From: Leptospiraceae bacterium
GTDB taxonomy: Bacteria; Spirochaetota; Leptospiria; Turneriellales; Turneriellaceae
Reading direction: 5' to 3'
NCBI GenBank assembly: GCA_025055765.1
Contig: JANWWS010000033.1
Span: 1 to 64,000, forward strand
DNA: 64,000 nucleotides
This document shows, one piece after another, positions 1-64,000 of the stretch. Position 1 is the first letter of the stretch. Each line of letters opens with the position of its first letter. The position numbers and the translations under genes were made by a program. The notes beneath the pieces are model-generated. The model was not told where the DNA came from. It saw only the letters and a program-made list of their open reading frames with translations, and did not search any database.

Positions 1-73
1 CGATAGGCTGCAGGTGCAAGAGCGGTAACGCTCTTCAGCCAAGCAGTACTAATCGGTCGTGAGGCTTGACCAT
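1..73 (+). rRNA. rrl: 23S ribosomal RNA, 3' end (partial)
   Basis: The first ~73 bases match the conserved 3' end of bacterial 23S rRNA: a GATAGGCTG-like helix, then CAGTACTAAT and GTGAGGCTTGACC, aligning with the E. coli end CGGTACTAATGAACCGTGAGGCTTAACC. The gene continues left of the window. No 5S rRNA or tRNA follows. A protein gene starts about 30 bases later and mfd converges on it. A 23S gene unlinked from 5S is unusual in bacteria generally but is known from Leptospira. The exact 3' end is estimated by alignment from memory. Confidence 0.93.
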
Positions 74-95
74 ACCACCCACATCACCAACATAT
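66..95 (+). promoter_or_regulatory. possible promoter reusing the 23S 3' end
   Basis: TTGACC (66-71) lies in the last bases of the 23S gene. ACATAT (90-95) follows after 18 bases and ends 6 bases before the ATG at 102. The geometry matches the leaderless promoters described elsewhere in this window, but the -10 is weak and the -35 is also conserved rRNA sequence, so chance is a real possibility. Confidence 0.28.
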
Positions 96-101
96 CCCAC
101 C

Positions 102-572
102 ATGAACCCCCTACTACCTCTCTTACATATCTCTTGGCCACAGCTCTATATTCATGAAGCCCACTCCACATGCCTATTGCAGATTGCGGAGACCGAAGAA
201 CAAATTCGCTTACGCTTGGGAGCTCCTGACCATAGAGATTACGCAAGCCCAGAAACTCTCTATTTCTATTACCCCGATTTTAGCTGTCGATTTCTTATAA
301 GAAATGGGCTTATTCGGGAAATTTGCCTTATATTGCGACCCTACAAAGAAAGATATACCCGCTGGCGTACCGAATCTGGCCTTTATGAGGATGACTTAAT
401 AGATAAAAGCCAAGAAGAAATCATAGCTTTTCTAAAAAAACATTACCCTCGGGAGAGATTTTTGCTACACCAAGAAAAGATAGAATTCCCCAGAAAAGGG
501 ATATCCTTTAGCATAAAAAACCACATGGTCCAGACGATTTGCGTATTCCCTGCGCGAAAAAACCACCCCTAG
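102..572 (+). CDS. hypothetical protein, 156 aa
   Basis: Function not recognised. The frame is open upstream into the 23S gene through a TTG at 66, but the first ATG outside the rRNA is at 102, so that start is chosen. No Shine-Dalgarno sequence precedes it. The protein has no signal peptide or membrane segment. Residues ~30-75 contain the pattern 'EEQIRLRLGAPD ... YFYYPDFSCRFLI ... LIREICLI', resembling the small two-strand units of SmpA/BamE-like or related folds (LGxPD, YYPD, then a hydrophobic strand). A similar unit seems to recur at ~110-150, so the protein may hold two related halves. It converges with mfd, and the two stop codons are only 4 bases apart. Confidence 0.6.
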   Translation: MNPLLPLLHISWPQLYIHEAHSTCLLQIAETEEQIRLRLGAPDHRDYASPETLYFYYPDFSCRFLIRNGLIREICLILRPYKERYTRWRTESGLYEDDLIDKSQEEIIAFLKKHYPRERFLLHQEKIEFPRKGISFSIKNHMVQTICVFPARKNHP

Positions 573-576
573 TACA

Positions 577-3500
577 TCACAACCAGCTTTGCAGTACCTC
601 CGCTAGCTCTCTAAGCGCATGGCTCGAGAGTTTTACCTTGAAAAATAGACGGCGCGGATTGCGCGCATCAAGCTGGAAGCGCCGATCTTTCTGTAAAACA
701 GCCAGTACCCTTTCAGGCTTTGCCCGACAGTGGGCTGCGGCAAGTATACTAAAACCATTTTCCACCTGTTCTATTTTTTCCATCCCTAGTTGTGTTGCCA
801 AGAGTTTTATCTTTTCCTGTAGCAACATAGACTCAACTTGTTCCGGTAAATCCCCAAAGCGATCGAGCAGTTCATCCCATACTGCCTCAAGATCCTCGAG
901 AGACCCGCAGGCCATAAGCTTTTTATAAAATTCCATCTTTTGTCTCGTATCCGGGATGTAGTCATCAGGAAAGAAAAAGTTTTGTCTTATGCTCACCACA
1001 GCTTCTTGGATTTCTTCCTTTTTAGGTTCCCTGCGCAATTCCGCTATTTTTTCTTGCAACATTTCTAAGTATAGTTCAAAACCCACTTCCATAATGTCCC
1101 CGCTTTGCTCAGCCCCCAAGATATTACCTGCCCCACGTATCTCAAGATCTTTCATGGCAATCTTAAACCCAGCACCTAATTCATCATATTCCTGCAAAGT
1201 GTTAAGTCTTTTCTGCGCTGTCTCTGAGACAGATTTATCAGCAGGATAGAAAAAGTAAGCATAAGCTTGTCTTTCACTCCGCCCTACCCTACCCTTAAGC
1301 TGGTAGAGCTGGCTTAGGCCAAACTCTTGAGCATTCATGACAATTAAGGTGTTCACATTAGGTATGTCTATCCCTGACTCAATAATAGTAGTAGTTACCA
1401 AAATATCATAATTTCCCTTATAAAACTCAAGCATGGTTTTCTCAATTTCCTCTTCTTCCATTTGACCATGTAATATAGCTACGCGGGCAGAGGGGACAAG
1501 CTGCTTTATGCGGTTTGCCTGTGCATCGATGGTTTTCACCTTATTGTGCAAGACATATACCTGACCCTGACGCTTTAACTCGTTTGCTATCGCTGCCCTT
1601 AAAATTTCCTCACTTTCTTCAAGAACATAGGTTTCAATTTTTTGCCTATTTCTAGGAGGTGTCTCTATGAGAGATAGGTCTCGAATACCAGCTAATGACA
1701 TATACAAAGTGCGGGGGATTGGGGTTGCCGTTAAAGTAAGACAGTCGAGGTTATGTTTTAATTTTTTTATAGCTTCTTTGTGAACTACCCCAAAGCGCTG
1801 TTCCTCATCAATAATAAGAAGACCCAGATTTTTAAAGCGAACAGATTTTGAGAGAAGAGCATGAGTGCCAATGAGAATGTCAATTTTGCCTGCCAAAAGC
1901 CTTTCTTTGATTGTCTTAATCTCCCTTGGGGTGCGAAAACGGCTCAGATAATCTACGCCAATAGGATAGTTGCGTAACCTTTGGGAAAAGGTTTGAAAAT
2001 GCTGAAAGGCTAAAATGGTTGTTGGACATAACACTGCCACTTGTTTGCCTGCCATAACGGCCTTAAAAGCAGCGCGAATCGCCACTTCTGTTTTTCCAAA
2101 ACCTACATCGCCACAGATTAGCCGATCCATAGGTTTTTCTTGTTCCATGTCTCGCTTCACATCAAGTATGGCCGCTAGCTGATGCTCAGTTTCTTCATAG
2201 GGAAAAGAGGCCTCAAATTCTTCTTGGAAGGTTGTGTCTGGTGGAAAGGCATAGCCCTTGGCTTCTTGCCTACGAGCATAGAGATCTAGGAGTTCTACTG
2301 CTAATTTATTTACATGTTCCTTTACCCTTTCTTTGGTTTTTTCCCACTGAGACTTTTTGCCAAGGTAATCAAGTCTTGGGTTTTCTGTGGAACCTATGTA
2401 GCGATGAACGAGCTTTAATTGCTCCAACGGAACATAGAGTTTTGCCTTTTCTGCAAATTCGAGCTCCAAAAAATCTCGCTCTACCCCTGCAACTTTCATG
2501 CGCCTAAGGCCTACAAAGCGTGCGAGGCCATAATTCACATGGACAACAAAATCCCCCTCTTTTAAATCAAGAAAACTCTCAATGATTCTAGTGGTATTCT
2601 TATTAAGGGCAACACTTGCTCTGGCTTTGCCAAAAATCTCATGCTCGGTAAGTAAAATAAAATCTTCGCTGTAAAATCCCCCTTCAAGTGGTGACAGAAA
2701 GATATGTAGTTGGGGGATTTCTTCATACGCTGCGAGTATATGCTCAAGTCTTTCTCGTTGGACCTCACTTTTTAGGGAAATGAAGATCTTTTTTTTATCT
2801 TCTTTTTGCAAAAAGTCTATGACCTGAGAAATACGCCCGCGAAACTGTGGGCTTTCGTAGAGAAGGGGATGCAGTTCATTGCCACTGCGGGGGATGGGCA
2901 ACAAGTAGTTTCTTTGGAGAGGCAAGTGGGCATCAAGCTCTTCCCATTTGAGAAATAGTGTGCTTGGAGCTGCAAGCCACTTATCTGTATTTTTTTCGTA
3001 CAAAAACTGCCTTTCCTCATAAAGCTGCTCGGCTCTTTTCCTTACCCCCTCTTCATCATACATGAAAAGGGTGAGATCTTGCGGGAAATAACTCAGGACA
3101 GAAGCTGCTTCAAGCACTAGAGGAAAAATGTCAAAGAGTCCAGCCACATCCTGGCCCGCAGAACTTAAAAATGGTGGTGGATGTTTTTGCTTGCCCTCTC
3201 TTTCAAATCTCCTTTCTAGCTCATTGATCTCCTCTCGTGATAAAAGAATCTCCCTTACAGGATAAAGTGTAATCTCTCTAAGTTTCGTTATGCTTTTTTG
3301 GCTTAAGGGATCAAAAAAACCCAGAGACTCTAATTCATCTCCAAAAAAATCAAGCCGTATCGGATTAAAATAAGCAGGGCAGAACACATCCACTATTGAA
3401 CCCTTTACAGCAAAGTCCCCTGGCTTTTCGGCCATGTCCTTTCGCTCATAACCTGTTTCCTGAAGAAAAGAAAATAAAGCTTTTTGGCTTATCATATCAT

Positions 3501-4002
3501 GGCTTTTGAGGAGGAAGGACTTTCCCTTTAATTTTTGAGGGTGAATCGTCTTTATAGTAAGCGCATCGATAGAGGCAATTACCACACACTTTTTGCCAGA
3601 TAGGAGTGTTGCCAAGGTACGGCTGCGCATTCCCTCTTTTTCAGGATCAGGGCGAGCATAGCTATAGGGTAAAGTAAATGGAGTGGCAAGATAAAGTATT
3701 TCACCTAGATGGGGATCTACCTGCGCCAAAAACCAAAGTTCCTTGAAAACACGCCGTGCTAGATTTTCCTCTGGCACGCAGATAAGTGCTGTTGCCTTGC
3801 TTTGGCGAGAGAGTGCTGTATACAACAAAAAGCTAAGAGCCGCTGGGAAAACAGGGGCTAATTTTTGAGGCAAGGGAGAAAGCCTTTTTTGGCAATGTTC
3901 CTCAAATTCTTGAAGTAAGAGTGCTTCAGCGCTTTGGCTTGTGGTCAGCATCCCCACAGAGGAGCTGTTAGATAAGTCAGATAAGCCGACAACCTTATCC
4001 AT
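577..4002 (-). CDS. mfd: transcription-repair coupling factor Mfd
   Basis: Mfd displaces RNA polymerase stalled at DNA lesions and recruits UvrA for nucleotide excision repair. The 1141-aa length is normal for the family. Visible in order: UvrB-like N-terminal modules; the RNA-polymerase-interacting segment (GDFVVHVNYGLARFVGL, around residue 480); the translocase Walker A motif GDVGFGKTE (near 630); the DEEQ box in LLIIDEEQRFGV (near 730); the second RecA lobe with TTTIIESGIDIPNVNT; and a TRCF C-terminal domain. An ATG at 4029 is also in frame, but the ATG at 4002 has an AGGAG seven bases upstream and is preferred. A TATAAA (-10-like, 4037-4042) would give a leader of roughly 28 nt. It is divergent from the hydrolase gene at 4064, and the two share a 61-base regulatory gap. 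Confidence 0.97.
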   Translation of the reverse strand: MDKVVGLSDLSNSSSVGMLTTSQSAEALLLQEFEEHCQKRLSPLPQKLAPVFPAALSFLLYTALSRQSKATALICVPEENLARRVFKELWFLAQVDPHLGEILYLATPFTLPYSYARPDPEKEGMRSRTLATLLSGKKCVVIASIDALTIKTIHPQKLKGKSFLLKSHDMISQKALFSFLQETGYERKDMAEKPGDFAVKGSIVDVFCPAYFNPIRLDFFGDELESLGFFDPLSQKSITKLREITLYPVREILLSREEINELERRFEREGKQKHPPPFLSSAGQDVAGLFDIFPLVLEAASVLSYFPQDLTLFMYDEEGVRKRAEQLYEERQFLYEKNTDKWLAAPSTLFLKWEELDAHLPLQRNYLLPIPRSGNELHPLLYESPQFRGRISQVIDFLQKEDKKKIFISLKSEVQRERLEHILAAYEEIPQLHIFLSPLEGGFYSEDFILLTEHEIFGKARASVALNKNTTRIIESFLDLKEGDFVVHVNYGLARFVGLRRMKVAGVERDFLELEFAEKAKLYVPLEQLKLVHRYIGSTENPRLDYLGKKSQWEKTKERVKEHVNKLAVELLDLYARRQEAKGYAFPPDTTFQEEFEASFPYEETEHQLAAILDVKRDMEQEKPMDRLICGDVGFGKTEVAIRAAFKAVMAGKQVAVLCPTTILAFQHFQTFSQRLRNYPIGVDYLSRFRTPREIKTIKERLLAGKIDILIGTHALLSKSVRFKNLGLLIIDEEQRFGVVHKEAIKKLKHNLDCLTLTATPIPRTLYMSLAGIRDLSLIETPPRNRQKIETYVLEESEEILRAAIANELKRQGQVYVLHNKVKTIDAQANRIKQLVPSARVAILHGQMEEEEIEKTMLEFYKGNYDILVTTTIIESGIDIPNVNTLIVMNAQEFGLSQLYQLKGRVGRSERQAYAYFFYPADKSVSETAQKRLNTLQEYDELGAGFKIAMKDLEIRGAGNILGAEQSGDIMEVGFELYLEMLQEKIAELRREPKKEEIQEAVVSIRQNFFFPDDYIPDTRQKMEFYKKLMACGSLEDLEAVWDELLDRFGDLPEQVESMLLQEKIKLLATQLGMEKIEQVENGFSILAAAHCRAKPERVLAVLQKDRRFQLDARNPRRLFFKVKLSSHALRELAEVLQSWL

Positions 4003-4029
4003 TATTAACTCCTCTTTTTGAAAAAGCAT

Positions 4030-4057
4030 TTGCCCTTTTATAGTTCTTGCATTAGCT
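4030..4057 (+). promoter_or_regulatory. candidate leaderless promoter for the hydrolase operon
   Basis: TTGCCC (4030-4035), a 16-base spacer, then TTAGCT (4052-4057) ending 6 bases before the ATG at 4064. There is no ribosome binding site. It overlaps the divergent mfd promoter region. The hexamers are moderate matches; the support comes from the shared geometry in this window. Confidence 0.4.
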
Positions 4058-4063
4058 GGCCAT

Positions 4064-4936
4064 ATGCCTTATTTCCAATGCGGCAAAGACAGTGATCAAA
4101 ACGTCTTCTATATAGATAATTTAGCTAAAGATAAAAAAAACGAAATGTTGTTTTTTATCCATGGATGGTACCAAAATAGCCGAGAGGCTTTTGATCCCTT
4201 GATAAATCATTTTGAATCGCGTTACCGCATCTTAGCCCTGGATTTACCTGGCCATGGCGCCAGCTACAAACATCGTACGGGAGAATATTCGCTTCTTTCT
4301 GCATTTCGTTGTGCCGAAGATCTCTTATTTCGGCTAACTTCACCTAAAGATAGTGTTAGTGTTATTGGCCATTCCCTAGGTAGCTTTATAGCAGCAAAGC
4401 TTGCTCTTCTTCACCCTAAAAAAATTAGTCGCGCCGTTTATATCTCACCTGTATTTTCTTTTAAGCCATACGAAAAAAAAATGGCCCTTTGGTCAAAACT
4501 TCCACTTTGGTTATGGCCTCTCTTTATGAGGTCTATGGCGTTCTTTCAATTATTCCCGTACGGTGACCGTAAATACTTGTTTACCTCTAGTGAAGAAAAA
4601 CTACCCTCAATTATGGAATACTACGAAATGAAGACAGCAAACCACCCTCACTTTGCTGCCCAGTCATACCTGCGAAGTTTCCTTGGCCAAGATATCCTGA
4701 AATTTCTTCCACAAATAAGCATTCCAACTCTGGTCATATACGGAGGCCGTGACAAAACCACTCCCTACGAAGAAAAGCTAGCGAAAAACTATCTAATGCA
4801 TACCGAAATAGAAATCATACCCCAAGCGGGCCATAATGTGCAGCTAAGTCATAGCCATGCCGTTATTGAAAAAATAGAAAATTTCCTTGCTAGACACAAA
4901 GGAAAAAAGAATTTCTGGCAAAAACTTTTGTCCTGA
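4064..4936 (+). CDS. alpha/beta hydrolase
   Basis: A 290-aa cytoplasmic alpha/beta-hydrolase-fold enzyme. The nucleophile elbow is GHSLGS with Ser about residue 104. The oxyanion-side HGW motif follows the first strand (FFIHGWYQNS), the acid is probably Asp in GGRDKTTP (about 230), and the catalytic His is in AGHNVQ (about 257). All three triad positions are present. The cap region at ~135-180 is rich in aromatic residues, as in esterases or lipases that act on hydrophobic substrates. The substrate cannot be told from sequence. It is first in a three-gene plus-strand operon and overlaps the flavoprotein gene by one base (TGATG). Confidence 0.85.
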   Translation: MPYFQCGKDSDQNVFYIDNLAKDKKNEMLFFIHGWYQNSREAFDPLINHFESRYRILALDLPGHGASYKHRTGEYSLLSAFRCAEDLLFRLTSPKDSVSVIGHSLGSFIAAKLALLHPKKISRAVYISPVFSFKPYEKKMALWSKLPLWLWPLFMRSMAFFQLFPYGDRKYLFTSSEEKLPSIMEYYEMKTANHPHFAAQSYLRSFLGQDILKFLPQISIPTLVIYGGRDKTTPYEEKLAKNYLMHTEIEIIPQAGHNVQLSHSHAVIEKIENFLARHKGKKNFWQKLLS

Positions 4937-6033
4937 TGCGGGTTGTAATTGCTGGAGGTGGCTATGCAGGTCTTACCGCAGCTATTTACTTGCGTAGACA
5001 TACTCCCCAAAGCCATGTTATCTTAATAGATCCAAAGCCTTTCTTTTTAAAAAAGACCTACCTTCATAAAACAGTACATCTCCCGCTTTCCTATTTTTGT
5101 TTGCCCTATGCGGAAATCGCAAGAAAGTTTGGTTTTTTATTTTTTAAGGAGGAAATAGATCTCAGAGCAGATAAAATGGAGTATATTCTCGAAAAAAACA
5201 GCATACCTCTATCTTTTGGAGAGCTAAGTTTTGACTTTCTCGTCCTTACTACGGGCTCCAAACCTTACTTACCTTTTCCTGTCGAAGGACAACGTTTTGT
5301 TACTCTTAGAGAAGTGGAAAATGGGAATATTTCAACAATTATAAAAAGTCTTCTGCCCGGGAGTGTCATCACCCTTATTGGAGGGGGTGCCACCTCACTT
5401 CAATTTTTAGGAGAGCTTCTTTTCGTCTATGGGAAAAAATTCCATTACCGCTTAATTTCAGACCAAGATCAACTTTTATATCCCCTTCCTGACTTTTTCC
5501 ATACTTACGCCCAAGCTTTCTTAGAGAAAAACAGTGTGGAATACCTTATGGCAAGCAAAGTGACTCGTGTTCAAGACAAAAGAATATGGGTGACAAATCA
5601 GAGAGACTCAGAGATCAAGGTGCATGATTCTGACCTCACTCTCATTTTTACAGGACTTAAAGCTCATCCTAAATGTTTCGAAGCCGATGTATTTGGCAGG
5701 CTCTTATATAACAAAAAATTTTACCCCCATATATTTGTGGCTGGCGACTGTTCTCTTTATCCTGGAGGAAACAATACACTTAGCGCCCAAGCTGCGGTAC
5801 GCAAAGGCAAGAAAGTAGCTCAAAATATTATGCACCACATGAGGGGGGAAAAACTTGAGCCCTATACGTATGAAGAATTAGGTTATTTTGTAAGTTTGGG
5901 ATTTTTGCAGGCAGTAGGATATCTCTTCGATAAAAGGTTTTTTTTAAGTGGACCTCTTGCTTACTTCATTAAAGAAATAGCTGAGGCACAATTTGATCTT
6001 TTCCTTAAAGGATGGGATGTATTTATCACATGA
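4936..6033 (+). CDS. NDH-2-like FAD-dependent pyridine nucleotide oxidoreductase
   Basis: A 365-aa two-dinucleotide-binding flavoprotein. The FAD Rossmann motif GGGYAGLTAA lies at residues 6-15, and a second, NAD(P)H-type glycine motif is LIGGGATSLQ near residue 150. The C-terminal FAD motif is present as 'IFVAGDCS'. The layout is that of type II NADH dehydrogenases, which pass electrons to quinone without pumping, but sulfide:quinone reductase-like and ferredoxin reductase-like members look similar. The paired redox cysteines of sulfide:quinone reductases are not evident. It overlaps both neighbours (ATGA with the CapA gene), so translation is probably coupled. Confidence 0.8.
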   Translation: MRVVIAGGGYAGLTAAIYLRRHTPQSHVILIDPKPFFLKKTYLHKTVHLPLSYFCLPYAEIARKFGFLFFKEEIDLRADKMEYILEKNSIPLSFGELSFDFLVLTTGSKPYLPFPVEGQRFVTLREVENGNISTIIKSLLPGSVITLIGGGATSLQFLGELLFVYGKKFHYRLISDQDQLLYPLPDFFHTYAQAFLEKNSVEYLMASKVTRVQDKRIWVTNQRDSEIKVHDSDLTLIFTGLKAHPKCFEADVFGRLLYNKKFYPHIFVAGDCSLYPGGNNTLSAQAAVRKGKKVAQNIMHHMRGEKLEPYTYEELGYFVSLGFLQAVGYLFDKRFFLSGPLAYFIKEIAEAQFDLFLKGWDVFIT

Positions 6034-7118
6034 GAGTAGCTCTTGTTTATCTTTTACTCTCAAGCTTTCTTTATGCCCAAAGCAAATTACGCCTGGCTGC
6101 TGCGGGGGATCTCATGTGCCATGACAGCCAACTTAACTCTGCCTGGCAGAGCCAAACACAGAGTTACCATTTTCATGGATCCTTCCAGCCGATAAAATCC
6201 ACACTTGAGCAAGCCGACCTCGCCCTCGCCAATTTAGAGACCACTTTACCGGGAAAAGATTTTGCAGGATATCCCCGCTTTGGCACGCCAGATAGCTTTG
6301 CCGAAGCTCTTTTTGGAGTAGGATTTCGCCTACTTGTGACTGCCAATAACCACAGTGTCGATCGGGGTATAGAGGGTTTACAGAGAACTCTTGACGTATT
6401 AGATAGAATAGGCTTTGCCCATACTGGAACTTTCCGACATGCAGAAGAAAGAGAAAAAAGCCCGTACTTAAGTTTAACCAAAAACGGCATAAAGGTAGCT
6501 TTTTTAAATTATAGTTACGGTACAAACGGATTACCTGCTCCTGCCGGAACAGTAAACTTTCCTTTAAGAAAAAAACAAATTAGCGAGGATATCGCCCGTG
6601 CCCGCCTTGATGAGAGCGACTTTATTATAGTTTATTATCATTTTGGCAATGAATATGAGAGACATCCTAATCCCACGCAAAGGGAGTATGCCTACTTCGC
6701 TCTCGATGAAGGGGCCCACGTGGTTCTAGGTAGTCATCCCCATGTAATTCAACCATACGAACTTTTGCAATGGGAAGACCGATATGGCGAAAAAAGAGAA
6801 AGACTCATTGCCTATAGCCTAGGCAACTTTATATCGGGACAAACGAAGCCCTATACAAGCACAGGACTCCTACTTTTTTTTACATTAGTAAAAGAAAGTA
6901 AAAAAATAGAAAATGTCCTACCCAAACTTGTTTATACTTTGCCCAGCGAAGGGCAATTTTATGTATATCCTCTCCCCGAGCTTTTTAGCACAAAAATTTT
7001 TCACCGTTTACCTCGAAAAAAGCAAAAGCAGATTAAGCGCGAATACCAAGAAATGAGTGTTCATGTTCAGTCATATGTCAATGGAAGATCGCTAAGAGAA
7101 AGATCCCTCCCGGAATAG
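6030..7118 (+). CDS. CapA-family putative metallophosphoesterase, exported
   Basis: 362 aa. The ATG at 6030 overlaps the preceding stop (ATGA) and gives a clean signal peptide, with cleavage after LLLSSFLYAQ. Family motifs are all visible: AAGDLMCHD at the start of the mature protein, LANLETTL, TANNHSVDRG, YYHFGNEYE and LGSHPHVIQP. These place it with PgsA/CapA proteins of the calcineurin-like fold. Family members take part in polyglutamate or capsule export, but many are simply periplasmic enzymes of unknown substrate. No pgsB/pgsC genes are nearby, so capsule synthesis is not supported here. The 3' end overlaps the convergent permease gene by 41 bases. Confidence 0.88.
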   Translation: MRVALVYLLLSSFLYAQSKLRLAAAGDLMCHDSQLNSAWQSQTQSYHFHGSFQPIKSTLEQADLALANLETTLPGKDFAGYPRFGTPDSFAEALFGVGFRLLVTANNHSVDRGIEGLQRTLDVLDRIGFAHTGTFRHAEEREKSPYLSLTKNGIKVAFLNYSYGTNGLPAPAGTVNFPLRKKQISEDIARARLDESDFIIVYYHFGNEYERHPNPTQREYAYFALDEGAHVVLGSHPHVIQPYELLQWEDRYGEKRERLIAYSLGNFISGQTKPYTSTGLLLFFTLVKESKKIENVLPKLVYTLPSEGQFYVYPLPELFSTKIFHRLPRKKQKQIKREYQEMSVHVQSYVNGRSLRERSLPE

Positions 7119-8307
7119 CAAAAACACTATAAAGAAATCCCATGCGAAGGTACTCACCAAAAGAAATAAAATAGCCTGCCTCCCTTGCTTTTTCTAGGAC
7201 AATGAGATTCGCGATGGATCCCAAAATTGTAAGATTACCTGCCAGGGTGCTTGTAAAGGCTAGAAGCTCCCAGAGAAATTCATTTTCCCCTGGCACAAAC
7301 TTTAAAAGCATAACTGCAGGCACATTGCTGACCATATTGGAAAGAGCAACTGTGAGCAGGGTCAATTGCCAACGATCCTGCAAATCCCACCCATGATAGC
7401 TAAGGTAGTCTATGGCATTTTTAAGGATCCCCTTTTTTTCTAAGGCTCCCGTTAATATAAAAAGAGATACAAAAAGTATAAGGAGCTTAAAATCAACAGT
7501 TGGATATAGTCTTTCAGCAGATGTTTTGCGAGATACCAAAACAGCTCCCGCTGCCACCAAGGCAGAGATATCTCTTGGCATGCCCACAAAAAAGGCAATT
7601 AACATAATGACAGTATAGACTAGTGTTTTACGGATAATATACTCATTTAAGGGGGGTAAAGTGGCGAGAGGTAGGGATGTCTTTAGATCTAACTTTTGGC
7701 TAAGCTCTGTGCGATAGAGAAAATAAAGTACAAGGTAGTTCACCCCGAGGGACCAAACTGTGGGTAAGGCCATATGTAAGCTGTAGCGGTAAAACGAAAG
7801 ATTGCCTGCTTCTCCAATAAGCACATTTTGGGGATTGCCAATAAGAGTAGCCACCCCACCACTGTTAGATCCTGTAGCTATAGCTAAAAGGTAAGGGATC
7901 GGGTTTTGTCCTGTTTTTCGCACAAGTTCTAAAATGACAGGTGTAAAGGCAACACACACGACGTCATTGGTGAACAAAGAAGCGGTAATACCACTTGATA
8001 TAAGAACGAGAGCAAGCAGAACTTTTGGTTTTTGACTCAAGTGTAATATGCGTAAGGCTAAATTGTCATAAAAGCCAGCTATATGAAGTTGGCCAGACAA
8101 AAGCATAAGAGAAAAAAGCAAAATTATGGTGGAATCATCAATAGCCTCCCTAGCTTCTTGTCTTGAAATAAAGCCCCCTGCTAAAAGAGCTATCGCCCCC
8201 ACAAGAGCTATACCTGTACGATCTAAGCGTACGAGTGGATAACGACCTAAGGCAAGGCCGACGTAGGCCAGGAGAAAGATAAGTAACACTCCCTCCTGGC
8301 TTGTCAT
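7078..8307 (-). CDS. SLC13/ArsB/NhaD-type anion or ion permease
   Basis: A 409-aa integral membrane protein with about 11 hydrophobic segments. It carries the ion-transporter-superfamily signatures 'LFTNDVVCVAFTP' and 'TGSNSGGVATLIGNPQNVLIG' in the first half and 'LSNMVSNVPAVMLLK' with 'GNLTILGSIANLIV' in the second. These duplicated TND and NxxGNP-like loops are typical of arsenite/citrate/dicarboxylate and Na+/H+ (NhaD) exchangers. The substrate cannot be assigned, and no arsR or arsC is adjacent. The start codon directly follows the stop codon of the P83/100 gene (TAAATG), so the two are co-transcribed. Confidence 0.82.
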   Translation of the reverse strand: MTSQEGVLLIFLLAYVGLALGRYPLVRLDRTGIALVGAIALLAGGFISRQEAREAIDDSTIILLFSLMLLSGQLHIAGFYDNLALRILHLSQKPKVLLALVLISSGITASLFTNDVVCVAFTPVILELVRKTGQNPIPYLLAIATGSNSGGVATLIGNPQNVLIGEAGNLSFYRYSLHMALPTVWSLGVNYLVLYFLYRTELSQKLDLKTSLPLATLPPLNEYIIRKTLVYTVIMLIAFFVGMPRDISALVAAGAVLVSRKTSAERLYPTVDFKLLILFVSLFILTGALEKKGILKNAIDYLSYHGWDLQDRWQLTLLTVALSNMVSNVPAVMLLKFVPGENEFLWELLAFTSTLAGNLTILGSIANLIVLEKAREAGYFISFGEYLRMGFLYSVFAIPGGIFLLAIFH

Positions 8308-9939
8308 TTACGGCTTAATACGCTCCACTAGAGAGAGATCAGCTTCTTTTAAAACAATTATGTTTTTTTGGGCATCATTGACATAGATCACATCTTCAAA
8401 GAAAGTCACAAAAGTATCTTCGTGAAGTTTTTCCTGGGAGCGCGCCAGCCGTTTTAGATTCTTGTCAAACTTTGCCAGGTAATATGCATTGCCTTCAAAT
8501 ACCACGGCATAAATGATATCATTGCGGATTTCCACAAAACTTCTCCAAAAGATGTTGTCATCACCCTGAACTTTTACCTGAAGGTTATCTTTGTCTAAAA
8601 GCACAAGCCGGTAGGCAGTTGCCTCAAAACCAGATTTGGCATTGGTTCCAATAACTACCACACCATCGGCAAAGACATCGTATTTTTGACCCGCAATTCC
8701 CTCATAAGGCGAGCGCACCAAGATCTTTCGGCTTTGGGGATCAATAATAAAAAGGTCGTTGCTACGCCGCCCTTCTGGTCCGTAACCTTTGCTACGCAGG
8801 TAGTATATTTTTCCGCCAAAAAGAGTTTTTTGCCGAAGCTCATCTTCTTTTTTCTTAAGTGCCGCTTCTTTTTCTTGAAGCTCTCGGTTGCGTCGCTCAA
8901 GCTCTTCGCGATATTTTTCCGGATCTTTTTTCATCTCCTGTTCTTTTTTGTCTTGGGCAAGCTGCTCCTTTTCTTGCTTTAACTCCTCCTGTCTTTTTTC
9001 TTGTTTTTCTTCTTTTTGCTTAATTTCTTCTTCTTTTTTAGCTTGTTTCTCTTCTTGTGCTTTGAGTGCTTGCTCTTCCTTCTTTAACTTTTGTTCTTCT
9101 TTCTTTACCTCTTCCTCTTTTTTCTTTTTTTCTTCAGGATCCTTTATCTTAGCCACCTCTTCCTTCTTTTTTTCCAATTCCTGTTTTTTTTGAGCTAATT
9201 CTTCTTTTTTCTCTGTTGTTTTCTTTTTTTCCGCCTCTAGTTCTTTCTTTTCTTTGCTTAAGGCTTGCTCTCGCTTCTCAACCTCTTTTTCTTTAAGCGC
9301 TAGCATTTTTTCTCTTTCCCCAATGCCCTTGTCTTCCTGCTTTCGCAGCTCTTCGATGACCTTTTGATCCCCCAGAGTAAAGGGATCAGCCCCTGTCTCG
9401 CTTAGAGGAATAAGCATGCGTGTCTTGCCTGGCCAATCCTTATAGCTGCGAGCAAGACCCAAATTTTCCTCTTTCACATAGCGCATCACTTCCTCTATGT
9501 AGCGCTGTGAGACATAACCTACATCCCCCCGGTAAACCGCATTGTAGTAGGTGGCAAAATTAGCTAAAGTTTGTGCATCTGCCTGAGAATAGCCAAAGCG
9601 TTTTCTGAGGTAACTAGCTAGAATAAGTCTGACATTGCGTATGTGGTCTACCCGCGCCTGGGGCTCAATGATGAAAATATCTGCAGAAAGTTTTTGTTTT
9701 TGGTTTGGATCATAAACACGCACTACCCGGTAGCGATTAAGATAGCGCCGCTCTCTTCCCGGCTCTGCCAGAACTTCCCCTATTTCCTGCACCTCACGTA
9801 CCGTGTCGCGTTGGCGGCTCGGTCCCGTATAGTTGATAAAGTCTATGGGCTGTGCCTTGCGCCGCAGCTCCTCTTCCACCACCTTTTGAGCATTAATGGC
9901 TACGGTTATGAAAAGACCATAGAAAATACATTTTGCCAT
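8308..9939 (-). CDS. P83/100-family exported coiled-coil protein
   Basis: 543 aa. The ATG at 9939 is chosen because GGAG lies 7 bases upstream; the in-frame ATG at 9945 has only 1 base of spacing. A signal peptide ends near FITVAINAQ. The N-terminal domain (about 20-185) includes YTGPSRQRDTV and a helical part. Residues ~205-370 are almost wholly Lys/Glu/Gln heptads, a long charged coiled coil. The C-terminal ~170 residues look like a beta-propeller-like domain with repeated 'IYYLRSKG / DLFIID / VVVIGTNA' strands. This is the architecture of the spirochaetal P83/100 antigen family known from Borrelia. Function is unknown. It shares an operon with the permease. Confidence 0.8.
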   Translation of the reverse strand: MAKCIFYGLFITVAINAQKVVEEELRRKAQPIDFINYTGPSRQRDTVREVQEIGEVLAEPGRERRYLNRYRVVRVYDPNQKQKLSADIFIIEPQARVDHIRNVRLILASYLRKRFGYSQADAQTLANFATYYNAVYRGDVGYVSQRYIEEVMRYVKEENLGLARSYKDWPGKTRMLIPLSETGADPFTLGDQKVIEELRKQEDKGIGEREKMLALKEKEVEKREQALSKEKKELEAEKKKTTEKKEELAQKKQELEKKKEEVAKIKDPEEKKKKEEEVKKEEQKLKKEEQALKAQEEKQAKKEEEIKQKEEKQEKRQEELKQEKEQLAQDKKEQEMKKDPEKYREELERRNRELQEKEAALKKKEDELRQKTLFGGKIYYLRSKGYGPEGRRSNDLFIIDPQSRKILVRSPYEGIAGQKYDVFADGVVVIGTNAKSGFEATAYRLVLLDKDNLQVKVQGDDNIFWRSFVEIRNDIIYAVVFEGNAYYLAKFDKNLKRLARSQEKLHEDTFVTFFEDVIYVNDAQKNIIVLKEADLSLVERIKP

Positions 9940-9988
9940 GCGCATACTCCATTATCGGTAAGCCTCTCAAAAAAGCAGCTAATTTTAT

Positions 9989-10017
9989 TTGCCAGCTTGT
10001 CTGTTCTTAGCTAATGC
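9989..10017 (+). promoter_or_regulatory. candidate leaderless promoter for the hemerythrin gene
   Basis: TTGCCA (9989-9994), 17-base spacer, TAATGC (10012-10017), then 6 bases to the ATG at 10024. No ribosome binding site is present. The -10 is a weak match, but the spacing is the same as at gspG. Confidence 0.4.
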
Positions 10018-10023
10018 ATTATT

Positions 10024-11109
10024 ATGCCAATAGAAATTACTACGGAGTTAATAAAAAAGCTTAGCCAGTGGTGGGAAGAGACAGAACTTACTTTAGCCAT
10101 ACCTTATATCGACAGTCAGCATCTATGGCTGTGTGCTCTCATGTTTCAGGGAGAAAACGCCCTCAAGCTCACCAACCAGGAGCTTTTTCAAAAAACATTT
10201 TCCCAGATTTTGAGATACCTCTATCTTTATGCAGAACGCCACTTTAAGGCAGAAGAAGCCATACTGCAGCATTTTTCGTACCCAGCCAGAGAAGAACACC
10301 GCCGCCGCCACGCCAGCTTTGTGCAATATTTGGAGAGATTTCAAAAATATGATTTCACCCCACAATCTGCAGAAACTCTGCTTCACTTTCTGAAAGCCTG
10401 GCTGGTCACCCATGTAAAAAAGGAAGATTTTCACTATGCTGCCTTTTTTGCCCGTAGACAAGCCGATGTGCTTGCATTTTTGGAAGAATTTGCCTCACAC
10501 ACAGAAAATCACTTGCTAGCTGAAGAAAAGATGCTCTTCGAAAAGATTTTAGCAAAAAAGATGTTAATCTATAATAGAGAGAGCGTTGTCACAGACACAA
10601 CAAGGGAGATATACCGAAACCTTCGACTTGAAACTGGTATTCCTATTGTCGACATCCAACATCTTTGGCTCGTTAAGCTGATGGTAAAATTAGAAATAAT
10701 GCTGAAACAAAAAAAGGAACAAACCCCTGGCGAGACGATAGAAATTCTAAAAGAAATAGTGCGTTATACGCGTGATCACTTTATGGCCGAAGAAAACCTT
10801 ATGCGCATTATGGATTACGGACCCAGGGACATCCACCACCAAAAGCATGCCAGCTTTATGAAAAGCATGCAAACTAAATATAAAAACCATCTCATATCAG
10901 ACAAACAACTTGCGCAAAATCTTCTTCATGATTTACGAGACTGGCTATACCATCATATTGCAACAGAAGATAAACTTTTGGGAGCTTACAGCCGCTCAAG
11001 GCCTACGATAGCCATAATGGCCTGCAAGAAACTTCTATCCGAGGGCCGTATTTCCTTGCGAGCTGAGCAAATTAGCTTTTATAAAGCTATTCGGCAAAAG
11101 ACCTCCTAG
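10024..11109 (+). CDS. tandem bacteriohemerythrin protein
   Basis: 361 aa with two hemerythrin domains, each with the full set of diiron ligand motifs. Domain 1 (~20-150): DSQHLW, HFKAEEAI, HRRRH, WLVTHVKKED. Domain 2 (~205-325): DIQHLW, HFMAEENLM, HHQKH, WLYHHIATED. Hemerythrins bind O2 (or NO) at a non-haem diiron centre and serve as oxygen carriers, scavengers or sensors. The linker contains ENHLLAEEKMLF, which resembles a second-helix motif (HxxxE) and may be the remnant of a third unit. There is no signal peptide or membrane segment, so it is cytoplasmic, and no output domain is attached. It converges with the recombinase gene, overlapping 4 bases. Confidence 0.9.
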   Translation: MPIEITTELIKKLSQWWEETELTLAIPYIDSQHLWLCALMFQGENALKLTNQELFQKTFSQILRYLYLYAERHFKAEEAILQHFSYPAREEHRRRHASFVQYLERFQKYDFTPQSAETLLHFLKAWLVTHVKKEDFHYAAFFARRQADVLAFLEEFASHTENHLLAEEKMLFEKILAKKMLIYNRESVVTDTTREIYRNLRLETGIPIVDIQHLWLVKLMVKLEIMLKQKKEQTPGETIEILKEIVRYTRDHFMAEENLMRIMDYGPRDIHHQKHASFMKSMQTKYKNHLISDKQLAQNLLHDLRDWLYHHIATEDKLLGAYSRSRPTIAIMACKKLLSEGRISLRAEQISFYKAIRQKTS

Positions 11110-11996
11110 GCTCGCGGGTGGTATTTTTTGTGAGTTTTCTCAAGATCGGAGCGCACAAGGTGGGTATATATTTGCGTTGTGCTAATATCCAGATGCCCAA
11201 GAAGTTCCTGCACCGCTCGGAGATCAGCATTGTTTTGGAGTAGATGTGTGGCAAAACTGTGGCGCAGTGTGTGCGGGGTAATTTTCTTTTTAATTTGAGC
11301 CCGTCCAATGTAGCGCTTCAAGAGTCTCCATGCAGATTTGCGGTTTAGCGCACCCCCTTTCTTTGAAATAAACACATAGGGAGAGGGTTTTGTGGCAAGC
11401 GCAGGCCGCGAATGCGACAGATACTTTTGCAAGAGTTCGTAGGCTACATCCCCGAAGGGAACTAGCCTCTCCCTGCCTCCTTTACCTATTATGCGTAGCT
11501 GCATTTGGTCTAAATTAACATCCTGCATTTTTAACTGGCAGGCTTCTGAGATACGCAAACCTGCTGAATACATAAGCTCAAAAAGAGTCTTATCTCGCAA
11601 CTCTAGAATATCCGACTCATTAAAAACCATAAAGAGCTTTTTGATTTCCTCCTGGGTTAAATAGTCAGGAAGATGGCGTTCCACCTTAGGGCTTTCAACA
11701 TCGGTCATCGGATTTTGGGTAATGACTTTGTTTTGCTCCAGGTAATTGTAAAACTGGCGCAGGGAGGCAATTACCCTAGCACGAGTACGGCTTGAGAGGT
11801 TGCGGCGACTTTCTTCCCGTAAGAATTCCAAAATGTCATTGCGCGTGAGGGAAATTAACGAGCGGGAATGGCTCTGGGCAAAGCGGTTCAATTTCGTGAG
11901 ATCAGAAAGATAGGAAAAAATACTGTTTTCCGAAAGCCCTTTTTCAACCAAAAGGTAGTTTTCAAAATCTTTCAAATAGTTTTTTTTGGCAGCCAC
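11106..11996 (-). CDS. XerC/XerD-type tyrosine recombinase
   Basis: 296 aa, the normal size for Xer recombinases that resolve chromosome dimers at dif. An N-terminal SAM-like core-binding domain (~1-95) precedes the catalytic domain with all active-site residues: Arg in GLRISEA, Lys in GKGGRER, HTLRH, then GHLDISTTQIYTH with the Tyr nucleophile. The start is a GTG preceded by CAGGAG. Nothing around it suggests an integron or phage integrase: no att repeats, no excisionase. A housekeeping XerD/XerC role is therefore likely. Which of the two it is cannot be decided from sequence by eye. Confidence 0.93.
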   Translation of the reverse strand: MAAKKNYLKDFENYLLVEKGLSENSIFSYLSDLTKLNRFAQSHSRSLISLTRNDILEFLREESRRNLSSRTRARVIASLRQFYNYLEQNKVITQNPMTDVESPKVERHLPDYLTQEEIKKLFMVFNESDILELRDKTLFELMYSAGLRISEACQLKMQDVNLDQMQLRIIGKGGRERLVPFGDVAYELLQKYLSHSRPALATKPSPYVFISKKGGALNRKSAWRLLKRYIGRAQIKKKITPHTLRHSFATHLLQNNADLRAVQELLGHLDISTTQIYTHLVRSDLEKTHKKYHPRA

Positions 11997-12062
11997 ACCC
12001 TGCTCCTGTCGTGAGACTTATGCTATTCATCGACGGAGCAAAATGGGCTTTTAAGAACTTTT

Positions 12063-13235
12063 TTATTTTAGAAGTCCTGCTTCCTTTATTATATATGCGC
12101 CTATTTCATTTAGTTGTATTTGGCTCGTACCCTCGTAAATTGTTAGAATTTTGGCATCTCGATACATCTTTTCAATAGGATAGTCCTTTGTAAAACCATA
12201 ACCCCCATGCAATTGTAGCGCTTGGTTCGCCACAAAAACAGCTGTTTCTGAGGCATAGTATTTAGCTATAGCTGAAAATTTCGCTGTTTCGGGATGTCCA
12301 AACTCTGCATAACGGGCAGCCCGATAAGCTAGAAGTCGCGAAGCCTCAATACGGGTTAGCATTTCCGCAAGCATATGCTGTACCGCTTGGAAGTTAATGA
12401 TATGGCGACCAAACTGCTGCCTCTGTCTTGTATATTTGAGAGCCTCTTTGTAGGCTCCTGTGGCAAGACCCACCGCACTTGCTGCCACTGCGGGACGAGA
12501 GGCATTTAAAGTCAAGAGAGCATGAATAAAGCCCTTGTTGGGTTTTAAACCTACCAAATTTTCCTCTGGGACCTCGACATCCTCCAAAATGACCTGCCTC
12601 GTATGAGAACAGCGTATGCCCATTTTGTTTTCTAGCTTACCAAAAGAGAGTCCCTTCGTACCTTTTTCCACAATAAAGCAAGACATACCCCTTGGACCCT
12701 TGGCCTTGTCAGTTAGGGCAAAAATAGTATAGACATCGGCAACACCGGCATTCGAAATCCATTGCTTAACGCCATTAAGGATATAGCGATCCCCCCGTTT
12801 TTCCGCAACGGTGGAGAGGTTTGGAACATCCGATCCGGCGTTGGGCTCGCTAAGAGCAAAGGCGCCTATTTTCTCCCCAGAGGCAAAGCTAGGCAGATAT
12901 TTGCGTTTTTGCTCTTCCGTGCCACCCAACTCAATAGGTAGAGCGCCCAACTTCGTGGCGGCAAAGGCAGTACTAACACCCAGGCAATATTCACTTATGG
13001 TTTCTGCCAGAAGAGCATTGATAAAGGGACGCAGTCCCAAACCCCCATATTCAACGGGATACATAGCAGCTGGTATTTGGGCTTCCTTGAATTTTTCTAA
13101 AATTTTATAAGGATACTCTTCTTTTTCGTCAAGTTCAGCCCGCTGGGGGACCACATGTTCTTCACAGATGCGGCGGGTAAGCTCTAGTACCTGCCTTTCT
13201 TCTTCACGAATAGTAAAATTCATTATTTCATCCAT
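12063..13235 (-). CDS. acyl-CoA dehydrogenase (short-chain type)
   Basis: 390 aa, FAD-dependent alpha,beta-dehydrogenation of acyl-CoA. Family signatures are complete: 'FALSEPNAGSDVPNLSTVA' (flavin binding), 'QWISNAGVADVY', and the C-terminal 'LQLHGGYGFTKDYPIEKMYRD' with the catalytic base Glu in IYEGTSQIQ. That Glu position is typical of short/medium-chain (butyryl-type) enzymes. No electron-transfer flavoprotein genes are adjacent. Two in-frame ATGs are possible (13235 and 13223). The first is preferred because a promoter-like -35/-10 pair ends 6 bases upstream of it. It is separated from selD by a 49-base gap and appears to be its own unit. Confidence 0.93.
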   Translation of the reverse strand: MDEIMNFTIREEERQVLELTRRICEEHVVPQRAELDEKEEYPYKILEKFKEAQIPAAMYPVEYGGLGLRPFINALLAETISEYCLGVSTAFAATKLGALPIELGGTEEQKRKYLPSFASGEKIGAFALSEPNAGSDVPNLSTVAEKRGDRYILNGVKQWISNAGVADVYTIFALTDKAKGPRGMSCFIVEKGTKGLSFGKLENKMGIRCSHTRQVILEDVEVPEENLVGLKPNKGFIHALLTLNASRPAVAASAVGLATGAYKEALKYTRQRQQFGRHIINFQAVQHMLAEMLTRIEASRLLAYRAARYAEFGHPETAKFSAIAKYYASETAVFVANQALQLHGGYGFTKDYPIEKMYRDAKILTIYEGTSQIQLNEIGAYIIKEAGLLK

Positions 13236-13241
13236 AGCCCT

Positions 13242-13271
13242 AGAATAGGTCGAAAAGTTTCAACGCGTCAA
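13242..13271 (-). promoter_or_regulatory. leaderless promoter for the acyl-CoA dehydrogenase gene
   Basis: On the minus strand: TTGACG (13271-13266), 18-base spacer, TATTCT (13247-13242), then AGGGCT and the ATG at 13235. The predicted transcription start falls at or next to the A of the start codon. It lies between the end of selD and acd. An inverted repeat (AAAGTTT/AAACTTT) in the same gap is not followed by a U-run and is not called a terminator. Confidence 0.55.
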
Positions 13272-13284
13272 CATGTAAACTTTT

Positions 13285-14313
13285 TTATTGTATAAGAATT
13301 TTTGGCTCTCCTGCAATAATTTCACCTATGGGCTGAGCACAAAAAGAAAAGGCAGATCGAGAGATAATCTCCTCTACCCTCTCACAAGCTGTGGGAGCCA
13401 CCGCTACTAAAAGCCCCCCGGAGGTTTGCGGGTCGGCTATTTTTAAGTATTCCCTATTGTCCTCTTGGCGAAATTGCACATATTCCCCATAGCTTTTCCA
13501 ATTGCGATGGGTACCACCTGGCACTGCATTTTGGGCAAGATATTCGTCAACGCCTGGCAAAAAAGCAAGTTTCTCAAAATAGAGCACTGCCTTTTTGTGG
13601 GAATTTCTCAACATTTCGAGCAGATGCCCCGCCAAGCCAAAGCCCGTGACATCCGTCATGGCATGTACCTCTTTTATTTCACCGAAAAGTTGACCCAAGT
13701 TATTTAACGTGGTCATCGACATAATCGCTTTCTCACGGTGCTCTTCTTTTAGAATACCCCTTTTTTCCGCAGTCGTTAGGATCCCTGTGCCTAAGGGCTT
13801 TGTTAAATAAAGGATATCCCCCACTTGAGCAGGGTAATTTCTTTTGAGATTTTGGCGGGGCACAACTCCATTTACAGCTAAACCAAAAATAGGTTCCCTG
13901 CAGTCAATGCTATGGCCTCCCGCAAGTTCAAGACCTAGAGACTCAAGAACCTCTCGCGCTCCTGCAAGAACCTCTCGAGCAAGTTCAGGGCCAAGATGAT
14001 CTATAGGCCAGCCCAAAAGAGCCAGGGCCAAGATAGGACGTCCCCCCATGGCAAAGATATCACTTAAGGCATTGGTAGCTGCAATTTTCCCAAAAAGGCG
14101 TGGGCTGTCCACGATAGGGGTAAAAAAATCTGTGGTAGCTAAAAGAAGTTCATCTGAAGTGAGATCCAAGACAGCCGCATCGTCACTACCTTCATAACCC
14201 ACCAGTAGATTTTGCTGGCGAAAGGCTCCTTTTTCCTTGAGTATCTCCCCCAAAACAAGGGGAGAAAGCTTGCAACCGCAGCCTGCTCCATGGGAAAATT
14301 GGGTTAATCTCAC
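13285..14313 (-). CDS. selD: selenophosphate synthase SelD
   Basis: 342 aa. Makes selenophosphate from selenide and ATP, the selenium donor for selenocysteine and for 2-selenouridine in tRNA. The N-terminus is strongly conserved, 'RLTQFSHGAGCGCKLSP', with Cys (not selenocysteine) at the catalytic position and the following Lys intact. Other signatures: the glycine-rich ATP-binding region, 'ATTDFFTPIVDSP', 'ALSDIFAMGG', 'MTDVTGFGLAGHL' and 'ADPQTSGGLLVAV'. It overlaps selU by four bases, so the selenophosphate made here probably feeds tRNA selenation. Confidence 0.96.
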   Translation of the reverse strand: MRLTQFSHGAGCGCKLSPLVLGEILKEKGAFRQQNLLVGYEGSDDAAVLDLTSDELLLATTDFFTPIVDSPRLFGKIAATNALSDIFAMGGRPILALALLGWPIDHLGPELAREVLAGAREVLESLGLELAGGHSIDCREPIFGLAVNGVVPRQNLKRNYPAQVGDILYLTKPLGTGILTTAEKRGILKEEHREKAIMSMTTLNNLGQLFGEIKEVHAMTDVTGFGLAGHLLEMLRNSHKKAVLYFEKLAFLPGVDEYLAQNAVPGGTHRNWKSYGEYVQFRQEDNREYLKIADPQTSGGLLVAVAPTACERVEEIISRSAFSFCAQPIGEIIAGEPKILIQ

Positions 14314-15368
14314 GAGACAACCTCCATTGTTTGTAGTTTCTTGATTTCTTCTCGAAGTTTGAATTCAAAGAGACTGAGGTTTTCTCGTGCTAAATTCCCA
14401 TCAACATAAATAATGCTTTGGGGATCACGCTTCGAAAGACCATAAAGATAGGCCCTGTCATAGTAATGTAAACTAAGTCTTGCTGCCTCGGCATAGAGTC
14501 CCTGTTCTACAAGGGAAATACACTTTTGAGTTAGCTCTTGGCCAAGTCTTTTCTCAATTTGTTTAAAGGCCACAACTAGCTCCTGGGCTTTGGATGCACC
14601 GTATTGGGCAAGGATATTTTTTATCCTTGTCTCTCGATCTACACGCAGGAAAAAAACAGGGGAGCGTCGCATCTCTTCCCATAAAGCTTTCGGTATAGGA
14701 AGCCGACCTATCATGCGGCTTTCATCTTCGACAAAAATAGGCTCATCTTCTGGGAGCTTGACAAGAGCCAGCGCAAGATTGTTTTCAAATTGCATGACGG
14801 TAGGTTGTGGAGGGAGCCCTAGATGGCCAAAGGCAGACCCTCTGTGGTTAGCCAAACCCTCTAAATCAAGGACCGGCCAACCACGACTCGCCAACTGATG
14901 CAAGAGCTCGGTCTTACCTGATCCTGTAAGACCCCCCAAAATGAGGAGCTTGCGCTTCTTTTCCAAAAGCTCGAGCACAAAACGGCGAAAAAATTTATAA
15001 CCACCTTTTAAAACAAAAACCTCAAGTCCTGATTTGGCGAAAAGCCAGGCAACACTTTGGCTGCGCTGACCACCGCGTGCACAATAAAGGTAAATTTTTT
15101 TACTTTGTCCGCTAAGTTCCCAGGCTTTTTCAACCATGTGGGGCAGTTTAGGTCCCACAAAGCGAAGCCCCAACAAAAAGGCCTTGAGAAATCCTTTATT
15201 CTTATAACAAATACCTACCTCGGCTCGTTCTTCATCACTAAAAAGAGGCAAATTTAGAGCCCCCGGTATGTGGCCTTGAGCGTACTCCACAGGTGATCGC
15301 ACATCCAAGATAGCCGAGCTCTCGCTTTCTTTGAGAAAATCCCTGGCGTCTAAGAAAATTACACCCAT
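14310..15368 (-). CDS. selU: tRNA 2-selenouridine synthase SelU/MnmH
   Basis: 352 aa. Converts 2-thiouridine at the tRNA wobble position to 2-selenouridine using selenophosphate. An N-terminal rhodanese domain has 'AILDVRSPVEYAQGHIPGAL' and the catalytic Cys in YCARGGQRSQS. The C-terminal half is a P-loop domain with LTGSGKTELL (Walker A). The frame is open to a TTG at 15395. The ATG at 15368 is preferred because it gives the usual N-terminus just before the rhodanese domain, and weak promoter-like hexamers (TTGGCC and TGGCAA) sit at leaderless spacing upstream. No selA, selB or selC is seen in the window, so only the tRNA branch of selenium use is supported here. Confidence 0.94.
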   Translation of the reverse strand: MGVIFLDARDFLKESESSAILDVRSPVEYAQGHIPGALNLPLFSDEERAEVGICYKNKGFLKAFLLGLRFVGPKLPHMVEKAWELSGQSKKIYLYCARGGQRSQSVAWLFAKSGLEVFVLKGGYKFFRRFVLELLEKKRKLLILGGLTGSGKTELLHQLASRGWPVLDLEGLANHRGSAFGHLGLPPQPTVMQFENNLALALVKLPEDEPIFVEDESRMIGRLPIPKALWEEMRRSPVFFLRVDRETRIKNILAQYGASKAQELVVAFKQIEKRLGQELTQKCISLVEQGLYAEAARLSLHYYDRAYLYGLSKRDPQSIIYVDGNLARENLSLFEFKLREEIKKLQTMEVVS

Positions 15369-15432
15369 GGGTTTTGCCAAAGGAAACTGTGGCAAAGGCC
15401 AACTTGACCTAAAATTTTTGACATATTGTCCG

Positions 15433-15470
15433 CCACTTAAAAGCTGGATTTACACCCAGCTTACAGGTGG
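15433..15470 (+). promoter_or_regulatory. inverted repeat in the leader of the ACIII operon
   Basis: AAGCTGG (15441-15447) and CCAGCTT (15456-15462) form a perfect 7-bp inverted repeat around an 8-base loop. An outer CCAC (15433-15436) can pair with GTGG (15467-15470) across a 4-by-4 internal loop. No U-run follows, so it is not a terminator. The AAGGAG ribosome binding site of the cytochrome c gene follows about 15 bases later. It could be a regulator operator or a stem-loop in the mRNA leader. A TTGACA lies at 15418-15423, but no good -10 sits at the right distance. Confidence 0.45.
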
Positions 15471-15494
15471 TACACCAAATATAAAGGAGTTTCT

Positions 15495-15893
15495 ATGAAA
15501 TTGGCAAGGAATATTCCTGTGTTACTCACAGGTGCTTTTCTCCTCTACGCCTGTGGAAAAAAAGAAGAAGCAGCTCCCCAGGCAACAGTAGCTCAACCCA
15601 GCGATCCATTGGCCTTGGGAAAAGAGGTCTACATGGGCAAGGGTGCCTGTTTTACTTGCCACGGTAATGAAGGCAAGGGGGATGGCCCCGCTGGTGCTGC
15701 CCTAAAACCAAAACCTCGCAACTTCGCTGAGGCCAAATGGAAATATGGGACCGAGCTTGAAAAAGTAAAAAACACCATTGCCAAGGGTTCGCCGGGAACT
15801 AGCATGGCTGCCTATGAAGGCACCTTAACGCCGGAAGAAATCGACGCGGTAGCTCGTTATGTCTTAACCCTTGGTGGAAAGCCCATTCAATAA
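15495..15893 (+). CDS. monohaem cytochrome c lipoprotein
   Basis: 132 aa. The signal peptide ends in a lipobox (LLYAC, Cys 20), so it is a lipid-anchored envelope protein. One CFTCH haem-binding motif is followed by 'GKGDGPAG', and the axial Met is probably in GTSMAAYEG. This is a small class I cytochrome c. Sitting directly before the alternative complex III genes, 20 bases from actA, it is likely the electron acceptor of that complex or a shuttle to a terminal oxidase, which is not in this window. The start has AAGGAG upstream. Confidence 0.9.
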   Translation: MKLARNIPVLLTGAFLLYACGKKEEAAPQATVAQPSDPLALGKEVYMGKGACFTCHGNEGKGDGPAGAALKPKPRNFAEAKWKYGTELEKVKNTIAKGSPGTSMAAYEGTLTPEEIDAVARYVLTLGGKPIQ

Positions 15894-15913
15894 AATACAG
15901 GCTCGGGGGCATT

Positions 15914-16489
15914 ATGGTGCTAAAACTTGTAAAAATTGGCTTACCTCTTTTTGTTGTGGCTTTTTTAGCATGGGTCATTTTTGCCCCCCCGCAGAGAGTT
16001 GGCTATGCCCCCGAGCAACCTATCGCCTACAGCCATGCCCTTCATGCAGGTAAACATGGGATGGACTGCCAGTATTGCCACACTGGCGTAGCGGTGAACA
16101 AAAAAGCCGGTGTACCTTCCCTGAATATCTGCATGAATTGCCATGCCTATGGCACTATGGGGTATTCAGGCGGCAAGTTGAGCCCAGAAATTGCCAAGCT
16201 AAAAAAATATTATGAAGAAAAAAAATCCCCCGAGTGGATAAGGGTACACAACCTGCCTGATCATGTACGCTTTGCTCATGCCCCCCATATCAAGGCTCTC
16301 TTAAAAGAGGGAGCTCCAACTAAAGAAGCTTGTGTGCCATGCCATGGCCAGGTAGAGCAAATGGTTGTCGTAAGTCAGGTCATGCCTCTAAATATGGGCT
16401 TTTGTGTAAACTGCCACCGGGATTACCGGAATGCCCATGAGTACCGGAACCGGGGTGTTGCTGTTTCCTGTAATTTTTGCCATTACTAA
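15914..16489 (+). CDS. actA: alternative complex III subunit ActA (pentahaem cytochrome c)
   Basis: 191 aa. One N-terminal membrane anchor (LPLFVVAFLAWVIFA) leads into a periplasmic domain with five CxxCH motifs: CQYCH, CMNCH, CVPCH, CVNCH and CNFCH. This is the number expected for ActA of alternative complex III, the quinol:electron-acceptor oxidoreductase that replaces cytochrome bc1. A CGGGGG run lies just upstream of the ATG. It is the first structural gene of the actABCDEF cluster, which follows in standard order with short gaps. Confidence 0.95.
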   Translation: MVLKLVKIGLPLFVVAFLAWVIFAPPQRVGYAPEQPIAYSHALHAGKHGMDCQYCHTGVAVNKKAGVPSLNICMNCHAYGTMGYSGGKLSPEIAKLKKYYEEKKSPEWIRVHNLPDHVRFAHAPHIKALLKEGAPTKEACVPCHGQVEQMVVVSQVMPLNMGFCVNCHRDYRNAHEYRNRGVAVSCNFCHY

Positions 16490-16498
16490 GAGGGATCT

Positions 16499-19400
16499 AT
16501 GCCAAAAAAGAAAACTTATAAACAAATCTGGCGCAGTGCTGAAGAGAAGCTTTATCCTGCTCTATCTCAAAATGAAATGTGGAGAGATGGCCGGGAATTC
16601 TCCTACTCCATTGAAGATTTAATTGCCCAGGGACTTGACCAGGAGCTAAGTAGAAAAAAATTTTTTCAGCTAATGGGAGCCTCTATCACTATGGCCACCG
16701 TAAGCTGCGTAAAGGCTCCTGTTGAAAAAATCGTACCTTATGTAGAGCGTCCTCTAGAGCACATACCGGGTGAGGCTATTTATTACGCTACGGCGCGGGT
16801 AACAAGTGATGGCGTCTACCCTATCCTAGTTAAGACAAGAGAAGGAAAGCCTATAAAAATTGAAGGCCACCGAGACCATCCCTTATTCCGGGGAGCTATT
16901 CGAGCTGACACCATTGCTACCATATGGGATCTTTATGATCCCGATAGGTTAAAAAACCCCCTTGCAAGAGGAGAGCAACAGCAGTGGAAAGAAATGAAGA
17001 TGACAGAGCTGCTCCCTAAAGTACGGGAACTTTTGCAGGGTAACGTGCGTATATTAGGCAGAACTCTTTTTTCCCCCTCAGAAAAGCGCGCCCGCCAAGA
17101 GCTTGCGCAAAAAGTGCGCGCAAGGCTTATCACCTACGACAGCATAGGGAATATCCTCGAGGCCATATCAGGCGAAGAGGCTAGTTATGGCCAAGCTATC
17201 ATTCCCCGCTACCGCATCGCTGAGGCAGAGCTTATCTTTGCTTTAGAAAATGACTTTCTTGGAACCTGGCTTGCACCAGAACTTTTCACAAAGGAGTTTT
17301 CTCAAAAACGCAACCCTGATGGAAAAATGAACCGCCTTATTGTAGCTGAAAGCCATCTCACTCTTACAGGTAGTAACGCTGACACAAGACTTGCCTTAAA
17401 CGCAGGAAGCCACTTAACCCTAGGACTTGCCCTCGCCAATTTACTCTTACCTTCAAGCCCCCTTGCCCGCAATACACAACTTAAGAATTTCCTTGCCCCC
17501 TACACCGTCGACCTTGCCGCACAAGTCACAGGGGTTAATGCTGAAAAAATTCAAAAACTCGCCGAGGAGTTAGGTCAATACAAAGGGCGCTCTCTTGTTT
17601 TATGTGGCGGTGGCTCAGTAAAAGGCAAAGAAGCAGGAGCCTCTCAAATTGTGGCTAATTTGCTAAATACTCTCCTTAATAACGAAGGTAAAACCATTCT
17701 CGCCAAGAATCCGTACAAGGAAGAGAACGACCTTTCCCCAGAAAAAGAATTATTGGCATTGCGGGATGAACTCATGGCAGGTAAGGTCGATGTCTTGCTT
17801 ATTGACAGAGCCAACCCTGCTTATGAGCTTTCTGCTTTAGGCATGGCTGAAGCTATTGCCAAAGCCAAGACAGTTATCTACATGGGCTATCACCACAATG
17901 ACACAGCGGTTTTAAGTCATTACATTATCCCAGTTAGCCATTATCTCGAAAGTTGGTCAGATGGTCTTTGCTTGGGCTACTATTCCGTCGCGCAGCCTGC
18001 TATAAGGCCGCTTTTCGATACCCTAGGTGCCGGGGATATAATCTTGAAACTTGCTGGCATAGAGAGGTCCTTTGCTGATTATGTAAAAGACACGGCTCGC
18101 AAATATATTAAGGGGGATTTTGCTACGGGATTTGTCAGGCTTCTTTCAGAAGGTTATACCTTAGCCGAAAGTGGCAGCGAGAGGCCACGCACTTTTCGGG
18201 TAGAATCTCTTAGACTTGTCGATGCACCTAAAACCCCCCAGGAGGGCTTTCGGCTTATGCTTTACCCAACTGTGGCGCTTGGGGATGGGCAAGGAGCCAA
18301 TAATGCCTTCCGCCAGGAACTCCCCGATCCTATCTCCAAAATGACATGGGATAATTATGTGGCAGTTTCTGTTAAAGATGCCCGACGCAATCGCTGGCGC
18401 ATGGGGGATGTACTACGTCTTGATAACGGCCGCACGAGCATAGAAGCACCTGTCTTTGTGCAACCAGGACTCAGAGAAGGTACCATGGCAATAGCCTTGG
18501 GCTATGGTCAAAAACACATAGGTGCTATTGGTTCTGGAGTTGGGAAAAACGGTTATGCCCTAGCCCTACCGACGGAAAAGGGGCTGCAATTTTATGCCAT
18601 ACCCATCACCGTTGAAAAAACGGGCAAGAAACATAAATTAGCTACTACACAAAAGCATTATGAGCTTGCTACCGAAAGAGGGCTTGTGCGTATAGCACGG
18701 CTTCAGGAATACCGCCAAAATCCCAGGGTAGGCCATGAACATGAAGAGGTACCCCACCCTGGCCCTGACGGCAAAAGTAAAGCCAAAGGATTATACAAAG
18801 AGCACTCATATGGTCCCTACCGCTGGAGCTTAAACATAGACTTAACTAAGTGCACAGGCTGTTCGGCATGTGTGGTGAGCTGTTACTCGGAAAACAATAT
18901 TCCAGTGGTGGGTAAAGACGATGTACTTGTTGGGCGTGAGATGTCATGGTTGCGGATTGATCGCTATTACAGTTACCTTTCAGAACAGGCAGAAAAAGAA
19001 GATCCTGATATGGTAAACCCAGAGGTGTTCTTTCAGCCTGTTATGTGCCAGCATTGTGAAAATGCGCCCTGTGAGAATGTATGCCCGGTGGGAGCAACAG
19101 GTCACAGCGAAGATGGCCTAAATTACATGTCTTATAACCGCTGTATTGGAACCCGCTATTGCCAGAACAATTGCCCCTATAAAGTGCGAAGATTTAATTT
19201 CTTTGAGTATTGGGAAGGTAAGATTCGCGATCCTCAACAGCTGGCGCTTAACCCCGATGTTACCGTACGCTCTCGTGGGGTAATAGAAAAATGCTCCTTT
19301 TGCCAGCAGCGTATCTCCGAGAAGCGCCAACAAGCAAAGTTGGAGGGGCGTATGCTGAAAGATGGTGAGTTAAAAACAGCCTGCCAAGAAGCATGTCCCG

Positions 19401-19549
19401 CCGATGCCATAACCTTTGGCAACATAAATGATGAGGGCAGCCAAATTGCCGCCAAGTGGCGCGAGACGCGCACCTACACCATTCTTAGCCAGCTAAAAAC
19501 CGAACCTGCCGTTAGCTATCAGGTTAAAATTAAAAACGAGGAAGTATAG
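16499..19549 (+). CDS. actB: alternative complex III subunit ActB (molybdopterin-like plus iron-sulfur)
   Basis: 1016 aa, a fusion of a molybdopterin-oxidoreductase-like N-terminal part (~60-730) and a ferredoxin-like C-terminal part (~770-1010). The C-terminal part has four cysteine clusters: [42 protein letters not shown], and CSFCQQR with CQEACPAD. This fits the 3x[4Fe-4S] plus [3Fe-4S] pattern of the family. ActB proteins do not need a bound molybdenum cofactor. The export signal is odd: around residue 50 the expected twin-arginine SRRxF reads SRKKFF, followed by a hydrophobic stretch and a Cys (TVSC) that could be lipid-modified. AGAGGGA precedes the start. Confidence 0.95.
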
Positions 19550-19559
19550 GAAGGTAACC

Positions 19560-20942
19560 ATGGTACAAGAAAATGCCTTAAGGATTGGCAAACCCTTTGC
19601 GCAAATCGACGGTGACATTCTTAGACCATTAGAAAGCTTCCCCACCAAGACCTGGTGGATTGCCTTTCTTATCTCAGCCTCTGCCCTAGCGGTTTTTGTT
19701 GGAGTTCTTATTTATAGCTTTTTTAAAGGCCTCGGCATCTTCGGCATTAATAATCCGGTGGGTTGGGGCTTTTACATTATCAATTTTGTCTTTTGGGTGG
19801 GCATCGGCCATGCGGGCACCCTAATTTCCGCTATTCTTTACCTCTTTCGGCAAAAATGGCGCACCTCTATTAACCGGGCTTCTGAGGCCATGACAATTTT
19901 TGCAGTTATGACGGCCGCCGTTTTTCCCTTAATCCACGTAGGGCGACCCTGGTTTGTATATTGGATTTTTCCATACCCCAATGAACGTGGGCCGGTATGG
20001 GTAAACTTCCGCTCACCTCTCTTGTGGGATGTTTTTGCTATCTCTACTTACTTTATTATTTCCCTTGTTTTTTGGTACATGGGTCTTGTACCCGATTTTG
20101 CCACCATGAGGGATAGGCTCGATGGCTTTCAAGCCAAGACGAAAATTGGGCAAATACTCTTGGATATAAGGCGATTTGTATTACGAGTTATTTCTCTGGG
20201 CTGGGTAGGTTCCGCCAAAACCTGGCATCATTATGAAAAAATGGCCCTTATCTTATCGGCCCTTGCCACACCTCTTGTGCTTTCTGTACATACAATTGTG
20301 TCTTTTGACTTTGCCACCTCTCTTATCCCAGGCTGGCATGCCACCATCTTTCCCCCCTACTTTGTGGCAGGTGCTATTTATTCGGGCTTCGCCATGGTCT
20401 TAACTCTCATGATTATAATGCGCCAAGCCTTTAAGATGGAGGCCTACATTACTATAAAACATCTAGAAAACATGGGGCTTGTTATTTTAGTGACGGGCAT
20501 GATGGTTTCCTTTGCCTACACTATGGAATTCATTATGGCCGCCTATAGCGGTAGTCACAATGAGCAATATGTATTTTTAAACCGCCTCAAAGGTCCCTAT
20601 GCTTGGGCGTTTTGGATTATGTTTTTCTGCAACGTCATCTCTCCCCATTTTATGTGGTTTAAGAAACTTAGGACCAATATTAAAGTACTATTTGTCATTT
20701 CCATTGTGGTTAATGTAGGGATGTGGTTCGAGCGCTTTGTCATAGTCGTAACCTCACTCCATCGCGATTATTTGCCCTCAAGTTGGGACATGTACATCCC
20801 CACTATTTACGATTACGCCATGCTCATTGGCAGCTTTGGACTTTTCTTTACTATGTTCTTGCTCTTCGTGCGCGCCTTTCCCTCCATCGCTATCGCAGAG
20901 GTGAAAGCCGACGAGGCAGGATACGAAATGGCCAAACACTGA
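19560..20942 (+). CDS. actC: alternative complex III subunit ActC (NrfD-like)
   Basis: 460 aa, about ten membrane-spanning helices of the NrfD/PsrC family, the quinol-binding membrane subunit. Family landmarks include '[24 protein letters not shown]' with its conserved GHAGT, '[10 protein letters not shown]' and '[30 protein letters not shown]'. AGGAAGG precedes the ATG, and only 10 bases separate it from actB. In the complex it pairs with ActF and passes electrons to the iron-sulfur clusters of ActB. Confidence 0.95.
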
Positions 20943-20949
20943 GGTAGCT

Positions 20950-21495
20950 ATGGTGAGTTTTAAAGAGGTTAAAGAAGGACTTTTTTCTTACGAAGAACCA
21001 GACAAAGGCTGGGTGGCTATCTTCACGAAGCCACAGGAGCTGCTAAAGGCCGCTGAAAAAGTGCGGGATGCAGGCATCAAACGCTTTGATTGCTTTACAC
21101 CTATGCCCATCCATGGGCTAGACAAGGCCATGGGTTTAAAACGCAGTTGGGTGCCTTTTGTAACCCTTGTTACAGGGCTTGGCATGGCCCTGCTTGAATT
21201 CTTATACATTTTGTATATCGATGTGATTAACTGGCCTATTGTCTATGGTGGAAAGCCCCACTTTTCCTTTCCTGCCTATATCCCCATCCTGTTTGAAGTA
21301 ACCGTCTTTATGGGAGGAGTATGCACGGCAGCGGCCGTGATTGTCCTTGGAAGACTAGGAAAGATCAATCGCAAACCTATACACCCCCGTGTAACCTCAG
21401 ATACCTTTGCCCTCTGGATTGGCGATGAACTTAGCCGGCAAGAGGTAGAAAAAATTCTCAGCCCAATTAGCTGCGAGATAAAGCCCCTGGAGTAG
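20950..21495 (+). CDS. actD: alternative complex III subunit ActD
   Basis: 181 aa, DUF3341-type. An N-terminal cytoplasmic domain contains the family stretch 'RDAGIKRFDCFTPMPIHGLDKAMG'. Two membrane helices follow, near residues 60-85 and 95-125. ActD is a small structural subunit linking the ActC and ActF membrane bundles. A GAGGTAG ribosome binding site overlaps the actC stop codon. Confidence 0.93.
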   Translation: MVSFKEVKEGLFSYEEPDKGWVAIFTKPQELLKAAEKVRDAGIKRFDCFTPMPIHGLDKAMGLKRSWVPFVTLVTGLGMALLEFLYILYIDVINWPIVYGGKPHFSFPAYIPILFEVTVFMGGVCTAAAVIVLGRLGKINRKPIHPRVTSDTFALWIGDELSRQEVEKILSPISCEIKPLE

Positions 21496-21498
21496 TCT

Positions 21499-22032
21499 AT
21501 GTCGAGAATAACACCTTTGTTTCTAAGCCTTTTTATCGGAGGCTGTGTGAATTATATTGGCCAATGGCATTATTTCACTGATATGTATTACTCCCCCGCC
21601 GTAGATGCCCAGCAAATCGACGAAATAGGCGGACGTATGGGTGACATGCTACCTCCTGAAGGAAGTGTGGCCTACAAACAAATCCCCTATCCCTTTACTA
21701 GTGCCACAGCCGCAAGCGAAGCCGCACGTGCGCTGAATGTTCCCAGCGAGCTTGACACCAAAAGAGGAGCTAGGCTTTACCAAATCTATTGCTCCCCTTG
21801 TCACGGGGCCCAGGGAAGGGCTGATGGCTTTGTGAAGCCCTTTATGCCATCCATCCTGCCTTTGGCAGGTAAAGAAGCAAATGCCAATAAACTTTCCGTA
21901 GGGGAAATTTACCATATCGCTACGGTGGGACGTGGCACGATGCTTGGTTATGGCAGTCAAATTCGGGAAAGAGACCGGTGGGCTATTGCCCAATTTATTA
22001 AACAAGAATTGCAAGAGCAAACATCACCTTAG
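21499..22032 (+). CDS. actE: alternative complex III subunit ActE (monohaem cytochrome c)
   Basis: 177 aa. A short signal peptide ends in a lipobox-like LFIGGC, consistent with a lipid anchor. The N-terminal segment carries 'DMYYSPAVDAQ', typical of ActE. A single CSPCH haem motif lies near residue 98, and the axial Met is probably in GTMLGYGSQI. It starts 3 bases after the actD stop. Confidence 0.93.
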   Translation: MSRITPLFLSLFIGGCVNYIGQWHYFTDMYYSPAVDAQQIDEIGGRMGDMLPPEGSVAYKQIPYPFTSATAASEAARALNVPSELDTKRGARLYQIYCSPCHGAQGRADGFVKPFMPSILPLAGKEANANKLSVGEIYHIATVGRGTMLGYGSQIRERDRWAIAQFIKQELQEQTSP

Positions 22033-22040
22033 GGGGTATT

Positions 22041-23207
22041 ATGGAAAGGTTTCAAATTCCTGCTCAAGTAGAAAAGGTACTATATGGTCTTATCGGTGTT
22101 GGCCTCCTAAGCCTGCTTTTGGGCTTTATCTTTGACCCCCATCGTAGCTGGGCAGCCCTACTTGTCTTTACCATATTTTTGCTTTTGCTCTCTCTTTCGG
22201 GTGGATTTTTTGCAGCGGTGCAACTAGTAAGCGGAGCTAAGTGGTCTGTGGTAATACGTCGGCTAAGCGAGGCTACCTTAGCGGCGCTACCCGTGGTGGG
22301 GCTAGGACTTTTAGCCATCTTTTTTGGTATCCACCACCTCTACGAGTGGTCCCACGCTGATACAGTAGCTCGAGACCCTCTCTTGCAGTACAAAGCAGGC
22401 TACCTTAATGTCCCCTTTTTCATAGTTCGGGTAATAATTTACTTTCTTCTTTGGTTTTTCTTAGGCAACTATTTACGACACCTATCCTTGCAGCAAGACA
22501 CAAAAGGCCAGGACCTCCCCCGGTCCAAACTTATTGCGACGAGTGCGGTCTATCTAATAGTCTTTGCCTATACCCTAGCGCTTGCCTCCCTTGACCTCAT
22601 CATGTCTTTAGAGCCTCACTGGTTTACCACTATGTTTCCGGTCTATGTCTTTTCAGGGCTTGCTTACTCAGGAACATCCGCGATGATAATATTGATTATC
22701 ACCATCCAAAAATACGGTGGATTAAAGGATGTCACCGAAGAACATCTTCACGACATGGGAAAATGGCTTTTTGTCTTCACTACCTTCTGGGCCTACATTG
22801 CCTTCTCCCAGCACATGCTTATCTGGTATGCCAATTTACCCGAAGAAACCTATTATCTAGAGCAGCGGTTAAAAGGAGTGTGGGGCTATTTTACGGCTTT
22901 CTTCTGGATCTTTCACTTCGTAGTTCCCTTTGCTATCTTGCTACAAAGAGATGTGAAAAGAAACCCTAGAAGTCTCATAAAAGTAGCGTGGCTTACTCTC
23001 TTTATGGGATTTGCCGATGTCGTATGGATGGTCTACGGAGGGCTTTCGCTGCCCGGTTTCCCTCTCGGCATATTGGAGCTTGGCGTTTTTGCAGGTACAG
23101 TTGGAGTATTTGGCTTGATGGTCCTCAAATCCTTTGCAAAGTATCCCCAAGTGCCCATAGGGGATCCCTACCTTGAGGAATCCCGGCACTTTCATCAGCC
23201 AATTTAG
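22041..23207 (+). CDS. actF: alternative complex III subunit ActF (NrfD-like)
   Basis: 388 aa and about ten membrane helices, a shorter NrfD-like paralogue of ActC. Conserved features include 'LMSLEPHWFTTMFPVYVFSGLAYSG' and 'FSQHMLIWYANLPEETYYLEQR', typical of ActF. AGGGGGT precedes the ATG. This completes actA-F. No cytochrome oxidase genes follow; the next element is a tRNA gene starting one base after the stop codon. Confidence 0.95.
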   Translation: MERFQIPAQVEKVLYGLIGVGLLSLLLGFIFDPHRSWAALLVFTIFLLLLSLSGGFFAAVQLVSGAKWSVVIRRLSEATLAALPVVGLGLLAIFFGIHHLYEWSHADTVARDPLLQYKAGYLNVPFFIVRVIIYFLLWFFLGNYLRHLSLQQDTKGQDLPRSKLIATSAVYLIVFAYTLALASLDLIMSLEPHWFTTMFPVYVFSGLAYSGTSAMIILIITIQKYGGLKDVTEEHLHDMGKWLFVFTTFWAYIAFSQHMLIWYANLPEETYYLEQRLKGVWGYFTAFFWIFHFVVPFAILLQRDVKRNPRSLIKVAWLTLFMGFADVVWMVYGGLSLPGFPLGILELGVFAGTVGVFGLMVLKSFAKYPQVPIGDPYLEESRHFHQPI

Positions 23208-23208
23208 T

Positions 23209-23279
23209 GCGGGCGTGGTGTAACGGTAGCACAAAAGCCTTCCAAGCTTTTAGAGGGGGTTCGAGTCCCCTCGCCCGCT
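23209..23279 (+). tRNA. tRNA-Gly (anticodon TCC)
   Basis: A full cloverleaf can be drawn: acceptor GCGGGCG/CGCCCGC, D-arm GTG...CAC, anticodon stem AAAGC/GCTTT with loop CTTCCAA (anticodon TCC), a 4-base variable region, and a T-arm GGGGG-TTCGAGT-CCCCT with one G-T pair. The discriminator base is T at 23279. CCA is not encoded. The gene begins one base after the actF stop and ends on the base before the ribE start codon, so it is probably cut out of a polycistronic transcript. Confidence 0.96.
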
Positions 23280-23873
23280 ATGTTTACCGGCTTAATTGAA
23301 GAAACCGGTGTCATAGAAAAACGAGAGGGCCAAAAAGATGGTATTTCGTTCACTATTAGAGCACAGCGTGTGCTCACCGACCTAAAAGAAGGCGACAGCA
23401 TCTCGATAAACGGCGCCTGTCAGACTGTTATGGAAATCCGTAACCGTACCTTCACTGTGTTTTCTATCCCCGAAACTCTCAGGGTTACCCATTTTGCGAG
23501 CCTAAAAACGGGGGATGAAGTAAATCTGGAAAGACCCTTAGCTGTGGGAGAAAGACTTGGGGGTCACTTTGTACAAGGCCATGTTGAAGGAACTGGCGAG
23601 ATCCAATCTATAGAAAAAGGGGACAATCACTGGAGAGTAGCTATCCACTATCCCTCACCTTATATCATACCCAAAGGGAGTATTGCGGTCGACGGGATAT
23701 CGCTCACCGTACAAAAGATAGATGGCCCTCTATTTTGGGTAGAACTAATACCCGAAACTCTCAAACGTACCAATGCCCGGCGGTGGGAACTTGGCTACCG
23801 CCCCAATATAGAAACAGACTATTTCGTAAAAGTAATCCACCATTTGCTGGGCGAACGTTATTTTTCTAAATAA
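23280..23873 (+). CDS. ribE: riboflavin synthase, alpha subunit
   Basis: 197 aa. Catalyses dismutation of two 6,7-dimethyl-8-ribityllumazine molecules to riboflavin. The N-terminus MFTGLIEETG is the family hallmark and fixes the start. Two lumazine-binding repeats are visible: 'SISINGACQTV ... PETLRVTHF ... GGHFVQGHVEGTG' and 'SIAVDGISLTVQKI ... PETLKRTNA'. The ATG abuts the tRNA-Gly discriminator base, leaving no untranslated leader after tRNA processing. The only purine run upstream (GAGGGGG) is about 20 bases away and buried in the tRNA T-stem. No ribD, ribBA or ribH is next to it. Confidence 0.95.
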   Translation: MFTGLIEETGVIEKREGQKDGISFTIRAQRVLTDLKEGDSISINGACQTVMEIRNRTFTVFSIPETLRVTHFASLKTGDEVNLERPLAVGERLGGHFVQGHVEGTGEIQSIEKGDNHWRVAIHYPSPYIIPKGSIAVDGISLTVQKIDGPLFWVELIPETLKRTNARRWELGYRPNIETDYFVKVIHHLLGERYFSK

Positions 23874-24139
23874 CGCCTTAAAGATTCTTTCGATGGGACC
23901 AAAAGTTGATACCGACATGCTCCCGGATTGTAGTGTAAGCTATTATCTAAGGGCACAACATAAGAGATTTTAGCAAGTTCTTCGCGCACCATTTTCGCCA
24001 AGATGTAGCTACCAACACCATGTATGATCTCGACTTCTTCTACACCTTCCAAGAATGCCTGCTCAATTTCACGTAAGAGCTTGCGCCGTGCCTCATCATA
24101 AGACAATAAGCGCAAATAAATTTGGCGGATGGCACCCAT
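23858..24139 (-). CDS. Smr-domain protein (small MutS-related)
   Basis: 93 aa, little more than one Smr domain: 'SYDEARRKLLREIEQAFLEG' helix, then 'EVEIIHGVGSYILAKMVREEL'. The HGxG motif is kept, but the upstream DLHG-type motif is replaced by YLRLLS, so nuclease activity is doubtful. The open frame extends to an ATG at 24160, but that codon lies inside a good promoter (-35 at 24174-24179, -10 at 24151-24156). The ATG at 24139 is therefore chosen. It converges with ribE, overlapping 16 bases, and is divergent from the deacetylase gene. Confidence 0.72.
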   Translation of the reverse strand: MGAIRQIYLRLLSYDEARRKLLREIEQAFLEGVEEVEIIHGVGSYILAKMVREELAKISYVVPLDNSLHYNPGACRYQLLVPSKESLRRYLEK

Positions 24140-24150
24140 AAAAGTGCGAC

Positions 24151-24179
24151 AATATAGCATGGGTAAAAAATTCTGTCAA
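24151..24179 (-). promoter_or_regulatory. promoter of the Smr gene, inside the divergent gene
   Basis: Minus strand: TTGACA (24179-24174), 17-base spacer, TATATT (24156-24151), 11 bases to the ATG at 24139. The predicted leader is only about 5 nt. The -35 and most of the spacer lie inside the first codons of the divergent deacetylase gene (start 24159), so the two units cannot easily be transcribed at once. Confidence 0.6.
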
Positions 24180-24878
24180 TTTGTTTTCCTCGTGTTTTTC
24201 TTAGCCTGTCAAAGAGCCCAAGAAAATCTCTCGCTAAAAAGCCGCGCTGTGGTCTTTTGCCTTCATGATATTGGCAGCACGGGCGAATATGCACTAAGTG
24301 AAGAACAATTTCTCGATTTTTTGAAACTACTACAACCTTATCCTGTGCTCTCGTTACGAGACTGGAAAAATGAGCTAAAATCAGAAAACCCATTGCCGCA
24401 GGCGGTCGTGCTTACTTTTGACGATGGTTACCCATCCTTGCTAAGTCAGGTTGTGCCAAGACTGCTTTTTTTTGGCTACGGCGCTACTTTTTATATTTAC
24501 TTGAACCGTCATTCCGATCATTCCTCTTTTTATCGTTCCCTAAGCCAGCTGGGAGACCGTTTTGAACTAGGCAGCCATTCTCTGAGCCACGGCGAACTTA
24601 AGGATTTTAACGAAAAAAAATTTTTCAAAGAAATCTACCACTCACGTCTCAAACTTGCCTATCTCACAGGCAAAAAAGTGGAAAGCTTTGCCTGGCCTTA
24701 TGGTTCCTTTGACCCCACCTATGCTAATTTACCCCGTCAGGCAGGTTATGAAACACAAGTTTCTACAGAAAAGCGCCTGGCCCACAAAAAAGACCTCGAC
24801 CATATTGTCCCTCGTTTTACTCTTAGGCGCGCCCATGCTTTGGAAGAAGCAAAAGCAGCCTTAAAACTCCTCGAATAA
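24159..24878 (+). CDS. polysaccharide deacetylase-family lipoprotein
   Basis: 239 aa. The frame is open from an ATG at 24129, but the ATG at 24159 gives a clean lipoprotein signal (MGKKFCQFVFLVFFLAC). The NodB-type carbohydrate esterase 4 motifs follow: 'VVLTFDDGYPSLL' (metal-binding Asp pair), 'GSHSLSHGEL' (HxxxH) and 'FAWPYGSFDP'. The enzyme probably removes acetyl groups from a glycan in the envelope. The substrate is unknown. It converges with dprA, overlapping 18 bases. Confidence 0.88.
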   Translation: MGKKFCQFVFLVFFLACQRAQENLSLKSRAVVFCLHDIGSTGEYALSEEQFLDFLKLLQPYPVLSLRDWKNELKSENPLPQAVVLTFDDGYPSLLSQVVPRLLFFGYGATFYIYLNRHSDHSSFYRSLSQLGDRFELGSHSLSHGELKDFNEKKFFKEIYHSRLKLAYLTGKKVESFAWPYGSFDPTYANLPRQAGYETQVSTEKRLAHKKDLDHIVPRFTLRRAHALEEAKAALKLLE

Positions 24879-25778
24879 TTTACCCTGTAGGGGCACAAGC
24901 CTGCCCCATTCCTGCGCCCCGAGGTAAAAAAATTCGCTAAGGATTTTCTCCTTGTCCTTATTCGTACCCAAATCAGCGAGAGACATGCGCTCTAACTCAA
25001 AGTAATGCGCGAGATTTGTAGCTCCATCAGCAATAAACTGCTTACATCCTTCATTGGCTGTCATGGAAGGGTGGTCAAAGCAGTAAAGATTGCGGTTTTG
25101 CTCAAGAGCATAATTAGCTGTGATGACAGCCCCACTCTTGCGAGAACCCTCGACAAATACCACATGACTACAAAGACCCGATATAATCCTATTTCTTTTT
25201 ACGAAATGAAATGGGAGAGGATGAGTCTCTGGTGGGTGTTCGCTTATTAGCAAAACATTTCCCTTGCGAGCCGCCTCATGGTAGAGATCTGCATTCGAGA
25301 GAGGATAGATATGGTCCACCCCATGCGCCAAAACAGCTATTGTTGCACCACCACATGCCAGGGCTGTGCGATGGGCCATGGAATCAATCCCCCGGGCCAT
25401 CCCCGAGACAATAACATAGGTGGGCACAAGTAAAGAGCAAAGCCGGCGCGTGTAATGTAGAGCTAACAGAGATGGATTTCTTGTTCCGACAACCGCTACA
25501 GCCTTTTTTTGCAGAAGCCCTATATCCCCCCGATAGAAGAGGAATAATGGCTTTTGGTATATTTCGCGTAATAAGGGAGGATAGTTTGCATCCTCCCAAG
25601 TTAAAATGCCAATTTGTTTTTTCTCACAGATTTCAAGACACCTTTGTGCAGCCCCTAGCAGCTCTTCTTTTTCTGCAAGTGGTGTCTTTTCCCAAATCCG
25701 TTGTCCAGCTAATTCCTTTTGCAACAGGGAGGGTGATTTTAAAAAAAGAGCTAACTTTACGTTAAGGTCTTGACTCAT
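24861..25778 (-). CDS. dprA: DNA-processing protein DprA
   Basis: 305 aa from the ATG at 25778. Loads RecA on incoming single-stranded DNA during natural transformation. Rossmann-like motifs are clear: 'AVVGTRNPSLLALHY', 'IVSGMARGIDSMAHRTAL', 'GATIAVLAHGVDHIYP', 'FVKRNRIISGL', 'VVFVEGSRKSGAVITANYAL'. The open frame runs back to 25862, overlapping the upstream gene by 101 bases. The ATG at 25778 reduces this to 17 bases and places the usual short helical domain at the N-terminus; the ATG at 25811 is the alternative. It lies downstream of an ssb gene, consistent with a DNA-uptake/recombination role, though no com genes are in view. Confidence 0.92.
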   Translation of the reverse strand: MSQDLNVKLALFLKSPSLLQKELAGQRIWEKTPLAEKEELLGAAQRCLEICEKKQIGILTWEDANYPPLLREIYQKPLFLFYRGDIGLLQKKAVAVVGTRNPSLLALHYTRRLCSLLVPTYVIVSGMARGIDSMAHRTALACGGATIAVLAHGVDHIYPLSNADLYHEAARKGNVLLISEHPPETHPLPFHFVKRNRIISGLCSHVVFVEGSRKSGAVITANYALEQNRNLYCFDHPSMTANEGCKQFIADGATNLAHYFELERMSLADLGTNKDKEKILSEFFYLGAQEWGRLVPLQGKLFEEF

Positions 25779-26544
25779 CTTGCAGTAATTCGAGGTTTCT
25801 TCTTGTTTCATGGTAAGCCGAGTTTTTTTCAAAATTTTGAGGATCCTCGGCACGCAAGGCATCTAAGGCAAGTAAAAGCTCTTTTTTTGCTTCCTCTTTT
25901 CGCCCCTCACTTAAATAAAGTTGGGCCATAAGTTGGTAACCTCGGGGATCGCGCGGTATTTCTCGGCGGTAATCCTCAAGCAAAGACTTAGCTTTCTCTC
26001 GATAATATGCCATCTCGCCCTCTTTTGCTTTTTGCACATAGCCATAAAAATAAACCAAGGCTAGCTCAAATTTTGCCTCAATTAAACCCGCATTTAGCTC
26101 TAAGGCAGAGAGGTAAGCTTTTTCTGCCTCCCGCACAAGAGAGGGATCCCAATTATTTTGCGAGGCCAAATTCCCAAGGCAGAGCCCCTGAAGTTGACGT
26201 ATTTCTCCATCGATGGATCCGTAACGCTCTGCCAAACGCGCATGTTCCACGCATTGCTGAAATGCCCCACTTTCAGCAAAGAGGTAAGCTAACTTGCGAT
26301 AGGCGACTGCTTGTTTACTTATTTTCTCATAAAGCTCACGTATTTCTCTTTCGTTTTCTCGAATTTCTCTTTCCAAATCTTGTTTTTCTCGACGAAAATC
26401 ACGTCTTCCATAGATTTTCTCAAGCCTTTTGTCTCTCATGCGATGAAGCCAGCTATCCTCTCCACAAGAGACCAAAAAAGGAAGAAGCAAAACCGGCAGG
26501 GCCTTTATTAAATGGAAAATGCCTCTTGCCGGTTTTTGCCTCAT
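25762..26544 (-). CDS. TPR-repeat lipoprotein
   Basis: 260 aa. The signal peptide ends in LVSCG (lipobox, Cys ~27). Residues ~35-75 form a very charged helix (EKQDLEREIRENEREIRELYEK). From ~80 on there are helix pairs with TPR spacing: 'AYRKLAYLFAESGAFQQCVEHARLAERYG', 'AEKAYLSALELNAGLIEAKFELALVYF' and 'GYQLMAQLYLSEGRKEEAKKELLLALDAL'. It is likely a periplasmic scaffold; the partner is unknown. It starts 5 bases after ssb and overlaps dprA. Its first codons contain a 10-bp inverted repeat (26489-26498 with 26527-26536), which could act on expression. Confidence 0.8.
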   Translation of the reverse strand: MRQKPARGIFHLIKALPVLLLPFLVSCGEDSWLHRMRDKRLEKIYGRRDFRREKQDLEREIRENEREIRELYEKISKQAVAYRKLAYLFAESGAFQQCVEHARLAERYGSIDGEIRQLQGLCLGNLASQNNWDPSLVREAEKAYLSALELNAGLIEAKFELALVYFYGYVQKAKEGEMAYYREKAKSLLEDYRREIPRDPRGYQLMAQLYLSEGRKEEAKKELLLALDALRAEDPQNFEKNSAYHETRRNLELLQDESRP

Positions 26545-26549
26545 ATCCT

Positions 26550-26903
26550 TTATGCTGCCATTACGGTTCGATGGGCTCTGTCTGTTATGCGCAGGGCATG
26601 GGCCACCAGAATATATTTTTCCCTTTTACGGCCATCCGCTGCCTGCCAGCGCCTTTGCACGAGTTCACCTGTCACCACTATCTGCAATCCCTTTTTTAAC
26701 AAAGGTTGGTACTTCTCGGCTAACTTTCCCCAGACCTCTACTTCGATAAAATTTGCATGGCTGCCCTCGCTATCTGCAGCGCGCAGCGTGTGGTAGACAA
26801 GGCTAAATCTCAGCAAGCGATGGCCCCCTTGGGTCTCCACCGCCCGAGGCTCCTGGACAAGGCGTCCCCAAAGTTGATGAAAATTTAGAAGTTGGGATGT
26901 CAT
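26550..26903 (-). CDS. ssb: single-stranded DNA-binding protein
   Basis: 117 aa, OB fold: 'LNFHQLWGRLVQEPRAVETQGG', 'LLRFSLVYHT', 'ANFIEVEVWGKLAEKYQPLLKKGLQIVVTGELVQRRWQA'. AGAGG lies 5 bases before the ATG at 26903; an in-frame GTG at 26909 overlaps it and is rejected. The protein stops soon after the fold (ends RTVMAA) and lacks the acidic DDDxPF-type tail by which standard SSB recruits partners. With dprA two genes downstream, it may be a second, transformation-linked SSB. A weak promoter-like TTATATA lies upstream near 26940-26950, and GAGGG-AAA-CCCTC (26925-26937) forms a small hairpin in the leader. Confidence 0.9.
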   Translation of the reverse strand: MTSQLLNFHQLWGRLVQEPRAVETQGGHRLLRFSLVYHTLRAADSEGSHANFIEVEVWGKLAEKYQPLLKKGLQIVVTGELVQRRWQAADGRKREKYILVAHALRITDRAHRTVMAA

Positions 26904-27137
26904 ATACACCTCTCACAGATTTTTGAGGGAAACCCTCTGCCTATATATAACCCGGGATTTGCTAAAAATTTGCAAAATTCGGGAAAAAAATAGGTAGTGA
27001 GAAAAATTTTTTTCATTATATAGGATATCCATATTTTTTTATGAATACTTCAACAAAAATATTTGTAGCTGACATGTCATAGGCTCAAAAGAGATTATCC
27101 TATAAGAGTAGGTCACTTCTTAGGCAAAGGAGATTCT

Positions 27138-27602
27138 ATGGCCCTGGTAAAAAGTTCGCAGGAAATCACAAATTCTACCATTGGACCTAATTCCTACTTC
27201 ACAGGCAGGTTTTATATTAATGGCAGCCTCAAAATTGACGGAAAATTTGAGGGTAAGTCATTACAAGCCGAGCAACTTTACATAGGCAGCACAGGAAAGG
27301 TCAAGACCAATATTGTGGCAAACTCCGTAATTGTGGAAGGGGTGATCATTGGGAATATCACGGCAAGAAACCGTGTCATGCTTTTACCCACGGCCAAGAT
27401 ATACGGAGATATAAAAACACCAGAGCTCATTATCCAAAATGGGGTGATCCTAGAAGGCCGCTGTGTTATTGCCAATGACCTAAAGGTATCAGCAAAAGAT
27501 CTCATTGAAGCAGAATACGCAAAAGACAACCTAAGCGAGGCTGTCTTATTCCCCAAAAACGGCAGACCGCCCGAAAAAGTGGAGCGCAACCAAAATAGCT
27601 AA
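27138..27602 (+). CDS. bactofilin
   Basis: 154 aa. Bactofilins are beta-helical cytoskeletal polymers involved in cell shape and polar structures. The core shows repeated short strands: 'IGPNSYFTGRFYINGSLKIDGKFEG', 'LYIGSTGKVKTNIVANSVIVEGVIIGNITA', 'VMLLPTAKIYGDIKTPELIIQNGVILEG'. Flexible tails flank the core, as usual. A strong AAGGAG precedes the ATG, and the 228-base AT-rich gap to ssb must hold both divergent promoters. The stop overlaps the pdxA start (TAATG). Confidence 0.93.
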   Translation: MALVKSSQEITNSTIGPNSYFTGRFYINGSLKIDGKFEGKSLQAEQLYIGSTGKVKTNIVANSVIVEGVIIGNITARNRVMLLPTAKIYGDIKTPELIIQNGVILEGRCVIANDLKVSAKDLIEAEYAKDNLSEAVLFPKNGRPPEKVERNQNS

Positions 27603-28657
27603 TGCCCGGGGACACAAGTAAGTCCCGGCAAGAACATTATATTGTTATCTCGCAGGGGGATGTGGCAGGAGTAGCTTACCCCCTTCTCCTACAAGTTCTA
27701 AAGCATAGCCACAAATATTTCACAACTACAGAAGTGGCCAAGCTAAAAAACATCATTCTCATAGGGGACCTTTTTGAAAAGGATGAAAAAATCTTGCGCC
27801 AGCTTTTCCTTCTTGAGGAGATCCCCCCAAATAGCCAAGCGATTTTGCATCTCATGGAAAAAAGAAAGACAAAAAAACCTTTGTTCTTGTTTAGCCAAAA
27901 GGCAAGAAGTTATGAAAGCGGTAAACCAAGCACAGGTCTCGCCTTGCGAGCGTACCATAATTTCCAACAAAGTCTAAAAATAGCTTCAGCTCTACCCGCA
28001 GCAAGTCTTCTGACCCTACCGCTTTCTAAGGAATACATCCAAAAGGCAGGGATTGCCTTCTGGGGCCATACGGAGGTTCTAGCAAATTATAGTAAAGAAA
28101 AGGTATTTATGTGTCTTTACCACCCACAACTTTCCGTTATTCCACTTACGAACCACATACCTCTGGCAAAGGTACCTAAAAAAATTTTGGAAACAGATTT
28201 TGTCGCTCTTGCACATGCTCTTTTTTTCTTTCGCCAATTCACTAAAACAAAGAAGAAGTTTGGCCTTACAGGACTCAACCCCCATGCCGGGGAAGGTGGA
28301 AAACTTGGTGACGAAGAGGGCTTTTTGAGTCAAGGGATACAAGAACTAAGCCGCCATGGCGTATCTGTAGAAGGTCCTCTTTCCGCCGATGGTGCCTTTT
28401 CCCTTGAAAGCCGTAAAGCCTACTCCTTGCTCATAACATGTTACCACGATCAGGGTCTGGCCCCTTTTAAAGCCCTTTTTGGCTTACGGGGTATCAATAT
28501 AACGTTAAACCTGCCATTTTTACGGGTCTCCCCCGACCACGGCACTGCCTACCAATTAGCTAAAGAAGGGAAGGGAAACCCACTTGGTGTCGTAACAAGC
28601 CTTCGCTTTGCTATACATAGGGGGGCATTGTGGAAAAAGGTGTATTCTTCCCTGTGA
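27602..28657 (+). CDS. pdxA: 4-hydroxythreonine-4-phosphate dehydrogenase PdxA
   Basis: 351 aa. NAD-dependent step in the DXP-dependent pathway to pyridoxal 5'-phosphate. Signatures: 'VISQGDVAGVAYPL' (GDxxGVG-like start), 'GHTEVLANYS', 'GLNPHAGEGGKLGDEE' (metal-binding His), 'GPLSADGAF', 'CYHDQGLAPFKALFG' (second metal His-Asp) and 'LRVSPDHGTAYQLA'. The substrate and metal residues all appear intact. Translation is probably coupled to bactofilin through TAATG. Confidence 0.93.
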   Translation: MPGDTSKSRQEHYIVISQGDVAGVAYPLLLQVLKHSHKYFTTTEVAKLKNIILIGDLFEKDEKILRQLFLLEEIPPNSQAILHLMEKRKTKKPLFLFSQKARSYESGKPSTGLALRAYHNFQQSLKIASALPAASLLTLPLSKEYIQKAGIAFWGHTEVLANYSKEKVFMCLYHPQLSVIPLTNHIPLAKVPKKILETDFVALAHALFFFRQFTKTKKKFGLTGLNPHAGEGGKLGDEEGFLSQGIQELSRHGVSVEGPLSADGAFSLESRKAYSLLITCYHDQGLAPFKALFGLRGINITLNLPFLRVSPDHGTAYQLAKEGKGNPLGVVTSLRFAIHRGALWKKVYSSL

Positions 28658-28977
28658 GTTTACAACTTTTGCTTTCTCTGCTTATGCTTTTTAATCCCCT
28701 ACTCCCTCGCTATATGAGGGCGCTAACTCTTATTTATAGTCTACTTCTCCTGTGGTTTTGGTACCACGAATTCCTTAATAGTTGGTGGGATGTCATCTCG
28801 GGGGAGATAATCCCTTATCTCGAGGCCACCTTACATACACTGCGACTTGCCCTTCTCTGGTTATGGCCAGTGACGTTAAGCTATCTTTTTTACATGGCCT
28901 CCGACCGAGATGCTAAAATAACCTGGTACTTGCTCTTTGCTCTAACTTTACTAGGCCATCTTTCTTGGTTTTTTTAA
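28630..28977 (+). CDS. small membrane protein, unknown
   Basis: 115 aa, function not recognised. Three hydrophobic segments (about 5-25, 28-42 and 60-105, the last long enough for two helices) and almost no charged loops apart from an 'NSWWDVISGEI' stretch. The start is GTG with GGGGG 4 bases upstream, overlapping pdxA by 28 bases. It ends exactly one base before the PEGA-protein gene. The tight packing between pdxA and a PEGA protein suggests it belongs with the latter. Confidence 0.6.
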   Translation: MEKGVFFPVSLQLLLSLLMLFNPLLPRYMRALTLIYSLLLLWFWYHEFLNSWWDVISGEIIPYLEATLHTLRLALLWLWPVTLSYLFYMASDRDAKITWYLLFALTLLGHLSWFF

Positions 28978-30381
28978 ATGCCGCTCTTGTGGTTCCTGCT
29001 TTTGACACTAAGCCTCTACGGTGCTGCGGAAATACCTAATGGTGGCAAAGTGCTTTTTCCGCAAGAGATAAACTTCTATCTTGGGGGTGAGCTTGAAAAC
29101 ATCCCACAAGAAAAGCGCTACCTCAAGGAGCTTATAACCATAGCCTTAAAAGACCAACTCGCCCTATTACGCACACTGCCTTGGCAGCCAAATGAACCAA
29201 GTCAAATTATCTACCCACTTCAAGAACGCTATGGGGAAGACCCTTTTTGGGATTTTTACTCCCTCCCACAAAAAACGCAGCAGCTCTTACCTATAAAGCT
29301 CATAAGTAGCGAAATTCCTAACTCCCCCAAAGAGTTTCGTTCCTTACTTAAAAGAAAAACGGGGCTACACTTCTACTGGAAGCTCACCTCCCAAGAAAAA
29401 AGAACAGGAGAGCTATATGACTTTGTCGGCCGCCTCTATCGCAAAGAGGAGCTCATAAGTGAAGAAAGATTTTCATTTTATGAAAATGAGGTTTTTGAAA
29501 AACTAACTAAGCTGGGAGCAAATTTACGCAAAACACTTTTAGAAGACAATTGGGGCATACTTTATGTAAAGAGCAATGTTGAAAGAGCCTCTCTTTACCT
29601 TAACAACATTTTCTGGGGTAAAACCCCTCTTGAAATTGAGGCTATCCCCGCAGGGAATTATCGGGTAAGGCTAATGGCAGAAGGCTATGAGGATTTTGAA
29701 GAAAACCTGGAAGTCAAAGCCGGCATAAAACAAGAATTTACAGCGACTCTTAAGCCTCAAAAAGGCGAAGGCTCTCTTATCATTCAAAGCGATCCGCCCG
29801 GTGCCAAGGTCTACCGCGAAGCCCTTTATGTAGGCATCACCCCCTTACTGTTACGGGATTTACCCTTTGGCCAATATCGTTTTCGTCTCTCGCAAGATGG
29901 CTTCCAAGATGAAATTTTTTATGTTACTCTACATGAAAAAGAAGCGCACCAAGAAATTGCACTATCACTTGTTTCTCGTGATAAAGCCCCCATTGCTTTA
30001 AACTACTATTCCTTTTTTGTCGGCTCCTTAGCCCTCTCAGGCGGTTTTTTTGCTAGCTGGCTTTACTTTTCCGTAAAGCGAGATGAGCTACGTGATGAGA
30101 TGCTCACTAAGCTTTCTACCACAAACCCAGCTTATTTCACAAGCCAAGACTGGGCACTCTTTGACTCTCTTTCTCCCCAAATACGGCGCTATGAGCTTTA
30201 TGCCACCTATTCTCTATATGGTGTAGGAATGAGTTTAATATCTGCCTTGTATTTTTTCTATCGCTACATGGCCTCCCTAGAGCCAAAGATAGCTTACAAG
30301 GCAACCTACCCGCAGGAGACCCAAATGGCCTTTTTTGTCTTTCCCCAGCATGCCTCCCTTGGTTATAGTTGGCAGTTCTAA
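28978..30381 (+). CDS. PEGA-domain envelope protein
   Basis: 467 aa. An N-terminal signal peptide (LLWFLLLTLSLYGAA) is followed by a ~200-aa region without recognised motifs, then two PEGA repeats: 'ASLYLNNIFWGKTPLEIEAIPAGNYRVRLMAEGY' (near 205-250) and 'GAKVYREALYVGITPLLLRDLPFGQYRFRLSQDGF' (near 275-320). Two membrane helices lie near 345-365 and 410-430. PEGA repeats are small beta modules of surface proteins. The family is common in spirochaetes. Its stop codon touches the stop codon of the convergent amidohydrolase gene. Confidence 0.82.
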   Translation: MPLLWFLLLTLSLYGAAEIPNGGKVLFPQEINFYLGGELENIPQEKRYLKELITIALKDQLALLRTLPWQPNEPSQIIYPLQERYGEDPFWDFYSLPQKTQQLLPIKLISSEIPNSPKEFRSLLKRKTGLHFYWKLTSQEKRTGELYDFVGRLYRKEELISEERFSFYENEVFEKLTKLGANLRKTLLEDNWGILYVKSNVERASLYLNNIFWGKTPLEIEAIPAGNYRVRLMAEGYEDFEENLEVKAGIKQEFTATLKPQKGEGSLIIQSDPPGAKVYREALYVGITPLLLRDLPFGQYRFRLSQDGFQDEIFYVTLHEKEAHQEIALSLVSRDKAPIALNYYSFFVGSLALSGGFFASWLYFSVKRDELRDEMLTKLSTTNPAYFTSQDWALFDSLSPQIRRYELYATYSLYGVGMSLISALYFFYRYMASLEPKIAYKATYPQETQMAFFVFPQHASLGYSWQF

Positions 30382-31533
30382 TTAACACTCTAAAAGTTCT
30401 ATCTCGCGACACATAGCTAAAGAAGAAATTTCAGGCCGGGCCCCCTTGAACAAAAAATGTGGCACGGAACGCAACGGTATTTCGAAAAATTCGTAGGCAG
30501 CAAAAGTAGCTGCCCTCATAAGCTGGCTTTCCTTACATAGCTGCAAAGCACCCAAGGCATAGAGCTCATCGATTACCGAAACATCAGGGCTACTCGCAGG
30601 ACTATCTGTACCAATAAGCAAAGTAAGCGGCGACTTTAACAAAGTCTCAAAGTTTTTTCGCTCATAACCTAAATATATATTACTGCGGTGACAGAGCACC
30701 CAAGCCGCATGAGGCACATGGTCCTGCAGGTATAAAATGTCATGCCAGCGTGCATGCAAGAGATGCACGAGAATTAGCTTTTTAAAAGAAAGCATTCCCA
30801 TCTGAGATAGGTATTCCAAAAGGGGTACCTGGTAGATTTCCCGATGGCGCACATATTGGCCAAGGGAAGTTAATATTTCATAGGCAGAGCCAATTTCATA
30901 TGGGAGCAGGTATTCTTCCGGCGCCTCCAAAAGATGCATACTTAGGGTTGTGCGCCTTGCCTTTTCTCGTACAAAGCGCAACACAGCTGGCGAGCTTCCA
31001 TAAGGAGAGTGGATAGTTGGGAAAACAAAGGGGTCCCGGGCCATCAGCTCCTGAGCTTCCTCGATGCGCCTCTTGTCATGAGGATGTGAGAAACCCAGAA
31101 TCTCGAAAAAGCGGTTGCCACGAAAATAGGGCAGACCCAAAAGTGCCATAGTAAATTGACTGTCATTGGCAATATCGTTAAAAAAAAAGGTACCCCGCAA
31201 AAAGGCTTGGTGAACCATATGGGCTGCCGCGGCCACCTTTTGTGAAAGAGAAACTCCTTCTCTATGGGCGACAACTTGGGAGATAAAACCACGGAGGCCT
31301 AAGGCTCGGGGTATTTTCCCAACTAGATAAGATAGCTCAAGATGTGTGTGGGCATTGACAAAGCCGGGTAGCACCACACCCTCAGGTAGATTTTTGCGGG
31401 GAAAGCCCTTGGGGGGCTGACCAAAACCACTTTCTAGGATTTCTCGACCAGCTACAAGATACCAGGGATCTCTGCGAAAGCTGCCATCCGGCAAAAGACC
31501 CCATTGCCCTTTGTAGAGCCGGAAAATTTGCAT
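30382..31533 (-). CDS. amidohydrolase-family deaminase
   Basis: 383 aa, metal-dependent hydrolase of the TRZ/ATZ/cytosine-deaminase branch. Visible: the metal-binding 'VVLPGFVNAHTHLELSYL', a central His segment 'LSMHLLEAPEEY', 'LILVHLLHARW' and 'LLIGTDSPASSPDVSVIDEL' with the catalytic Asp. The NAHTHLELS start resembles aminodeoxyfutalosine deaminases of the futalosine menaquinone pathway, but no other mqn genes are nearby, so that is only a suggestion. It starts one base after the pheT stop on the minus strand, so it is probably co-transcribed with pheST. Confidence 0.82.
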   Translation of the reverse strand: MQIFRLYKGQWGLLPDGSFRRDPWYLVAGREILESGFGQPPKGFPRKNLPEGVVLPGFVNAHTHLELSYLVGKIPRALGLRGFISQVVAHREGVSLSQKVAAAAHMVHQAFLRGTFFFNDIANDSQFTMALLGLPYFRGNRFFEILGFSHPHDKRRIEEAQELMARDPFVFPTIHSPYGSSPAVLRFVREKARRTTLSMHLLEAPEEYLLPYEIGSAYEILTSLGQYVRHREIYQVPLLEYLSQMGMLSFKKLILVHLLHARWHDILYLQDHVPHAAWVLCHRSNIYLGYERKNFETLLKSPLTLLIGTDSPASSPDVSVIDELYALGALQLCKESQLMRAATFAAYEFFEIPLRSVPHFLFKGARPEISSLAMCREIELLEC

Positions 31534-31534
31534 A

Positions 31535-33946
31535 TTAGCTACGCAGAGGAAACCCTGCTTTAGCCATTTTCTCTACCAGCTCTTCTTGTAAATTCTTAAT
31601 TTCATCACTTTTTAGGGTGCGTGTTGGGTTGCGCCAGGTTATGCGAAGTGATACAGCCTTTTTGTCTGAAGCGATGGGGGGGCCCTCATAAGTATAAAGA
31701 AAGCGGATGTCCTCAATATAAGTCCTATCTTCCTCCGGGGGAGATTCGACCTCTCCCATAGTCTTTAATATCTGAGCTACCGGTGTTCTCCGAGGTGCGA
31801 TAATGGTAATTTCAAAATCACTAGCGGGATAGCGGGGTAGCCTAACATAGCGCACCTCGCCCTTAAGATAATAGCGCAACAAATCCTCCAGAAAGAATTC
31901 CAAATAAAGTACAGGTAGTGGAATTTTCCACTGATCCAGTATGGCGGGATGTAGCTGGCCGAGACGTATCAAGCTTTTTTGTTCACTAATTAATTCGAGG
32001 GCTCGTGTGGGGTGGAATATATTTTGTTTTAAAGCTCTTTGTTCAAAATGGTAGACACCCATTTTCTTCAGAAGGTCGTGGCAGAGGCTAATCATTTGCT
32101 TAAGATCTTTGACAGGCTCTCGGGTAGTCTCGATTGCTGAGAGAAAAAGTCTTTCTTGGGGCAGTTCTTCTTGTCTTGGCAAGAAAATTCGTTCTATCTC
32201 AAAAAAGCGCAATTCGGAAAATTCTTTATAGTGTGAGGCCACATTGCGCAAGAGCATCACAAGAGGCGAGGTGCGCAGGTACTTTTGCTCGGCCTGCAGA
32301 GGGTTTAAAAGAAAAAGAGCTTTTTCACTATAGCGCTTGTCTAATTCTAGCTCATTCGCGGTGCAAAAGTGATAATTGTAGACCTCGCTAAAATGATAGC
32401 GCCATGCAAAAAGTTTACGCAGCTCATGTTCCATCCGCCGTAAGTGATTTGCCTTTGTGGGCACCGTACAGGCTACCATGAAAGGGACAGGCCTAATTTC
32501 TTTATATCCAATAAGCCGGCCTATTTCCTCGACCAAATCTTCAGGTATAGTGATATCGTAGTAAGAGCGATAATCAGGAACCTCGACTGTCAGATCATCA
32601 TCATGAGCTAAGACCTTCATACCCAGAGATCCAAGCACCTGTTGAATTTTCGACAGAGAAAGCTCCTCTAAGCCAAGTCTTTGCCTAATATAGCTAACTT
32701 TGGTGTGGATTTTATTTTGAAGTGCCGTGGCCAGCTCTACCTGGGAAAGAGGTCCTGCCAAGCAATTGGGTACGAATTGTTTTACTAAGGCATAGTAGCG
32801 ATATAAAGCCTTTTTTGCTAATACTGGCGAGAGACCTTTTTCAAAGCGCTGGCTTGCTTCGCTACGTATTAAAGTCTCTCTAAGACTGCGGCGGATTTCT
32901 GGTCTTAGAAAGGTCGCACTTTCTAAAAAGATTGTTTTTGTCTCTAAACTTGTCTCGCTCTCCTTGCCCCCCATGACCCCAGCAAGTGCCAGAGGTCTCT
33001 CCCCGTCTTTAATAAGCAAAATATTTTCGCTTAAATTGATTTTTCTGCCATCAAGTAAAATTAGCGAATCTCCCGGCTGAGCGTAAGCTACTCTTATAGG
33101 TCCCTGCAGTTTTTTTCGATCAAAGGCATGGGTGGGCTGGCCCACTTCAAGCATCACATAGTTAGATAGATCCACCCAAAAATTGACCGGTCGCATTCCA
33201 CACAGAATAAGCCGACTCTGAATAAGTAAAGGGGTTATTGGCAAGTTCGTAACAGAAAAAACCATGCCATAATAAGCCACTGCCCCCGTATCTATGATTA
33301 CCTCCAGCTTATCCTCATTTGTCACCAAAAGATTAACCTCTTCAAGAGGGTCTTTTTTCAAAGGACGGGATAAAAGCGCGGCAATTTCTCGGGCAAAACC
33401 ATAGTGACTCCACAAATCTCCTCGATGAGTGATAGATTTGTTGTCAATTTCAAGAATCGTATCTTGCAAATGCAAAGCCTGGGCAACAGAGTGACCCACA
33501 ATACTCTCTTCGGGTAACTCCAAGATACCCGTTAGATTGTCGGCACTTGCCCACATAAAGTCTTTTAATTGAAGCTCTTCGGCCGAGAGAAGCATACCTT
33601 CGCTCGCCACACCACGCAAAAGAGCATTTTCGATTTTTTTACCCCCAGGAAGCACACTCCCCGCAGGAGCTAAAGGATATTTCTTCCCTTCTTTTACATT
33701 GGGGGCACCGGTAACCACACTAAGGCTTTTGTCAGCTAATTGTACTTCGCAAATCTTCAACTTATCGGCATTGGGATGAGCTTTAAGAGATTTTACCTCC
33801 ACCACAGGAAATTTGTTGAGGTGGGCAAAGGGTTCTTCCACACCCTCAACCTCGCATGTCTTCATTGTTAAAAGCTCTGCTAGCTCATACGGACTGATTC
33901 CTTCTAAATCCACAAATTCATTAAGCCACTTGTAACAGAGCTTCAT
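31535..33946 (-). CDS. pheT: phenylalanyl-tRNA synthetase, beta subunit
   Basis: 803 aa, normal full length. Order of domains: N-terminal B1; EMAP/tRNA-binding insert ('VKSLKAHPNADKLKICEVQ', ~50-150); B3/B4 editing domain; B5 ('RQRLGLEELSLSKIQQVL'); catalytic-like core; C-terminal anticodon-binding FDX-ACB domain ('LPRYPASDFEITIIAPRR' to the end). It lies 7 bases downstream of pheS with a weak AGAG before the ATG. Confidence 0.97.
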   Translation of the reverse strand: MKLCYKWLNEFVDLEGISPYELAELLTMKTCEVEGVEEPFAHLNKFPVVEVKSLKAHPNADKLKICEVQLADKSLSVVTGAPNVKEGKKYPLAPAGSVLPGGKKIENALLRGVASEGMLLSAEELQLKDFMWASADNLTGILELPEESIVGHSVAQALHLQDTILEIDNKSITHRGDLWSHYGFAREIAALLSRPLKKDPLEEVNLLVTNEDKLEVIIDTGAVAYYGMVFSVTNLPITPLLIQSRLILCGMRPVNFWVDLSNYVMLEVGQPTHAFDRKKLQGPIRVAYAQPGDSLILLDGRKINLSENILLIKDGERPLALAGVMGGKESETSLETKTIFLESATFLRPEIRRSLRETLIRSEASQRFEKGLSPVLAKKALYRYYALVKQFVPNCLAGPLSQVELATALQNKIHTKVSYIRQRLGLEELSLSKIQQVLGSLGMKVLAHDDDLTVEVPDYRSYYDITIPEDLVEEIGRLIGYKEIRPVPFMVACTVPTKANHLRRMEHELRKLFAWRYHFSEVYNYHFCTANELELDKRYSEKALFLLNPLQAEQKYLRTSPLVMLLRNVASHYKEFSELRFFEIERIFLPRQEELPQERLFLSAIETTREPVKDLKQMISLCHDLLKKMGVYHFEQRALKQNIFHPTRALELISEQKSLIRLGQLHPAILDQWKIPLPVLYLEFFLEDLLRYYLKGEVRYVRLPRYPASDFEITIIAPRRTPVAQILKTMGEVESPPEEDRTYIEDIRFLYTYEGPPIASDKKAVSLRITWRNPTRTLKSDEIKNLQEELVEKMAKAGFPLRS

Positions 33947-33953
33947 AGAACTC

Positions 33954-35015
33954 TTAAAATTGCCTTAAAAATGCGGGATCAGCCGACATAAAGTGACGGA
34001 TATCCTCAATTTTATAGCGTAGCATGACAAGGCGAGTGAGCCCCAGCCCAAAGGCAGCTCCCTGCCACTTCATTGGGTCTAGACCTCCTGCCCTCAGTAC
34101 ATTTGGATGAACAAGACCACAGGGCAGTACCTCCACATACCCTGTCTGCTTACACACAGAGCAGCCCTTGCCCCCACAAAGAAGACAGAGCATATCAAGT
34201 TCAAAGCCTGGCTCCACAAAAGGGAAGTAGCCTGGCCTTAATCTAATGTTTACCTCCTGTTTAAAGATTTCTTTTAAGAGAGTATGCATGAGAAACAAAA
34301 GATGTCCTACGCTTACCTCGCGATCAATAACCATGCCCTCCATTTGATAAAAGGTGTGTTCATGCGAAGCGTCAAGTTCTTCATATCGAAAAACCCTTCC
34401 AGGAACAATAATGCGAAAGGGGGGGGATAACTGCTGCATGGCCCGCACCTGCACGGGAGAGGTGTGGGTGCGCAATAAGAAGCCATCATTTGTATAAAAA
34501 GTATCTTGCATTTCTCGAGCTGGATGATCTTCGGTAAAATTAAGTGCTCCAAAGTTGTAAAAATCGGTTTCTACTTGAGGGCCATCTAAGATACTAAATC
34601 CCATAGAAGTAAAGATATCCTCAAGCTCCTTCTGTACCTGGCTTACAGGGTGAATATGACCCTCTCCTTTTTTGTGATACCCTTCTGGAAAGGGCAAGGG
34701 TGGCTCTGTAACATCAAACCATTCTTCTTCCGCAAGCCTTTCATAGCGCAAATAGCGCAGCTGCCTTTCCCTCACTTGGAATGTGGCCATAAGCTCTTCT
34801 TTAACGAAATTAGCTTTTTTCCCAAGCTCAGATCTCTCTTCACTCGGAAATTCTCCCAGTTTCTTAAGTAAGGAGCTAAGAAAACCTTTCTTGCCAAAAT
34901 ATTCTTGGCGTAGTTTTTCAAGCTCCGATTCTGAGTGAACCTCTGCTAATTTTTCCTTTAGCTGAGAAGAAATGAGATCAAGTTGGCCAAGAAAGCTTTC
35001 CCTTTCCATTGCCAT
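33954..35015 (-). CDS. pheS: phenylalanyl-tRNA synthetase, alpha subunit
   Basis: 353 aa from the ATG at 35015. An N-terminal coiled coil (~1-90) precedes the class II core with 'HPVSQVQKELEDIFTSMGFSI', 'FEELDASHEHTFYQMEGMVID'-like motif 2 (FRYEELDASHEHTFYQMEG) and motif 3 'GAAFGLGLTRLVMLRY'. A zinc-ribbon-like insert CLLCGGKGCSVCK precedes 'VLPCGLVHPNVLR', as in a subset of bacterial PheS. The frame is open to a TTG at 35063, but promoter-like hexamers end 6 bases before the ATG at 35015, which supports that start. A second ATG at 35009 is also possible. Confidence 0.95.
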   Translation of the reverse strand: MAMERESFLGQLDLISSQLKEKLAEVHSESELEKLRQEYFGKKGFLSSLLKKLGEFPSEERSELGKKANFVKEELMATFQVRERQLRYLRYERLAEEEWFDVTEPPLPFPEGYHKKGEGHIHPVSQVQKELEDIFTSMGFSILDGPQVETDFYNFGALNFTEDHPAREMQDTFYTNDGFLLRTHTSPVQVRAMQQLSPPFRIIVPGRVFRYEELDASHEHTFYQMEGMVIDREVSVGHLLFLMHTLLKEIFKQEVNIRLRPGYFPFVEPGFELDMLCLLCGGKGCSVCKQTGYVEVLPCGLVHPNVLRAGGLDPMKWQGAAFGLGLTRLVMLRYKIEDIRHFMSADPAFLRQF

Positions 35016-35021
35016 CAAGGC

Positions 35022-35049
35022 AATCTGGGAGGATTGGCCTATGCGTAAA
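35022..35049 (-). promoter_or_regulatory. candidate leaderless promoter of pheST
   Basis: Minus strand: TTTACG (35049-35044), 16-base spacer, CAGATT (35027-35022), 6 bases to the ATG at 35015. No ribosome binding site. Both hexamers are 4-of-6 class matches; the spacing agrees with the other leaderless candidates. Confidence 0.4.
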
Positions 35050-35140
35050 GAAAATTTGCACAAAAAGCCGCTCAGAACATCTTATTCCACTTTAAAGACA
35101 AAAACCTTGCCATTTTATTTCCTTTTTTATCTCAGGAGTT

Positions 35141-36172
35141 ATGGATTTTCCATCAATTTTAGAAGATATTTTAGGACATCATGATCTTAGCCGGCAAGCT
35201 GCCGAGGAGTTAATGAGAGAGACCATGGTGGGTAAACTGAGTCCAGCTCAAATAGCAGCCTATCTTGTGGCTTTGCGTCTTAAGGGAGAAACTGCCGATG
35301 AAATAGCGGGCTTTGCCCAGGCCATGCGGCAAAGCGCAGTAAAACTGCCACGAAAAAAATCCCCCCTTGTCGATACCTGTGGCACGGGAGGCGATCGCTC
35401 CCATTGGCTCAATATATCCACACTGGCTGCATTAACCCTAGCCTCAGTTGGGGTACCGGTAGCTAAGCACGGCAACAGAGCCATTTCCTCCCAGACTGGC
35501 TCTGCTGACTTTCTTGAAAGCCTTGGCTATCCCTTAGAAGAATCCCCCGAATCAGCTGCAGAAAGGCTACAACAAACCAACTTTTGTTTCTTGTTTGCCC
35601 CCAAATATCACCCTGCTATGAAACACGTAGCTCCTGTTCGCAAGGAACTAGGCATACGCACAGTGTTTAATATTTTAGGCCCCTTAGCCAACCCCGCTGG
35701 AGCTGAAATCCAGCTATTGGGAGTAGCCGACGAAAAAAGACTTTGGGATATGGCCAAAGCCCTCCAAGAACTTGGTGTTCACAAAGCCTTGGTAGTTCAC
35801 GGCTCTGGTGTTGACGAAATTCATCCTATCATGCCCACAAAATATCTCAAAGTTGACCGCAACCACATCAGCGAAGGGCTTCTTGATCCCCGAGAACTTG
35901 GTCTTAGACCACTTTCTCTTGAGGAAATTGTAGCTCGCAGCCGCCAGGAGGCCCTTGCTAAGTCGCAGGATTTTTTGGATGGTAAGAATGAGACTGCCAT
36001 CACGACAGTGGCTTTAAATGCTGCCGCAGCTCTCTATTTATATGAAGAAGAGGTATCTGGGAAAAGTCTTCCCCTCCAGGATTATCTGAAAACCAAGGTG
36101 GCCGAGCTCCAAGCTTACCTCAAAAAGGGACCTCTAGGTGAGTTTATAAAAAATGCCTTTCGGCCCTTCTAA
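35141..36172 (+). CDS. trpD: anthranilate phosphoribosyltransferase
   Basis: 343 aa. Second step of tryptophan synthesis: anthranilate plus PRPP. Motifs: 'VDTCGTGGDRSHWLNISTLAA' (PRPP-binding GTGGD), 'VAKHGNRAISSQTGSADFLESLG' (KHGNR), 'FAPKYHPAMKHVAPVRKELG', 'NILGPLANPAGAE' and 'VVHGSGVDEI'. AGGAG lies 2 bases before the ATG, with TTGCCA and TATCTC further upstream as a likely promoter. No other trp genes are adjacent. Confidence 0.96.
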   Translation: MDFPSILEDILGHHDLSRQAAEELMRETMVGKLSPAQIAAYLVALRLKGETADEIAGFAQAMRQSAVKLPRKKSPLVDTCGTGGDRSHWLNISTLAALTLASVGVPVAKHGNRAISSQTGSADFLESLGYPLEESPESAAERLQQTNFCFLFAPKYHPAMKHVAPVRKELGIRTVFNILGPLANPAGAEIQLLGVADEKRLWDMAKALQELGVHKALVVHGSGVDEIHPIMPTKYLKVDRNHISEGLLDPRELGLRPLSLEEIVARSRQEALAKSQDFLDGKNETAITTVALNAAAALYLYEEEVSGKSLPLQDYLKTKVAELQAYLKKGPLGEFIKNAFRPF

Positions 36173-36791
36173 ATTAGCCCTTTTATGTGTTTTTGCTGCT
36201 AACCTTATTGCGGAAATCCATACTAATATTCGAAAACTCTCCCCAGGAGATCAGGAATGGCTACGAAAAAATCTAGAGCTTCTGGCCCTTAACCTTTACT
36301 ACCGGCAAGAAAATAAGCTACCCAACAGTCGTTGGTCAACCAAAAACAGAGATTGTGCCGGTCTTTTACGCTATCTTCTCTGGGAAGCCCAGCAAAGCCA
36401 TGATGAAAGGTGGCAAAACCTCCATGGCAGTCCCTACACTATTTCGCTGCCCCTGGGAAAAAAGGACCCCTTTTTTATTACGCAGATAAAATCTTTTCCC
36501 GCCAAAGCCTTTATAAAAAATTATACGAGACTCGTTTCGCGGCAAATCAACGAAAGCCTCTTGCGACGAGGTGATATCCTTTATTTTGAGCAAGCCAACG
36601 CAAACTCCCATCTCATGCTGCTGTTATATGACTCCCAATTGGGTTGGCATGTGATTTATCACACGGGACAGCCCAAAAATGAAATCCGCCTTGTACAACT
36701 AAATGACCTTTTTAGCCATGCCAGCACCTGGCATCCCTCTCCCCAAAACCCTAACTTTAAGGGGGTTTTTCGTTTTTTGTTTTTAGATTGA
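36153..36791 (+). CDS. DUF1175-like exported protein
   Basis: 212 aa. A signal peptide (KLALLCVFAANLIAEI) is followed by a ~190-aa domain with 'NRDCAGLLRYLLWEA', 'LLRRGDILYFEQANANSHLMLLLYD' and 'WHVIYHTG'. The Cys of RDCAG, the His of NSHLM and the later His give the order of an NlpC/P60-like cysteine-peptidase fold, and the whole pattern resembles DUF1175 (E. coli YfaT family), which usually sits beside an alpha-2-macroglobulin gene. No such gene is here. Instead it overlaps the end of trpD by 20 bases. Peptidase function is inference. Confidence 0.65.
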   Translation: MPFGPSKLALLCVFAANLIAEIHTNIRKLSPGDQEWLRKNLELLALNLYYRQENKLPNSRWSTKNRDCAGLLRYLLWEAQQSHDERWQNLHGSPYTISLPLGKKDPFFITQIKSFPAKAFIKNYTRLVSRQINESLLRRGDILYFEQANANSHLMLLLYDSQLGWHVIYHTGQPKNEIRLVQLNDLFSHASTWHPSPQNPNFKGVFRFLFLD

Positions 36792-36816
36792 AAATATGAT
36801 AAAGCCTTCTTTATTT
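36788..36816 (+). promoter_or_regulatory. possible promoter of the exported-protein pair
   Basis: TTGAAA (36788-36793), 17-base spacer, TTATTT (36811-36816), then 19 bases to the ATG at 36836. Weak on its own. Confidence 0.28.
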
Positions 36817-36835
36817 TGCCCGATAAAGAAACGAG

Positions 36836-37690
36836 ATGCATAGGCTTTTTCTTACCCTCATTGCAGCCATTTTATATTTTGCACTTGACACAAGCTGGGC
36901 TGTATCTCCCGATCAGACCAATGTGGGTTATGCTCTGCGGGATAACCGCTATTTTATTGAGTTTATTAATGTAGGTGTTTCCAACTTTGGCACAGAAAAG
37001 AATGTGAAACAATTTAAAGAAGCAGTTCAGCATAATTTTAATGCTAATTTATGGTATCTACAAAGCGACTATGTGAGGGCTTACCAAGAAATTCGCCGCA
37101 GCCAGGAGCTTTTAAGAGACTTATACATGGACCTTCTGCAAAACCGCTATTTAGAGGATGCCCGGGTACTCCTGGACATTAGTGCTCCGCAAATCATACA
37201 GGCCAAAGATAAGCATGCGGAACATCTGCTCCGCCTCGGATACCGAGATGTCGAGGCAGCCAAGATATTTCAACTCAAAGGGTATAATTACAATCGTTTT
37301 CTTTATTCCAACAAAATCCGCTATTATATTGATGGTATTAAAAGAGCCAGGCGCGCCAAGCGCTTTGCTTTCTTAGCTCTCATTGAAAGCAAAACACCCT
37401 ACGAAGATAAGAAAGAATACCAAAAGCAAACGCTCGACGATTACCTACAGGGAGTGGAAAGGGAGGACATAACTGACTACGAAAGAGTGCTCAATACTCT
37501 CACGAACATGTTAAACCGCCGCTTATTTCAAGATACTTATAATTTTATCCTCCATCACAATGACAACTATGGGCTAATTGCCCGGGAAAAAAAGAACCTG
37601 CTGAAAGAAACAACAGCGGAACTACACACCGAGGATGTATCTGGTAAAATAAGACCGCCATCCTCGGAAAAGGAGGTAAAAAATCCATGA
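36836..37690 (+). CDS. exported helical protein, unknown (first of a pair)
   Basis: 284 aa, not recognised. The signal peptide ends near LDTSWA. The mature protein is predominantly helical and very rich in Arg, Lys, Tyr and Glu, with segments such as 'NLWYLQSDYVRAYQEIRRSQELLRDLY' in which aromatic and basic residues alternate. This recalls tetratricopeptide-like alpha solenoids without a clear repeat. The C-terminal 40 residues look disordered. The stop overlaps the next gene by ATGA, and the pair sits directly before the pseudopilin operon. Confidence 0.6.
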   Translation: MHRLFLTLIAAILYFALDTSWAVSPDQTNVGYALRDNRYFIEFINVGVSNFGTEKNVKQFKEAVQHNFNANLWYLQSDYVRAYQEIRRSQELLRDLYMDLLQNRYLEDARVLLDISAPQIIQAKDKHAEHLLRLGYRDVEAAKIFQLKGYNYNRFLYSNKIRYYIDGIKRARRAKRFAFLALIESKTPYEDKKEYQKQTLDDYLQGVEREDITDYERVLNTLTNMLNRRLFQDTYNFILHHNDNYGLIAREKKNLLKETTAELHTEDVSGKIRPPSSEKEVKNP

Positions 37691-38274
37691 AAGTTGTGCT
37701 AAAATCGCTGGTCATATTAATGACAGCTCTTACTCTCATGCGGGCCCATGCCCCATTTTCCCAGTATCAGGCAAAAGGCAACGAAGGTCTTAAGATTTTA
37801 GGCAGACTTTTCGAGCGCTATCATTTTCCCACTAGCGAAAAGGAAAATTTTGAACAATTAAAGGAAGACTGGCGACTTGCTTTAAACCGCTACGTCGTTG
37901 CCCAGAGCAAAGAAAAACCGCTCGTCTTTCGGGATGTCCAAAGCCACTATAGCCGGATTCTGCAATCAGGGCGCAAACTTTGCAGCTATCTCGAGAGCTT
38001 CTCCCAAGATATGTTAGATGATTTTAGCCAGCGGTTAAAAGAAACCTCGCGAGAAAGCCTCCCACCTGAAAAATATACAAACCATCTCTCTGTGGCAAAA
38101 AGAGAATTTGCACGTGCCAAGGAATATCTCCAGAAAGGCCATAGCGTGCAGGCGGCTCATTTGTATGATCGTGGCATTGAGCTCCTGGTAGGTCGATATA
38201 AACAGTTTCAGTGGCCATTACCTGAGAAATACTTCCCCCGAGCAAAGGAGATGGCGAAAGTAGCAGAAAAATAA
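37687..38274 (+). CDS. exported helical protein, unknown (second of a pair)
   Basis: 195 aa, not recognised. A signal peptide (LVILMTALTLMRAHA) is followed by an all-helical mature part with 'REFARAKEYLQKGHSVQAAHLYDRGIELL', which has the spacing of a single TPR unit. It is translationally coupled to the preceding gene (ATGA) and ends exactly where the -35 box of the gspG promoter begins. The two proteins share composition and are probably partners in the periplasm. A link to secretion or pilus assembly is suggested only by position. Confidence 0.58.
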   Translation: MKVVLKSLVILMTALTLMRAHAPFSQYQAKGNEGLKILGRLFERYHFPTSEKENFEQLKEDWRLALNRYVVAQSKEKPLVFRDVQSHYSRILQSGRKLCSYLESFSQDMLDDFSQRLKETSRESLPPEKYTNHLSVAKREFARAKEYLQKGHSVQAAHLYDRGIELLVGRYKQFQWPLPEKYFPRAKEMAKVAEK

Positions 38275-38303
38275 TTGACTTTTTAAGAAAGGACTGGTAG
38301 AAG
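38275..38303 (+). promoter_or_regulatory. leaderless promoter of the pseudopilin operon
   Basis: TTGACT (38275-38280), exactly 17 bases, TAGAAG (38298-38303), 6 bases, ATG at 38310. This is the clearest plus-strand example of the pattern: the expected transcription start coincides with the start codon. No Shine-Dalgarno sequence is present. Confidence 0.68.
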
Positions 38304-38309
38304 TTAACT

Positions 38310-38774
38310 ATGCGCTTGCGCAAAATAACCCGCAAGAACATTAAATCCATAGCAAGGCGGCGAGGTTTTACGCTCATAGAAATCCTCATAGTGATTGCTG
38401 TGCTGGGTATGCTTATGACCTTGCTTTTTGTTTCTCTAAGCGATGCGGGCATTGATGAAAAGACGGCGAAGTTGCATTTCCTTGCAAGTAAAAGCAAGCT
38501 CGAATTTGCTCTTTTTGAATTTAAGAACCGCTATGGACGCTACCCCACCTCAGATGAAGGACTACGAGCTCTTATAACTCCCCCCCCTGGTATCGATTCA
38601 AAAGATTTCCCTTCCCGAGGTTTTATTGAAGAAAAATACACTCTTGATCCCTGGAAAAGACCCTATGAATTCCGCTCCGATGGTGCAAGCTATGAGGTGG
38701 TTAGCCTAGGGGCCGATGGCCAACCAGGAGGAGAGGGAATCAATAAAGATATAAACCTCAAAGATATCAATTGA
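38310..38774 (+). CDS. gspG: type II secretion major pseudopilin GspG
   Basis: 154 aa. A class III (prepilin) signal with RRGFTLIEILIVIAVLG is cleaved between Gly and Phe by a prepilin peptidase, and Glu 5 of the mature protein is present. The C-terminal part has the GspG fold: 'RYGRYPTSDEGLRALI', 'LDPWKRPYEF', and the calcium-loop-like 'VVSLGADGQPGGEG'. A long basic stretch (RLRKITRKNIKSIARR) precedes the signal. It is first in gspG-H-I-J. Confidence 0.93.
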   Translation: MRLRKITRKNIKSIARRRGFTLIEILIVIAVLGMLMTLLFVSLSDAGIDEKTAKLHFLASKSKLEFALFEFKNRYGRYPTSDEGLRALITPPPGIDSKDFPSRGFIEEKYTLDPWKRPYEFRSDGASYEVVSLGADGQPGGEGINKDINLKDIN

Positions 38775-39346
38775 GGTACCGCAAGGGTTTTACCCTTATA
38801 GAAATTCTTATTGTTATGGCCATCTTGGGTACGATGGCCCTTCTTGTTTTTGATCTGCTCTATGGTCTCTTGCGGGAAGTCGGAGAGGCTCCCTCTGAGC
38901 TCACCTTTGAAAGTCTCATTAGCCAAGCGCGGGAAAAAGCCCTCATTGAGGGCAAAATTCTCACCCTGCACATTGATTTTGAAGAGCGCGAGTTTGGCCT
39001 GCGTTTTTATGACCCTAGGTTAGAAAGTTCTGTAGATCCAAGCTTGGCTCAACTTACTAAAAAGGGCAACTATTTGCAGCAAAGCAATGAAGAAAAAGAG
39101 CCCCAAAAGGTAACTTACCTTGTGGAGAAAAAGAAACTTCCCCCTAACTTGATAAAAATCCATTCTATAACAGGACTTACTTTGGCGGGACCTGATATCT
39201 ATCTCCACTTCTACCCCGACGGCACATCAGACAGTTTTATCTTAGAGTTCGATCGTGAAGAAAATCGCTACCTGTATGTGCCACGCATGAATACATCCCC
39301 CCGCTATTTGCAAGATCTCAAAGCAGAGCAAGATGAGTTCCCATGA
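38771..39346 (+). CDS. gspH: type II secretion minor pseudopilin, GspH-like
   Basis: 191 aa. Prepilin signal KGFTLIEILIVMAILG at the very start, then a helix and a beta-rich C-terminal domain ('KILTLHIDFEEREFGLRF', 'LAGPDIYLHFYPDGTSDSF'), which fits GspH. The start codon is TTG inside the gspG stop region (TTGA), the only start that keeps the prepilin signal intact. Translation is probably coupled. Confidence 0.85.
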   Translation: MRYRKGFTLIEILIVMAILGTMALLVFDLLYGLLREVGEAPSELTFESLISQAREKALIEGKILTLHIDFEEREFGLRFYDPRLESSVDPSLAQLTKKGNYLQQSNEEKEPQKVTYLVEKKKLPPNLIKIHSITGLTLAGPDIYLHFYPDGTSDSFILEFDREENRYLYVPRMNTSPRYLQDLKAEQDEFP

Positions 39347-39831
39347 AACAAAAAAACCCTATTTATTTCCCCAAAAAAGAGGCCTTCACCTTAATTGAAA
39401 TACTCGTAGCCTTGGGCATACTTGGTACTCTCTTGGGGATGATTCTCAGTGTACTCATGAAAGGACTTTCCTTAAGACAGGAGAGCTCCGACATCACCAG
39501 GGCAGTGTTCTTAGCTGAAGAAAAAATGAATGAAATTAAAACTATTGTAAAGCCTGATAGCGGCCATGGTGAGTACGAAAGTTTTCCTGGATATAGTTAT
39601 GCCTTTGAGATTGTGGAAGAGGAACTTGATCTTGCCAAACTGGTAGAAGAACTTGGGGCTGGCGAAAGGCTTGAGCAAACAGAAGCTGCCAAATACCTGC
39701 GCCGTCGTCAGGGATCAGATGGCGCCACAACGGGACTCGTCTTTAAATTACTTCGCTATACAGTGAAAATATTTTACCCCGAAAATCGCCAATACGAACT
39801 CAGTTTTTATCGTGGTCTTGGCATTTTTTAA
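39343..39831 (+). CDS. gspI: type II secretion minor pseudopilin, GspI-like
   Basis: 162 aa. Prepilin signal 'KKEAFTLIEILVALGILG'; the residue before the Phe is Ala rather than the usual Gly, so processing may be slower. The helix continues into 'ITRAVFLAEEKMNEIKTIV', matching GspI's typical 'A..LA.EK...E'. It overlaps gspH by ATGA and gspJ by TAATG. Confidence 0.83.
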   Translation: MKQKNPIYFPKKEAFTLIEILVALGILGTLLGMILSVLMKGLSLRQESSDITRAVFLAEEKMNEIKTIVKPDSGHGEYESFPGYSYAFEIVEEELDLAKLVEELGAGERLEQTEAAKYLRRRQGSDGATTGLVFKLLRYTVKIFYPENRQYELSFYRGLGIF

Positions 39832-40448
39832 TGAAGAGACGGGGCTTTACCTTACTTGAGATTTTAATTGTCATAGCACTTTTGGGCAGTCTTCTACTTC
39901 TCCTTTTTGGCACCCATTTGCAGATACGCCAACTCTTGGCAGAGCAAAGTAAAGCAAGTCAAAAGACAGGGGATATATTGGCCTTTTTAAAAACATTATC
40001 CTCTGATCTACATAACCTTGTCTATGAGAAATGGAACAGCCGCCAGCATTTTATTGCCCGCAAGGTAATAATGGGAGGTCGGCGGCTAGACGAGCTTTTG
40101 TTTACCACATCACGCCTTTATAATAACCCTGCCAGTTTACAAACGCAGGTACACAATGTGCATTATTTTGCTGATATAGCAGACGGGGAGAGTGCCGTAG
40201 TTTATCGCCGTGAAGATGTCTTTGCCGACCCAAAGAACCTACGACAAGGCTATGCCATACCTATGGCATGGGACATTGAAGAGTTGGTCTTTGAATTCTC
40301 GCAAAGTGGACAGAGCTGGGAAGATGAATGGGATTTTGCAGTAAAGCAAGTCATGCCCCGCTTTATACGATGTACCTTAAAATGGAAAGAGGGGGGCCAG
40401 GAGCGTATGTTCCAATTTGTCGTGAGGCCCCCTATCCTGTGGTATTGA
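39831..40448 (+). CDS. gspJ: type II secretion minor pseudopilin, GspJ-like
   Basis: 205 aa. Prepilin signal RRGFTLLEILIVIALLGSLL, then a long N-terminal helix and a large C-terminal domain with 'VVYRREDVFADPKNLRQGY' and a final strand 'ERMFQFVVRPP', as in GspJ. No gspK, gspC-F or gspL-N follows; the rest of the machine must lie elsewhere. It converges with the DUF2147 gene, the stops lying side by side. Confidence 0.82.
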   Translation: MKRRGFTLLEILIVIALLGSLLLLLFGTHLQIRQLLAEQSKASQKTGDILAFLKTLSSDLHNLVYEKWNSRQHFIARKVIMGGRRLDELLFTTSRLYNNPASLQTQVHNVHYFADIADGESAVVYRREDVFADPKNLRQGYAIPMAWDIEELVFEFSQSGQSWEDEWDFAVKQVMPRFIRCTLKWKEGGQERMFQFVVRPPILWY

Positions 40449-40958
40449 TTACTTTTTCTTGGTCTCTTTGGCAGCTTCTTTGGGTTGCTCTACGGGTTTC
40501 GGTTCCTCTTTTACCCTGTGCCAGGTTTGGGTGCGGAAAAATGGCCCCAAATAACCCCGCACTCGCAGTTGATCTGGGTTCTTGGGATCGACCCATAGTT
40601 TGCAGCGGTACACTTTCCCCTTCTTGGGATCAAGGATGGTTCCACCAACCCACTCATCGCCATCCTTGCGCATGTTCTTAATTATAACCATGCCCTTAAT
40701 TTTTTGTCCCTTTTCTTCCCCCTCACACTTATCGCACACGGGATCCTGGTCTTCATGTGGTTTGCGAAAAAGTTGCTCAATGCGCCCAAAAGCTAAATCA
40801 CCCTGTAGGTAGATATTGACAATAGATTTCGCCTCCCCTGTCTCATCGTCAATGGTTTTCCACCGACCCACTATGCTCTCAGCCGAGAGGGCTAGCGCAC
40901 CAAAGACACCAAAGACCAGGGTTGCCACACCATATTTTAAAGCTTGCCATTTTCTCAT
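40449..40958 (-). CDS. DUF2147-family exported protein
   Basis: 169 aa. The ATG at 40958 is fixed by GGAGGG 4 bases upstream and by the signal peptide (ATLVFGVFGALALSAES); the longer open frame to 41051 is rejected. The mature part has 'IVGRWKTIDDETGEAKSIVNIY', the paired cysteines VCDKCEGEEKG, 'MVIIKNMRKDGDEWVGGTILDPKKGKVYRCKLW' and 'LRVRGYLGPFFRTQTWHRV', the known DUF2147 lipocalin-like beta pattern. Function is unknown. The C-terminal tail is Lys/Glu/Pro-rich. Confidence 0.88.
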   Translation of the reverse strand: MRKWQALKYGVATLVFGVFGALALSAESIVGRWKTIDDETGEAKSIVNIYLQGDLAFGRIEQLFRKPHEDQDPVCDKCEGEEKGQKIKGMVIIKNMRKDGDEWVGGTILDPKKGKVYRCKLWVDPKNPDQLRVRGYLGPFFRTQTWHRVKEEPKPVEQPKEAAKETKKK

Positions 40959-40987
40959 TTTTCCCTCCATAGTGTAAAATTTGGTAT

Positions 40988-41017
40988 ATACTATGGTAAA
41001 AGCCCAAGGAAAGTCAA
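40988..41017 (-). promoter_or_regulatory. promoter of the DUF2147 gene
   Basis: Minus strand: TTGACT (41017-41012), 18-base spacer, TAGTAT (40993-40988). The leader would be about 22 nt and contains GGAGGG, so this is a conventional leadered unit. A plus-strand TATACT (40987-40992) overlaps the -10, hinting at back-to-back promoters with yidD. Confidence 0.55.
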
Positions 41018-41025
41018 TAAAAAAG

Positions 41026-41382
41026 ATGAATCTTTTTGTGCGCTGCTTCATATGCGGGTTATTTGTTTTCGCATTAAGCTTTTTTCAAAATTTAAGTGCA
41101 CAATCCCGTCTACCCTGGTCTCAGGACGCCTACATTGCTTGGGAAAAAGAGAAACCCCACCCACAAAAGCCAAATCTCCACTTAGTGGAAATCCCCATTA
41201 TTTTTTTCCAAGAATTCCTTAGCCCACAGGATGGAGCTGTCTGTCGCTTTCGTCCCACTTGCAGTGCTTACGCCCGATCCGCTTTACGCCGTTACGGTTT
41301 TTGGAAAGGACTTCTTTTAAGCGCAGATCGGTTGGTACGTGACAATCCTTTTGCGCAAACAGAGGAAGACCCTCTGCCTTAG
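41026..41382 (+). CDS. yidD: YidD-family membrane insertion factor
   Basis: 118 aa from the ATG at 41026. The YidD core is unmistakable: 'IPIIFFQEFLSPQDGAVCRFRPTCSAYARSAL' with the paired cysteines, then 'RYGFWKGLLLSADRLVRDNPF'. YidD helps YidC insert membrane proteins. Unusually, a hydrophobic N-terminal leader (LFVRCFICGLFVFALSFF) and a ~35-aa linker precede the core, so this version may be membrane-anchored or exported. Starts at 40981 and 40993 are also in frame; 41026 is preferred for its AAGGAAA and signal-like N-terminus. No rnpA, yidC or rpmH is adjacent. Confidence 0.85.
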   Translation: MNLFVRCFICGLFVFALSFFQNLSAQSRLPWSQDAYIAWEKEKPHPQKPNLHLVEIPIIFFQEFLSPQDGAVCRFRPTCSAYARSALRRYGFWKGLLLSADRLVRDNPFAQTEEDPLP

Positions 41383-42012
41383 CTAGCGTCTTTGGAAAAG
41401 ATTGCGAACAAAATCAAGGCCATGCTTTCCAAAAAAGAGGAAGTAGTTAAGAAAAACAAGAAGTAGGTAAAGCCTGCCATACCAAGATTCATTGAAAAAG
41501 TCAATAATGAGAAAAATCCCACCAATTAAGCCAAGCCACTTCATGGCCAGAGGAATTAGAAAAAAAAGCATTACCTCTTGCTCGGGAAAAAGAGAAGCTG
41601 CTGCTAAAAAAAGACTGTAATAAATTTTCTCTGGTGAAGAAATAGTGATGCCTGTAAAAAAAGAGAAAACAATCGTGAGCAAAACAGAGATAGCAAGATA
41701 AAAGGTGGTATAGAATTCTCCCCATTCAGCCTCGAGCGATTGTACAACAAAATAGAGAAACCAGAGGGCAAAGATAATCCAGAAATCACCAGCTATCGGT
41801 ACTGCTAAAAAAGTCAAAACCCTCCAGAATTCTTTTCCTTCTATAACAGCCTTGGGATCCAATATAAGCTTGTTATAACCAGTTGGAATAAAATAAATAA
41901 CCAGCATGCCAAAAATCTGCAAGACCAGGATATACCATATTAAATTGGGGAGCCCCCAATTCCCGTATCTTTTCCTCAAGGCCTCAAGCCAATTAGGGGC
42001 TGTCCAATACAT
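41383..42012 (-). CDS. rhomboid/derlin-like membrane protein without a catalytic serine
   Basis: 209 aa, about six membrane helices. The early part has the rhomboid-like pattern 'GKEFWRVLTFLAVPIAGDFWIIFALWFLYFVVQSLEAEWGEFYT' (WR motif, then the E-x-x-x-G ending of helix 2). No GxSG and no catalytic His are seen, so it would be a pseudoprotease of the derlin type. It begins 2 bases after the lpxD stop, so it is probably in one operon with lpxD. The family assignment is by pattern only. Confidence 0.62.
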   Translation of the reverse strand: MYWTAPNWLEALRKRYGNWGLPNLIWYILVLQIFGMLVIYFIPTGYNKLILDPKAVIEGKEFWRVLTFLAVPIAGDFWIIFALWFLYFVVQSLEAEWGEFYTTFYLAISVLLTIVFSFFTGITISSPEKIYYSLFLAAASLFPEQEVMLFFLIPLAMKWLGLIGGIFLIIDFFNESWYGRLYLLLVFLNYFLFFGKHGLDFVRNLFQRR

Positions 42013-42014
42013 CG

Positions 42015-43070
42015 CTATGACTCCTTGCTTTGGTTTTTTAATGTTTCCACGATTTTCTCTAGAGATGAGATTCTTTCCACAATTTGTGGCAAATCCATTA
42101 AAAGAGAAGTAACACGGTGCATGAGTCGCACTGGCATAGCTTGGACGGCCCCAAGGTACGCCTGGCCACCCTCAAGATCCCTTTGGGTTGCTGACATGCC
42201 TAAAAGAATAGCTCCGCTCTTAATGGTAACTCCCTCCGCAATAGTTGCCTGGCCTGCAATAATAGCATGATCCTCCACCTTGACAGAACCAGCTAAAACC
42301 GCACAGCCCGCCATGAATACGTAGCTGCCTATCTGGCAATTATGCCCAATATGCACCTGGTCATCTAATTTTGTGTGGTCCCCAATACGAGTACTCTCGA
42401 TGGTCGCACGATCAATGGTACAGTTAGCTCCAATCTCCACATGGTTTCCAATAACAACATTGCCAATTTGCGGGATTTTATAACGCTCTCCTGGTCGATG
42501 GTCATAGAAACCAAAACCATCGGCACCAATAATGGTACCTCCAAAGATACGACAATAATCACCGATCTGTGTGCGATAGCCAATGACACAATTGGGATGG
42601 ATGACTGTATATTTGCCAATTTTCGCAAAAGGTTCCACTACCACTCCGGAATGTATTTCGCTATACTCACCTATTTCAGCACCTTCCAATACCACAGCAT
42701 GAGGGTAAATGATGGCGCTGCTTGCTACCTTTGCCGTAGGGTGGATATAAGCCTGAGCAGAAAGGCGTTCCTGTGGCTTATAAGCAAAGGCAAATACCTC
42801 AAGCAACGCAATAAACTTAAGTCTTGCCTCAGAGGACTCACAGACAAGCGCATTGGTAAAGTGTGCCTCAAGCTCACTTGTGGTTAAAACGGCATCAGCT
42901 TGGCTCACCTCGGGATGGCTTTTGAGGTACTTTCGCGATTCTACGTAGTAGATGGTGTTTTTTTCTGGCAAACCTTTCAGCAGGTTCACATCTTTAATAA
43001 AGTGAATCTCCTTGTTGCCCTCCCCTTTGAGACGAGTGGCTGTCTTCTGGGCAAGCTCGCTTAATTTCAC
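42015..43070 (-). CDS. lpxD: UDP-3-O-acylglucosamine N-acyltransferase LpxD
   Basis: 351 aa. Third step of lipid A synthesis. An N-terminal uridine-binding domain (~1-100) is followed by the hexapeptide left-handed beta-helix with repeats such as '[26 protein letters not shown]' and the catalytic-His region '[13 protein letters not shown]'. A short C-terminal coiled coil follows, as in LpxD. The start is GTG; no ribosome binding site is visible, but a strong -35/-10 pair ends 5 bases before it. Together with lpxC nearby it shows that the organism makes LPS. Confidence 0.95.
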
Positions 43071-43075
43071 ACGGC

Positions 43076-43104
43076 TTGCTAGTATAAGCCAACATGGCTG
43101 TCAA
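43076..43104 (-). promoter_or_regulatory. leaderless promoter of lpxD
   Basis: Minus strand: TTGACA (43104-43099, consensus), exactly 17 bases, TAGCAA (43081-43076), 5 bases, GTG at 43070. The predicted transcription start is the start codon. Confidence 0.68.
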
Positions 43105-43126
43105 GCGGAAAGAGACGGAGATTGGC

Positions 43127-43154
43127 TTGACAAAAGAAATGGCTAAGACAGGTT
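43127..43154 (+). promoter_or_regulatory. candidate leaderless promoter of the HMA-domain gene
   Basis: TTGACA (43127-43132, consensus), 16 bases, CAGGTT (43149-43154), 5 bases, ATG at 43160. The -10 is weak. It faces away from the lpxD promoter with 22 bases between the two -35 boxes. AGG 8 bases before the ATG could also serve as a ribosome binding site if transcription starts further upstream. Confidence 0.45.
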
Positions 43155-43159
43155 TATGT

Positions 43160-43441
43160 ATGCGTATACACTTGGCTCTTCTCTTTTTGGCTGGAAGTTT
43201 ATTTGCCAATAAGCTACAAAAGTGTACCGTGGAAATTAGTGGGATGAGCTGCCAAAGCTGCGAAAAGGCTATCGAAAAATCCTTGCGCCAACTGCCCGGC
43301 GTAGAAAAACTTACAGTGAGCTTTAAAACAGGCAAGGGAGAACTGTGGTTTTCCCCCGGAACAGAAATTAACGAAGAAGAAATTCGCCAAGCCGTCGAGA
43401 GGGCTGGTTACAAAGTAAAAAATATTAGCTTTTCAAAATAA
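43160..43441 (+). CDS. exported heavy-metal-associated (HMA) domain protein
   Basis: 93 aa. The ATG at 43160 gives a signal peptide (RIHLALLFLAGSLFA); longer starts from 43094 bury it and are rejected. The mature protein is one HMA domain: GMSCQSCEKAIEKSL with the metal-binding CxxC, then 'LPGVEKLTVSFKTGKGELWF' and 'EEIRQAVERAGYKV'. It resembles the periplasmic MerP type and should bind a soft metal ion (Cu+, Hg2+ or similar) outside the cytoplasm. No metal transporter or regulator is adjacent. It converges with queA, overlapping 17 bases. Confidence 0.88.
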   Translation: MRIHLALLFLAGSLFANKLQKCTVEISGMSCQSCEKAIEKSLRQLPGVEKLTVSFKTGKGELWFSPGTEINEEEIRQAVERAGYKVKNISFSK

Positions 43442-44459
43442 GCATGGCATCCCCATAACTAAAAAAGCGGTAGCTATTTTGAATAGCCTCGTGGTAGAGG
43501 GAGAGTAGCTCTTCGCGGGGTATAAGGCAGGCAACCAAAAGCAAGAGGGAGCTGCGCGGTAAGTGAAAATTGGTGATGAGACCCTGTACCGATTTGACTT
43601 CATCAGGGGGATGTAGGAAAAGGTCAGTCTTACCGGAAAGGTGAGACTCATAGCTACCCTGGCTTTTGCGGTAAACTGTCTCCAGAACCCTTAAACTTGT
43701 TGTGCCTACCGCAATAAGGCGTCTGTACTTTTTCTCTTGTAGAATTCTCGCTGTCTCATATGGTATTTCATACCTCTCTTCATGTAATTTTTTAGCACGA
43801 AAATTCTCATTCCTCAGGGAGGCAAAGGTACCATAACCTATAGCTAAGGAAACAAAAGCAAGACCAATGTGTTTGCTCTCGAGAGCCGATATAACCCGCG
43901 GAGTAAAATGCAAAGCTGCCGTAGGCGCAGCTGCACTCTTGAGCTTTCCTTTGGCGAAAAAATTTTGATAGTAATTTTTGTCTTTTTCTTCGGCCTCTCT
44001 TCCCAAGTATGGTGGGATTGGCATCTCCCCAATTTGCCCAAAAAGATCATGAGTTCTTTCACCTACGAGCCTTAGGTAGCTTTTGCCTTCTTGTCTGGTG
44101 TAGATAAAGATCACATCAGGCTTTTTTTCCGAAGTCAATTCTTCCCCCTCCCTTATGCGGGAGGCTTTTTTTAATAAAACTTCAAAAAAGCCCTCCGAGG
44201 GCTCCTCCAAAAAAATGGCCTCAAGGCGTGCACCAGATTTCCGCCGCAAAAAAACTCTTCTTTCTTCAACAACCGTGTCATTAGCAATAAGCAAATCCCC
44301 CTCTTTGAGATATTCGGGGAGTTCATAGAAAAAGGCATGTTTGATTTTGCCTTGGTCATAAACCAGGAGTCGGCAACTATCAGGAGGCTCTTTGGGGTAG
44401 CGAGCAATAAGTTCTGAGGGTAAGTCAAAGTCGTATAGGTCTAAGTCTTCTATTTCCAT
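43425..44459 (-). CDS. queA: S-adenosylmethionine:tRNA ribosyltransferase-isomerase QueA
   Basis: 344 aa. Penultimate step of queuosine synthesis on tRNA. Motifs: 'YDFDLPSELIARYPKEPPDSCRLLVYD', 'GDLLIANDTVV', 'AAPTAALHFTPRVISALE', 'LAIGYGTFASLR', 'HEERYEIPYETA', 'RRLIAVGTTSLRVLET', 'LITNFHLPRSSLLLLVA' and 'SYRFFSYGDAMLIL'. All are standard. It is divergent from lpxC across a 72-base gap. Confidence 0.96.
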   Translation of the reverse strand: MEIEDLDLYDFDLPSELIARYPKEPPDSCRLLVYDQGKIKHAFFYELPEYLKEGDLLIANDTVVEERRVFLRRKSGARLEAIFLEEPSEGFFEVLLKKASRIREGEELTSEKKPDVIFIYTRQEGKSYLRLVGERTHDLFGQIGEMPIPPYLGREAEEKDKNYYQNFFAKGKLKSAAAPTAALHFTPRVISALESKHIGLAFVSLAIGYGTFASLRNENFRAKKLHEERYEIPYETARILQEKKYRRLIAVGTTSLRVLETVYRKSQGSYESHLSGKTDLFLHPPDEVKSVQGLITNFHLPRSSLLLLVACLIPREELLSLYHEAIQNSYRFFSYGDAMLILKS

Positions 44460-44500
44460 AATATTAGCTACCGTGGAAAAAATTGTCGCTCCTGTACATC

Positions 44501-44526
44501 TTGAGCCATTATATACTAGTTAGAAT
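44501..44526 (+). promoter_or_regulatory. possible leaderless promoter of lpxC
   Basis: TAGAAT (44521-44526), a good -10, ends 5 bases before the ATG at 44532. The -35 is unclear: TTGAGC (44501-44506) gives a spacer of only 14. An alternative -10, TATACT (44512-44517), would give a ~7-nt leader. Confidence 0.38.
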
Positions 44527-44531
44527 AAGTT

Positions 44532-45452
44532 ATGGTAACCATGAATTTTTTGCAGCCAAGTACGGCAAGCCTATCTACCATAAAAGTGCGCAAAACCATT
44601 AAGAACAGCGGTTTTGTGGAGGGCCATGGCCTTCACTCTGGCGAAAAGACAAGGCTGATATTTCATCCTGCGGAAGAGGGCACAGGCATTGTCTTTTGGA
44701 GAAGAAATTCGCCGGTTTCCAAATTACTGATTCCCGCCCACCCCTGTCATGTAATGGATACCTCCTTGGCAACAACCATTGGTCTAGATGGCGAGTATAT
44801 CCAAACAATCGAGCACCTGATGTTTGCCCTGTTTGTTCTTGGAATTACAGACATTTTTCTCGAAATGCAAGGAGGTCGCGAAGTTCCGATTCTCGATGGT
44901 TCTGCCCGAGATTTTGTCGCTATTTTAAAAAGTCTTGAGTTCCATGAACTTGAGTCTCGCTTGGAAGCCATTCAATTACAAAAGCCAGTTATGGTTACAG
45001 ACGGCAATCGTTATATTGTAGCCTTACCCTCAAATGAATTTAAGATTTCTTACACCGTAGACTATCCACACCCATTGTTACGGTCTCAGACAGTTGAGCT
45101 CATCTATGAGGAGAATTTATTTCAAAACAAAGTGGCCTCGGCACGTACCTTTGGTTTTTTGAAAGATGTGGAAGAGATGCGCCGGCGAGGTCTAGCCTTA
45201 GGTGGTTCTCTTGAAAATGCTCTTGTCTTTACTCCGGATGGGGTTCTCAATGAAATGCGCTTTGATCAAGAGGCCGTCTATCACAAGATCCTAGACCTCG
45301 TAGGTGATTTGTCGCTCGTGGGCCGACCAATAAGCGCCCATATCCTAGCTTGCCGGGCAGGTCATGCTTTAGACGTGGCCTTTACTAAGAAACTACTGGG
45401 GCAGCTAGGGCAAGAAACCCTTATGGAAGCTTATCCTGTTTTTGGCGTTTAG
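44532..45452 (+). CDS. lpxC: UDP-3-O-acyl-N-acetylglucosamine deacetylase LpxC
   Basis: 306 aa. Committed step of lipid A synthesis, zinc-dependent. Motifs: 'GFVEGHGLHSGEKTRLIFHPA', 'TIEHLMFALFVLGITDIFLEMQGGREVPILDGSA' with the zinc His in EHLM, 'ARTFGFLKDVEEMRRRGLALGGSLENAL', 'HKILDLVGDLSLVG' (second His and Asp) and 'AGHALDVAF'. An in-frame ATG at 44541 is an alternative start. No ribosome binding site is present at either. Confidence 0.96.
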   Translation: MVTMNFLQPSTASLSTIKVRKTIKNSGFVEGHGLHSGEKTRLIFHPAEEGTGIVFWRRNSPVSKLLIPAHPCHVMDTSLATTIGLDGEYIQTIEHLMFALFVLGITDIFLEMQGGREVPILDGSARDFVAILKSLEFHELESRLEAIQLQKPVMVTDGNRYIVALPSNEFKISYTVDYPHPLLRSQTVELIYEENLFQNKVASARTFGFLKDVEEMRRRGLALGGSLENALVFTPDGVLNEMRFDQEAVYHKILDLVGDLSLVGRPISAHILACRAGHALDVAFTKKLLGQLGQETLMEAYPVFGV

Positions 45453-45460
45453 CTTTTATA

Positions 45461-45488
45461 TTTACAACTCGGCAAGCTGTAGTAGAAC
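45461..45488 (+). promoter_or_regulatory. leaderless promoter of the PhnD-like/SpoIIE operon
   Basis: TTTACA (45461-45466), 16 bases, TAGAAC (45483-45488), 5 bases, GTG at 45494. No ribosome binding site. Confidence 0.55.
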
Positions 45489-45493
45489 GAGCC

Positions 45494-46414
45494 GTGCGCT
45501 ACCTTCAACTTGCCCTTGTATTTTGGCTTTTGTGGGGATGCACAAGTGAAGTCTTAATTTTAGAAGAAGAAAAAAATGCATCTGCAGAAGAAGAAACGCT
45601 ACTAAAAAAAGGTCCGGCAGAGGAAAGCAGTTTTCTACTTGCCTTTGCTCCTTTTGCCGAAAGTGAAAAAATCCGAAAGATGTACCATAATTTCGCACAA
45701 TATTTAGCCGAAAATCTGGGCCTCAAAGTAAGGATTATTGTGGCAGAAGACTATGAGTCTCTCCTAGAAAATCTAGCCAATGGAACTTTTCAGGCTGCCT
45801 TTCTTTCTCCCGTGAATTACGTAAAACTCATGCAGAGAAAGGATAAGGAGATCTATTATGGGGCTTCCGCGGAAATTAGGGGACAAAGCCAATATTATGG
45901 GCTCATTATTACTCATCGGACGAGTGGAGTGACAAAACTTGTGGCATTGCGTAACCGGGAATTTGGCTTTGTGGATCGCAACTCAGCATCTGGATTTCTC
46001 TTTCCCTACAGCACTTTATTAAAAAATGGTCTTGATCCAGAAAAGCACTTTCGACGCATCTATTTCTTAGGTACCCATTCCCGTATCTTAGAGGCTTTAA
46101 AATCAGGTCGTATTGCGGGAGGAGCTACCTATGATGGGCGCCTTGCTGAGCTCTCCCCAGAAGAAAGAAAAAACTATCTTGTCTTAGCTAGGACTGACCC
46201 CATCCCCTACGACACCTTTGTCGTCTCAAAAACAGGCTCATTTTATCTAGAAAAAGTCCGGCGGCTATTACTTGCTATTGACCCAAATACCCGTACACGC
46301 AACGGTAACTTAGTATTCGATCCTCAAACCGGCATAGGACTCACTGGTTTTCGACTAAAGGAACGTGATTTCTATAATAAAATTGCCATTATGCTCCAAA
46401 CTGCCCGTCTCTAA
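45494..46414 (+). CDS. PhnD-type substrate-binding lipoprotein
   Basis: 306 aa. Lipoprotein signal 'LALVFWLLWGC', followed by an acidic linker (EEEKNASAEEE). The rest matches the phosphate/phosphonate-binding PhnD fold: 'LLAFAPFAESEKIRKMYHNFAQYLAENLGLKV', 'DYESLLENLANGTFQAAFLSPVNYVKLM', 'FGFVDRNSASGFLFPYS', 'GGATYDGRL' and 'PYDTFVV'. No ABC permease or ATPase follows. Instead the next gene, 3 bases on, encodes a HAMP-SpoIIE receptor, so the binding protein probably works as a sensor input rather than in transport. Confidence 0.87.
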   Translation: MRYLQLALVFWLLWGCTSEVLILEEEKNASAEEETLLKKGPAEESSFLLAFAPFAESEKIRKMYHNFAQYLAENLGLKVRIIVAEDYESLLENLANGTFQAAFLSPVNYVKLMQRKDKEIYYGASAEIRGQSQYYGLIITHRTSGVTKLVALRNREFGFVDRNSASGFLFPYSTLLKNGLDPEKHFRRIYFLGTHSRILEALKSGRIAGGATYDGRLAELSPEERKNYLVLARTDPIPYDTFVVSKTGSFYLEKVRRLLLAIDPNTRTRNGNLVFDPQTGIGLTGFRLKERDFYNKIAIMLQTARL

Positions 46415-46417
46415 GCC

Positions 46418-48844
46418 ATGCTAAAATTGCCAATACAGACATGGGTCATCAAAGTAAAACAAGCGCTTGCCTCACTAGAGGAATTGGCGCTTATGCCAAA
46501 ATTTCTTGTCGACTACCTGCGCGACCAAGGCGTTGATAAGAAAGTTCGCTTTCTGACCCTCAGTCTTGCCTTACCTATCTTAACCCTGCTCTTAATTGTA
46601 TTAGCTCTTTTTATATACCGCCTCTACGACTCACTCGAAAGCAAACTACGTTCAACAAGGGATGCTATCTACAATAACCTACAAGAATATGGAAGACTTG
46701 CCCGAGAGTACGCCTCTCTTTTAGCCACAACACCATTAGTCCAAAGAGAACTCTTGTCGAAAATCCCCAATGCGGGACCCCTCATTCACATAGGCCTCGG
46801 ACTTATTCGCAATTTTGGTATAAACGAAGTTACCTTTATAGAAGCTACAGGCATTGTGATAGCACGCTCACATGAACCAAACAACTTTGGGGATAGCTTA
46901 CACCACCATAGGGAAGTTGCTCTCGCTCTTGAAGGAAAATCCACCGTTTTTTTCTCCACGGAAAATCACCCCGCCAAGCTTATAAGCTGTGTACCAGTAA
47001 GCTACGATCAAGAAATCTTGGGGGCTATTTGTGTTGCCTATCTCCTAGATTTAACTTTCGCCAAAAGACTTTACCAACTCACGGGTGGTTTTGTCTTTTT
47101 TGCGACTGGTGAAGCCACTCTTTTCTCCTCTCTAGGCAAACTAAAGAAGGGGCAGCTTTCTTTATCTACGGACAGTTTTTCTAAAAAGGCTTTGCTCTTA
47201 CATAGAGATGGCAAAGAAACAACCTATTATTTAGAATTTTTAGCCACGAAACTTCCGTATGAACGAAGCAGTGAAAAACCTCTTTTCATATACTGTGCTC
47301 TCGACATGAGCCGAGAAAGGGCCTGGCTTAACCTAATGGTGTTTTTCATGCTTATTTCAGCTACAGCTATTGTTGGCACAGCCCTTTTAATTTCATTAAA
47401 AGTAGCCAATAACCTTACGCGGGCCATTGCTAAAATATCCATGGGTATAAGTCGTATTGCCTCAGGCCAACTTGACACTAGGCTTCCCGTTGAATCCCAA
47501 GATGAACTAGGTCAGCTTGCCAAGTCCGTAAATACCATGGCCCAGGAACTGAAACAAAGTTACGAGCAACTTGAGGAAGCTAAGAAAAAAATTGAAGCCC
47601 ATGCAGAAATTTTGGAACAAAAAGTCGAAGAACGCACCCGGGAGCTTAAAGCTTCCCTTGAAGAAATAAGAGCCCTAAAAGAAAAACAAGACGCTGATTA
47701 TTACCTAACCTCAGCTTTAGCTATCCCTTTATCGGGAATAAAGGGGGAAAGCGAGGTTTTTCAAATTGAATATCGAACTGAGCAAAAAAAGAAGTTCCAA
47801 TACCGTCGCTTCCAGCGGGAAATAGGGGGAGACCTCACAGCAGCTCGCTCCATTGAACTTAGGGGAAAACCGTACATCGCCCTCATTAACGCAGACGCTA
47901 TGGGGAAATCAATCCAAGGAGCAGGAGGAGCCCTAGTGCTAGGCGCCGCCTTTGAAGCTCTTTGCCATCGATCTGCCCATGGCCTAAGAGATGAACGTTC
48001 CCCCGAACGCTGGATTAAAGAAAGCCTAATAGAGCTGCATAAACTCTTCTTAGGTTTTGATGGAGCCATGATGGCTTCTTGTTGCCTTATCCTGGCCGAG
48101 GAGGAAAACGGTGCCATATATTGGAGCAATGCCGAGCACCCCTTTCCTGTTTTATATCGGGATGGAAAAGCTACTTATCTTGAAAAAGAGACATATCTTC
48201 GCAAATTAGGGATGGTCGGTGTACCTTTCGAGCCTCGAATAAATGTCTTACAATTGAGACCAAAGGATGTGGTCCTATTTGGCACCGATGGGCGGGAAGA
48301 TATCTTGCTTTGGAGCGGAAAATTAGATAGAGAAATAAACGAGGACCCATTGCTTTTTCTGCGAATTACGGAAAAGGCGGAGGGCCAGCTTCAGAGAATT
48401 TTTGAAATTTTGCCCAATTTTGGAGAAATCATAGACGATATTTCTCTTTTAGCACTCTCTCTAAAAGAAACGAATAGTTTTTATCAACAAACAGATCTCA
48501 AACTTTACCATGAAATGAAAAAACTCATAGATGGTAAAGCTTACCTTGATTATTGTGAAAAATTTAAGGAAAATCGGGAAAACTGGCAAAAACAGCCTGA
48601 GCTATGGCGTCTTTATGTTAAAGCCTTGGCTTTAGACAAACGCCTTGAGGAAGCAGCACAGGAAGCCTATGCTTACGTCCTTGCCTTCCCCACAGACAAC
48701 CGTATGCTCTATGAAGCTACAAGACTCTTAGCTAGGACTGGCCAAGAGGCGCTTGCCGCTTATTTAAGAGAAAAACTTCTTTGCCGGGAACCTTATAATC
48801 CCGAGTACCGTAAACTAGAATTACTATTGAGTAGCCATGGATGA
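46418..48844 (+). CDS. HAMP-SpoIIE membrane phosphatase (sensor)
   Basis: 808 aa. TM1 ~46-68; an extracytoplasmic sensor region ~70-300 (single-Cache-like, with 'FIEATGIVIARSHEPNNFGDSLHHH'); TM2 ~306-328; HAMP ~330-385 ('QLDTRLPVESQDELGQLAKSVN'); coiled coil ~385-430; PP2C-type SpoIIE phosphatase ~450-690 with 'EIGGDLTAARS', 'LINADAMGKSIQGAGG' and 'VVLFGTDGRED'; then ~110 C-terminal helical residues with TPR-like spacing. Such proteins usually dephosphorylate anti-anti-sigma factors. The pairing with a lipoprotein binding protein suggests that a small ligand, perhaps a phosph(on)ate, controls the phosphatase. Confidence 0.88.
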   Translation: MLKLPIQTWVIKVKQALASLEELALMPKFLVDYLRDQGVDKKVRFLTLSLALPILTLLLIVLALFIYRLYDSLESKLRSTRDAIYNNLQEYGRLAREYASLLATTPLVQRELLSKIPNAGPLIHIGLGLIRNFGINEVTFIEATGIVIARSHEPNNFGDSLHHHREVALALEGKSTVFFSTENHPAKLISCVPVSYDQEILGAICVAYLLDLTFAKRLYQLTGGFVFFATGEATLFSSLGKLKKGQLSLSTDSFSKKALLLHRDGKETTYYLEFLATKLPYERSSEKPLFIYCALDMSRERAWLNLMVFFMLISATAIVGTALLISLKVANNLTRAIAKISMGISRIASGQLDTRLPVESQDELGQLAKSVNTMAQELKQSYEQLEEAKKKIEAHAEILEQKVEERTRELKASLEEIRALKEKQDADYYLTSALAIPLSGIKGESEVFQIEYRTEQKKKFQYRRFQREIGGDLTAARSIELRGKPYIALINADAMGKSIQGAGGALVLGAAFEALCHRSAHGLRDERSPERWIKESLIELHKLFLGFDGAMMASCCLILAEEENGAIYWSNAEHPFPVLYRDGKATYLEKETYLRKLGMVGVPFEPRINVLQLRPKDVVLFGTDGREDILLWSGKLDREINEDPLLFLRITEKAEGQLQRIFEILPNFGEIIDDISLLALSLKETNSFYQQTDLKLYHEMKKLIDGKAYLDYCEKFKENRENWQKQPELWRLYVKALALDKRLEEAAQEAYAYVLAFPTDNRMLYEATRLLARTGQEALAAYLREKLLCREPYNPEYRKLELLLSSHG

Positions 48845-49349
48845 AAACATACTCTTTAAGCATCTCCAGCCAAACGCAGATAAGGGAAATTAGTCCCTAG
48901 GCCACTTGAGAACAAATGGTTTTTGCTAATTACAGCTTGGCATATAGCGATAGAAAAGAGGTTATATAGAAAAAGTCATGCCTCCTTCGCTATTTAGAAG
49001 TTCAAAAAAAGAACCCAAGAGCCAGCTTTTGACACATCGTAGCAGCGCAAGCTAGAGCAGTTTGTGAAGTCGAGGCTATAATTACCCTCTGCTTATTTAA
49101 GGGAATTTTGTAGGAGAGACAAAGCACACAACGCATGTCGATACCTATATTTTTAGGCCAGACGAAAATCATGCTTCATAGGCCGAGGGATGTTTCGCTT
49201 ATCATAGCATTTTTGTCTTCTTACTTTGCCTCAAAACACTTTGGGTGATATTTATTCTATCATACCCTTTCGTAACTCATCTCCCCACTTTAAAATACAT
49301 CTTTATTTTTTCCTCTTTACAAACATTAGGCTTCTCTCATGGGGGGACT
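48845..49349 (+). other. 505-base stretch without an intact gene
   Basis: No tRNA, known RNA or convincing gene. Stops are frequent on the plus strand. On the minus strand there is a 44-codon frame (49002-49136) and, in another frame below it, a ~39-codon open stretch (around 48850-48965). Together these look like a decayed small gene, but it could not be identified with confidence. The right-hand end must hold the promoter of the oxidoreductase gene: TTTACA (49316-49321) lies 34 bases before its ATG, but no good -10 follows. Confidence 0.6.
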
Positions 49350-52300
49350 ATGTACCACACTGTGGATGCCAACGAAGCCGTCGCTGACATTGCCTATCGT
49401 ATCAGTGAGATAATTGCGATTTATCCTATCACACCTGCCTCTCCCATGGCTGAACATGCGGACAGTTGGGCTACTGATAAGAGGCCTAACATTTGGGGGT
49501 CAGTTCCCGAAATTGTGGAGATGCAGTCTGAAGGAGGTGCAATTGCTTGCGTGCACGGAGCTTTACAGGCAGGGGCAATCACGACCACCTTTACCGCCTC
49601 GCAGGGACTTCTGCTTATGTTGCCCTCCCTCTTTAAAATAGCAGGTCAGCTCTTCCCCCTGTGCATGCATGTGGCTGCAAGGACGGTGGCCTCCCAAGCT
49701 TTGTCTATCTTTGCAGATCTCTCGGACGTTATAGCTGTTCGTCAGTCGGGCTTTGTTTTGTTGTGCAGTTCCATTCCCAAGAAGCTCATGACCTTGCGGC
49801 CATAGGGCATGCGTTGGCTTTTGAGGCAAGTTTAGGAGTCTTGCATTTTTTTGATGGTTTTCGAACCTCCCATGAGATAAGAAAAATAGCTCATTTACGT
49901 GACGAAGACATACAAAGGCTATTGTCGCCTCAAGCAATTCTGAATTTCCGCAAGAGGGCACTAAACCCAGAAAGGCCAGTGATCAGAGGAACAGCGCAAA
50001 ATCCTGATGTATTTTTTCAAGCTACGGAGGCTTCGGAAATCTATTACCAAAACTTACCAAAAATAGCAATGGGGATCTTAGAGCGGTTCTATGAAATTAC
50101 TGGTAGGAGATATCACCTTTATGAGTATTTTGGTCATCCGGAAGCTGAGGATGTCGTGGTATTGATGGGTTCCGCGGCAGATTGTGCAGAGGAGACTGTA
50201 GATTATCTTGTAAGTAAAGAAAAAGCCAAAGTGGGTATAGTGAAGGTGCGACTTTTTCGTCCTTTTCTAGCGGATGTTTTCCTTTCTGCACTTCCCCCTA
50301 CCGTAAAGCAGCTGTGCATTTTAGACAGAACAAAGGAAAAAGGGTCTGCTGCTGAACCTCTTTACTCTGAGATAGCGGCCGCTATGATGCTTAACTATGC
50401 AGCAGGCAAAATTAAGGAAATTTTACCTATATACAGTGGGCGCTATGGCCTGGGCTCAAAGGAATTCAATCCCGCGATGGTAAGGGCAATATTTGAAAAC
50501 ATGAAGTCTGCAACCAAAAAAGTGCGTTTCACTGTGGGTATTGTAGATGTGTCAGACACAGCTCTTTAAATTACAACGAAAGTTTCCGCTTCCCCATAGA
50601 AGGGATGTGGTCTGGTCTCTTTTTTGGTCTGGGATCCGATGGCACGATCTCAGCTAATAAAATGAGCTTAAAAATCATAGGGGAGCGAACCTCTCTTTAC
50701 ACTCAGGGTTATTTCGAATACGATAGCAAAAAATCCGGTTCTATGACCGTTTCCCATCTGCGAATCTGCGATAAGCCCATACGGTCCACCTACCGCATTG
50801 TTGAGGCAGATTTTATCGCTGTACATGATGAAAAATTCTTTCACACAAGGGATGTCCTTAGCGCTGCCAAAGAGGGTGCGATCCTCCTTGTCAACACGGT
50901 GCGCGAAAAAGAAAAATTTTTCTCAGCTCTTCCCCCCTCGGTTCAAGACACAATTTTCAAGATAAAATTAAAGGTTTTTCTTATTAATGCTTATGCCGTT
51001 GCCGCTAGCATGGGTTTGGGCAGACGCATCAATACCATCATGCAGGTTTGTTTTTTTAAATTGACCCCCTTTCTGACCATCGATGAGGCGCTGGAGGCTT
51101 TGAAGTCTCACATAGAACAAACCTGGGGTCGACGAGGACGGGAAATAGTTATGCGCAATGTGGCAGGCTTAGAGCTAGCCCTGGCAGCACTTGAGCAACT
51201 GGATTATTCACAGATATCTCGAGAGCAAACATCTGGGAAATTGGCAACTACGGGAGAAAACGACTTTGTATCTAAGGTGACGATCCCTCTTCTTAGAGGA
51301 ATGGGGGATAGCTTACCTGTGAGTACATTCCCTCCTGATGGTTCTTGGCCAACAGGAACAGCAAAATTAGAGAAAAGGCAGCTTGCCACCCAAATCCCTG
51401 TGTGGCAAAGTGAGCTCTGCGTGCAGTGTAACTTTTGTGTCATGATTTGTCCTCATGCCGCCATCCGCAGCAAAATTGTAGCCCCCAGCGAAATCAAAGA
51501 TCCCCCAGAAAATTTTAGTTCTTTACCTGTTCAATTTTCTGAAGAACTGGCCAGCTACCATTTTGTTTTGGCGGTAGCTCCTGAGGATTGTACCGGTTGT
51601 GGGCTCTGCATTGAGGTTTGTCCCGCGCGCGACCGCAAGATGCCCAAACGCAAAGCCCTAGTTCCTCAGGATTTCCATACTACTCTAGGCCCAGCCAAGG
51701 CCGAGTGGGAATATTTTTTAAGCCTACCCAGCGTACCTGTCAGGGAAATCCCACCAGATCGCCGCACTCTTGTCTTAAGGGAACCCCTGTTTGAATTTCC
51801 GGGTGCTTGTGCAGGCTGTGGAGAAACACCATATATCCGCCTTTTAACCCAACTCTTTGGGGATCATTTAGTGATAGCCAATGCTACCGGCTGCTCCTCT
51901 ATCTATGGAGCCAATCTACCTACCACTCCATACACCAAGAACAACGAAGGCCAGGGACCGGCATGGGCCAATTCTCTTTTTGAAGACAATGCGGAGTTTG
52001 GTTTTGGGATAAGTTTGGCCCTTGCCCAAAAAGAAAGAGAGGCCTTTGAAAAGCTCAGACTTTTGAAAGATAAAATACCCCCCAGCCTTTGGCATAAAGT
52101 TCATGAAAAGGGAGTGGGGGATCTGTGGGCATGGCAGAGGCGCAAAGCGATCCAAGAGCTAGCTTTATATTTGAGAGACATAGGGGAGGAGAGTGATTTT
52201 TTGAACTCTCTTTTACCGAAATCCGTGTGGATTATCGGTGGAGATGGTTGGGCTTATGACATTGGCTATGGTGGTCTTGACCATGTCTTAGCATCTCGGC

Positions 52301-52878
52301 AAAAGATAAACATCTTGGTCTTAGACACGGAAGTTTATTCTAATACAGGGGGGCAAGCTTCTAAGGCAACTCCGTTGGGAGCCGCGGCTAAGTTTGCGAG
52401 TTCAGGAAAAAGGACGCGTAAAAAAGACTTAGGTCTTTTGGCTATGAGCTACGGTCATGTTTATGTTGCGCAAATTGCTCTACAGGCTAACAGCAAACAT
52501 GCCGTAGAATGTTTTCTTGAGGCCGCAAGCTATCCCGGTCCCTCTCTTTTGCTCGCTCATTGCCCTTGTATCGCGCATGGCTATGATTTAAGGTTATCAC
52601 CTCAACAGCAAAAAAGAGCAATTGCCAGTGGCATGTGGCCTTTGTATCGCTATAATCCCCTTCTTGTGGAAAAGGGGGAGACTCCGCTTATCTTAGACTC
52701 TGGCAAACCAACCTTGGATGTAGCTCAATATATGGAAAACGAAAGCCGCTTTACCATGGTGCAGTTAAGAGATCCAGAAGAGTATGAAAAACTAATCGAG
52801 ATGGCTCGTTTAGCTGTAAAACAACGCTATGCTTATTACGAACAACTTTCTCATATCCACTTGCCGAAAGAGAGCTAG
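49350..52878 (+). pseudogene. nifJ: pyruvate:ferredoxin (flavodoxin) oxidoreductase, two frameshifts
   Basis: A full-length PFOR (about 1176 codons if repaired) lies in three successive frames. Part 1 (49350 to ~49780): 'IYPITPASPMAEHADSWA', domain I. Part 2 (~49780 to ~50556): from QEAHDLAAIGHA through 'HFFDGFRTSHE' and 'FRPF'. Part 3 (~50557-52878): 'SSLNYNESF', 'FGLGSDGTISANK', ferredoxin motifs CVQCNFCVMICP and CTGCGLCIEVCP, thiamine-diphosphate domain CAGCGETPY and 'GDGWAYDIGYGGLDH'. Each junction is explained by loss of one base, near 49770-49782 and near 50549-50557. GGGGGG precedes the ATG. Everything outside the two breaks is well conserved, so the decay is recent or the shifts are sequencing errors. 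Confidence 0.88.
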
Positions 52879-52887
52879 GAGGTCGTG

Positions 52888-53895
52888 ATGCCAGATCTAA
52901 GCACAACCTGGTTGGGTTTTCCTTTAAAAAATCCACTAGTCATCGGGGCAAGTCCTGTGGGTAAAAGCATCCGCTCTTGCTTAGAAGCAGAGGAAAAGGG
53001 GGCAGCTGCTATTGTGCTTCATTCTCTTTTTGAAGAGCAACTTGTTCACGAGCAGATGGGAGCCCATTATTACATAGACACTTTGACGGACATGGATGCC
53101 GAAACAAGAAGTGTTTTTCCTCAAAGCGCTATCTTTCCTCTAGATGGGGCTGCATACTTGCGCCATATTGAAAAACTAAAACAAAAATTAACCATACCAT
53201 TAATTGCTTCTTTAAATGGCACCACTCCCGGAGGTTGGTTAAGCTATGCCAAAAGCATGGCAAGCGCTGGCTGTGATGCTTTGGAGTTGAATCTCTATGA
53301 GGTGGCTACTGATGAACAAAAAAGTTCACAATACCTTGAGGACCAGCAACTGGAAATTGTCTCCTCAGTTATATCTGCGGTCTCTATACCTGTAAATGTA
53401 AAGCTAAGTCCTTTCTATACCTCCCTACCCTATTTTGTTCGCCGTCTCTACGAATGCGGTGTGCAAGGAGTCTCGGTCTTTAATCGCTACTACCAGAGTG
53501 ATATCAACCCGTTAACCCTAGAAGTAGACCGCCATCTCCACCTCTCTTCTTCAGCCGAATTACCCTTGCGCCTGCACGCTTTGGCTATCTTATCGTCGAA
53601 AATGGGTTTGTTCTATGCCTGTACAGGTGGGATCCACAGCGGTTATGATATGGCCAAGGCTATCTTAGCGGGAGCGCATGTAACTCAGGTTGTTTCAGCC
53701 GTATTGGCAAAAGGTTTCTCTGTAATTGAAAAATTCCTGCAAGAGCTAAAGGAATATATGCTCCAGATGGGTTATGAATCGATTCATGAAATGCGGGGAG
53801 TCATGAATTTATCATCTGTCGCAGACCCACACAGCTACGAGAGGTTGAACTATGCCCAAATGCTAGCAGCTTGGAAACTGCCTTTAAGCCCTTAA
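52888..53895 (+). CDS. dihydroorotate dehydrogenase-like protein (PFOR-associated)
   Basis: 335 aa, TIM barrel of the PyrD/PreA type: 'WLGFPLKNPLVIGASPVGKS', 'IPLIASLNGTTPGGWLSYAKSM', 'GCDALELNLYE', 'VNVKLSPFYTSLPYFVRRLYECG' and 'FYACTGGIHSGYDMAKAILAGA'. FMN-binding residues look intact. AGGAGG precedes the ATG at 52888; a GTG at 52885 is in frame but less well placed. This clade of DHOD-like proteins commonly sits next to PFOR genes, as here (9 bases after the stop). Its reaction is not established and it is probably not the pyrimidine enzyme. Confidence 0.85.
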   Translation: MPDLSTTWLGFPLKNPLVIGASPVGKSIRSCLEAEEKGAAAIVLHSLFEEQLVHEQMGAHYYIDTLTDMDAETRSVFPQSAIFPLDGAAYLRHIEKLKQKLTIPLIASLNGTTPGGWLSYAKSMASAGCDALELNLYEVATDEQKSSQYLEDQQLEIVSSVISAVSIPVNVKLSPFYTSLPYFVRRLYECGVQGVSVFNRYYQSDINPLTLEVDRHLHLSSSAELPLRLHALAILSSKMGLFYACTGGIHSGYDMAKAILAGAHVTQVVSAVLAKGFSVIEKFLQELKEYMLQMGYESIHEMRGVMNLSSVADPHSYERLNYAQMLAAWKLPLSP

Positions 53896-53918
53896 ACTTT
53901 TTGTTAAAGCAAAAAGTT
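53895..53918 (+). terminator. possible terminator hairpin
   Basis: AACTTTTTG (53895-53903) and CAAAAAGTT (53910-53918) form a 9-bp stem with a 6-base loop, starting at the last base of the stop codon. The stem is AT-rich and followed by a broken T-rich run (CTCTTCATTTCTT), so it would be weak. Confidence 0.4.
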
Positions 53919-54167
53919 CTCTTCATTTCTTCAAATAAGAGACGTTCTTTAGCAGAGTCAGGAACTTATCGCTTGCCCGTGGCTCTTTTGCCATAAGGAT
54001 TTGTGACTATGACCATGGACTTGCAGATGCTTTCCGCTGGACACAGCCGCCACTTGGGACGTTTTAAAAGCTTGATTATTTTTTCTAAAAAATCCTTAGG
54101 GACCTTAGTTCAACCTCCCTTGGGTAACATAAGTTTCCCGACTCCATAGGCATCACCTAAATCTGCC
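53919..54167 (-). other. gene-poor stretch with a possible gene relic
   Basis: No intact gene. On the minus strand one frame stays open from 54199 to a TAA at 53966-53968, interrupted only by a TGA at 54110-54112. It reads like protein, for example 'YLVKADLGDAYGVGKL' and, after the TGA, 'DFLEKIIKLLKRPKWRL' and 'SMVIVTNPYGKRATGKR'. The only ATG lies 6 codons before the TGA. It looks like the remains of a small gene of unknown family. The right end overlaps the rplU promoter. Confidence 0.4.
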
Positions 54168-54196
54168 TTGACAAGATAGGTCTCTTTTTCTAAAAA
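54168..54196 (+). promoter_or_regulatory. leaderless promoter of the rplU operon
   Basis: TTGACA (54168-54173, consensus), exactly 17 bases, TAAAAA (54191-54196), then GGGCT and the ATG at 54202. The predicted start of transcription is at or within a base or two of the start codon. Confidence 0.63.
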
Positions 54197-54201
54197 GGGC
54201 T

Positions 54202-54510
54202 ATGCTTGCAATTATTGAGCTGGGCGGCAGGCAATACAAAGTGCGCAAAGACGACAAATTCTATACGGAACTTACTGGTAAAGCAGTGGGGGAGGAGTTT
54301 GAAATCCCCAAGGTATTGCTTGTTCGAACAGAAAAAGAAGTACAGGTAGGTACCCCTTATTTGCCAGTTAAGGTTAGGGCTAAGGTACTGGCTGAAGTTA
54401 AGGGTCCAAAAATCCGTGGCTTTCGCTATCGAGCCAAAACCAATTATCATCGGCGCTGGGGTCATCGTCAGCGTTATCACTACCTCCAGATAACTTCCAT
54501 TGCTGTGTAA
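54202..54510 (+). CDS. rplU: 50S ribosomal protein L21
   Basis: 102 aa, full length. Family pattern: 'AIIELGGRQYKVRKDDKFYTELT', 'VLLVRTEKEVQVGTPYLP', and the C-terminal 'KIRGFRYRAKTNYHRRWGHRQRYHYLQITSI'. In most bacteria rplU is followed by rpmA (L27) and obg. Here it is followed, 24 bases on, by a penicillin-binding protein gene, and rpmA is not in the window. Confidence 0.95.
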   Translation: MLAIIELGGRQYKVRKDDKFYTELTGKAVGEEFEIPKVLLVRTEKEVQVGTPYLPVKVRAKVLAEVKGPKIRGFRYRAKTNYHRRWGHRQRYHYLQITSIAV

Positions 54511-54533
54511 TTAATCTGGTTTTCAAAAGCAAA

Positions 54534-56783
54534 ATGGTTTCCAAAGGCGGAGTTACCTTCCGTGTAGCTTTCGCCATATTCTTGCTGGCTTGTGGGCTTA
54601 TTGTTGTCTATCTTGCAGGGATTGTTTGGTTTACCTTTCAGGCATGGGAAAGAGAGCATGAGGAGATCCTTAACAAACTTGTACAATATAAGAAGGAACT
54701 TGATAACTTGCGCCGACCTATCGGCGAAGAGGAGCGTTCTGCAGGTGCGGAAATTGGGGTTGTGGCTCTACCTTCCCAAATCTATGACCGAAATGGCATT
54801 GTTATTGGGGAATTCTACTCAGAAAGAAGAAGTCTCATTCCCCTCGAAAAAATCCCCAAGCACCTTATTGATGCTCTTATCGCCAGCGAAGACCGCACCT
54901 TTTTTGAACATGAAGGATTCAACCCCTGGGCCATCGTTCGAGCATTTGTGGTAAATTTATTGAGGCTACGCATTACTCAAGGAGGCTCAACGATAACCCA
55001 ACAATTAGCTAAGGTTCTTTTTACAACACAAGAAAAAACTCTGCAGCGCAAAGTATATGAATTTTTCTCCGCCATGGAAATTGAAAAGCGATTTACCAAA
55101 AAAGAAATTTTAGAAATGTACATTAACCTCATCTACATGGGGCATGGTAATTACGGATTTGAGTCGGCAGCTCAATATTTTTTCAATAAAAGTGCACAAG
55201 ATCTTACGGTGGGAGAATCTGCCCTGCTTGTGGGGCTTTTGCCCAATCCTAAGGCCTATTCTCCTATTAATAATTTGGAGCGCTCTTTAGAGAGGGCAGA
55301 ACGTGTTTTAGATGCCATGGTTGAAATGCATTTTCTCGAGGAAAATAAGAAAAAGCAACTCTGGGAGGCTTTTTTAAAGACATGGGGGGTGCGACAGGAA
55401 GGGGAAAGTCTTGTATCCCAAATTGGTGATTTTCCCGACAAGGCCTACCGCATCAATCTCGCACCTTTTTTTTTAGATCATATTCGGCAAAAGTTATTGC
55501 AAATAGTAAACCCAGAGGCTCTTACTGCCGGGGGACTACGTATTTACACAACTTTAGATTACGAAAGACAGGCCTTTGCTGTCTCCGCTCTCCAGGAAGC
55601 CTTGGCAAGGCAAGCCAAATATTACGAGGAAAGGGCTAGGGCAGAGCGAAAACGAAAAAAGGAAAGTCAGGCTCAAGAATGGGAGGAGCTAAAATCAGAG
55701 CTCAATGCTGCCTTTGTTAGCCTTGAGCCAAAGACAGGTTTCATTTTGGCGATGGTGGGAGGGCGCGAGTACAGCGCGAAAAACATGTTCAACCGGGTGG
55801 TTAAAGCGAAAAGACAAATTGGTTCTCTCATTAAGCCGTTTATTTATTACCTGGGTATTAGCCAAAAAATGCTTACCCCTGCGACCGTAATGGAAGATAC
55901 CTTAGTAAAGGTTGGACCATATACCTATGAGAACTACGATCACAAGTATGTAGGGAAGATCACTTTAAGACAAGCATTAAAACAAAGTAAGAATACTACG
56001 GCCATCCGTGCTTTGCAGATGGTTGGTATTGAAGAGTTGCAGCGCTTGGTGGCGGAAACTCTAGATATATCAGAAAAAGAAGCCAAAAAGAGAATCCCAA
56101 CCGAATTAGGAGTGGCGCTAGGCACCTCCCTTTTTACCCCCTTGGAGGTCGCCATGATGTATGGAGCCCTCGTAAATCAAGGAAAAAGGGTGTTCCCAAG
56201 AGACCTTTTGCGTGTGGAAGATCGCCAGGGTAAGGTTATCTGGCAAGAGGAGGATTTACCTCCTGAAGTGCAGGTGCTCGACCCAGTAGCGGCTTTTATT
56301 ACTTTGACCATGATGCAAGGTATTTTTGAAAGTGATGCTACGGCTGGTTGGGTTGCAGAGTACATAAAAAAAGACCCCTCCTTTTTACCCTTTGAGGTAG
56401 CTGGCAAAACAGGAACCACCTCCGATTATGTGGATGCATGGTTTGCGGGCATGACCTCAGATGAAGTGGTGGTAATCTGGATGGGCAACGACAACAATCG
56501 CTCTCTTGGACCTGGGCGCTCTGGAAGTGGGTTATGTGCGCCCGCTTTTGTATCCTACATCCGGCAAGCTCGGGCGAAGGAAAGCCCCCCACCTTTTTCT
56601 GCCAACTGGCCGCTAGAAGATGTGGTTTACGAAAGCTTTTGTGCATCTTCAGGTGGGGTACCGAGGCCGGAACGCCTCTGTCCTGATCTTGTGAAAGATC
56701 AGGTCTTTTTCGCAGGTACAGAGCCAAAAACCTTTGACCCACGGCCAGAAAAAGAGCAAGAGACTATCTTACCAATCCCATGA
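54534..56783 (+). CDS. class A penicillin-binding protein (PBP1A type)
   Basis: 749 aa bifunctional peptidoglycan synthase. One N-terminal membrane helix (~12-35). The GT51 transglycosylase domain has 'ALIASEDRTFFEHEGFNPWAIVRA' (catalytic Glu) and 'GGSTITQQLAKVLF'. The transpeptidase domain has the SxxK serine in RQIGSLIKPF, SxN in QSKNTTAI and KTGTTSDY. A charged helix (YEERARAERKRKKESQAQEWEEL) interrupts the start of the transpeptidase domain. It acts in the periplasm on lipid II. No ribosome binding site is evident. It overlaps the next gene by ATGA. Confidence 0.95.
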   Translation: MVSKGGVTFRVAFAIFLLACGLIVVYLAGIVWFTFQAWEREHEEILNKLVQYKKELDNLRRPIGEEERSAGAEIGVVALPSQIYDRNGIVIGEFYSERRSLIPLEKIPKHLIDALIASEDRTFFEHEGFNPWAIVRAFVVNLLRLRITQGGSTITQQLAKVLFTTQEKTLQRKVYEFFSAMEIEKRFTKKEILEMYINLIYMGHGNYGFESAAQYFFNKSAQDLTVGESALLVGLLPNPKAYSPINNLERSLERAERVLDAMVEMHFLEENKKKQLWEAFLKTWGVRQEGESLVSQIGDFPDKAYRINLAPFFLDHIRQKLLQIVNPEALTAGGLRIYTTLDYERQAFAVSALQEALARQAKYYEERARAERKRKKESQAQEWEELKSELNAAFVSLEPKTGFILAMVGGREYSAKNMFNRVVKAKRQIGSLIKPFIYYLGISQKMLTPATVMEDTLVKVGPYTYENYDHKYVGKITLRQALKQSKNTTAIRALQMVGIEELQRLVAETLDISEKEAKKRIPTELGVALGTSLFTPLEVAMMYGALVNQGKRVFPRDLLRVEDRQGKVIWQEEDLPPEVQVLDPVAAFITLTMMQGIFESDATAGWVAEYIKKDPSFLPFEVAGKTGTTSDYVDAWFAGMTSDEVVVIWMGNDNNRSLGPGRSGSGLCAPAFVSYIRQARAKESPPPFSANWPLEDVVYESFCASSGGVPRPERLCPDLVKDQVFFAGTEPKTFDPRPEKEQETILPIP

Positions 56784-57901
56784 AGAAGAGTTACCTCATC
56801 TTTCTTGTTATAACAACCGTTATATTGTTGGGCTATCTTTGGCTTGGCGAAAAAAAGTATGAAAGTGGTGAGCTGCGACCTGTTTTTGGCTCAAAAAAGA
56901 AACCCATAGTACGTATCCAATATGAACTTTTGGAGGAGCGCAGAGGAAAGCTTGAACCAATAACTAGCTACCTCCTTGTCCGACATCTCCCGCAGGGATC
57001 TAGAAAAGAGTACTATGAGGCCCAGCTTACAGAGGCTATGGAAAAAGACCCATCGGTAGTACGTACTTTTTCTTTCTTGCTTTTGCCCATGACAAGTGTC
57101 TATTTTTCCGATATGGAAAACCTCTCCTCATTTGAGGAGAGTGGAGATGAACCTAATCTCCATAAAAGTCTCGGGTTTTCTCCCTGTCGTGAAAGAGTTA
57201 CATTTTGGCACAAAGACAGCGACCTAGGGGAAAGTTTTTGTTTAGGGGAAAAAACCTACAATGAAGCCCGTCGTTATGTGCTTTGGGAGGGAAAGAAAAT
57301 CCTTTTGACCTACCAGCATATTTGGCAGCGATACCGCAACAGCGTGTATTCTCTGGCAGAGATGCTGTTTATACCAAACCATTGGCTTTACAACAACCTA
57401 GAATTGTCTTTAAGCTCCGCGAAAATCAAGGCTAGGTATCCCAAACTTTGGCAATACACTCAAGGAAAGTTGCTCTTGGTACCTAAAAAAGTTAAAAGCC
57501 AGGGTCAGGAACAAATTGTCTGGCATTTTTCCCCAGAGGGTATACTAAGTGAGTCGTTTGCCACAAGAATTCAGGCCACCGCCTCAAGCCTTCGCTATCG
57601 GGTTTTATTGCGTATCCCAGAAAAGTTGCCAAAGCTTGAGCCATACCTCAGTTTTCGACTTTATCAAAAAGATATCGCCGAGAGAGAGCGTGAAGTGGCC
57701 CAGTTGACATTTTACCAGGATTTACCGCAAAACGCTAGGTTTCAAAGTCTATCTGGAGAGAAATTTAAGACAGTGGCCGGGGATATCTTGGTCATATCGC
57801 CTATTACGGCAGGAATTTTGGGTAAAGAGGAGGCAGAACGTCTCTTTTCCATTTTTAAGGAGATGGAAGAGGCTTTAACTCCCCAGGGACAGAAGAAATA
57901 A
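56780..57901 (+). CDS. membrane-anchored protein, unknown
   Basis: 373 aa, not firmly recognised. A single N-terminal membrane helix (YLIFLVITTVILLGYLWLG) is followed by an extracytoplasmic domain of mixed alpha/beta character, with 'FCLGEKTYNEARRYVLWEGKKILLTYQHIWQRY' in the middle. The layout (TM anchor, then beta strands carrying 'GEK..y...RYV') recalls DUF4340 proteins, but this is a loose resemblance. Coupling to the PBP gene (ATGA) suggests a job in the cell envelope. Confidence 0.6.
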   Translation: MKKSYLIFLVITTVILLGYLWLGEKKYESGELRPVFGSKKKPIVRIQYELLEERRGKLEPITSYLLVRHLPQGSRKEYYEAQLTEAMEKDPSVVRTFSFLLLPMTSVYFSDMENLSSFEESGDEPNLHKSLGFSPCRERVTFWHKDSDLGESFCLGEKTYNEARRYVLWEGKKILLTYQHIWQRYRNSVYSLAEMLFIPNHWLYNNLELSLSSAKIKARYPKLWQYTQGKLLLVPKKVKSQGQEQIVWHFSPEGILSESFATRIQATASSLRYRVLLRIPEKLPKLEPYLSFRLYQKDIAEREREVAQLTFYQDLPQNARFQSLSGEKFKTVAGDILVISPITAGILGKEEAERLFSIFKEMEEALTPQGQKK

Positions 57902-57918
57902 AGTCTTTTTTTCTAAAA

Positions 57919-59808
57919 ATGATGTACAAAGCAATAATAGTGGGGATGTTACTCCTCTCCTTCAAGAGTTGGGCCACTGAGCTAAAGATCTGGGTTTTGG
58001 ACCAAGAGATAGAAAGCCTCGAGAAGCTAGACGGGCTTATCCCGTACGACGTGGTGCCCGGCAGCTTTGAGCGAGCAGTAGGAAAACAAAAATTTGTCTA
58101 TGTACGGTACTCGATCCCCAAGCAGATCGTAAGTCACGGGGTTCTTTTTTCTTTCAACCAACCCTGCCGCTTTTTTACCCAGCAGCGTTTTCTTGGTGGT
58201 CCTAGTCACTGGGATCAAAGAAAAAACGAGCCTCGTCTTGAGTCTTCAGCTGTACGTTTTTTACCAGAAGAGGCCGGGCAATTTCTCTACATCGTTTGTA
58301 AGACTGAATTTCGCATCTTAAGATTCTTTGCTTTTGAGGCGGGAGACCTAGAGAACCTACTTTTAGATAAATACCGCCAGGCCATCCTGCTTCTTTTAAT
58401 TCATGGCCTTTATTTTATCTTTGGGGTTTATCTCATTATCTTGGCTTTTTTTCCTACCCAAAATCGCCTATTTTTTGTCTATGCCGGCCTAAGTATGATT
58501 TTTTTAGCTCTATTCCTATATCTTAGAAGAAACGTTATGCTCTATTATATCTTTCCCTATCCTTATTTGTGGGGCTACCTTTTCTATGTGGTTATGTTTT
58601 TAGCGGTTATTTCTATTGTGGGCCTTATTGGCCTTTTGTGCCAACACATACCCCGCAAGGTCTTTTTTTACCAACAAGGCTTTTTCTTCTTGTATCTTTT
58701 GGTGTTGCTTGCTCTTTCCTTTTCTCATTTAGTTCACCCGGAAAATATCATTCACTACTTTTACTACACCTTCATAGTCTCAATTGTGGTATCGATAGTA
58801 GGCCTCACATACGAGATGAAAAAAAAACCCGTTCCCGAACTCTTGGTTCTTATGGTAGCTCTGGGCATTCTAGCTATAGTCGCCCTTGTCGATATTATAT
58901 TATACTTAACGACTATAGATACAAGTCTTGCCCGCCTGCGATGGGCCATTAATCTTTTGGGATTAGCAATTGCCATCCTTATATCTGTCTGGTATATCCG
59001 AAATTTAAGATTAAGCCAGCGTAATTTGCGCCTACTTGAAAAAGAGGTAGCCAATCGGACCCGTCGTTTACAAGAATCTCTGCAAGTCATAGAAAAAGGT
59101 CTTGAGGTTGCCCGAGAAATACAGCATAAACTCCTGCCTCCGGAAGCGATACGAGAAAAATTTCCTGGTGACCTTAGTTTTTGGTACGAACCTCGTTTGT
59201 CTGTAGGCGGGGATATCTTTCAACTACACGAGCATAACTCTATCTGGCGCATTTTTTTAGCAGATACCACAGGTCATGATATCTCCTCTTCGCTTATTAC
59301 CATGCTTCTTATCGTGGAATATGAAAATCTACAGCGAGATTACATTTCCCCAGGGAGGGTTTTACAGGAACTCAACAGAATTTTTATTCAAAAATATGCA
59401 AGGCTTCGTTCTTATTTTACATGTTTAGTGCTCGATATCGACTTCGCGCACAAGAAACTCACTTATGCCATGGGGGGCCATCCCGAACAGCTCATGGTGA
59501 AAAAGCTAGAAAATAAACTTTTTTTAAACACAGGGCCTATCTTAGGTTTTCGGCTGCAGGCCACTTGGTCGGAAAGTAGCTATCACTTTTCTCCAGGCGA
59601 TGTCCTATGCTTGTTTTCCGACGGGCTAATTGAAGAAACCGAGAAAGGCAAAATCCCCCTAGATATAGCAGACTTGGAGAAAATCCTACGAGAGAACCTA
59701 GCTGAAAAAGCCCAACTCATGGTGGAGCGCATCCGCAATGCCTTTTTACAAAAATTAGGGAAACAATCCAAAAGTGATGATATAACCCTGCTTGTCATCA
59801 AGTTTTAG
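57919..59808 (+). CDS. 7TMR-DISM receptor fused to SpoIIE phosphatase
   Basis: 629 aa. Signal peptide (IIVGMLLLSFKSWA), a periplasmic beta domain ~23-150, seven membrane helices ~155-365 (7TMR-DISM type), a coiled coil ~368-400 ('NLRLLEKEVANRTRRLQESL'), and a C-terminal SpoIIE/PP2C phosphatase ~400-629: 'AREIQHKLLPPEA', 'SVGGDIFQLHE', 'IFLADTTGHDISSSLITMLL', 'YAMGGHPEQL', 'VLCLFSDGLIEETE' and 'SDDITLLVI'. The metal-binding Asp positions are intact. It is likely a receptor that dephosphorylates an anti-anti-sigma factor in response to an envelope signal. A second ATG follows the first directly. Confidence 0.9.
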   Translation: MMYKAIIVGMLLLSFKSWATELKIWVLDQEIESLEKLDGLIPYDVVPGSFERAVGKQKFVYVRYSIPKQIVSHGVLFSFNQPCRFFTQQRFLGGPSHWDQRKNEPRLESSAVRFLPEEAGQFLYIVCKTEFRILRFFAFEAGDLENLLLDKYRQAILLLLIHGLYFIFGVYLIILAFFPTQNRLFFVYAGLSMIFLALFLYLRRNVMLYYIFPYPYLWGYLFYVVMFLAVISIVGLIGLLCQHIPRKVFFYQQGFFFLYLLVLLALSFSHLVHPENIIHYFYYTFIVSIVVSIVGLTYEMKKKPVPELLVLMVALGILAIVALVDIILYLTTIDTSLARLRWAINLLGLAIAILISVWYIRNLRLSQRNLRLLEKEVANRTRRLQESLQVIEKGLEVAREIQHKLLPPEAIREKFPGDLSFWYEPRLSVGGDIFQLHEHNSIWRIFLADTTGHDISSSLITMLLIVEYENLQRDYISPGRVLQELNRIFIQKYARLRSYFTCLVLDIDFAHKKLTYAMGGHPEQLMVKKLENKLFLNTGPILGFRLQATWSESSYHFSPGDVLCLFSDGLIEETEKGKIPLDIADLEKILRENLAEKAQLMVERIRNAFLQKLGKQSKSDDITLLVIKF

Positions 59809-59856
59809 AAAACAAAAAAAGTTTTGCTGTTTGCTTGGGGAACTCTAGCTGTCCCT

Positions 59857-60459
59857 ATGACATCTTATTTAGAGGTGGTGCATCCGGCCTATTATGGATT
59901 TTTTATTGGCTTCAGTGCCTTTATTGAAAATATCTTTCCACCTTACCCTGGTGATACCGTAATTGTATTTGCGGGATATCTTTTGGCAAAAAGGCTTATT
60001 GGCTTAAGCGAACTCGTTATTTCGGTATATGCAGGCAATCTTGCAGGAGCATCCATAATGTATTATTTTGGTGAACATGTATTAGATTGGATACAGAAAA
60101 TTAGCCGAGGTCGTCTTCTTGCTGATTTTGATAAAAGCAAAATTGACACAACAAAAAAGTGGTTTGACCGGTATGGCATTTGGACAGTAATTTTTTCGCG
60201 TTTTTCGGCAGGCATCCGCTTTTTTGTGGCCATTGCGGCTGGTCTTGTGCGCATGCCTTTTTTCCTTTTTTTACTTTGCTTTGCCCTAGCAACCACATTG
60301 TGGAATGCTTTGCTTATCTATGGAGGATACGCGCTAGGGGAAAATTGGGAAAAAATGCTTGAGATCCTACGCATCTACAATATAGTCGTAATAGGCCTGC
60401 TTGCCTCCATAATAGTGGTGGTATTATTATGGAGGCACAGGGTTAAAAGAGTCAAGTAA
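59857..60459 (+). CDS. DedA-family membrane protein
   Basis: 200 aa from the ATG at 59857. DedA/VTT-fold motifs: 'YGFFIGFSAFIENIFPPYPGDTVIVFAGYLLA' (acidic residue and PxPG re-entrant loop), 'GNLAGASIMYYFGEHV', 'FDRYGIWTVIFSRFSAGIRFFVAIAAGLVRMPF' (the G-x-x-x-F/Y-x-R-F-x-P/A-x-x-R signature) and 'LWNALLIYGGYALG'. These are membrane proteins linked to lipid-carrier (undecaprenyl phosphate) flipping and membrane homeostasis. The frame opens at a TTG at 59824, but neither start has a clear ribosome binding site. Confidence 0.9.
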   Translation: MTSYLEVVHPAYYGFFIGFSAFIENIFPPYPGDTVIVFAGYLLAKRLIGLSELVISVYAGNLAGASIMYYFGEHVLDWIQKISRGRLLADFDKSKIDTTKKWFDRYGIWTVIFSRFSAGIRFFVAIAAGLVRMPFFLFLLCFALATTLWNALLIYGGYALGENWEKMLEILRIYNIVVIGLLASIIVVVLLWRHRVKRVK

Positions 60460-60509
60460 GAAAAGAAGCTAGCCGATATTTAAAAAAAATGTCTCTTTAA
60501 AGGGTACGT

Positions 60510-60932
60510 ATGAGGCCAGGAGTTAATCCATATCTTGAATACCAGGCAAATCAAGTAAGCACAGCCGATCCCAGGCAGCTAATAGTAATGTTATACGAAG
60601 GAGCTATTCGTTTTCTGGAAGCTTCGGCGGAAAACATGAAAAGTTTCCGTACCTATGACAAGGCGAATAACAATATGCTGAGGGCTCAGGATATTATTAC
60701 AGAACTTATGGTCTCTCTAGATATGGAAAGGGGAGGTGAAATTGCAAAAAATCTCCTAAGTCTCTATATTTTTATGAAAAAGCAGCTTCTTGAGGCAAAC
60801 ATGAAAAAATCACCCGAAATGGTACATCAGGTCATAAAGCTTTTACGCGAACTTAAATCTGCTTGGGAGCAAATAGATACAGCTAAGACCCAGATGGAAA
60901 CAAAGCCCACAAGTATTGCCATTGAGGGATAA
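60510..60932 (+). CDS. fliS: flagellar export chaperone FliS
   Basis: 140 aa. Binds unpolymerised flagellin. Pattern: 'NPYLEYQANQVSTADPRQLIVMLYEGAIRFLEAS', then 'KANNNMLRAQDIITELMVSLDMERGGEIAKNLLSLYIFMKKQLLEANMKK' and 'VIKLLRELKSAWEQI', the canonical helical FliS. AAGGGT precedes the ATG. It overlaps the next small gene. No fliD or flagellin gene is in the window. Confidence 0.95.
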   Translation: MRPGVNPYLEYQANQVSTADPRQLIVMLYEGAIRFLEASAENMKSFRTYDKANNNMLRAQDIITELMVSLDMERGGEIAKNLLSLYIFMKKQLLEANMKKSPEMVHQVIKLLRELKSAWEQIDTAKTQMETKPTSIAIEG

Positions 60933-61215
60933 AACGCCGCACAAGCTTCTTATTAGGGCGTGTCTTTTCAAAATTCGTCAAATTAAACTTCTGCTTAAAA
61001 AAGAAGATCCGCAAAAAGTATACCATAGTCTTTGTCGGGAAGAAAAATTGCTGCATATGATCCCCGAAGTGGTAGAGTTAGAAAAAGAGCTTCTCTTTCT
61101 CTACCAATTGTACACAAGACTTGAAAAAAGGCTAATGGAGCTTTTGGAAAAAGAAAAGCAGGAAATCGCCCAAGAGCTGCGCCAAATAGAACTACAGCGC
61201 TTTCTTAAGCTCTAA
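60916..61215 (+). CDS. small helical protein after fliS, possibly FliT-like
   Basis: 99 aa, two to three long charged helices ('LLIRACLFKIRQIKLLLKKEDPQKVYHSLCREE', 'VVELEKELLFLYQLYTRLEKRLMELLEKEKQEIAQEL'). Helical hairpin, size and position directly after fliS fit a FliT/FlgN-type flagellar chaperone, but sequence similarity cannot be judged by eye. The start is uncertain: TTG at 60916 or 60922, both overlapping fliS. The 3' end overlaps mtaB by 24 bases on the other strand. Confidence 0.62.
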   Translation: MPLRDKTPHKLLIRACLFKIRQIKLLLKKEDPQKVYHSLCREEKLLHMIPEVVELEKELLFLYQLYTRLEKRLMELLEKEKQEIAQELRQIELQRFLKL

Positions 61216-62463
61216 AAGGTCCCCCCTTTCGCCATAGCGCACGTAAACCATCTCTCCGGGAGAAATATCGTTTCTTAAACCCACATCTAACTTGACATAG
61301 TTTTCTGTAGTTACGTGGAGAGATGTCCCTTTTTTTTCAACAATGCCGCGGTAAACTAACCCTGCTGTTTTTTTCTGATATTCTTTCTTAAGTTTTTGGG
61401 AAAGTTCTCTAAGTTTGTCAATGCGCTGGCGTATTGTTTGTTTGGGGACTAATGATACACTTTTCTCCTGCAGCATTTTTTCAACAGGAGTATTTTTCCG
61501 CAAAGAAAAGGGGAAGATATGGATATTGGCAAAGCAAAGCTCTTTGCAAAGAGTATAAGTTTGCGCAAAGTCCTCTTCGCTTTCTGAGGGAAATCCTACT
61601 ATAATGTCGGTCCCCACATGGATATCTGGGATCTTTTTACGTACCGCTTCTACCTTGCGGCAGTATTGGTCAGGATTGTAGGTGCGCCGCATGAGCCTCA
61701 GTATATGTTTACTGCCACTTTGCAGCGGTAGATGCAAGAATTTTGCCATGCGCGGATGGCCAAACAATTCACAAAGCCGTGAAGAAAATTCGGGCGGCTC
61801 AAGAGAACTCAAGCGAAGGTAAAAATCACCCTCAAGTTCAAGAAGAGTTTCAATGAGATCTTCGAAGGACTCCCCATGATTGCCTCTATACCAGCCAATA
61901 TTTACCCCCGTTATGGTAATTTCATGATAACCCGCTTCAATGAGCTTTCTTGTATAATCGATAATCTCATGAAAAGACCGAGACCTTCCGGGACCACGGG
62001 CTAGTGGTATCTTACAATAAGAGCAGCTTCGACTACAGCCATCTTGAATTTTTACCATGGCTCGGCTATGACGGCCCTTTACAGGCAAACCATAGCCAAA
62101 AAGGCCATCCGTAGTTCGCTCGCTTTGTTCACCCCAAAGAAGGTAAGGGATATTGGCTTTTTGATTATTGGGGATGACTTGGTAGACACCCGGAAAGTTT
62201 TTTAGTTCATCACCATCGGTAGTAGCGTAGCATCCTGTGACAATGATTTTTGCTCTTGGATTTTTTTCATGCAACGATCGGATAATGCTGCGGTTTTTCG
62301 CGTCGGCCCTTGAGGTCACAGTACAAGTATTGATAAAAATAAAATCAGCCTCTTCTACGCGGGAGGTTAAAATAATACCTCTCTTTTCAAGATCTCCGCC
62401 CAAAGCGTCTGCTTCGTAGCTATTTAGACGACAGCCAAAATTGACAATAAAAGCGCGGGCCAC
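61192..62463 (-). CDS. mtaB: tRNA methylthiotransferase MtaB-like (radical SAM)
   Basis: 423 aa. Adds a methylthio group to t6A37 of tRNA. N-terminal UPF0004 domain with three cluster cysteines (FGCRLNSYEADA, NTCTVTSRAD, VTGCYA); radical SAM motif CSRSCSYCKIP (C-x3-C-x2-C) near residue 145; 'LRLSSLEPPEF', 'LHLPLQSGSKHILRLMRRTY', 'DIIVGFPSESEEDF'; C-terminal TRAM domain. The GCRxN start separates MtaB from MiaB (GCQMN). The start is GTG, with a promoter-like pair at leaderless spacing. Confidence 0.92.
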   Translation of the reverse strand: MARAFIVNFGCRLNSYEADALGGDLEKRGIILTSRVEEADFIFINTCTVTSRADAKNRSIIRSLHEKNPRAKIIVTGCYATTDGDELKNFPGVYQVIPNNQKANIPYLLWGEQSERTTDGLFGYGLPVKGRHSRAMVKIQDGCSRSCSYCKIPLARGPGRSRSFHEIIDYTRKLIEAGYHEITITGVNIGWYRGNHGESFEDLIETLLELEGDFYLRLSSLEPPEFSSRLCELFGHPRMAKFLHLPLQSGSKHILRLMRRTYNPDQYCRKVEAVRKKIPDIHVGTDIIVGFPSESEEDFAQTYTLCKELCFANIHIFPFSLRKNTPVEKMLQEKSVSLVPKQTIRQRIDKLRELSQKLKKEYQKKTAGLVYRGIVEKKGTSLHVTTENYVKLDVGLRNDISPGEMVYVRYGERGDLLELKKAL

Positions 62464-62468
62464 AGTAT

Positions 62469-62496
62469 GTTTTGGGGTTATTTCATGCTATGTCAA
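62469..62496 (-). promoter_or_regulatory. candidate leaderless promoter of mtaB
   Basis: Minus strand: TTGACA (62496-62491, consensus), 16 bases, CAAAAC (62474-62469), 5 bases, GTG at 62463. The -10 is weak; CATACT closer to the GTG would need a 21-base spacer. Confidence 0.45.
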
Positions 62497-62638
62497 TAAA
62501 TTCCTAAAGAAGCTCTACTAATCGCCTGGAACGAAATTCGTCTTTGCTTTGATCTAAGAATTTCTTAAAAAGAATAATTGCCGTACTAAAGCTAAACTTC
62601 CTTTCAAAAGAGCTTCAAGAAACGTTAAACCAGTAGGC

Positions 62639-62667
62639 TTGACAATGTATTTTTTCTGCCAATTGTG
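62639..62667 (+). promoter_or_regulatory. candidate leaderless promoter of purH
   Basis: TTGACA (62639-62644, consensus) begins 35 bases before the ATG at 62674. The hexamer at the proper distance (62662-62667, ATTGTG) is a poor -10. No purine riboswitch-like sequence or ribosome binding site is seen in the 210-base gap shared with mtaB. Confidence 0.4.
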
Positions 62668-62673
62668 TATGGT

Positions 62674-64000
62674 ATGAAAAAAATTAGGCGAGCTCTCATT
62701 TCTGTTTCTGATAAGACAAATTTAATTCCTCTTGCCAAAGCCCTGAGAGAATTTGGTATAGAAATTTACTCAACAGGGGGAACACTTCAGGTACTTGCAC
62801 AAGCAGAAATACCCGTACATTCTCTAGAATCCTACACAGGTTTTCCCGAAATGCTCTCTGGTAGGCTAAAAACTCTTCATCCCAAAATACATGCGGGGAT
62901 CTTGGCGCGTAGAGATAATGAAGAAGACAGGAAAGCCCTTGAAAATTATAACATTTTGACCTTTGATCTTGTGGTAGTCAATCTCTATCCTTTTGAGGAG
63001 GTAATCTCAAGAGACAAATTTTCTTTTGAAGAAGCTATTGAAAATATCGACATTGGTGGCCCCGCGATGATTCGAGCAGCAGCTAAGAACTACCAATATG
63101 TGGCTGTGGTAGTAGATCCCTCCCAGTACGAGAGGCTTATAGAAGAGCTACGTGCCAATCAGGGTGCCACCTCCGAGAGCTTTCGTTTTTCTCTTATGAC
63201 AGAGGCATTTTCTCGCACGGCGTCATACGACATTGCCATTGCCCAATACCTGATGGCCATAGAAGGCTCGGAAAGCTTCCCAAGGCTACATCTCAGCTTA
63301 AGTTTAAAACAAGCTTTGCGCTATGGCGAAAACCCCCATCAAAAAGCAGGTTTTTATATATCTACTGGTCGCGAGGACCTACCCTGGCAACAAATACATG
63401 GTAAAGAGTTATCTTATAATAATATTTTGGATCTTGATATTGCGCTAAAGGTGGGTATGGAATTTCGAGAAAGTGTTTGTGCTATCTTTAAACATACAAA
63501 CCCCTGTGGTCTCGCGGCTGGTGGCTCCCAAAAAGAGAATTTGCAAAGAGCTATAGCATGTGACCCCGTGAGTTTTTTTGGGGGTATTGTGCTCATTAAC
63601 GAGGTGATTCACGAAGAGACAGCAGCTATATTAGCAGAGCACTTTCTTGAAATTGTGGTGGCCCCTGGTTTCTCGGAAGCTGCCTTTAACATTTTAAGTA
63701 AAAAGAAGAACCTACGTTTAATAGTAGTTCCAGAAATGAGCCATTTGCGAAGCAACCCAAGGGAGCTGCGTTCGGCAGCAGGTGGTTTTTTGGTACAGAC
63801 CTCCGATTCCGCTTTTGTAGAGAGCTCTCAACTACAAATTGTAAGTAATGCCAAGCCTGACGATAGACTTCTTGAAGAAATGCTCTTTGCCTTTCAGGTA
63901 GTAAAATACATTAAGTCAAATGCGGTGGTTTTTACACGAGACAAAATGACTCTTGGTATTGGAGCCGGACAGATGAGCCGAGTGGATGCGGTGCGCTTTG
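62674..64000 (+). CDS. purH: bifunctional IMP cyclohydrolase / AICAR transformylase PurH (partial)
   Basis: The first 442 codons; the gene runs off the right edge. Last two steps of de novo IMP synthesis. N-terminal MGS-like cyclohydrolase domain: 'RALISVSDKTNLIPLAKALREFGIEIYSTGGT', 'SGRLKTLHPKIHAGILARR', 'NLYPFEE', 'NIDIGGPAMIRAAAKNY'. Transformylase domain: 'LRYGENPHQKAGFY', 'LSYNNILDLDIA', 'KHTNPCGLA' (catalytic Lys-His) and, at the edge, 'LGIGAGQMSRVDAV'. The start follows the conserved N-terminus. It is divergent from mtaB. Confidence 0.95.
   Translation, partial: MKKIRRALISVSDKTNLIPLAKALREFGIEIYSTGGTLQVLAQAEIPVHSLESYTGFPEMLSGRLKTLHPKIHAGILARRDNEEDRKALENYNILTFDLVVVNLYPFEEVISRDKFSFEEAIENIDIGGPAMIRAAAKNYQYVAVVVDPSQYERLIEELRANQGATSESFRFSLMTEAFSRTASYDIAIAQYLMAIEGSESFPRLHLSLSLKQALRYGENPHQKAGFYISTGREDLPWQQIHGKELSYNNILDLDIALKVGMEFRESVCAIFKHTNPCGLAAGGSQKENLQRAIACDPVSFFGGIVLINEVIHEETAAILAEHFLEIVVAPGFSEAAFNILSKKKNLRLIVVPEMSHLRSNPRELRSAAGGFLVQTSDSAFVESSQLQIVSNAKPDDRLLEEMLFAFQVVKYIKSNAVVFTRDKMTLGIGAGQMSRVDAVRF

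Follow-up and report, generated by a model that had tools for sequence, protein, structure and literature searches.

Previously described systems

Receptors that are activated by solute-binding proteins (SBPs) have been classed as chemoreceptors, sensor kinases, diguanylate cyclases/phosphodiesterases and Ser/Thr kinases, and PP2C/SpoIIE phosphatases do not appear in this list (Ortega et al., 2022; PMC9602780). In LuxP, TorT and other SBP-activated systems the ligand is presented to a transmembrane receptor by the binding protein, and the same is proposed for the gene pair described here. A comparable arrangement is found in AioX-AioS-AioR and ArrX, whose binding protein matches the present one in fold and type of pocket, functions in signalling rather than transport and has its receptor gene adjacent (PMC5908839). 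The partner of AioX/ArrX is a histidine kinase with a response regulator, whereas here it is a dCache-HAMP-SpoIIE phosphatase, and the binding protein is, in contrast to AioX/ArrX, a predicted lipoprotein.

On the output side, in the SiaA/SiaB/SiaC system of Pseudomonas aeruginosa a STAS protein is reported to be the substrate both of a HATPase-type kinase, which phosphorylates it, and of a PP2C phosphatase; the accessible part of that account mentions no binding protein for SiaABCD, while the present pair has one (PMC9239204). A literature search, outside which most subscription papers fell, gave no combination of a binding protein with a SpoIIE/PP2C phosphatase among the matches listed.

The pair was identified in a window of 64,000 nucleotides (the whole stretch of DNA analysed) from a Leptospiraceae bacterium of the Turneriellaceae. 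It is best explained as an SBP-coupled receptor whose proposed output is the dephosphorylation of STAS proteins by its PP2C domain, a reading to which a probability of about 0.72 is assigned.

Organization of the locus

The lipoprotein gene (positions 45494 to 46414, plus strand) has a GTG start and encodes 306 amino acids. It is followed on the same strand by the receptor gene (46418 to 48844, ATG start, 808 amino acids), which agrees with the spacing of three bases given in the initial annotation. That annotation had also placed both genes behind a single promoter, which is unsupported, as no sigma-70-like site was found by promoter scan in the 41 nt that separate the lipoprotein gene from lpxC (45453 to 45493, plus strand) and the seven promoter-like sites of the region are not enriched over shuffled sequence (mean 8.3). 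Transcription read-through out of lpxC into the pair is possible.

The PhnD/PtxB-type lipoprotein

The first gene product was classed as a PhnD/PtxB-type solute-binding lipoprotein on the basis of Pfam and TIGRFAM matches, its lipobox and a structure model. It matches PF12974 (E = 1.3e-46) and lies above the cut-off of TIGR01098 (123.6 vs. 112.05 bits) and below that of the "PhnD" equivalog TIGR03431 (108 vs. 261.1 bits). The predicted lipobox, which has an unusual Trp at −2, follows an N-terminal hydrophobic stretch and places lipid attachment at Cys16 (codon at 45539–45541, plus strand), a residue that is invariant in all 10 rows of the family alignment. The model (pLDDT 87) has PtxB and ArrX as its closest solved structures, with AioX also among the nearest.

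Putative pocket residues were assigned by alignment to the PtxB, PhnD and ArrX positions available from the published descriptions. Y87, Y134, S164, S166 and D214 are kept in 10/10 rows and H195 and D240 in 9/10, the exception being the copy of genome G003, which lacks H195 and has E in place of D240, a departure that weighs against the favored explanation. With PhnD, PtxB and HtxB, the binding proteins of phosphonate, phosphite and hypophosphite ABC importers, this lipoprotein shares its fold and, by alignment with the published positions, the residues Y, Y, S, S and H that contact the phosphoryl oxygens. At the cap position the alignment predicts an acidic residue, D240, as with D205 of Escherichia coli PhnD, versus the cap tyrosine of phosphite binders. 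The arsenite-binding Cys106 of AioX corresponds to Ser105 when placed through the PhnD and ArrX alignments, and this position is S in nine of the ten rows and P in one.

A phosphonate-like ligand had been put forward from the family label. The predicted oxyanion pocket is conserved; however, the ligands described for solved relatives range over phosphite, hypophosphite, phosphate, phosphonates, arsenate, arsenite, glycerol phosphate and further compounds (PMC5700983, PMC5908839), and the proposal stands for the family only and not for the particular ligand.

The dCache-HAMP-SpoIIE receptor

The description of the second gene product as a two-TM receptor with a phosphatase-type output was confirmed by Pfam, hydropathy and structure prediction. 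Its predicted domain order is TM, dCache, TM, HAMP, coiled coil, SpoIIE/PP2C and TPR-like tail, all encoded on the plus strand. Hydropathy places the first TM segment at aa 48–66 (46559 to 46615) and the second at aa 307–325 (47336 to 47392). Between them lies a predicted extracytoplasmic dCache domain of approximately aa 71–300 (46628 to 47317), to which Pfam dCache_3 (aa 71–229; 5.2e-6, 26.7 bits vs. a cut-off of 25.7) and Foldseek both point; the Foldseek matches of the modelled ectodomain include the sensor domains of DctB and Tlp3. A HAMP domain at aa 329–380 (47402 to 47557; Pfam, 8e-15) is followed in the model by a helical linker reaching to about aa 434, with the HAMP domain and linker being badly modelled (pTM 0.39 for the receptor), which weakens the case for the proposed receptor.

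The SpoIIE/PP2C phosphatase domain was matched by PF07228 at aa 486–682 (47873 to 48463; 4.1e-25, 89.3 bits vs. a cut-off of 25), and in the model this part resembles RssB, SpoIIE and SiaA, the last through the SiaA-PP2C structure 6k4e. The SiaA profile NF038263 matches the HAMP region of the receptor only, with 38.9 bits vs. a cut-off of 700. The predicted metal aspartates D472, D493, D624 and D673/D674 are invariant in the seven complete receptors of the family. D472, situated just ahead of the Pfam-matched stretch, is presumably a metal ligand on the basis of the GGD motif of this domain. D493, D624 and D673/D674 were assigned by motif comparison with D628, D746 and D795 of SpoIIE (PMC5468089).

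The C-terminal tail (aa 687–806; 48476 to 48835) is modelled as TPR-like helical hairpins and has no Pfam TPR match. Among the seven complete receptors such a tail is present only here and in genome G001. Pfam TPR matches were observed in the tails of four other scanned SpoIIE receptors of the same genome.

Conservation of the pair in the family

At a threshold of 1e-15 the lipoprotein was found at 10 loci in eight of the 13 genomes of the family (Turneriella relatives), two of which, G006 and G011, carry two copies of the pair each. A homologous receptor lies directly 3′ on the same strand at all 10 loci, and it is this recurrence which places the adjacency beyond chance. Seven of these receptors are complete and all seven have SpoIIE; the two of G011 end at contig ends after ~465 aa, ahead of most of the SpoIIE domain, and that of G003 is broken or cut near a contig end, with part of the ectodomain alone visible. 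The spacing between the two genes ranges from +3 to −8 nt in the nine loci measured (9/9), with receptor start codons picked by the analyst. Lipoprotein and receptor identity matrices are correlated at r = 0.99, a value reached in none of 5000 permutations, although both matrices also follow the species tree, which counts against an inference of coupling from this correlation.

Five genomes (G002, G004, G005, G009 and G010) have no lipoprotein at 1e-15, and three of these are at least 93% complete. Conservation across relatives, which the initial annotation had named as one test of its proposal, therefore holds in 8/13 genomes and not in all. Of the two findings that the annotation had said would refute it, a pair missing even from close relatives and an ABC permease for the lipoprotein elsewhere in the genome, neither was made, the second as judged by the PhnE cut-off. 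The proposed lipoprotein-assisted two-gene receptor is well supported by this conservation and by the missing dedicated permease (see below), and is weakened by the five genomes that lack the lipoprotein. A separate observation concerns G004, where a kinase gene has a SpoIIE neighbor 1.4 kb away on the opposite strand.

The dCache domain of the receptor is complete and might be enough for ligand binding, a point against coupling. In a rival explanation the receptor senses its ligand directly, and the lipoprotein is an accessory under common regulation, perhaps scavenging or buffering the same ligand, which never touches it. The modelled ectodomain is complete and resembles ligand-binding sensor domains such as those of DctB and Tlp3, and transmembrane receptors are described as typically binding their signals directly (PMC9602780). 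However, the adjacency of lipoprotein and receptor is one-to-one in 10/10 loci despite neighboring genes which, judged by eye from ORF lists, vary among genera; a scavenged ligand would have no PhnE-type importer; and relatives of the lipoprotein also adjoin other receptor types. Direct sensing of this kind is considered unlikely.

Transporter association and relatives outside the family

The statement that the lipoprotein has no ABC transporter partner was upheld. No ABC-ATPase-like ORF lies within 2.5 kb of the pair, and no PhnE permease scored above the profile cut-off in any of the 13 family genomes (0/13), the source genome included. In this the lipoprotein differs from PhnD, PtxB and HtxB, which it otherwise resembles. 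A dedicated phosphonate importer was thus looked for without success. PF12974 matches occur at three places in the source genome, namely the lipoprotein gene, a 1182-aa PF12974-PAS-PAS-GGDEF-EAL fusion and a 399-aa ORF whose match is below cut-off. Inspection of the ORF list by eye suggests an ABC ATPase and a permease as neighbors of the 399-aa ORF, which may thus be the binding protein of another importer.

For comparison, 42 non-family loci with the same lipoprotein type were taken from the same phylum. An ABC-ATPase-like ORF was present within 2.5 kb at 24 of these, compared with none of the 10 family loci in the available sequence up to that distance. At a further 11 the lipoprotein gene adjoins a histidine-kinase, c-di-GMP, chemotaxis or PAS receptor, at one the lipoprotein-type domain is fused to a kinase, and six (L154, L158, L163, L180, L181 and L188) had no ABC-ATPase-like ORF within 2.5 kb and no neighbor that was identified. 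SpoIIE was found at none of the 42.

A tree built from 36 selected rows groups the SpoIIE-coupled lipoproteins in a single clade (support 98/93), the sister of which is the kinase-coupled pair L150/L151 (99/97). All 11 ABC-coupled rows, taken from the 24 ABC-type loci, fall outside the SpoIIE-coupled clade. These data bear on the possibility that the lipoprotein is an orphan transport protein serving an ABC importer from another locus and is only co-transcribed with the receptor. The ABC association of over half of the outside relatives (24/42) would fit this, as would sub-cut-off PhnE-profile matches in 12 of the 13 family genomes, although these are probably other permeases. Against it stand the lack of any PhnE above cut-off and the position of the ABC-coupled rows in the tree, and it is regarded as very improbable.

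BLASTP and hhalign (the second profile having two rows) detected no ectodomain common to this receptor and the kinase that partners the sister lipoproteins. Docking surfaces were therefore not kept across that step, a point against the favored explanation. A first, pattern-based scan of genome contigs for the lipoprotein gave no match, and a second, alignment-based scan gave 19 loci, seven of which (L087–L093) are family-genome contigs and were left out of the recount. Among the other 12 (L094–L105), a GGDEF receptor gene directly adjoins the lipoprotein gene at L096 and L097; no receptor partner was recognized at the other 10 from ORF lists and, for the binding protein at L100, a Pfam scan, and SpoIIE occurred at none of the 12.

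A second, unrelated pair consisting of an SBP_bac_1 lipoprotein and a SpoIIE receptor is present in the source genome. A pair of this kind is found in all of the family genomes having that binding protein (3/3), which represent three genera.

Partner-switching components and proposed mechanism

The source genome has 23 SpoIIE matches, 19 STAS matches and eight HATPase_c_2 matches, six of the latter above cut-off. No STAS or kinase gene was recognized beside the pair within the window, nor a cyclase gene, in which the locus differs from SiaABCD. At two loci (L038 and L040, in G006 and G011) the gene immediately upstream of the pair is HATPase_c_2/PAS kinase-like, which, with the pathway components in the genome, speaks for the favored explanation. 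That such a gene adjoins the pair in only two of the 10 family loci, and that no STAS or kinase gene was recognized next to it here, was counted against that explanation.

Control of a sigma factor, as first proposed for the pair, was not borne out. The best source-genome match to the SigB/F/G-type profile TIGR02980 scored 134 vs. a cut-off of 234.35 bits, and STAS switches may serve targets of another kind, the diguanylate cyclase SiaD being an example (PMC9239204). No SigB/F/G-type factor was thus found at that cut-off, sigma factors of other types being possible.

For the contact between lipoprotein and receptor, the ligand, the sign and the output, we infer the following course. The lipoprotein, anchored in the periplasm-facing membrane, would close around a small oxyanion-type ligand and, once closed, dock onto the dCache domain of the neighboring gene's receptor. 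The signal would run via the HAMP domain and helical linker to re-set a dimeric SpoIIE/PP2C domain, switching the phosphatase on. At least one STAS protein, kept phosphorylated by RsbW-like (HATPase_c_2) kinases, would then be dephosphorylated and swap its partners. In the G006 and G011 loci the presumed kinase, binding protein and receptor would be encoded side by side.

The sign may also be the opposite, with the phosphatase kept on (or off) by the empty lipoprotein until ligand frees it, which would give a starvation sensor. This is a variant of the favored explanation and does not exclude it. The sequence does not fix the sign, and a chitooligosaccharide binding protein of Vibrio is reported to exert negative control of signalling (PMC10667598). 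The characterized relative AioX, however, is believed to act on its kinase when arsenite-bound (PMC5908839), and the reversed sign is held to be a rather doubtful, if credible, option.

Significance

To our knowledge, the signals sensed by such SpoIIE phosphatases are mostly unknown, and a lipoprotein tied one-to-one to a phosphatase receptor provides a soluble handle on both the signal and the STAS target. If the explanation is true, phosphatases would join the receptor types reported as driven by binding proteins. The chances are about evenly balanced that PP2C is an SBP-receptor output class outside the published list (PMC9602780), that binding proteins of two unrelated families, PF12974 and SBP_bac_1, and perhaps of PF04392 as well, were each coupled to SpoIIE receptors in this spirochaete family, and that in two Turneriella-type loci a membrane kinase, a ligand-carrying lipoprotein and a membrane phosphatase together make up a single switch by which ligand sets STAS phosphorylation. 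Genes for this type of lipoprotein adjoin those of receptors with phosphatase, kinase, c-di-GMP or chemotaxis output as well as those of ABC importers, and the series offers a natural experiment in moves between transport and signalling.

Gene pair in the window

The lipoprotein gene (45494-46414, plus strand, GTG start, 306 aa) and the receptor gene (46418-48844, plus strand, ATG start, 808 aa) were found where the initial annotation had placed them, with three bases between the two open reading frames (ORFs). The lipoprotein matches PF12974 (1.3e-46) and lies above the TIGR01098 cut-off; the PhnD equivalog score was not reached in the profile search. Pfam matches of the receptor are HAMP, SpoIIE and dCache_3 (the last barely above cut-off), with hydrophobic segments at residues 48-66 and 307-325. 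Upstream of the lipoprotein gene lies lpxC, across a gap of 41 nt in which a promoter scan detected no promoter-like site; the proposal of one promoter for both genes is thus not borne out, and the pair is possibly transcribed from lpxC. The genome holding the window (G000) comprises 2.51 Mb in 50 contigs and is 99.4% complete.

Two further features of the window were observed. A pyruvate:ferredoxin oxidoreductase gene (49245-52878) is, by eye, seemingly split over three frames, with shifts near 49.8 and 50.6 kb that seem to reflect a broken gene or assembly errors, and ~9 kb downstream of the pair lies a further SpoIIE phosphatase gene (57919-59808), whose Pfam score is higher.

Conservation of the pair

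Profile A1, built from the lipoprotein, identified 10 loci with strong matches (402 to 537 bits) among the 13 genomes of Turneriella relatives (the family, G000-G012). The conservation across genomes that the initial annotation named as a check holds for the linkage of the two genes, as a homologous receptor lies immediately 3' on the same strand in 10 of 10 loci, and only partly for their distribution, as the lipoprotein occurs in eight genomes and no match at 1e-15 was found in the remaining five. The spacing is +3, -4 or -8 nt in the nine loci measured. Complete receptors with SpoIIE are present at seven loci; two G011 receptors end at a contig end and that of G003 is cut or broken, with a partial ectodomain only, and the SpoIIE profile found no SpoIIE domain in these three. 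G006 and G011 each carry two copies of the pair.

Genes around the pair vary according to ORF lists compared by eye (lpxC in the window, others in G001, G006, G008, and G012), so that the pair was kept together through changes of its surroundings. The identity values of the lipoproteins track those of the receptors (r=0.99; 0/5000 permutations), which in itself shows common descent of the pair as a unit, not contact.

Binding site of the lipoprotein

The structures nearest to the lipoprotein model (pLDDT 87, pTM 0.78) are PtxB with methylphosphonate or phosphite and ArrX. Pocket residues were mapped using profile alignments and the pocket lists in the available text of PMC5700983 and PMC5908839, with hand-counted numbering that agrees with the paper. 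Residues Y87, Y134, S164, S166, and H195 align with Y49, Y94, S124, S126, and H155 of Pseudomonas stutzeri PtxB. D240 occupies the place of the PtxB cap tyrosine (Y203), like D205 of Escherichia coli PhnD (via the P. aeruginosa homologue), and D214 that of AioX D210 (via the ArrX alignment). Y87, Y134, S164, S166, and D214 are kept in all 10 family lipoproteins, and H195 and D240 in nine, with V and E in G003. These residues point to a class of ligand rather than to one compound, being compatible with a tetrahedral oxyanion of small size or an organic compound derived from one, and they speak against a phosphite-type cap and against arsenite.

Receptor and candidate pathway components

In the receptor model (pLDDT 75, pTM 0.39), the ectodomain consists of one long helix plus subdomains of mixed alpha/beta type. 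TM2 comes next, then a poorly modelled stretch of HAMP and helical linker; the phosphatase follows, and the chain ends in helical hairpins. Foldseek matched the phosphatase fold to RssB, Rv1364c RsbU, SpoIIE, and SiaA, and the model also to the sensor domains of DctB and Tlp3. The predicted metal aspartates are invariant in all seven complete receptors, among which a ~110-aa tail occurs in G000 and G001 only. The residue after D493 is Ala at the place of SpoIIE Gly629, which is described in the available part of PMC5468089 as acting via its backbone carbonyl.

Matches to SpoIIE number 23 in G000, one being a 245-aa ORF that resembles an ordinary soluble PP2C; there are also 19 STAS matches and 8 HATPase_c_2 matches, 6 of these above cut-off. 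Sigma-factor control had been proposed as the output; no SigB/F/G sigma factor was found above cut-off in this genome. Immediately upstream of the pair in G006 (L040) and G011 (L038) lies a gene whose HATPase_c_2/PAS product lacks a HisKA match, placing kinase-like, binding-protein and phosphatase-receptor genes side by side. The G006 protein has two computed TM segments and full-length relatives in G011 (82%) and G004 (42%) only; some match exists in 12 of 13 genomes, the others, G000 included, being to the cytoplasmic or catalytic part. G004 is without the pair, and its kinase relative (L213, G004:C77:29000-41000, 5328-6941, plus strand) is 1.4 kb from a 625-aa SpoIIE-domain ORF (8381-10258, minus strand), with one gene between.

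Relatives of the lipoprotein outside the pair

Among 392 genomes drawn from the phylum, 43 had a lipoprotein match at a threshold of 1e-15. Of the 53 matches in total, 10 belong to the family pairs and 43 to 42 non-family loci, all of which were fetched, some ending at contig ends. An ABC-ATPase-like ORF (by motif) occurs within 2.5 kb in 24 of these. No SpoIIE ORF was found in any of the 42 using a profile built from 20 SpoIIE matches of G000, which recovered 6/6 family loci as positive control. Twelve of the 18 non-ABC loci have an identified partner, adjoining or fused: a histidine kinase (L150, L174, L178, L123), a GGDEF-EAL protein (L152, L157, L159, L122), an sCache-HAMP protein cut before its output (L151), a chemotaxis receptor (L121), a PAS-domain protein (L155), or a kinase with receiver domain fused to the binding domain (L187); no partner was identified at the other six. 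At L155 (G059:C179, 2063-3736, minus strand), a single ORF has two tandem PF12974 domains, the 360-aa PAS-domain protein following.

Within the family, two distant relatives were found in G002, a genome without the pair: one adjoins a HAMP-GGDEF-EAL receptor (L046), the other a histidine kinase (L048). G003 has, besides the pair, an L046-like relative (L047) next to an ORF of equal length. L096 and L097, which belong to other phyla or to unplaced bacteria, likewise have GGDEF partners. A PF12974-PAS-PAS-GGDEF-EAL fusion was observed in G000 itself (L049, G000:C1:95000-114000, 5153-9581, minus strand), preceded by an overlapping NMT1-type binding-protein ORF.

A tree was made of 36 chosen rows, among them the full set of 10 from the family and 11 from the 24 ABC-type loci. 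It unites the SpoIIE-coupled lipoproteins in a single group (98/93), whose sister is L150/L151 (99/97). All 11 ABC rows fall outside that group, placed together with weak support with two kinase-coupled rows. No similarity was found between the ectodomains of the SpoIIE receptor and the L150/L151-type receptor, from which it seems that the lipoprotein lineage exchanged its entire partner rather than the output domain alone.

Comparison with known systems and other gene pairs

In AioX/ArrX a binding protein of the same type works with a histidine kinase (PMC5908839, available text), whereas the pair has a SpoIIE phosphatase receptor. Binding-protein-driven receptors listed in the accessible text of Ortega et al. 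(PMC9602780) are chemoreceptors, sensor kinases, cyclases/phosphodiesterases and Ser/Thr kinases; phosphatases are absent from that list, so the pair would combine known parts and a known coupling principle with an output outside it. SiaA provides a PP2C-to-STAS route; the available text of PMC9239204 mentions no binding protein for it, in contrast to the lipoprotein of the pair.

An SBP_bac_1 lipoprotein gene (5.1e-23), unrelated to the PF12974 lipoprotein, overlaps a SpoIIE receptor gene by 16 nt in G000 (L200, G000:C49:15000-25000, 4158-6994, minus strand); the receptor is of the commoner SpoIIE type (9.6e-49) and a TPR gene is next. At 1e-20, three of the 13 family genomes carry this lipoprotein (G000, G001, G005), followed in each by a homologous SpoIIE receptor (59 and 64% identity). 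A possible third binding-protein-linked phosphatase is found at L053 (G000:C15:1-16000, 5733-12459, plus strand). Here the gene that follows a SpoIIE-TPR receptor gene, and shares 4 nt with it, encodes an ABC_sub_bind (PF04392) stretch plus TPRs; a TonB-type receptor gene is next. Two unrelated binding-protein families adjoin SpoIIE receptors in one genome, which strengthens the case that SpoIIE receptors of these bacteria take input from binding proteins.
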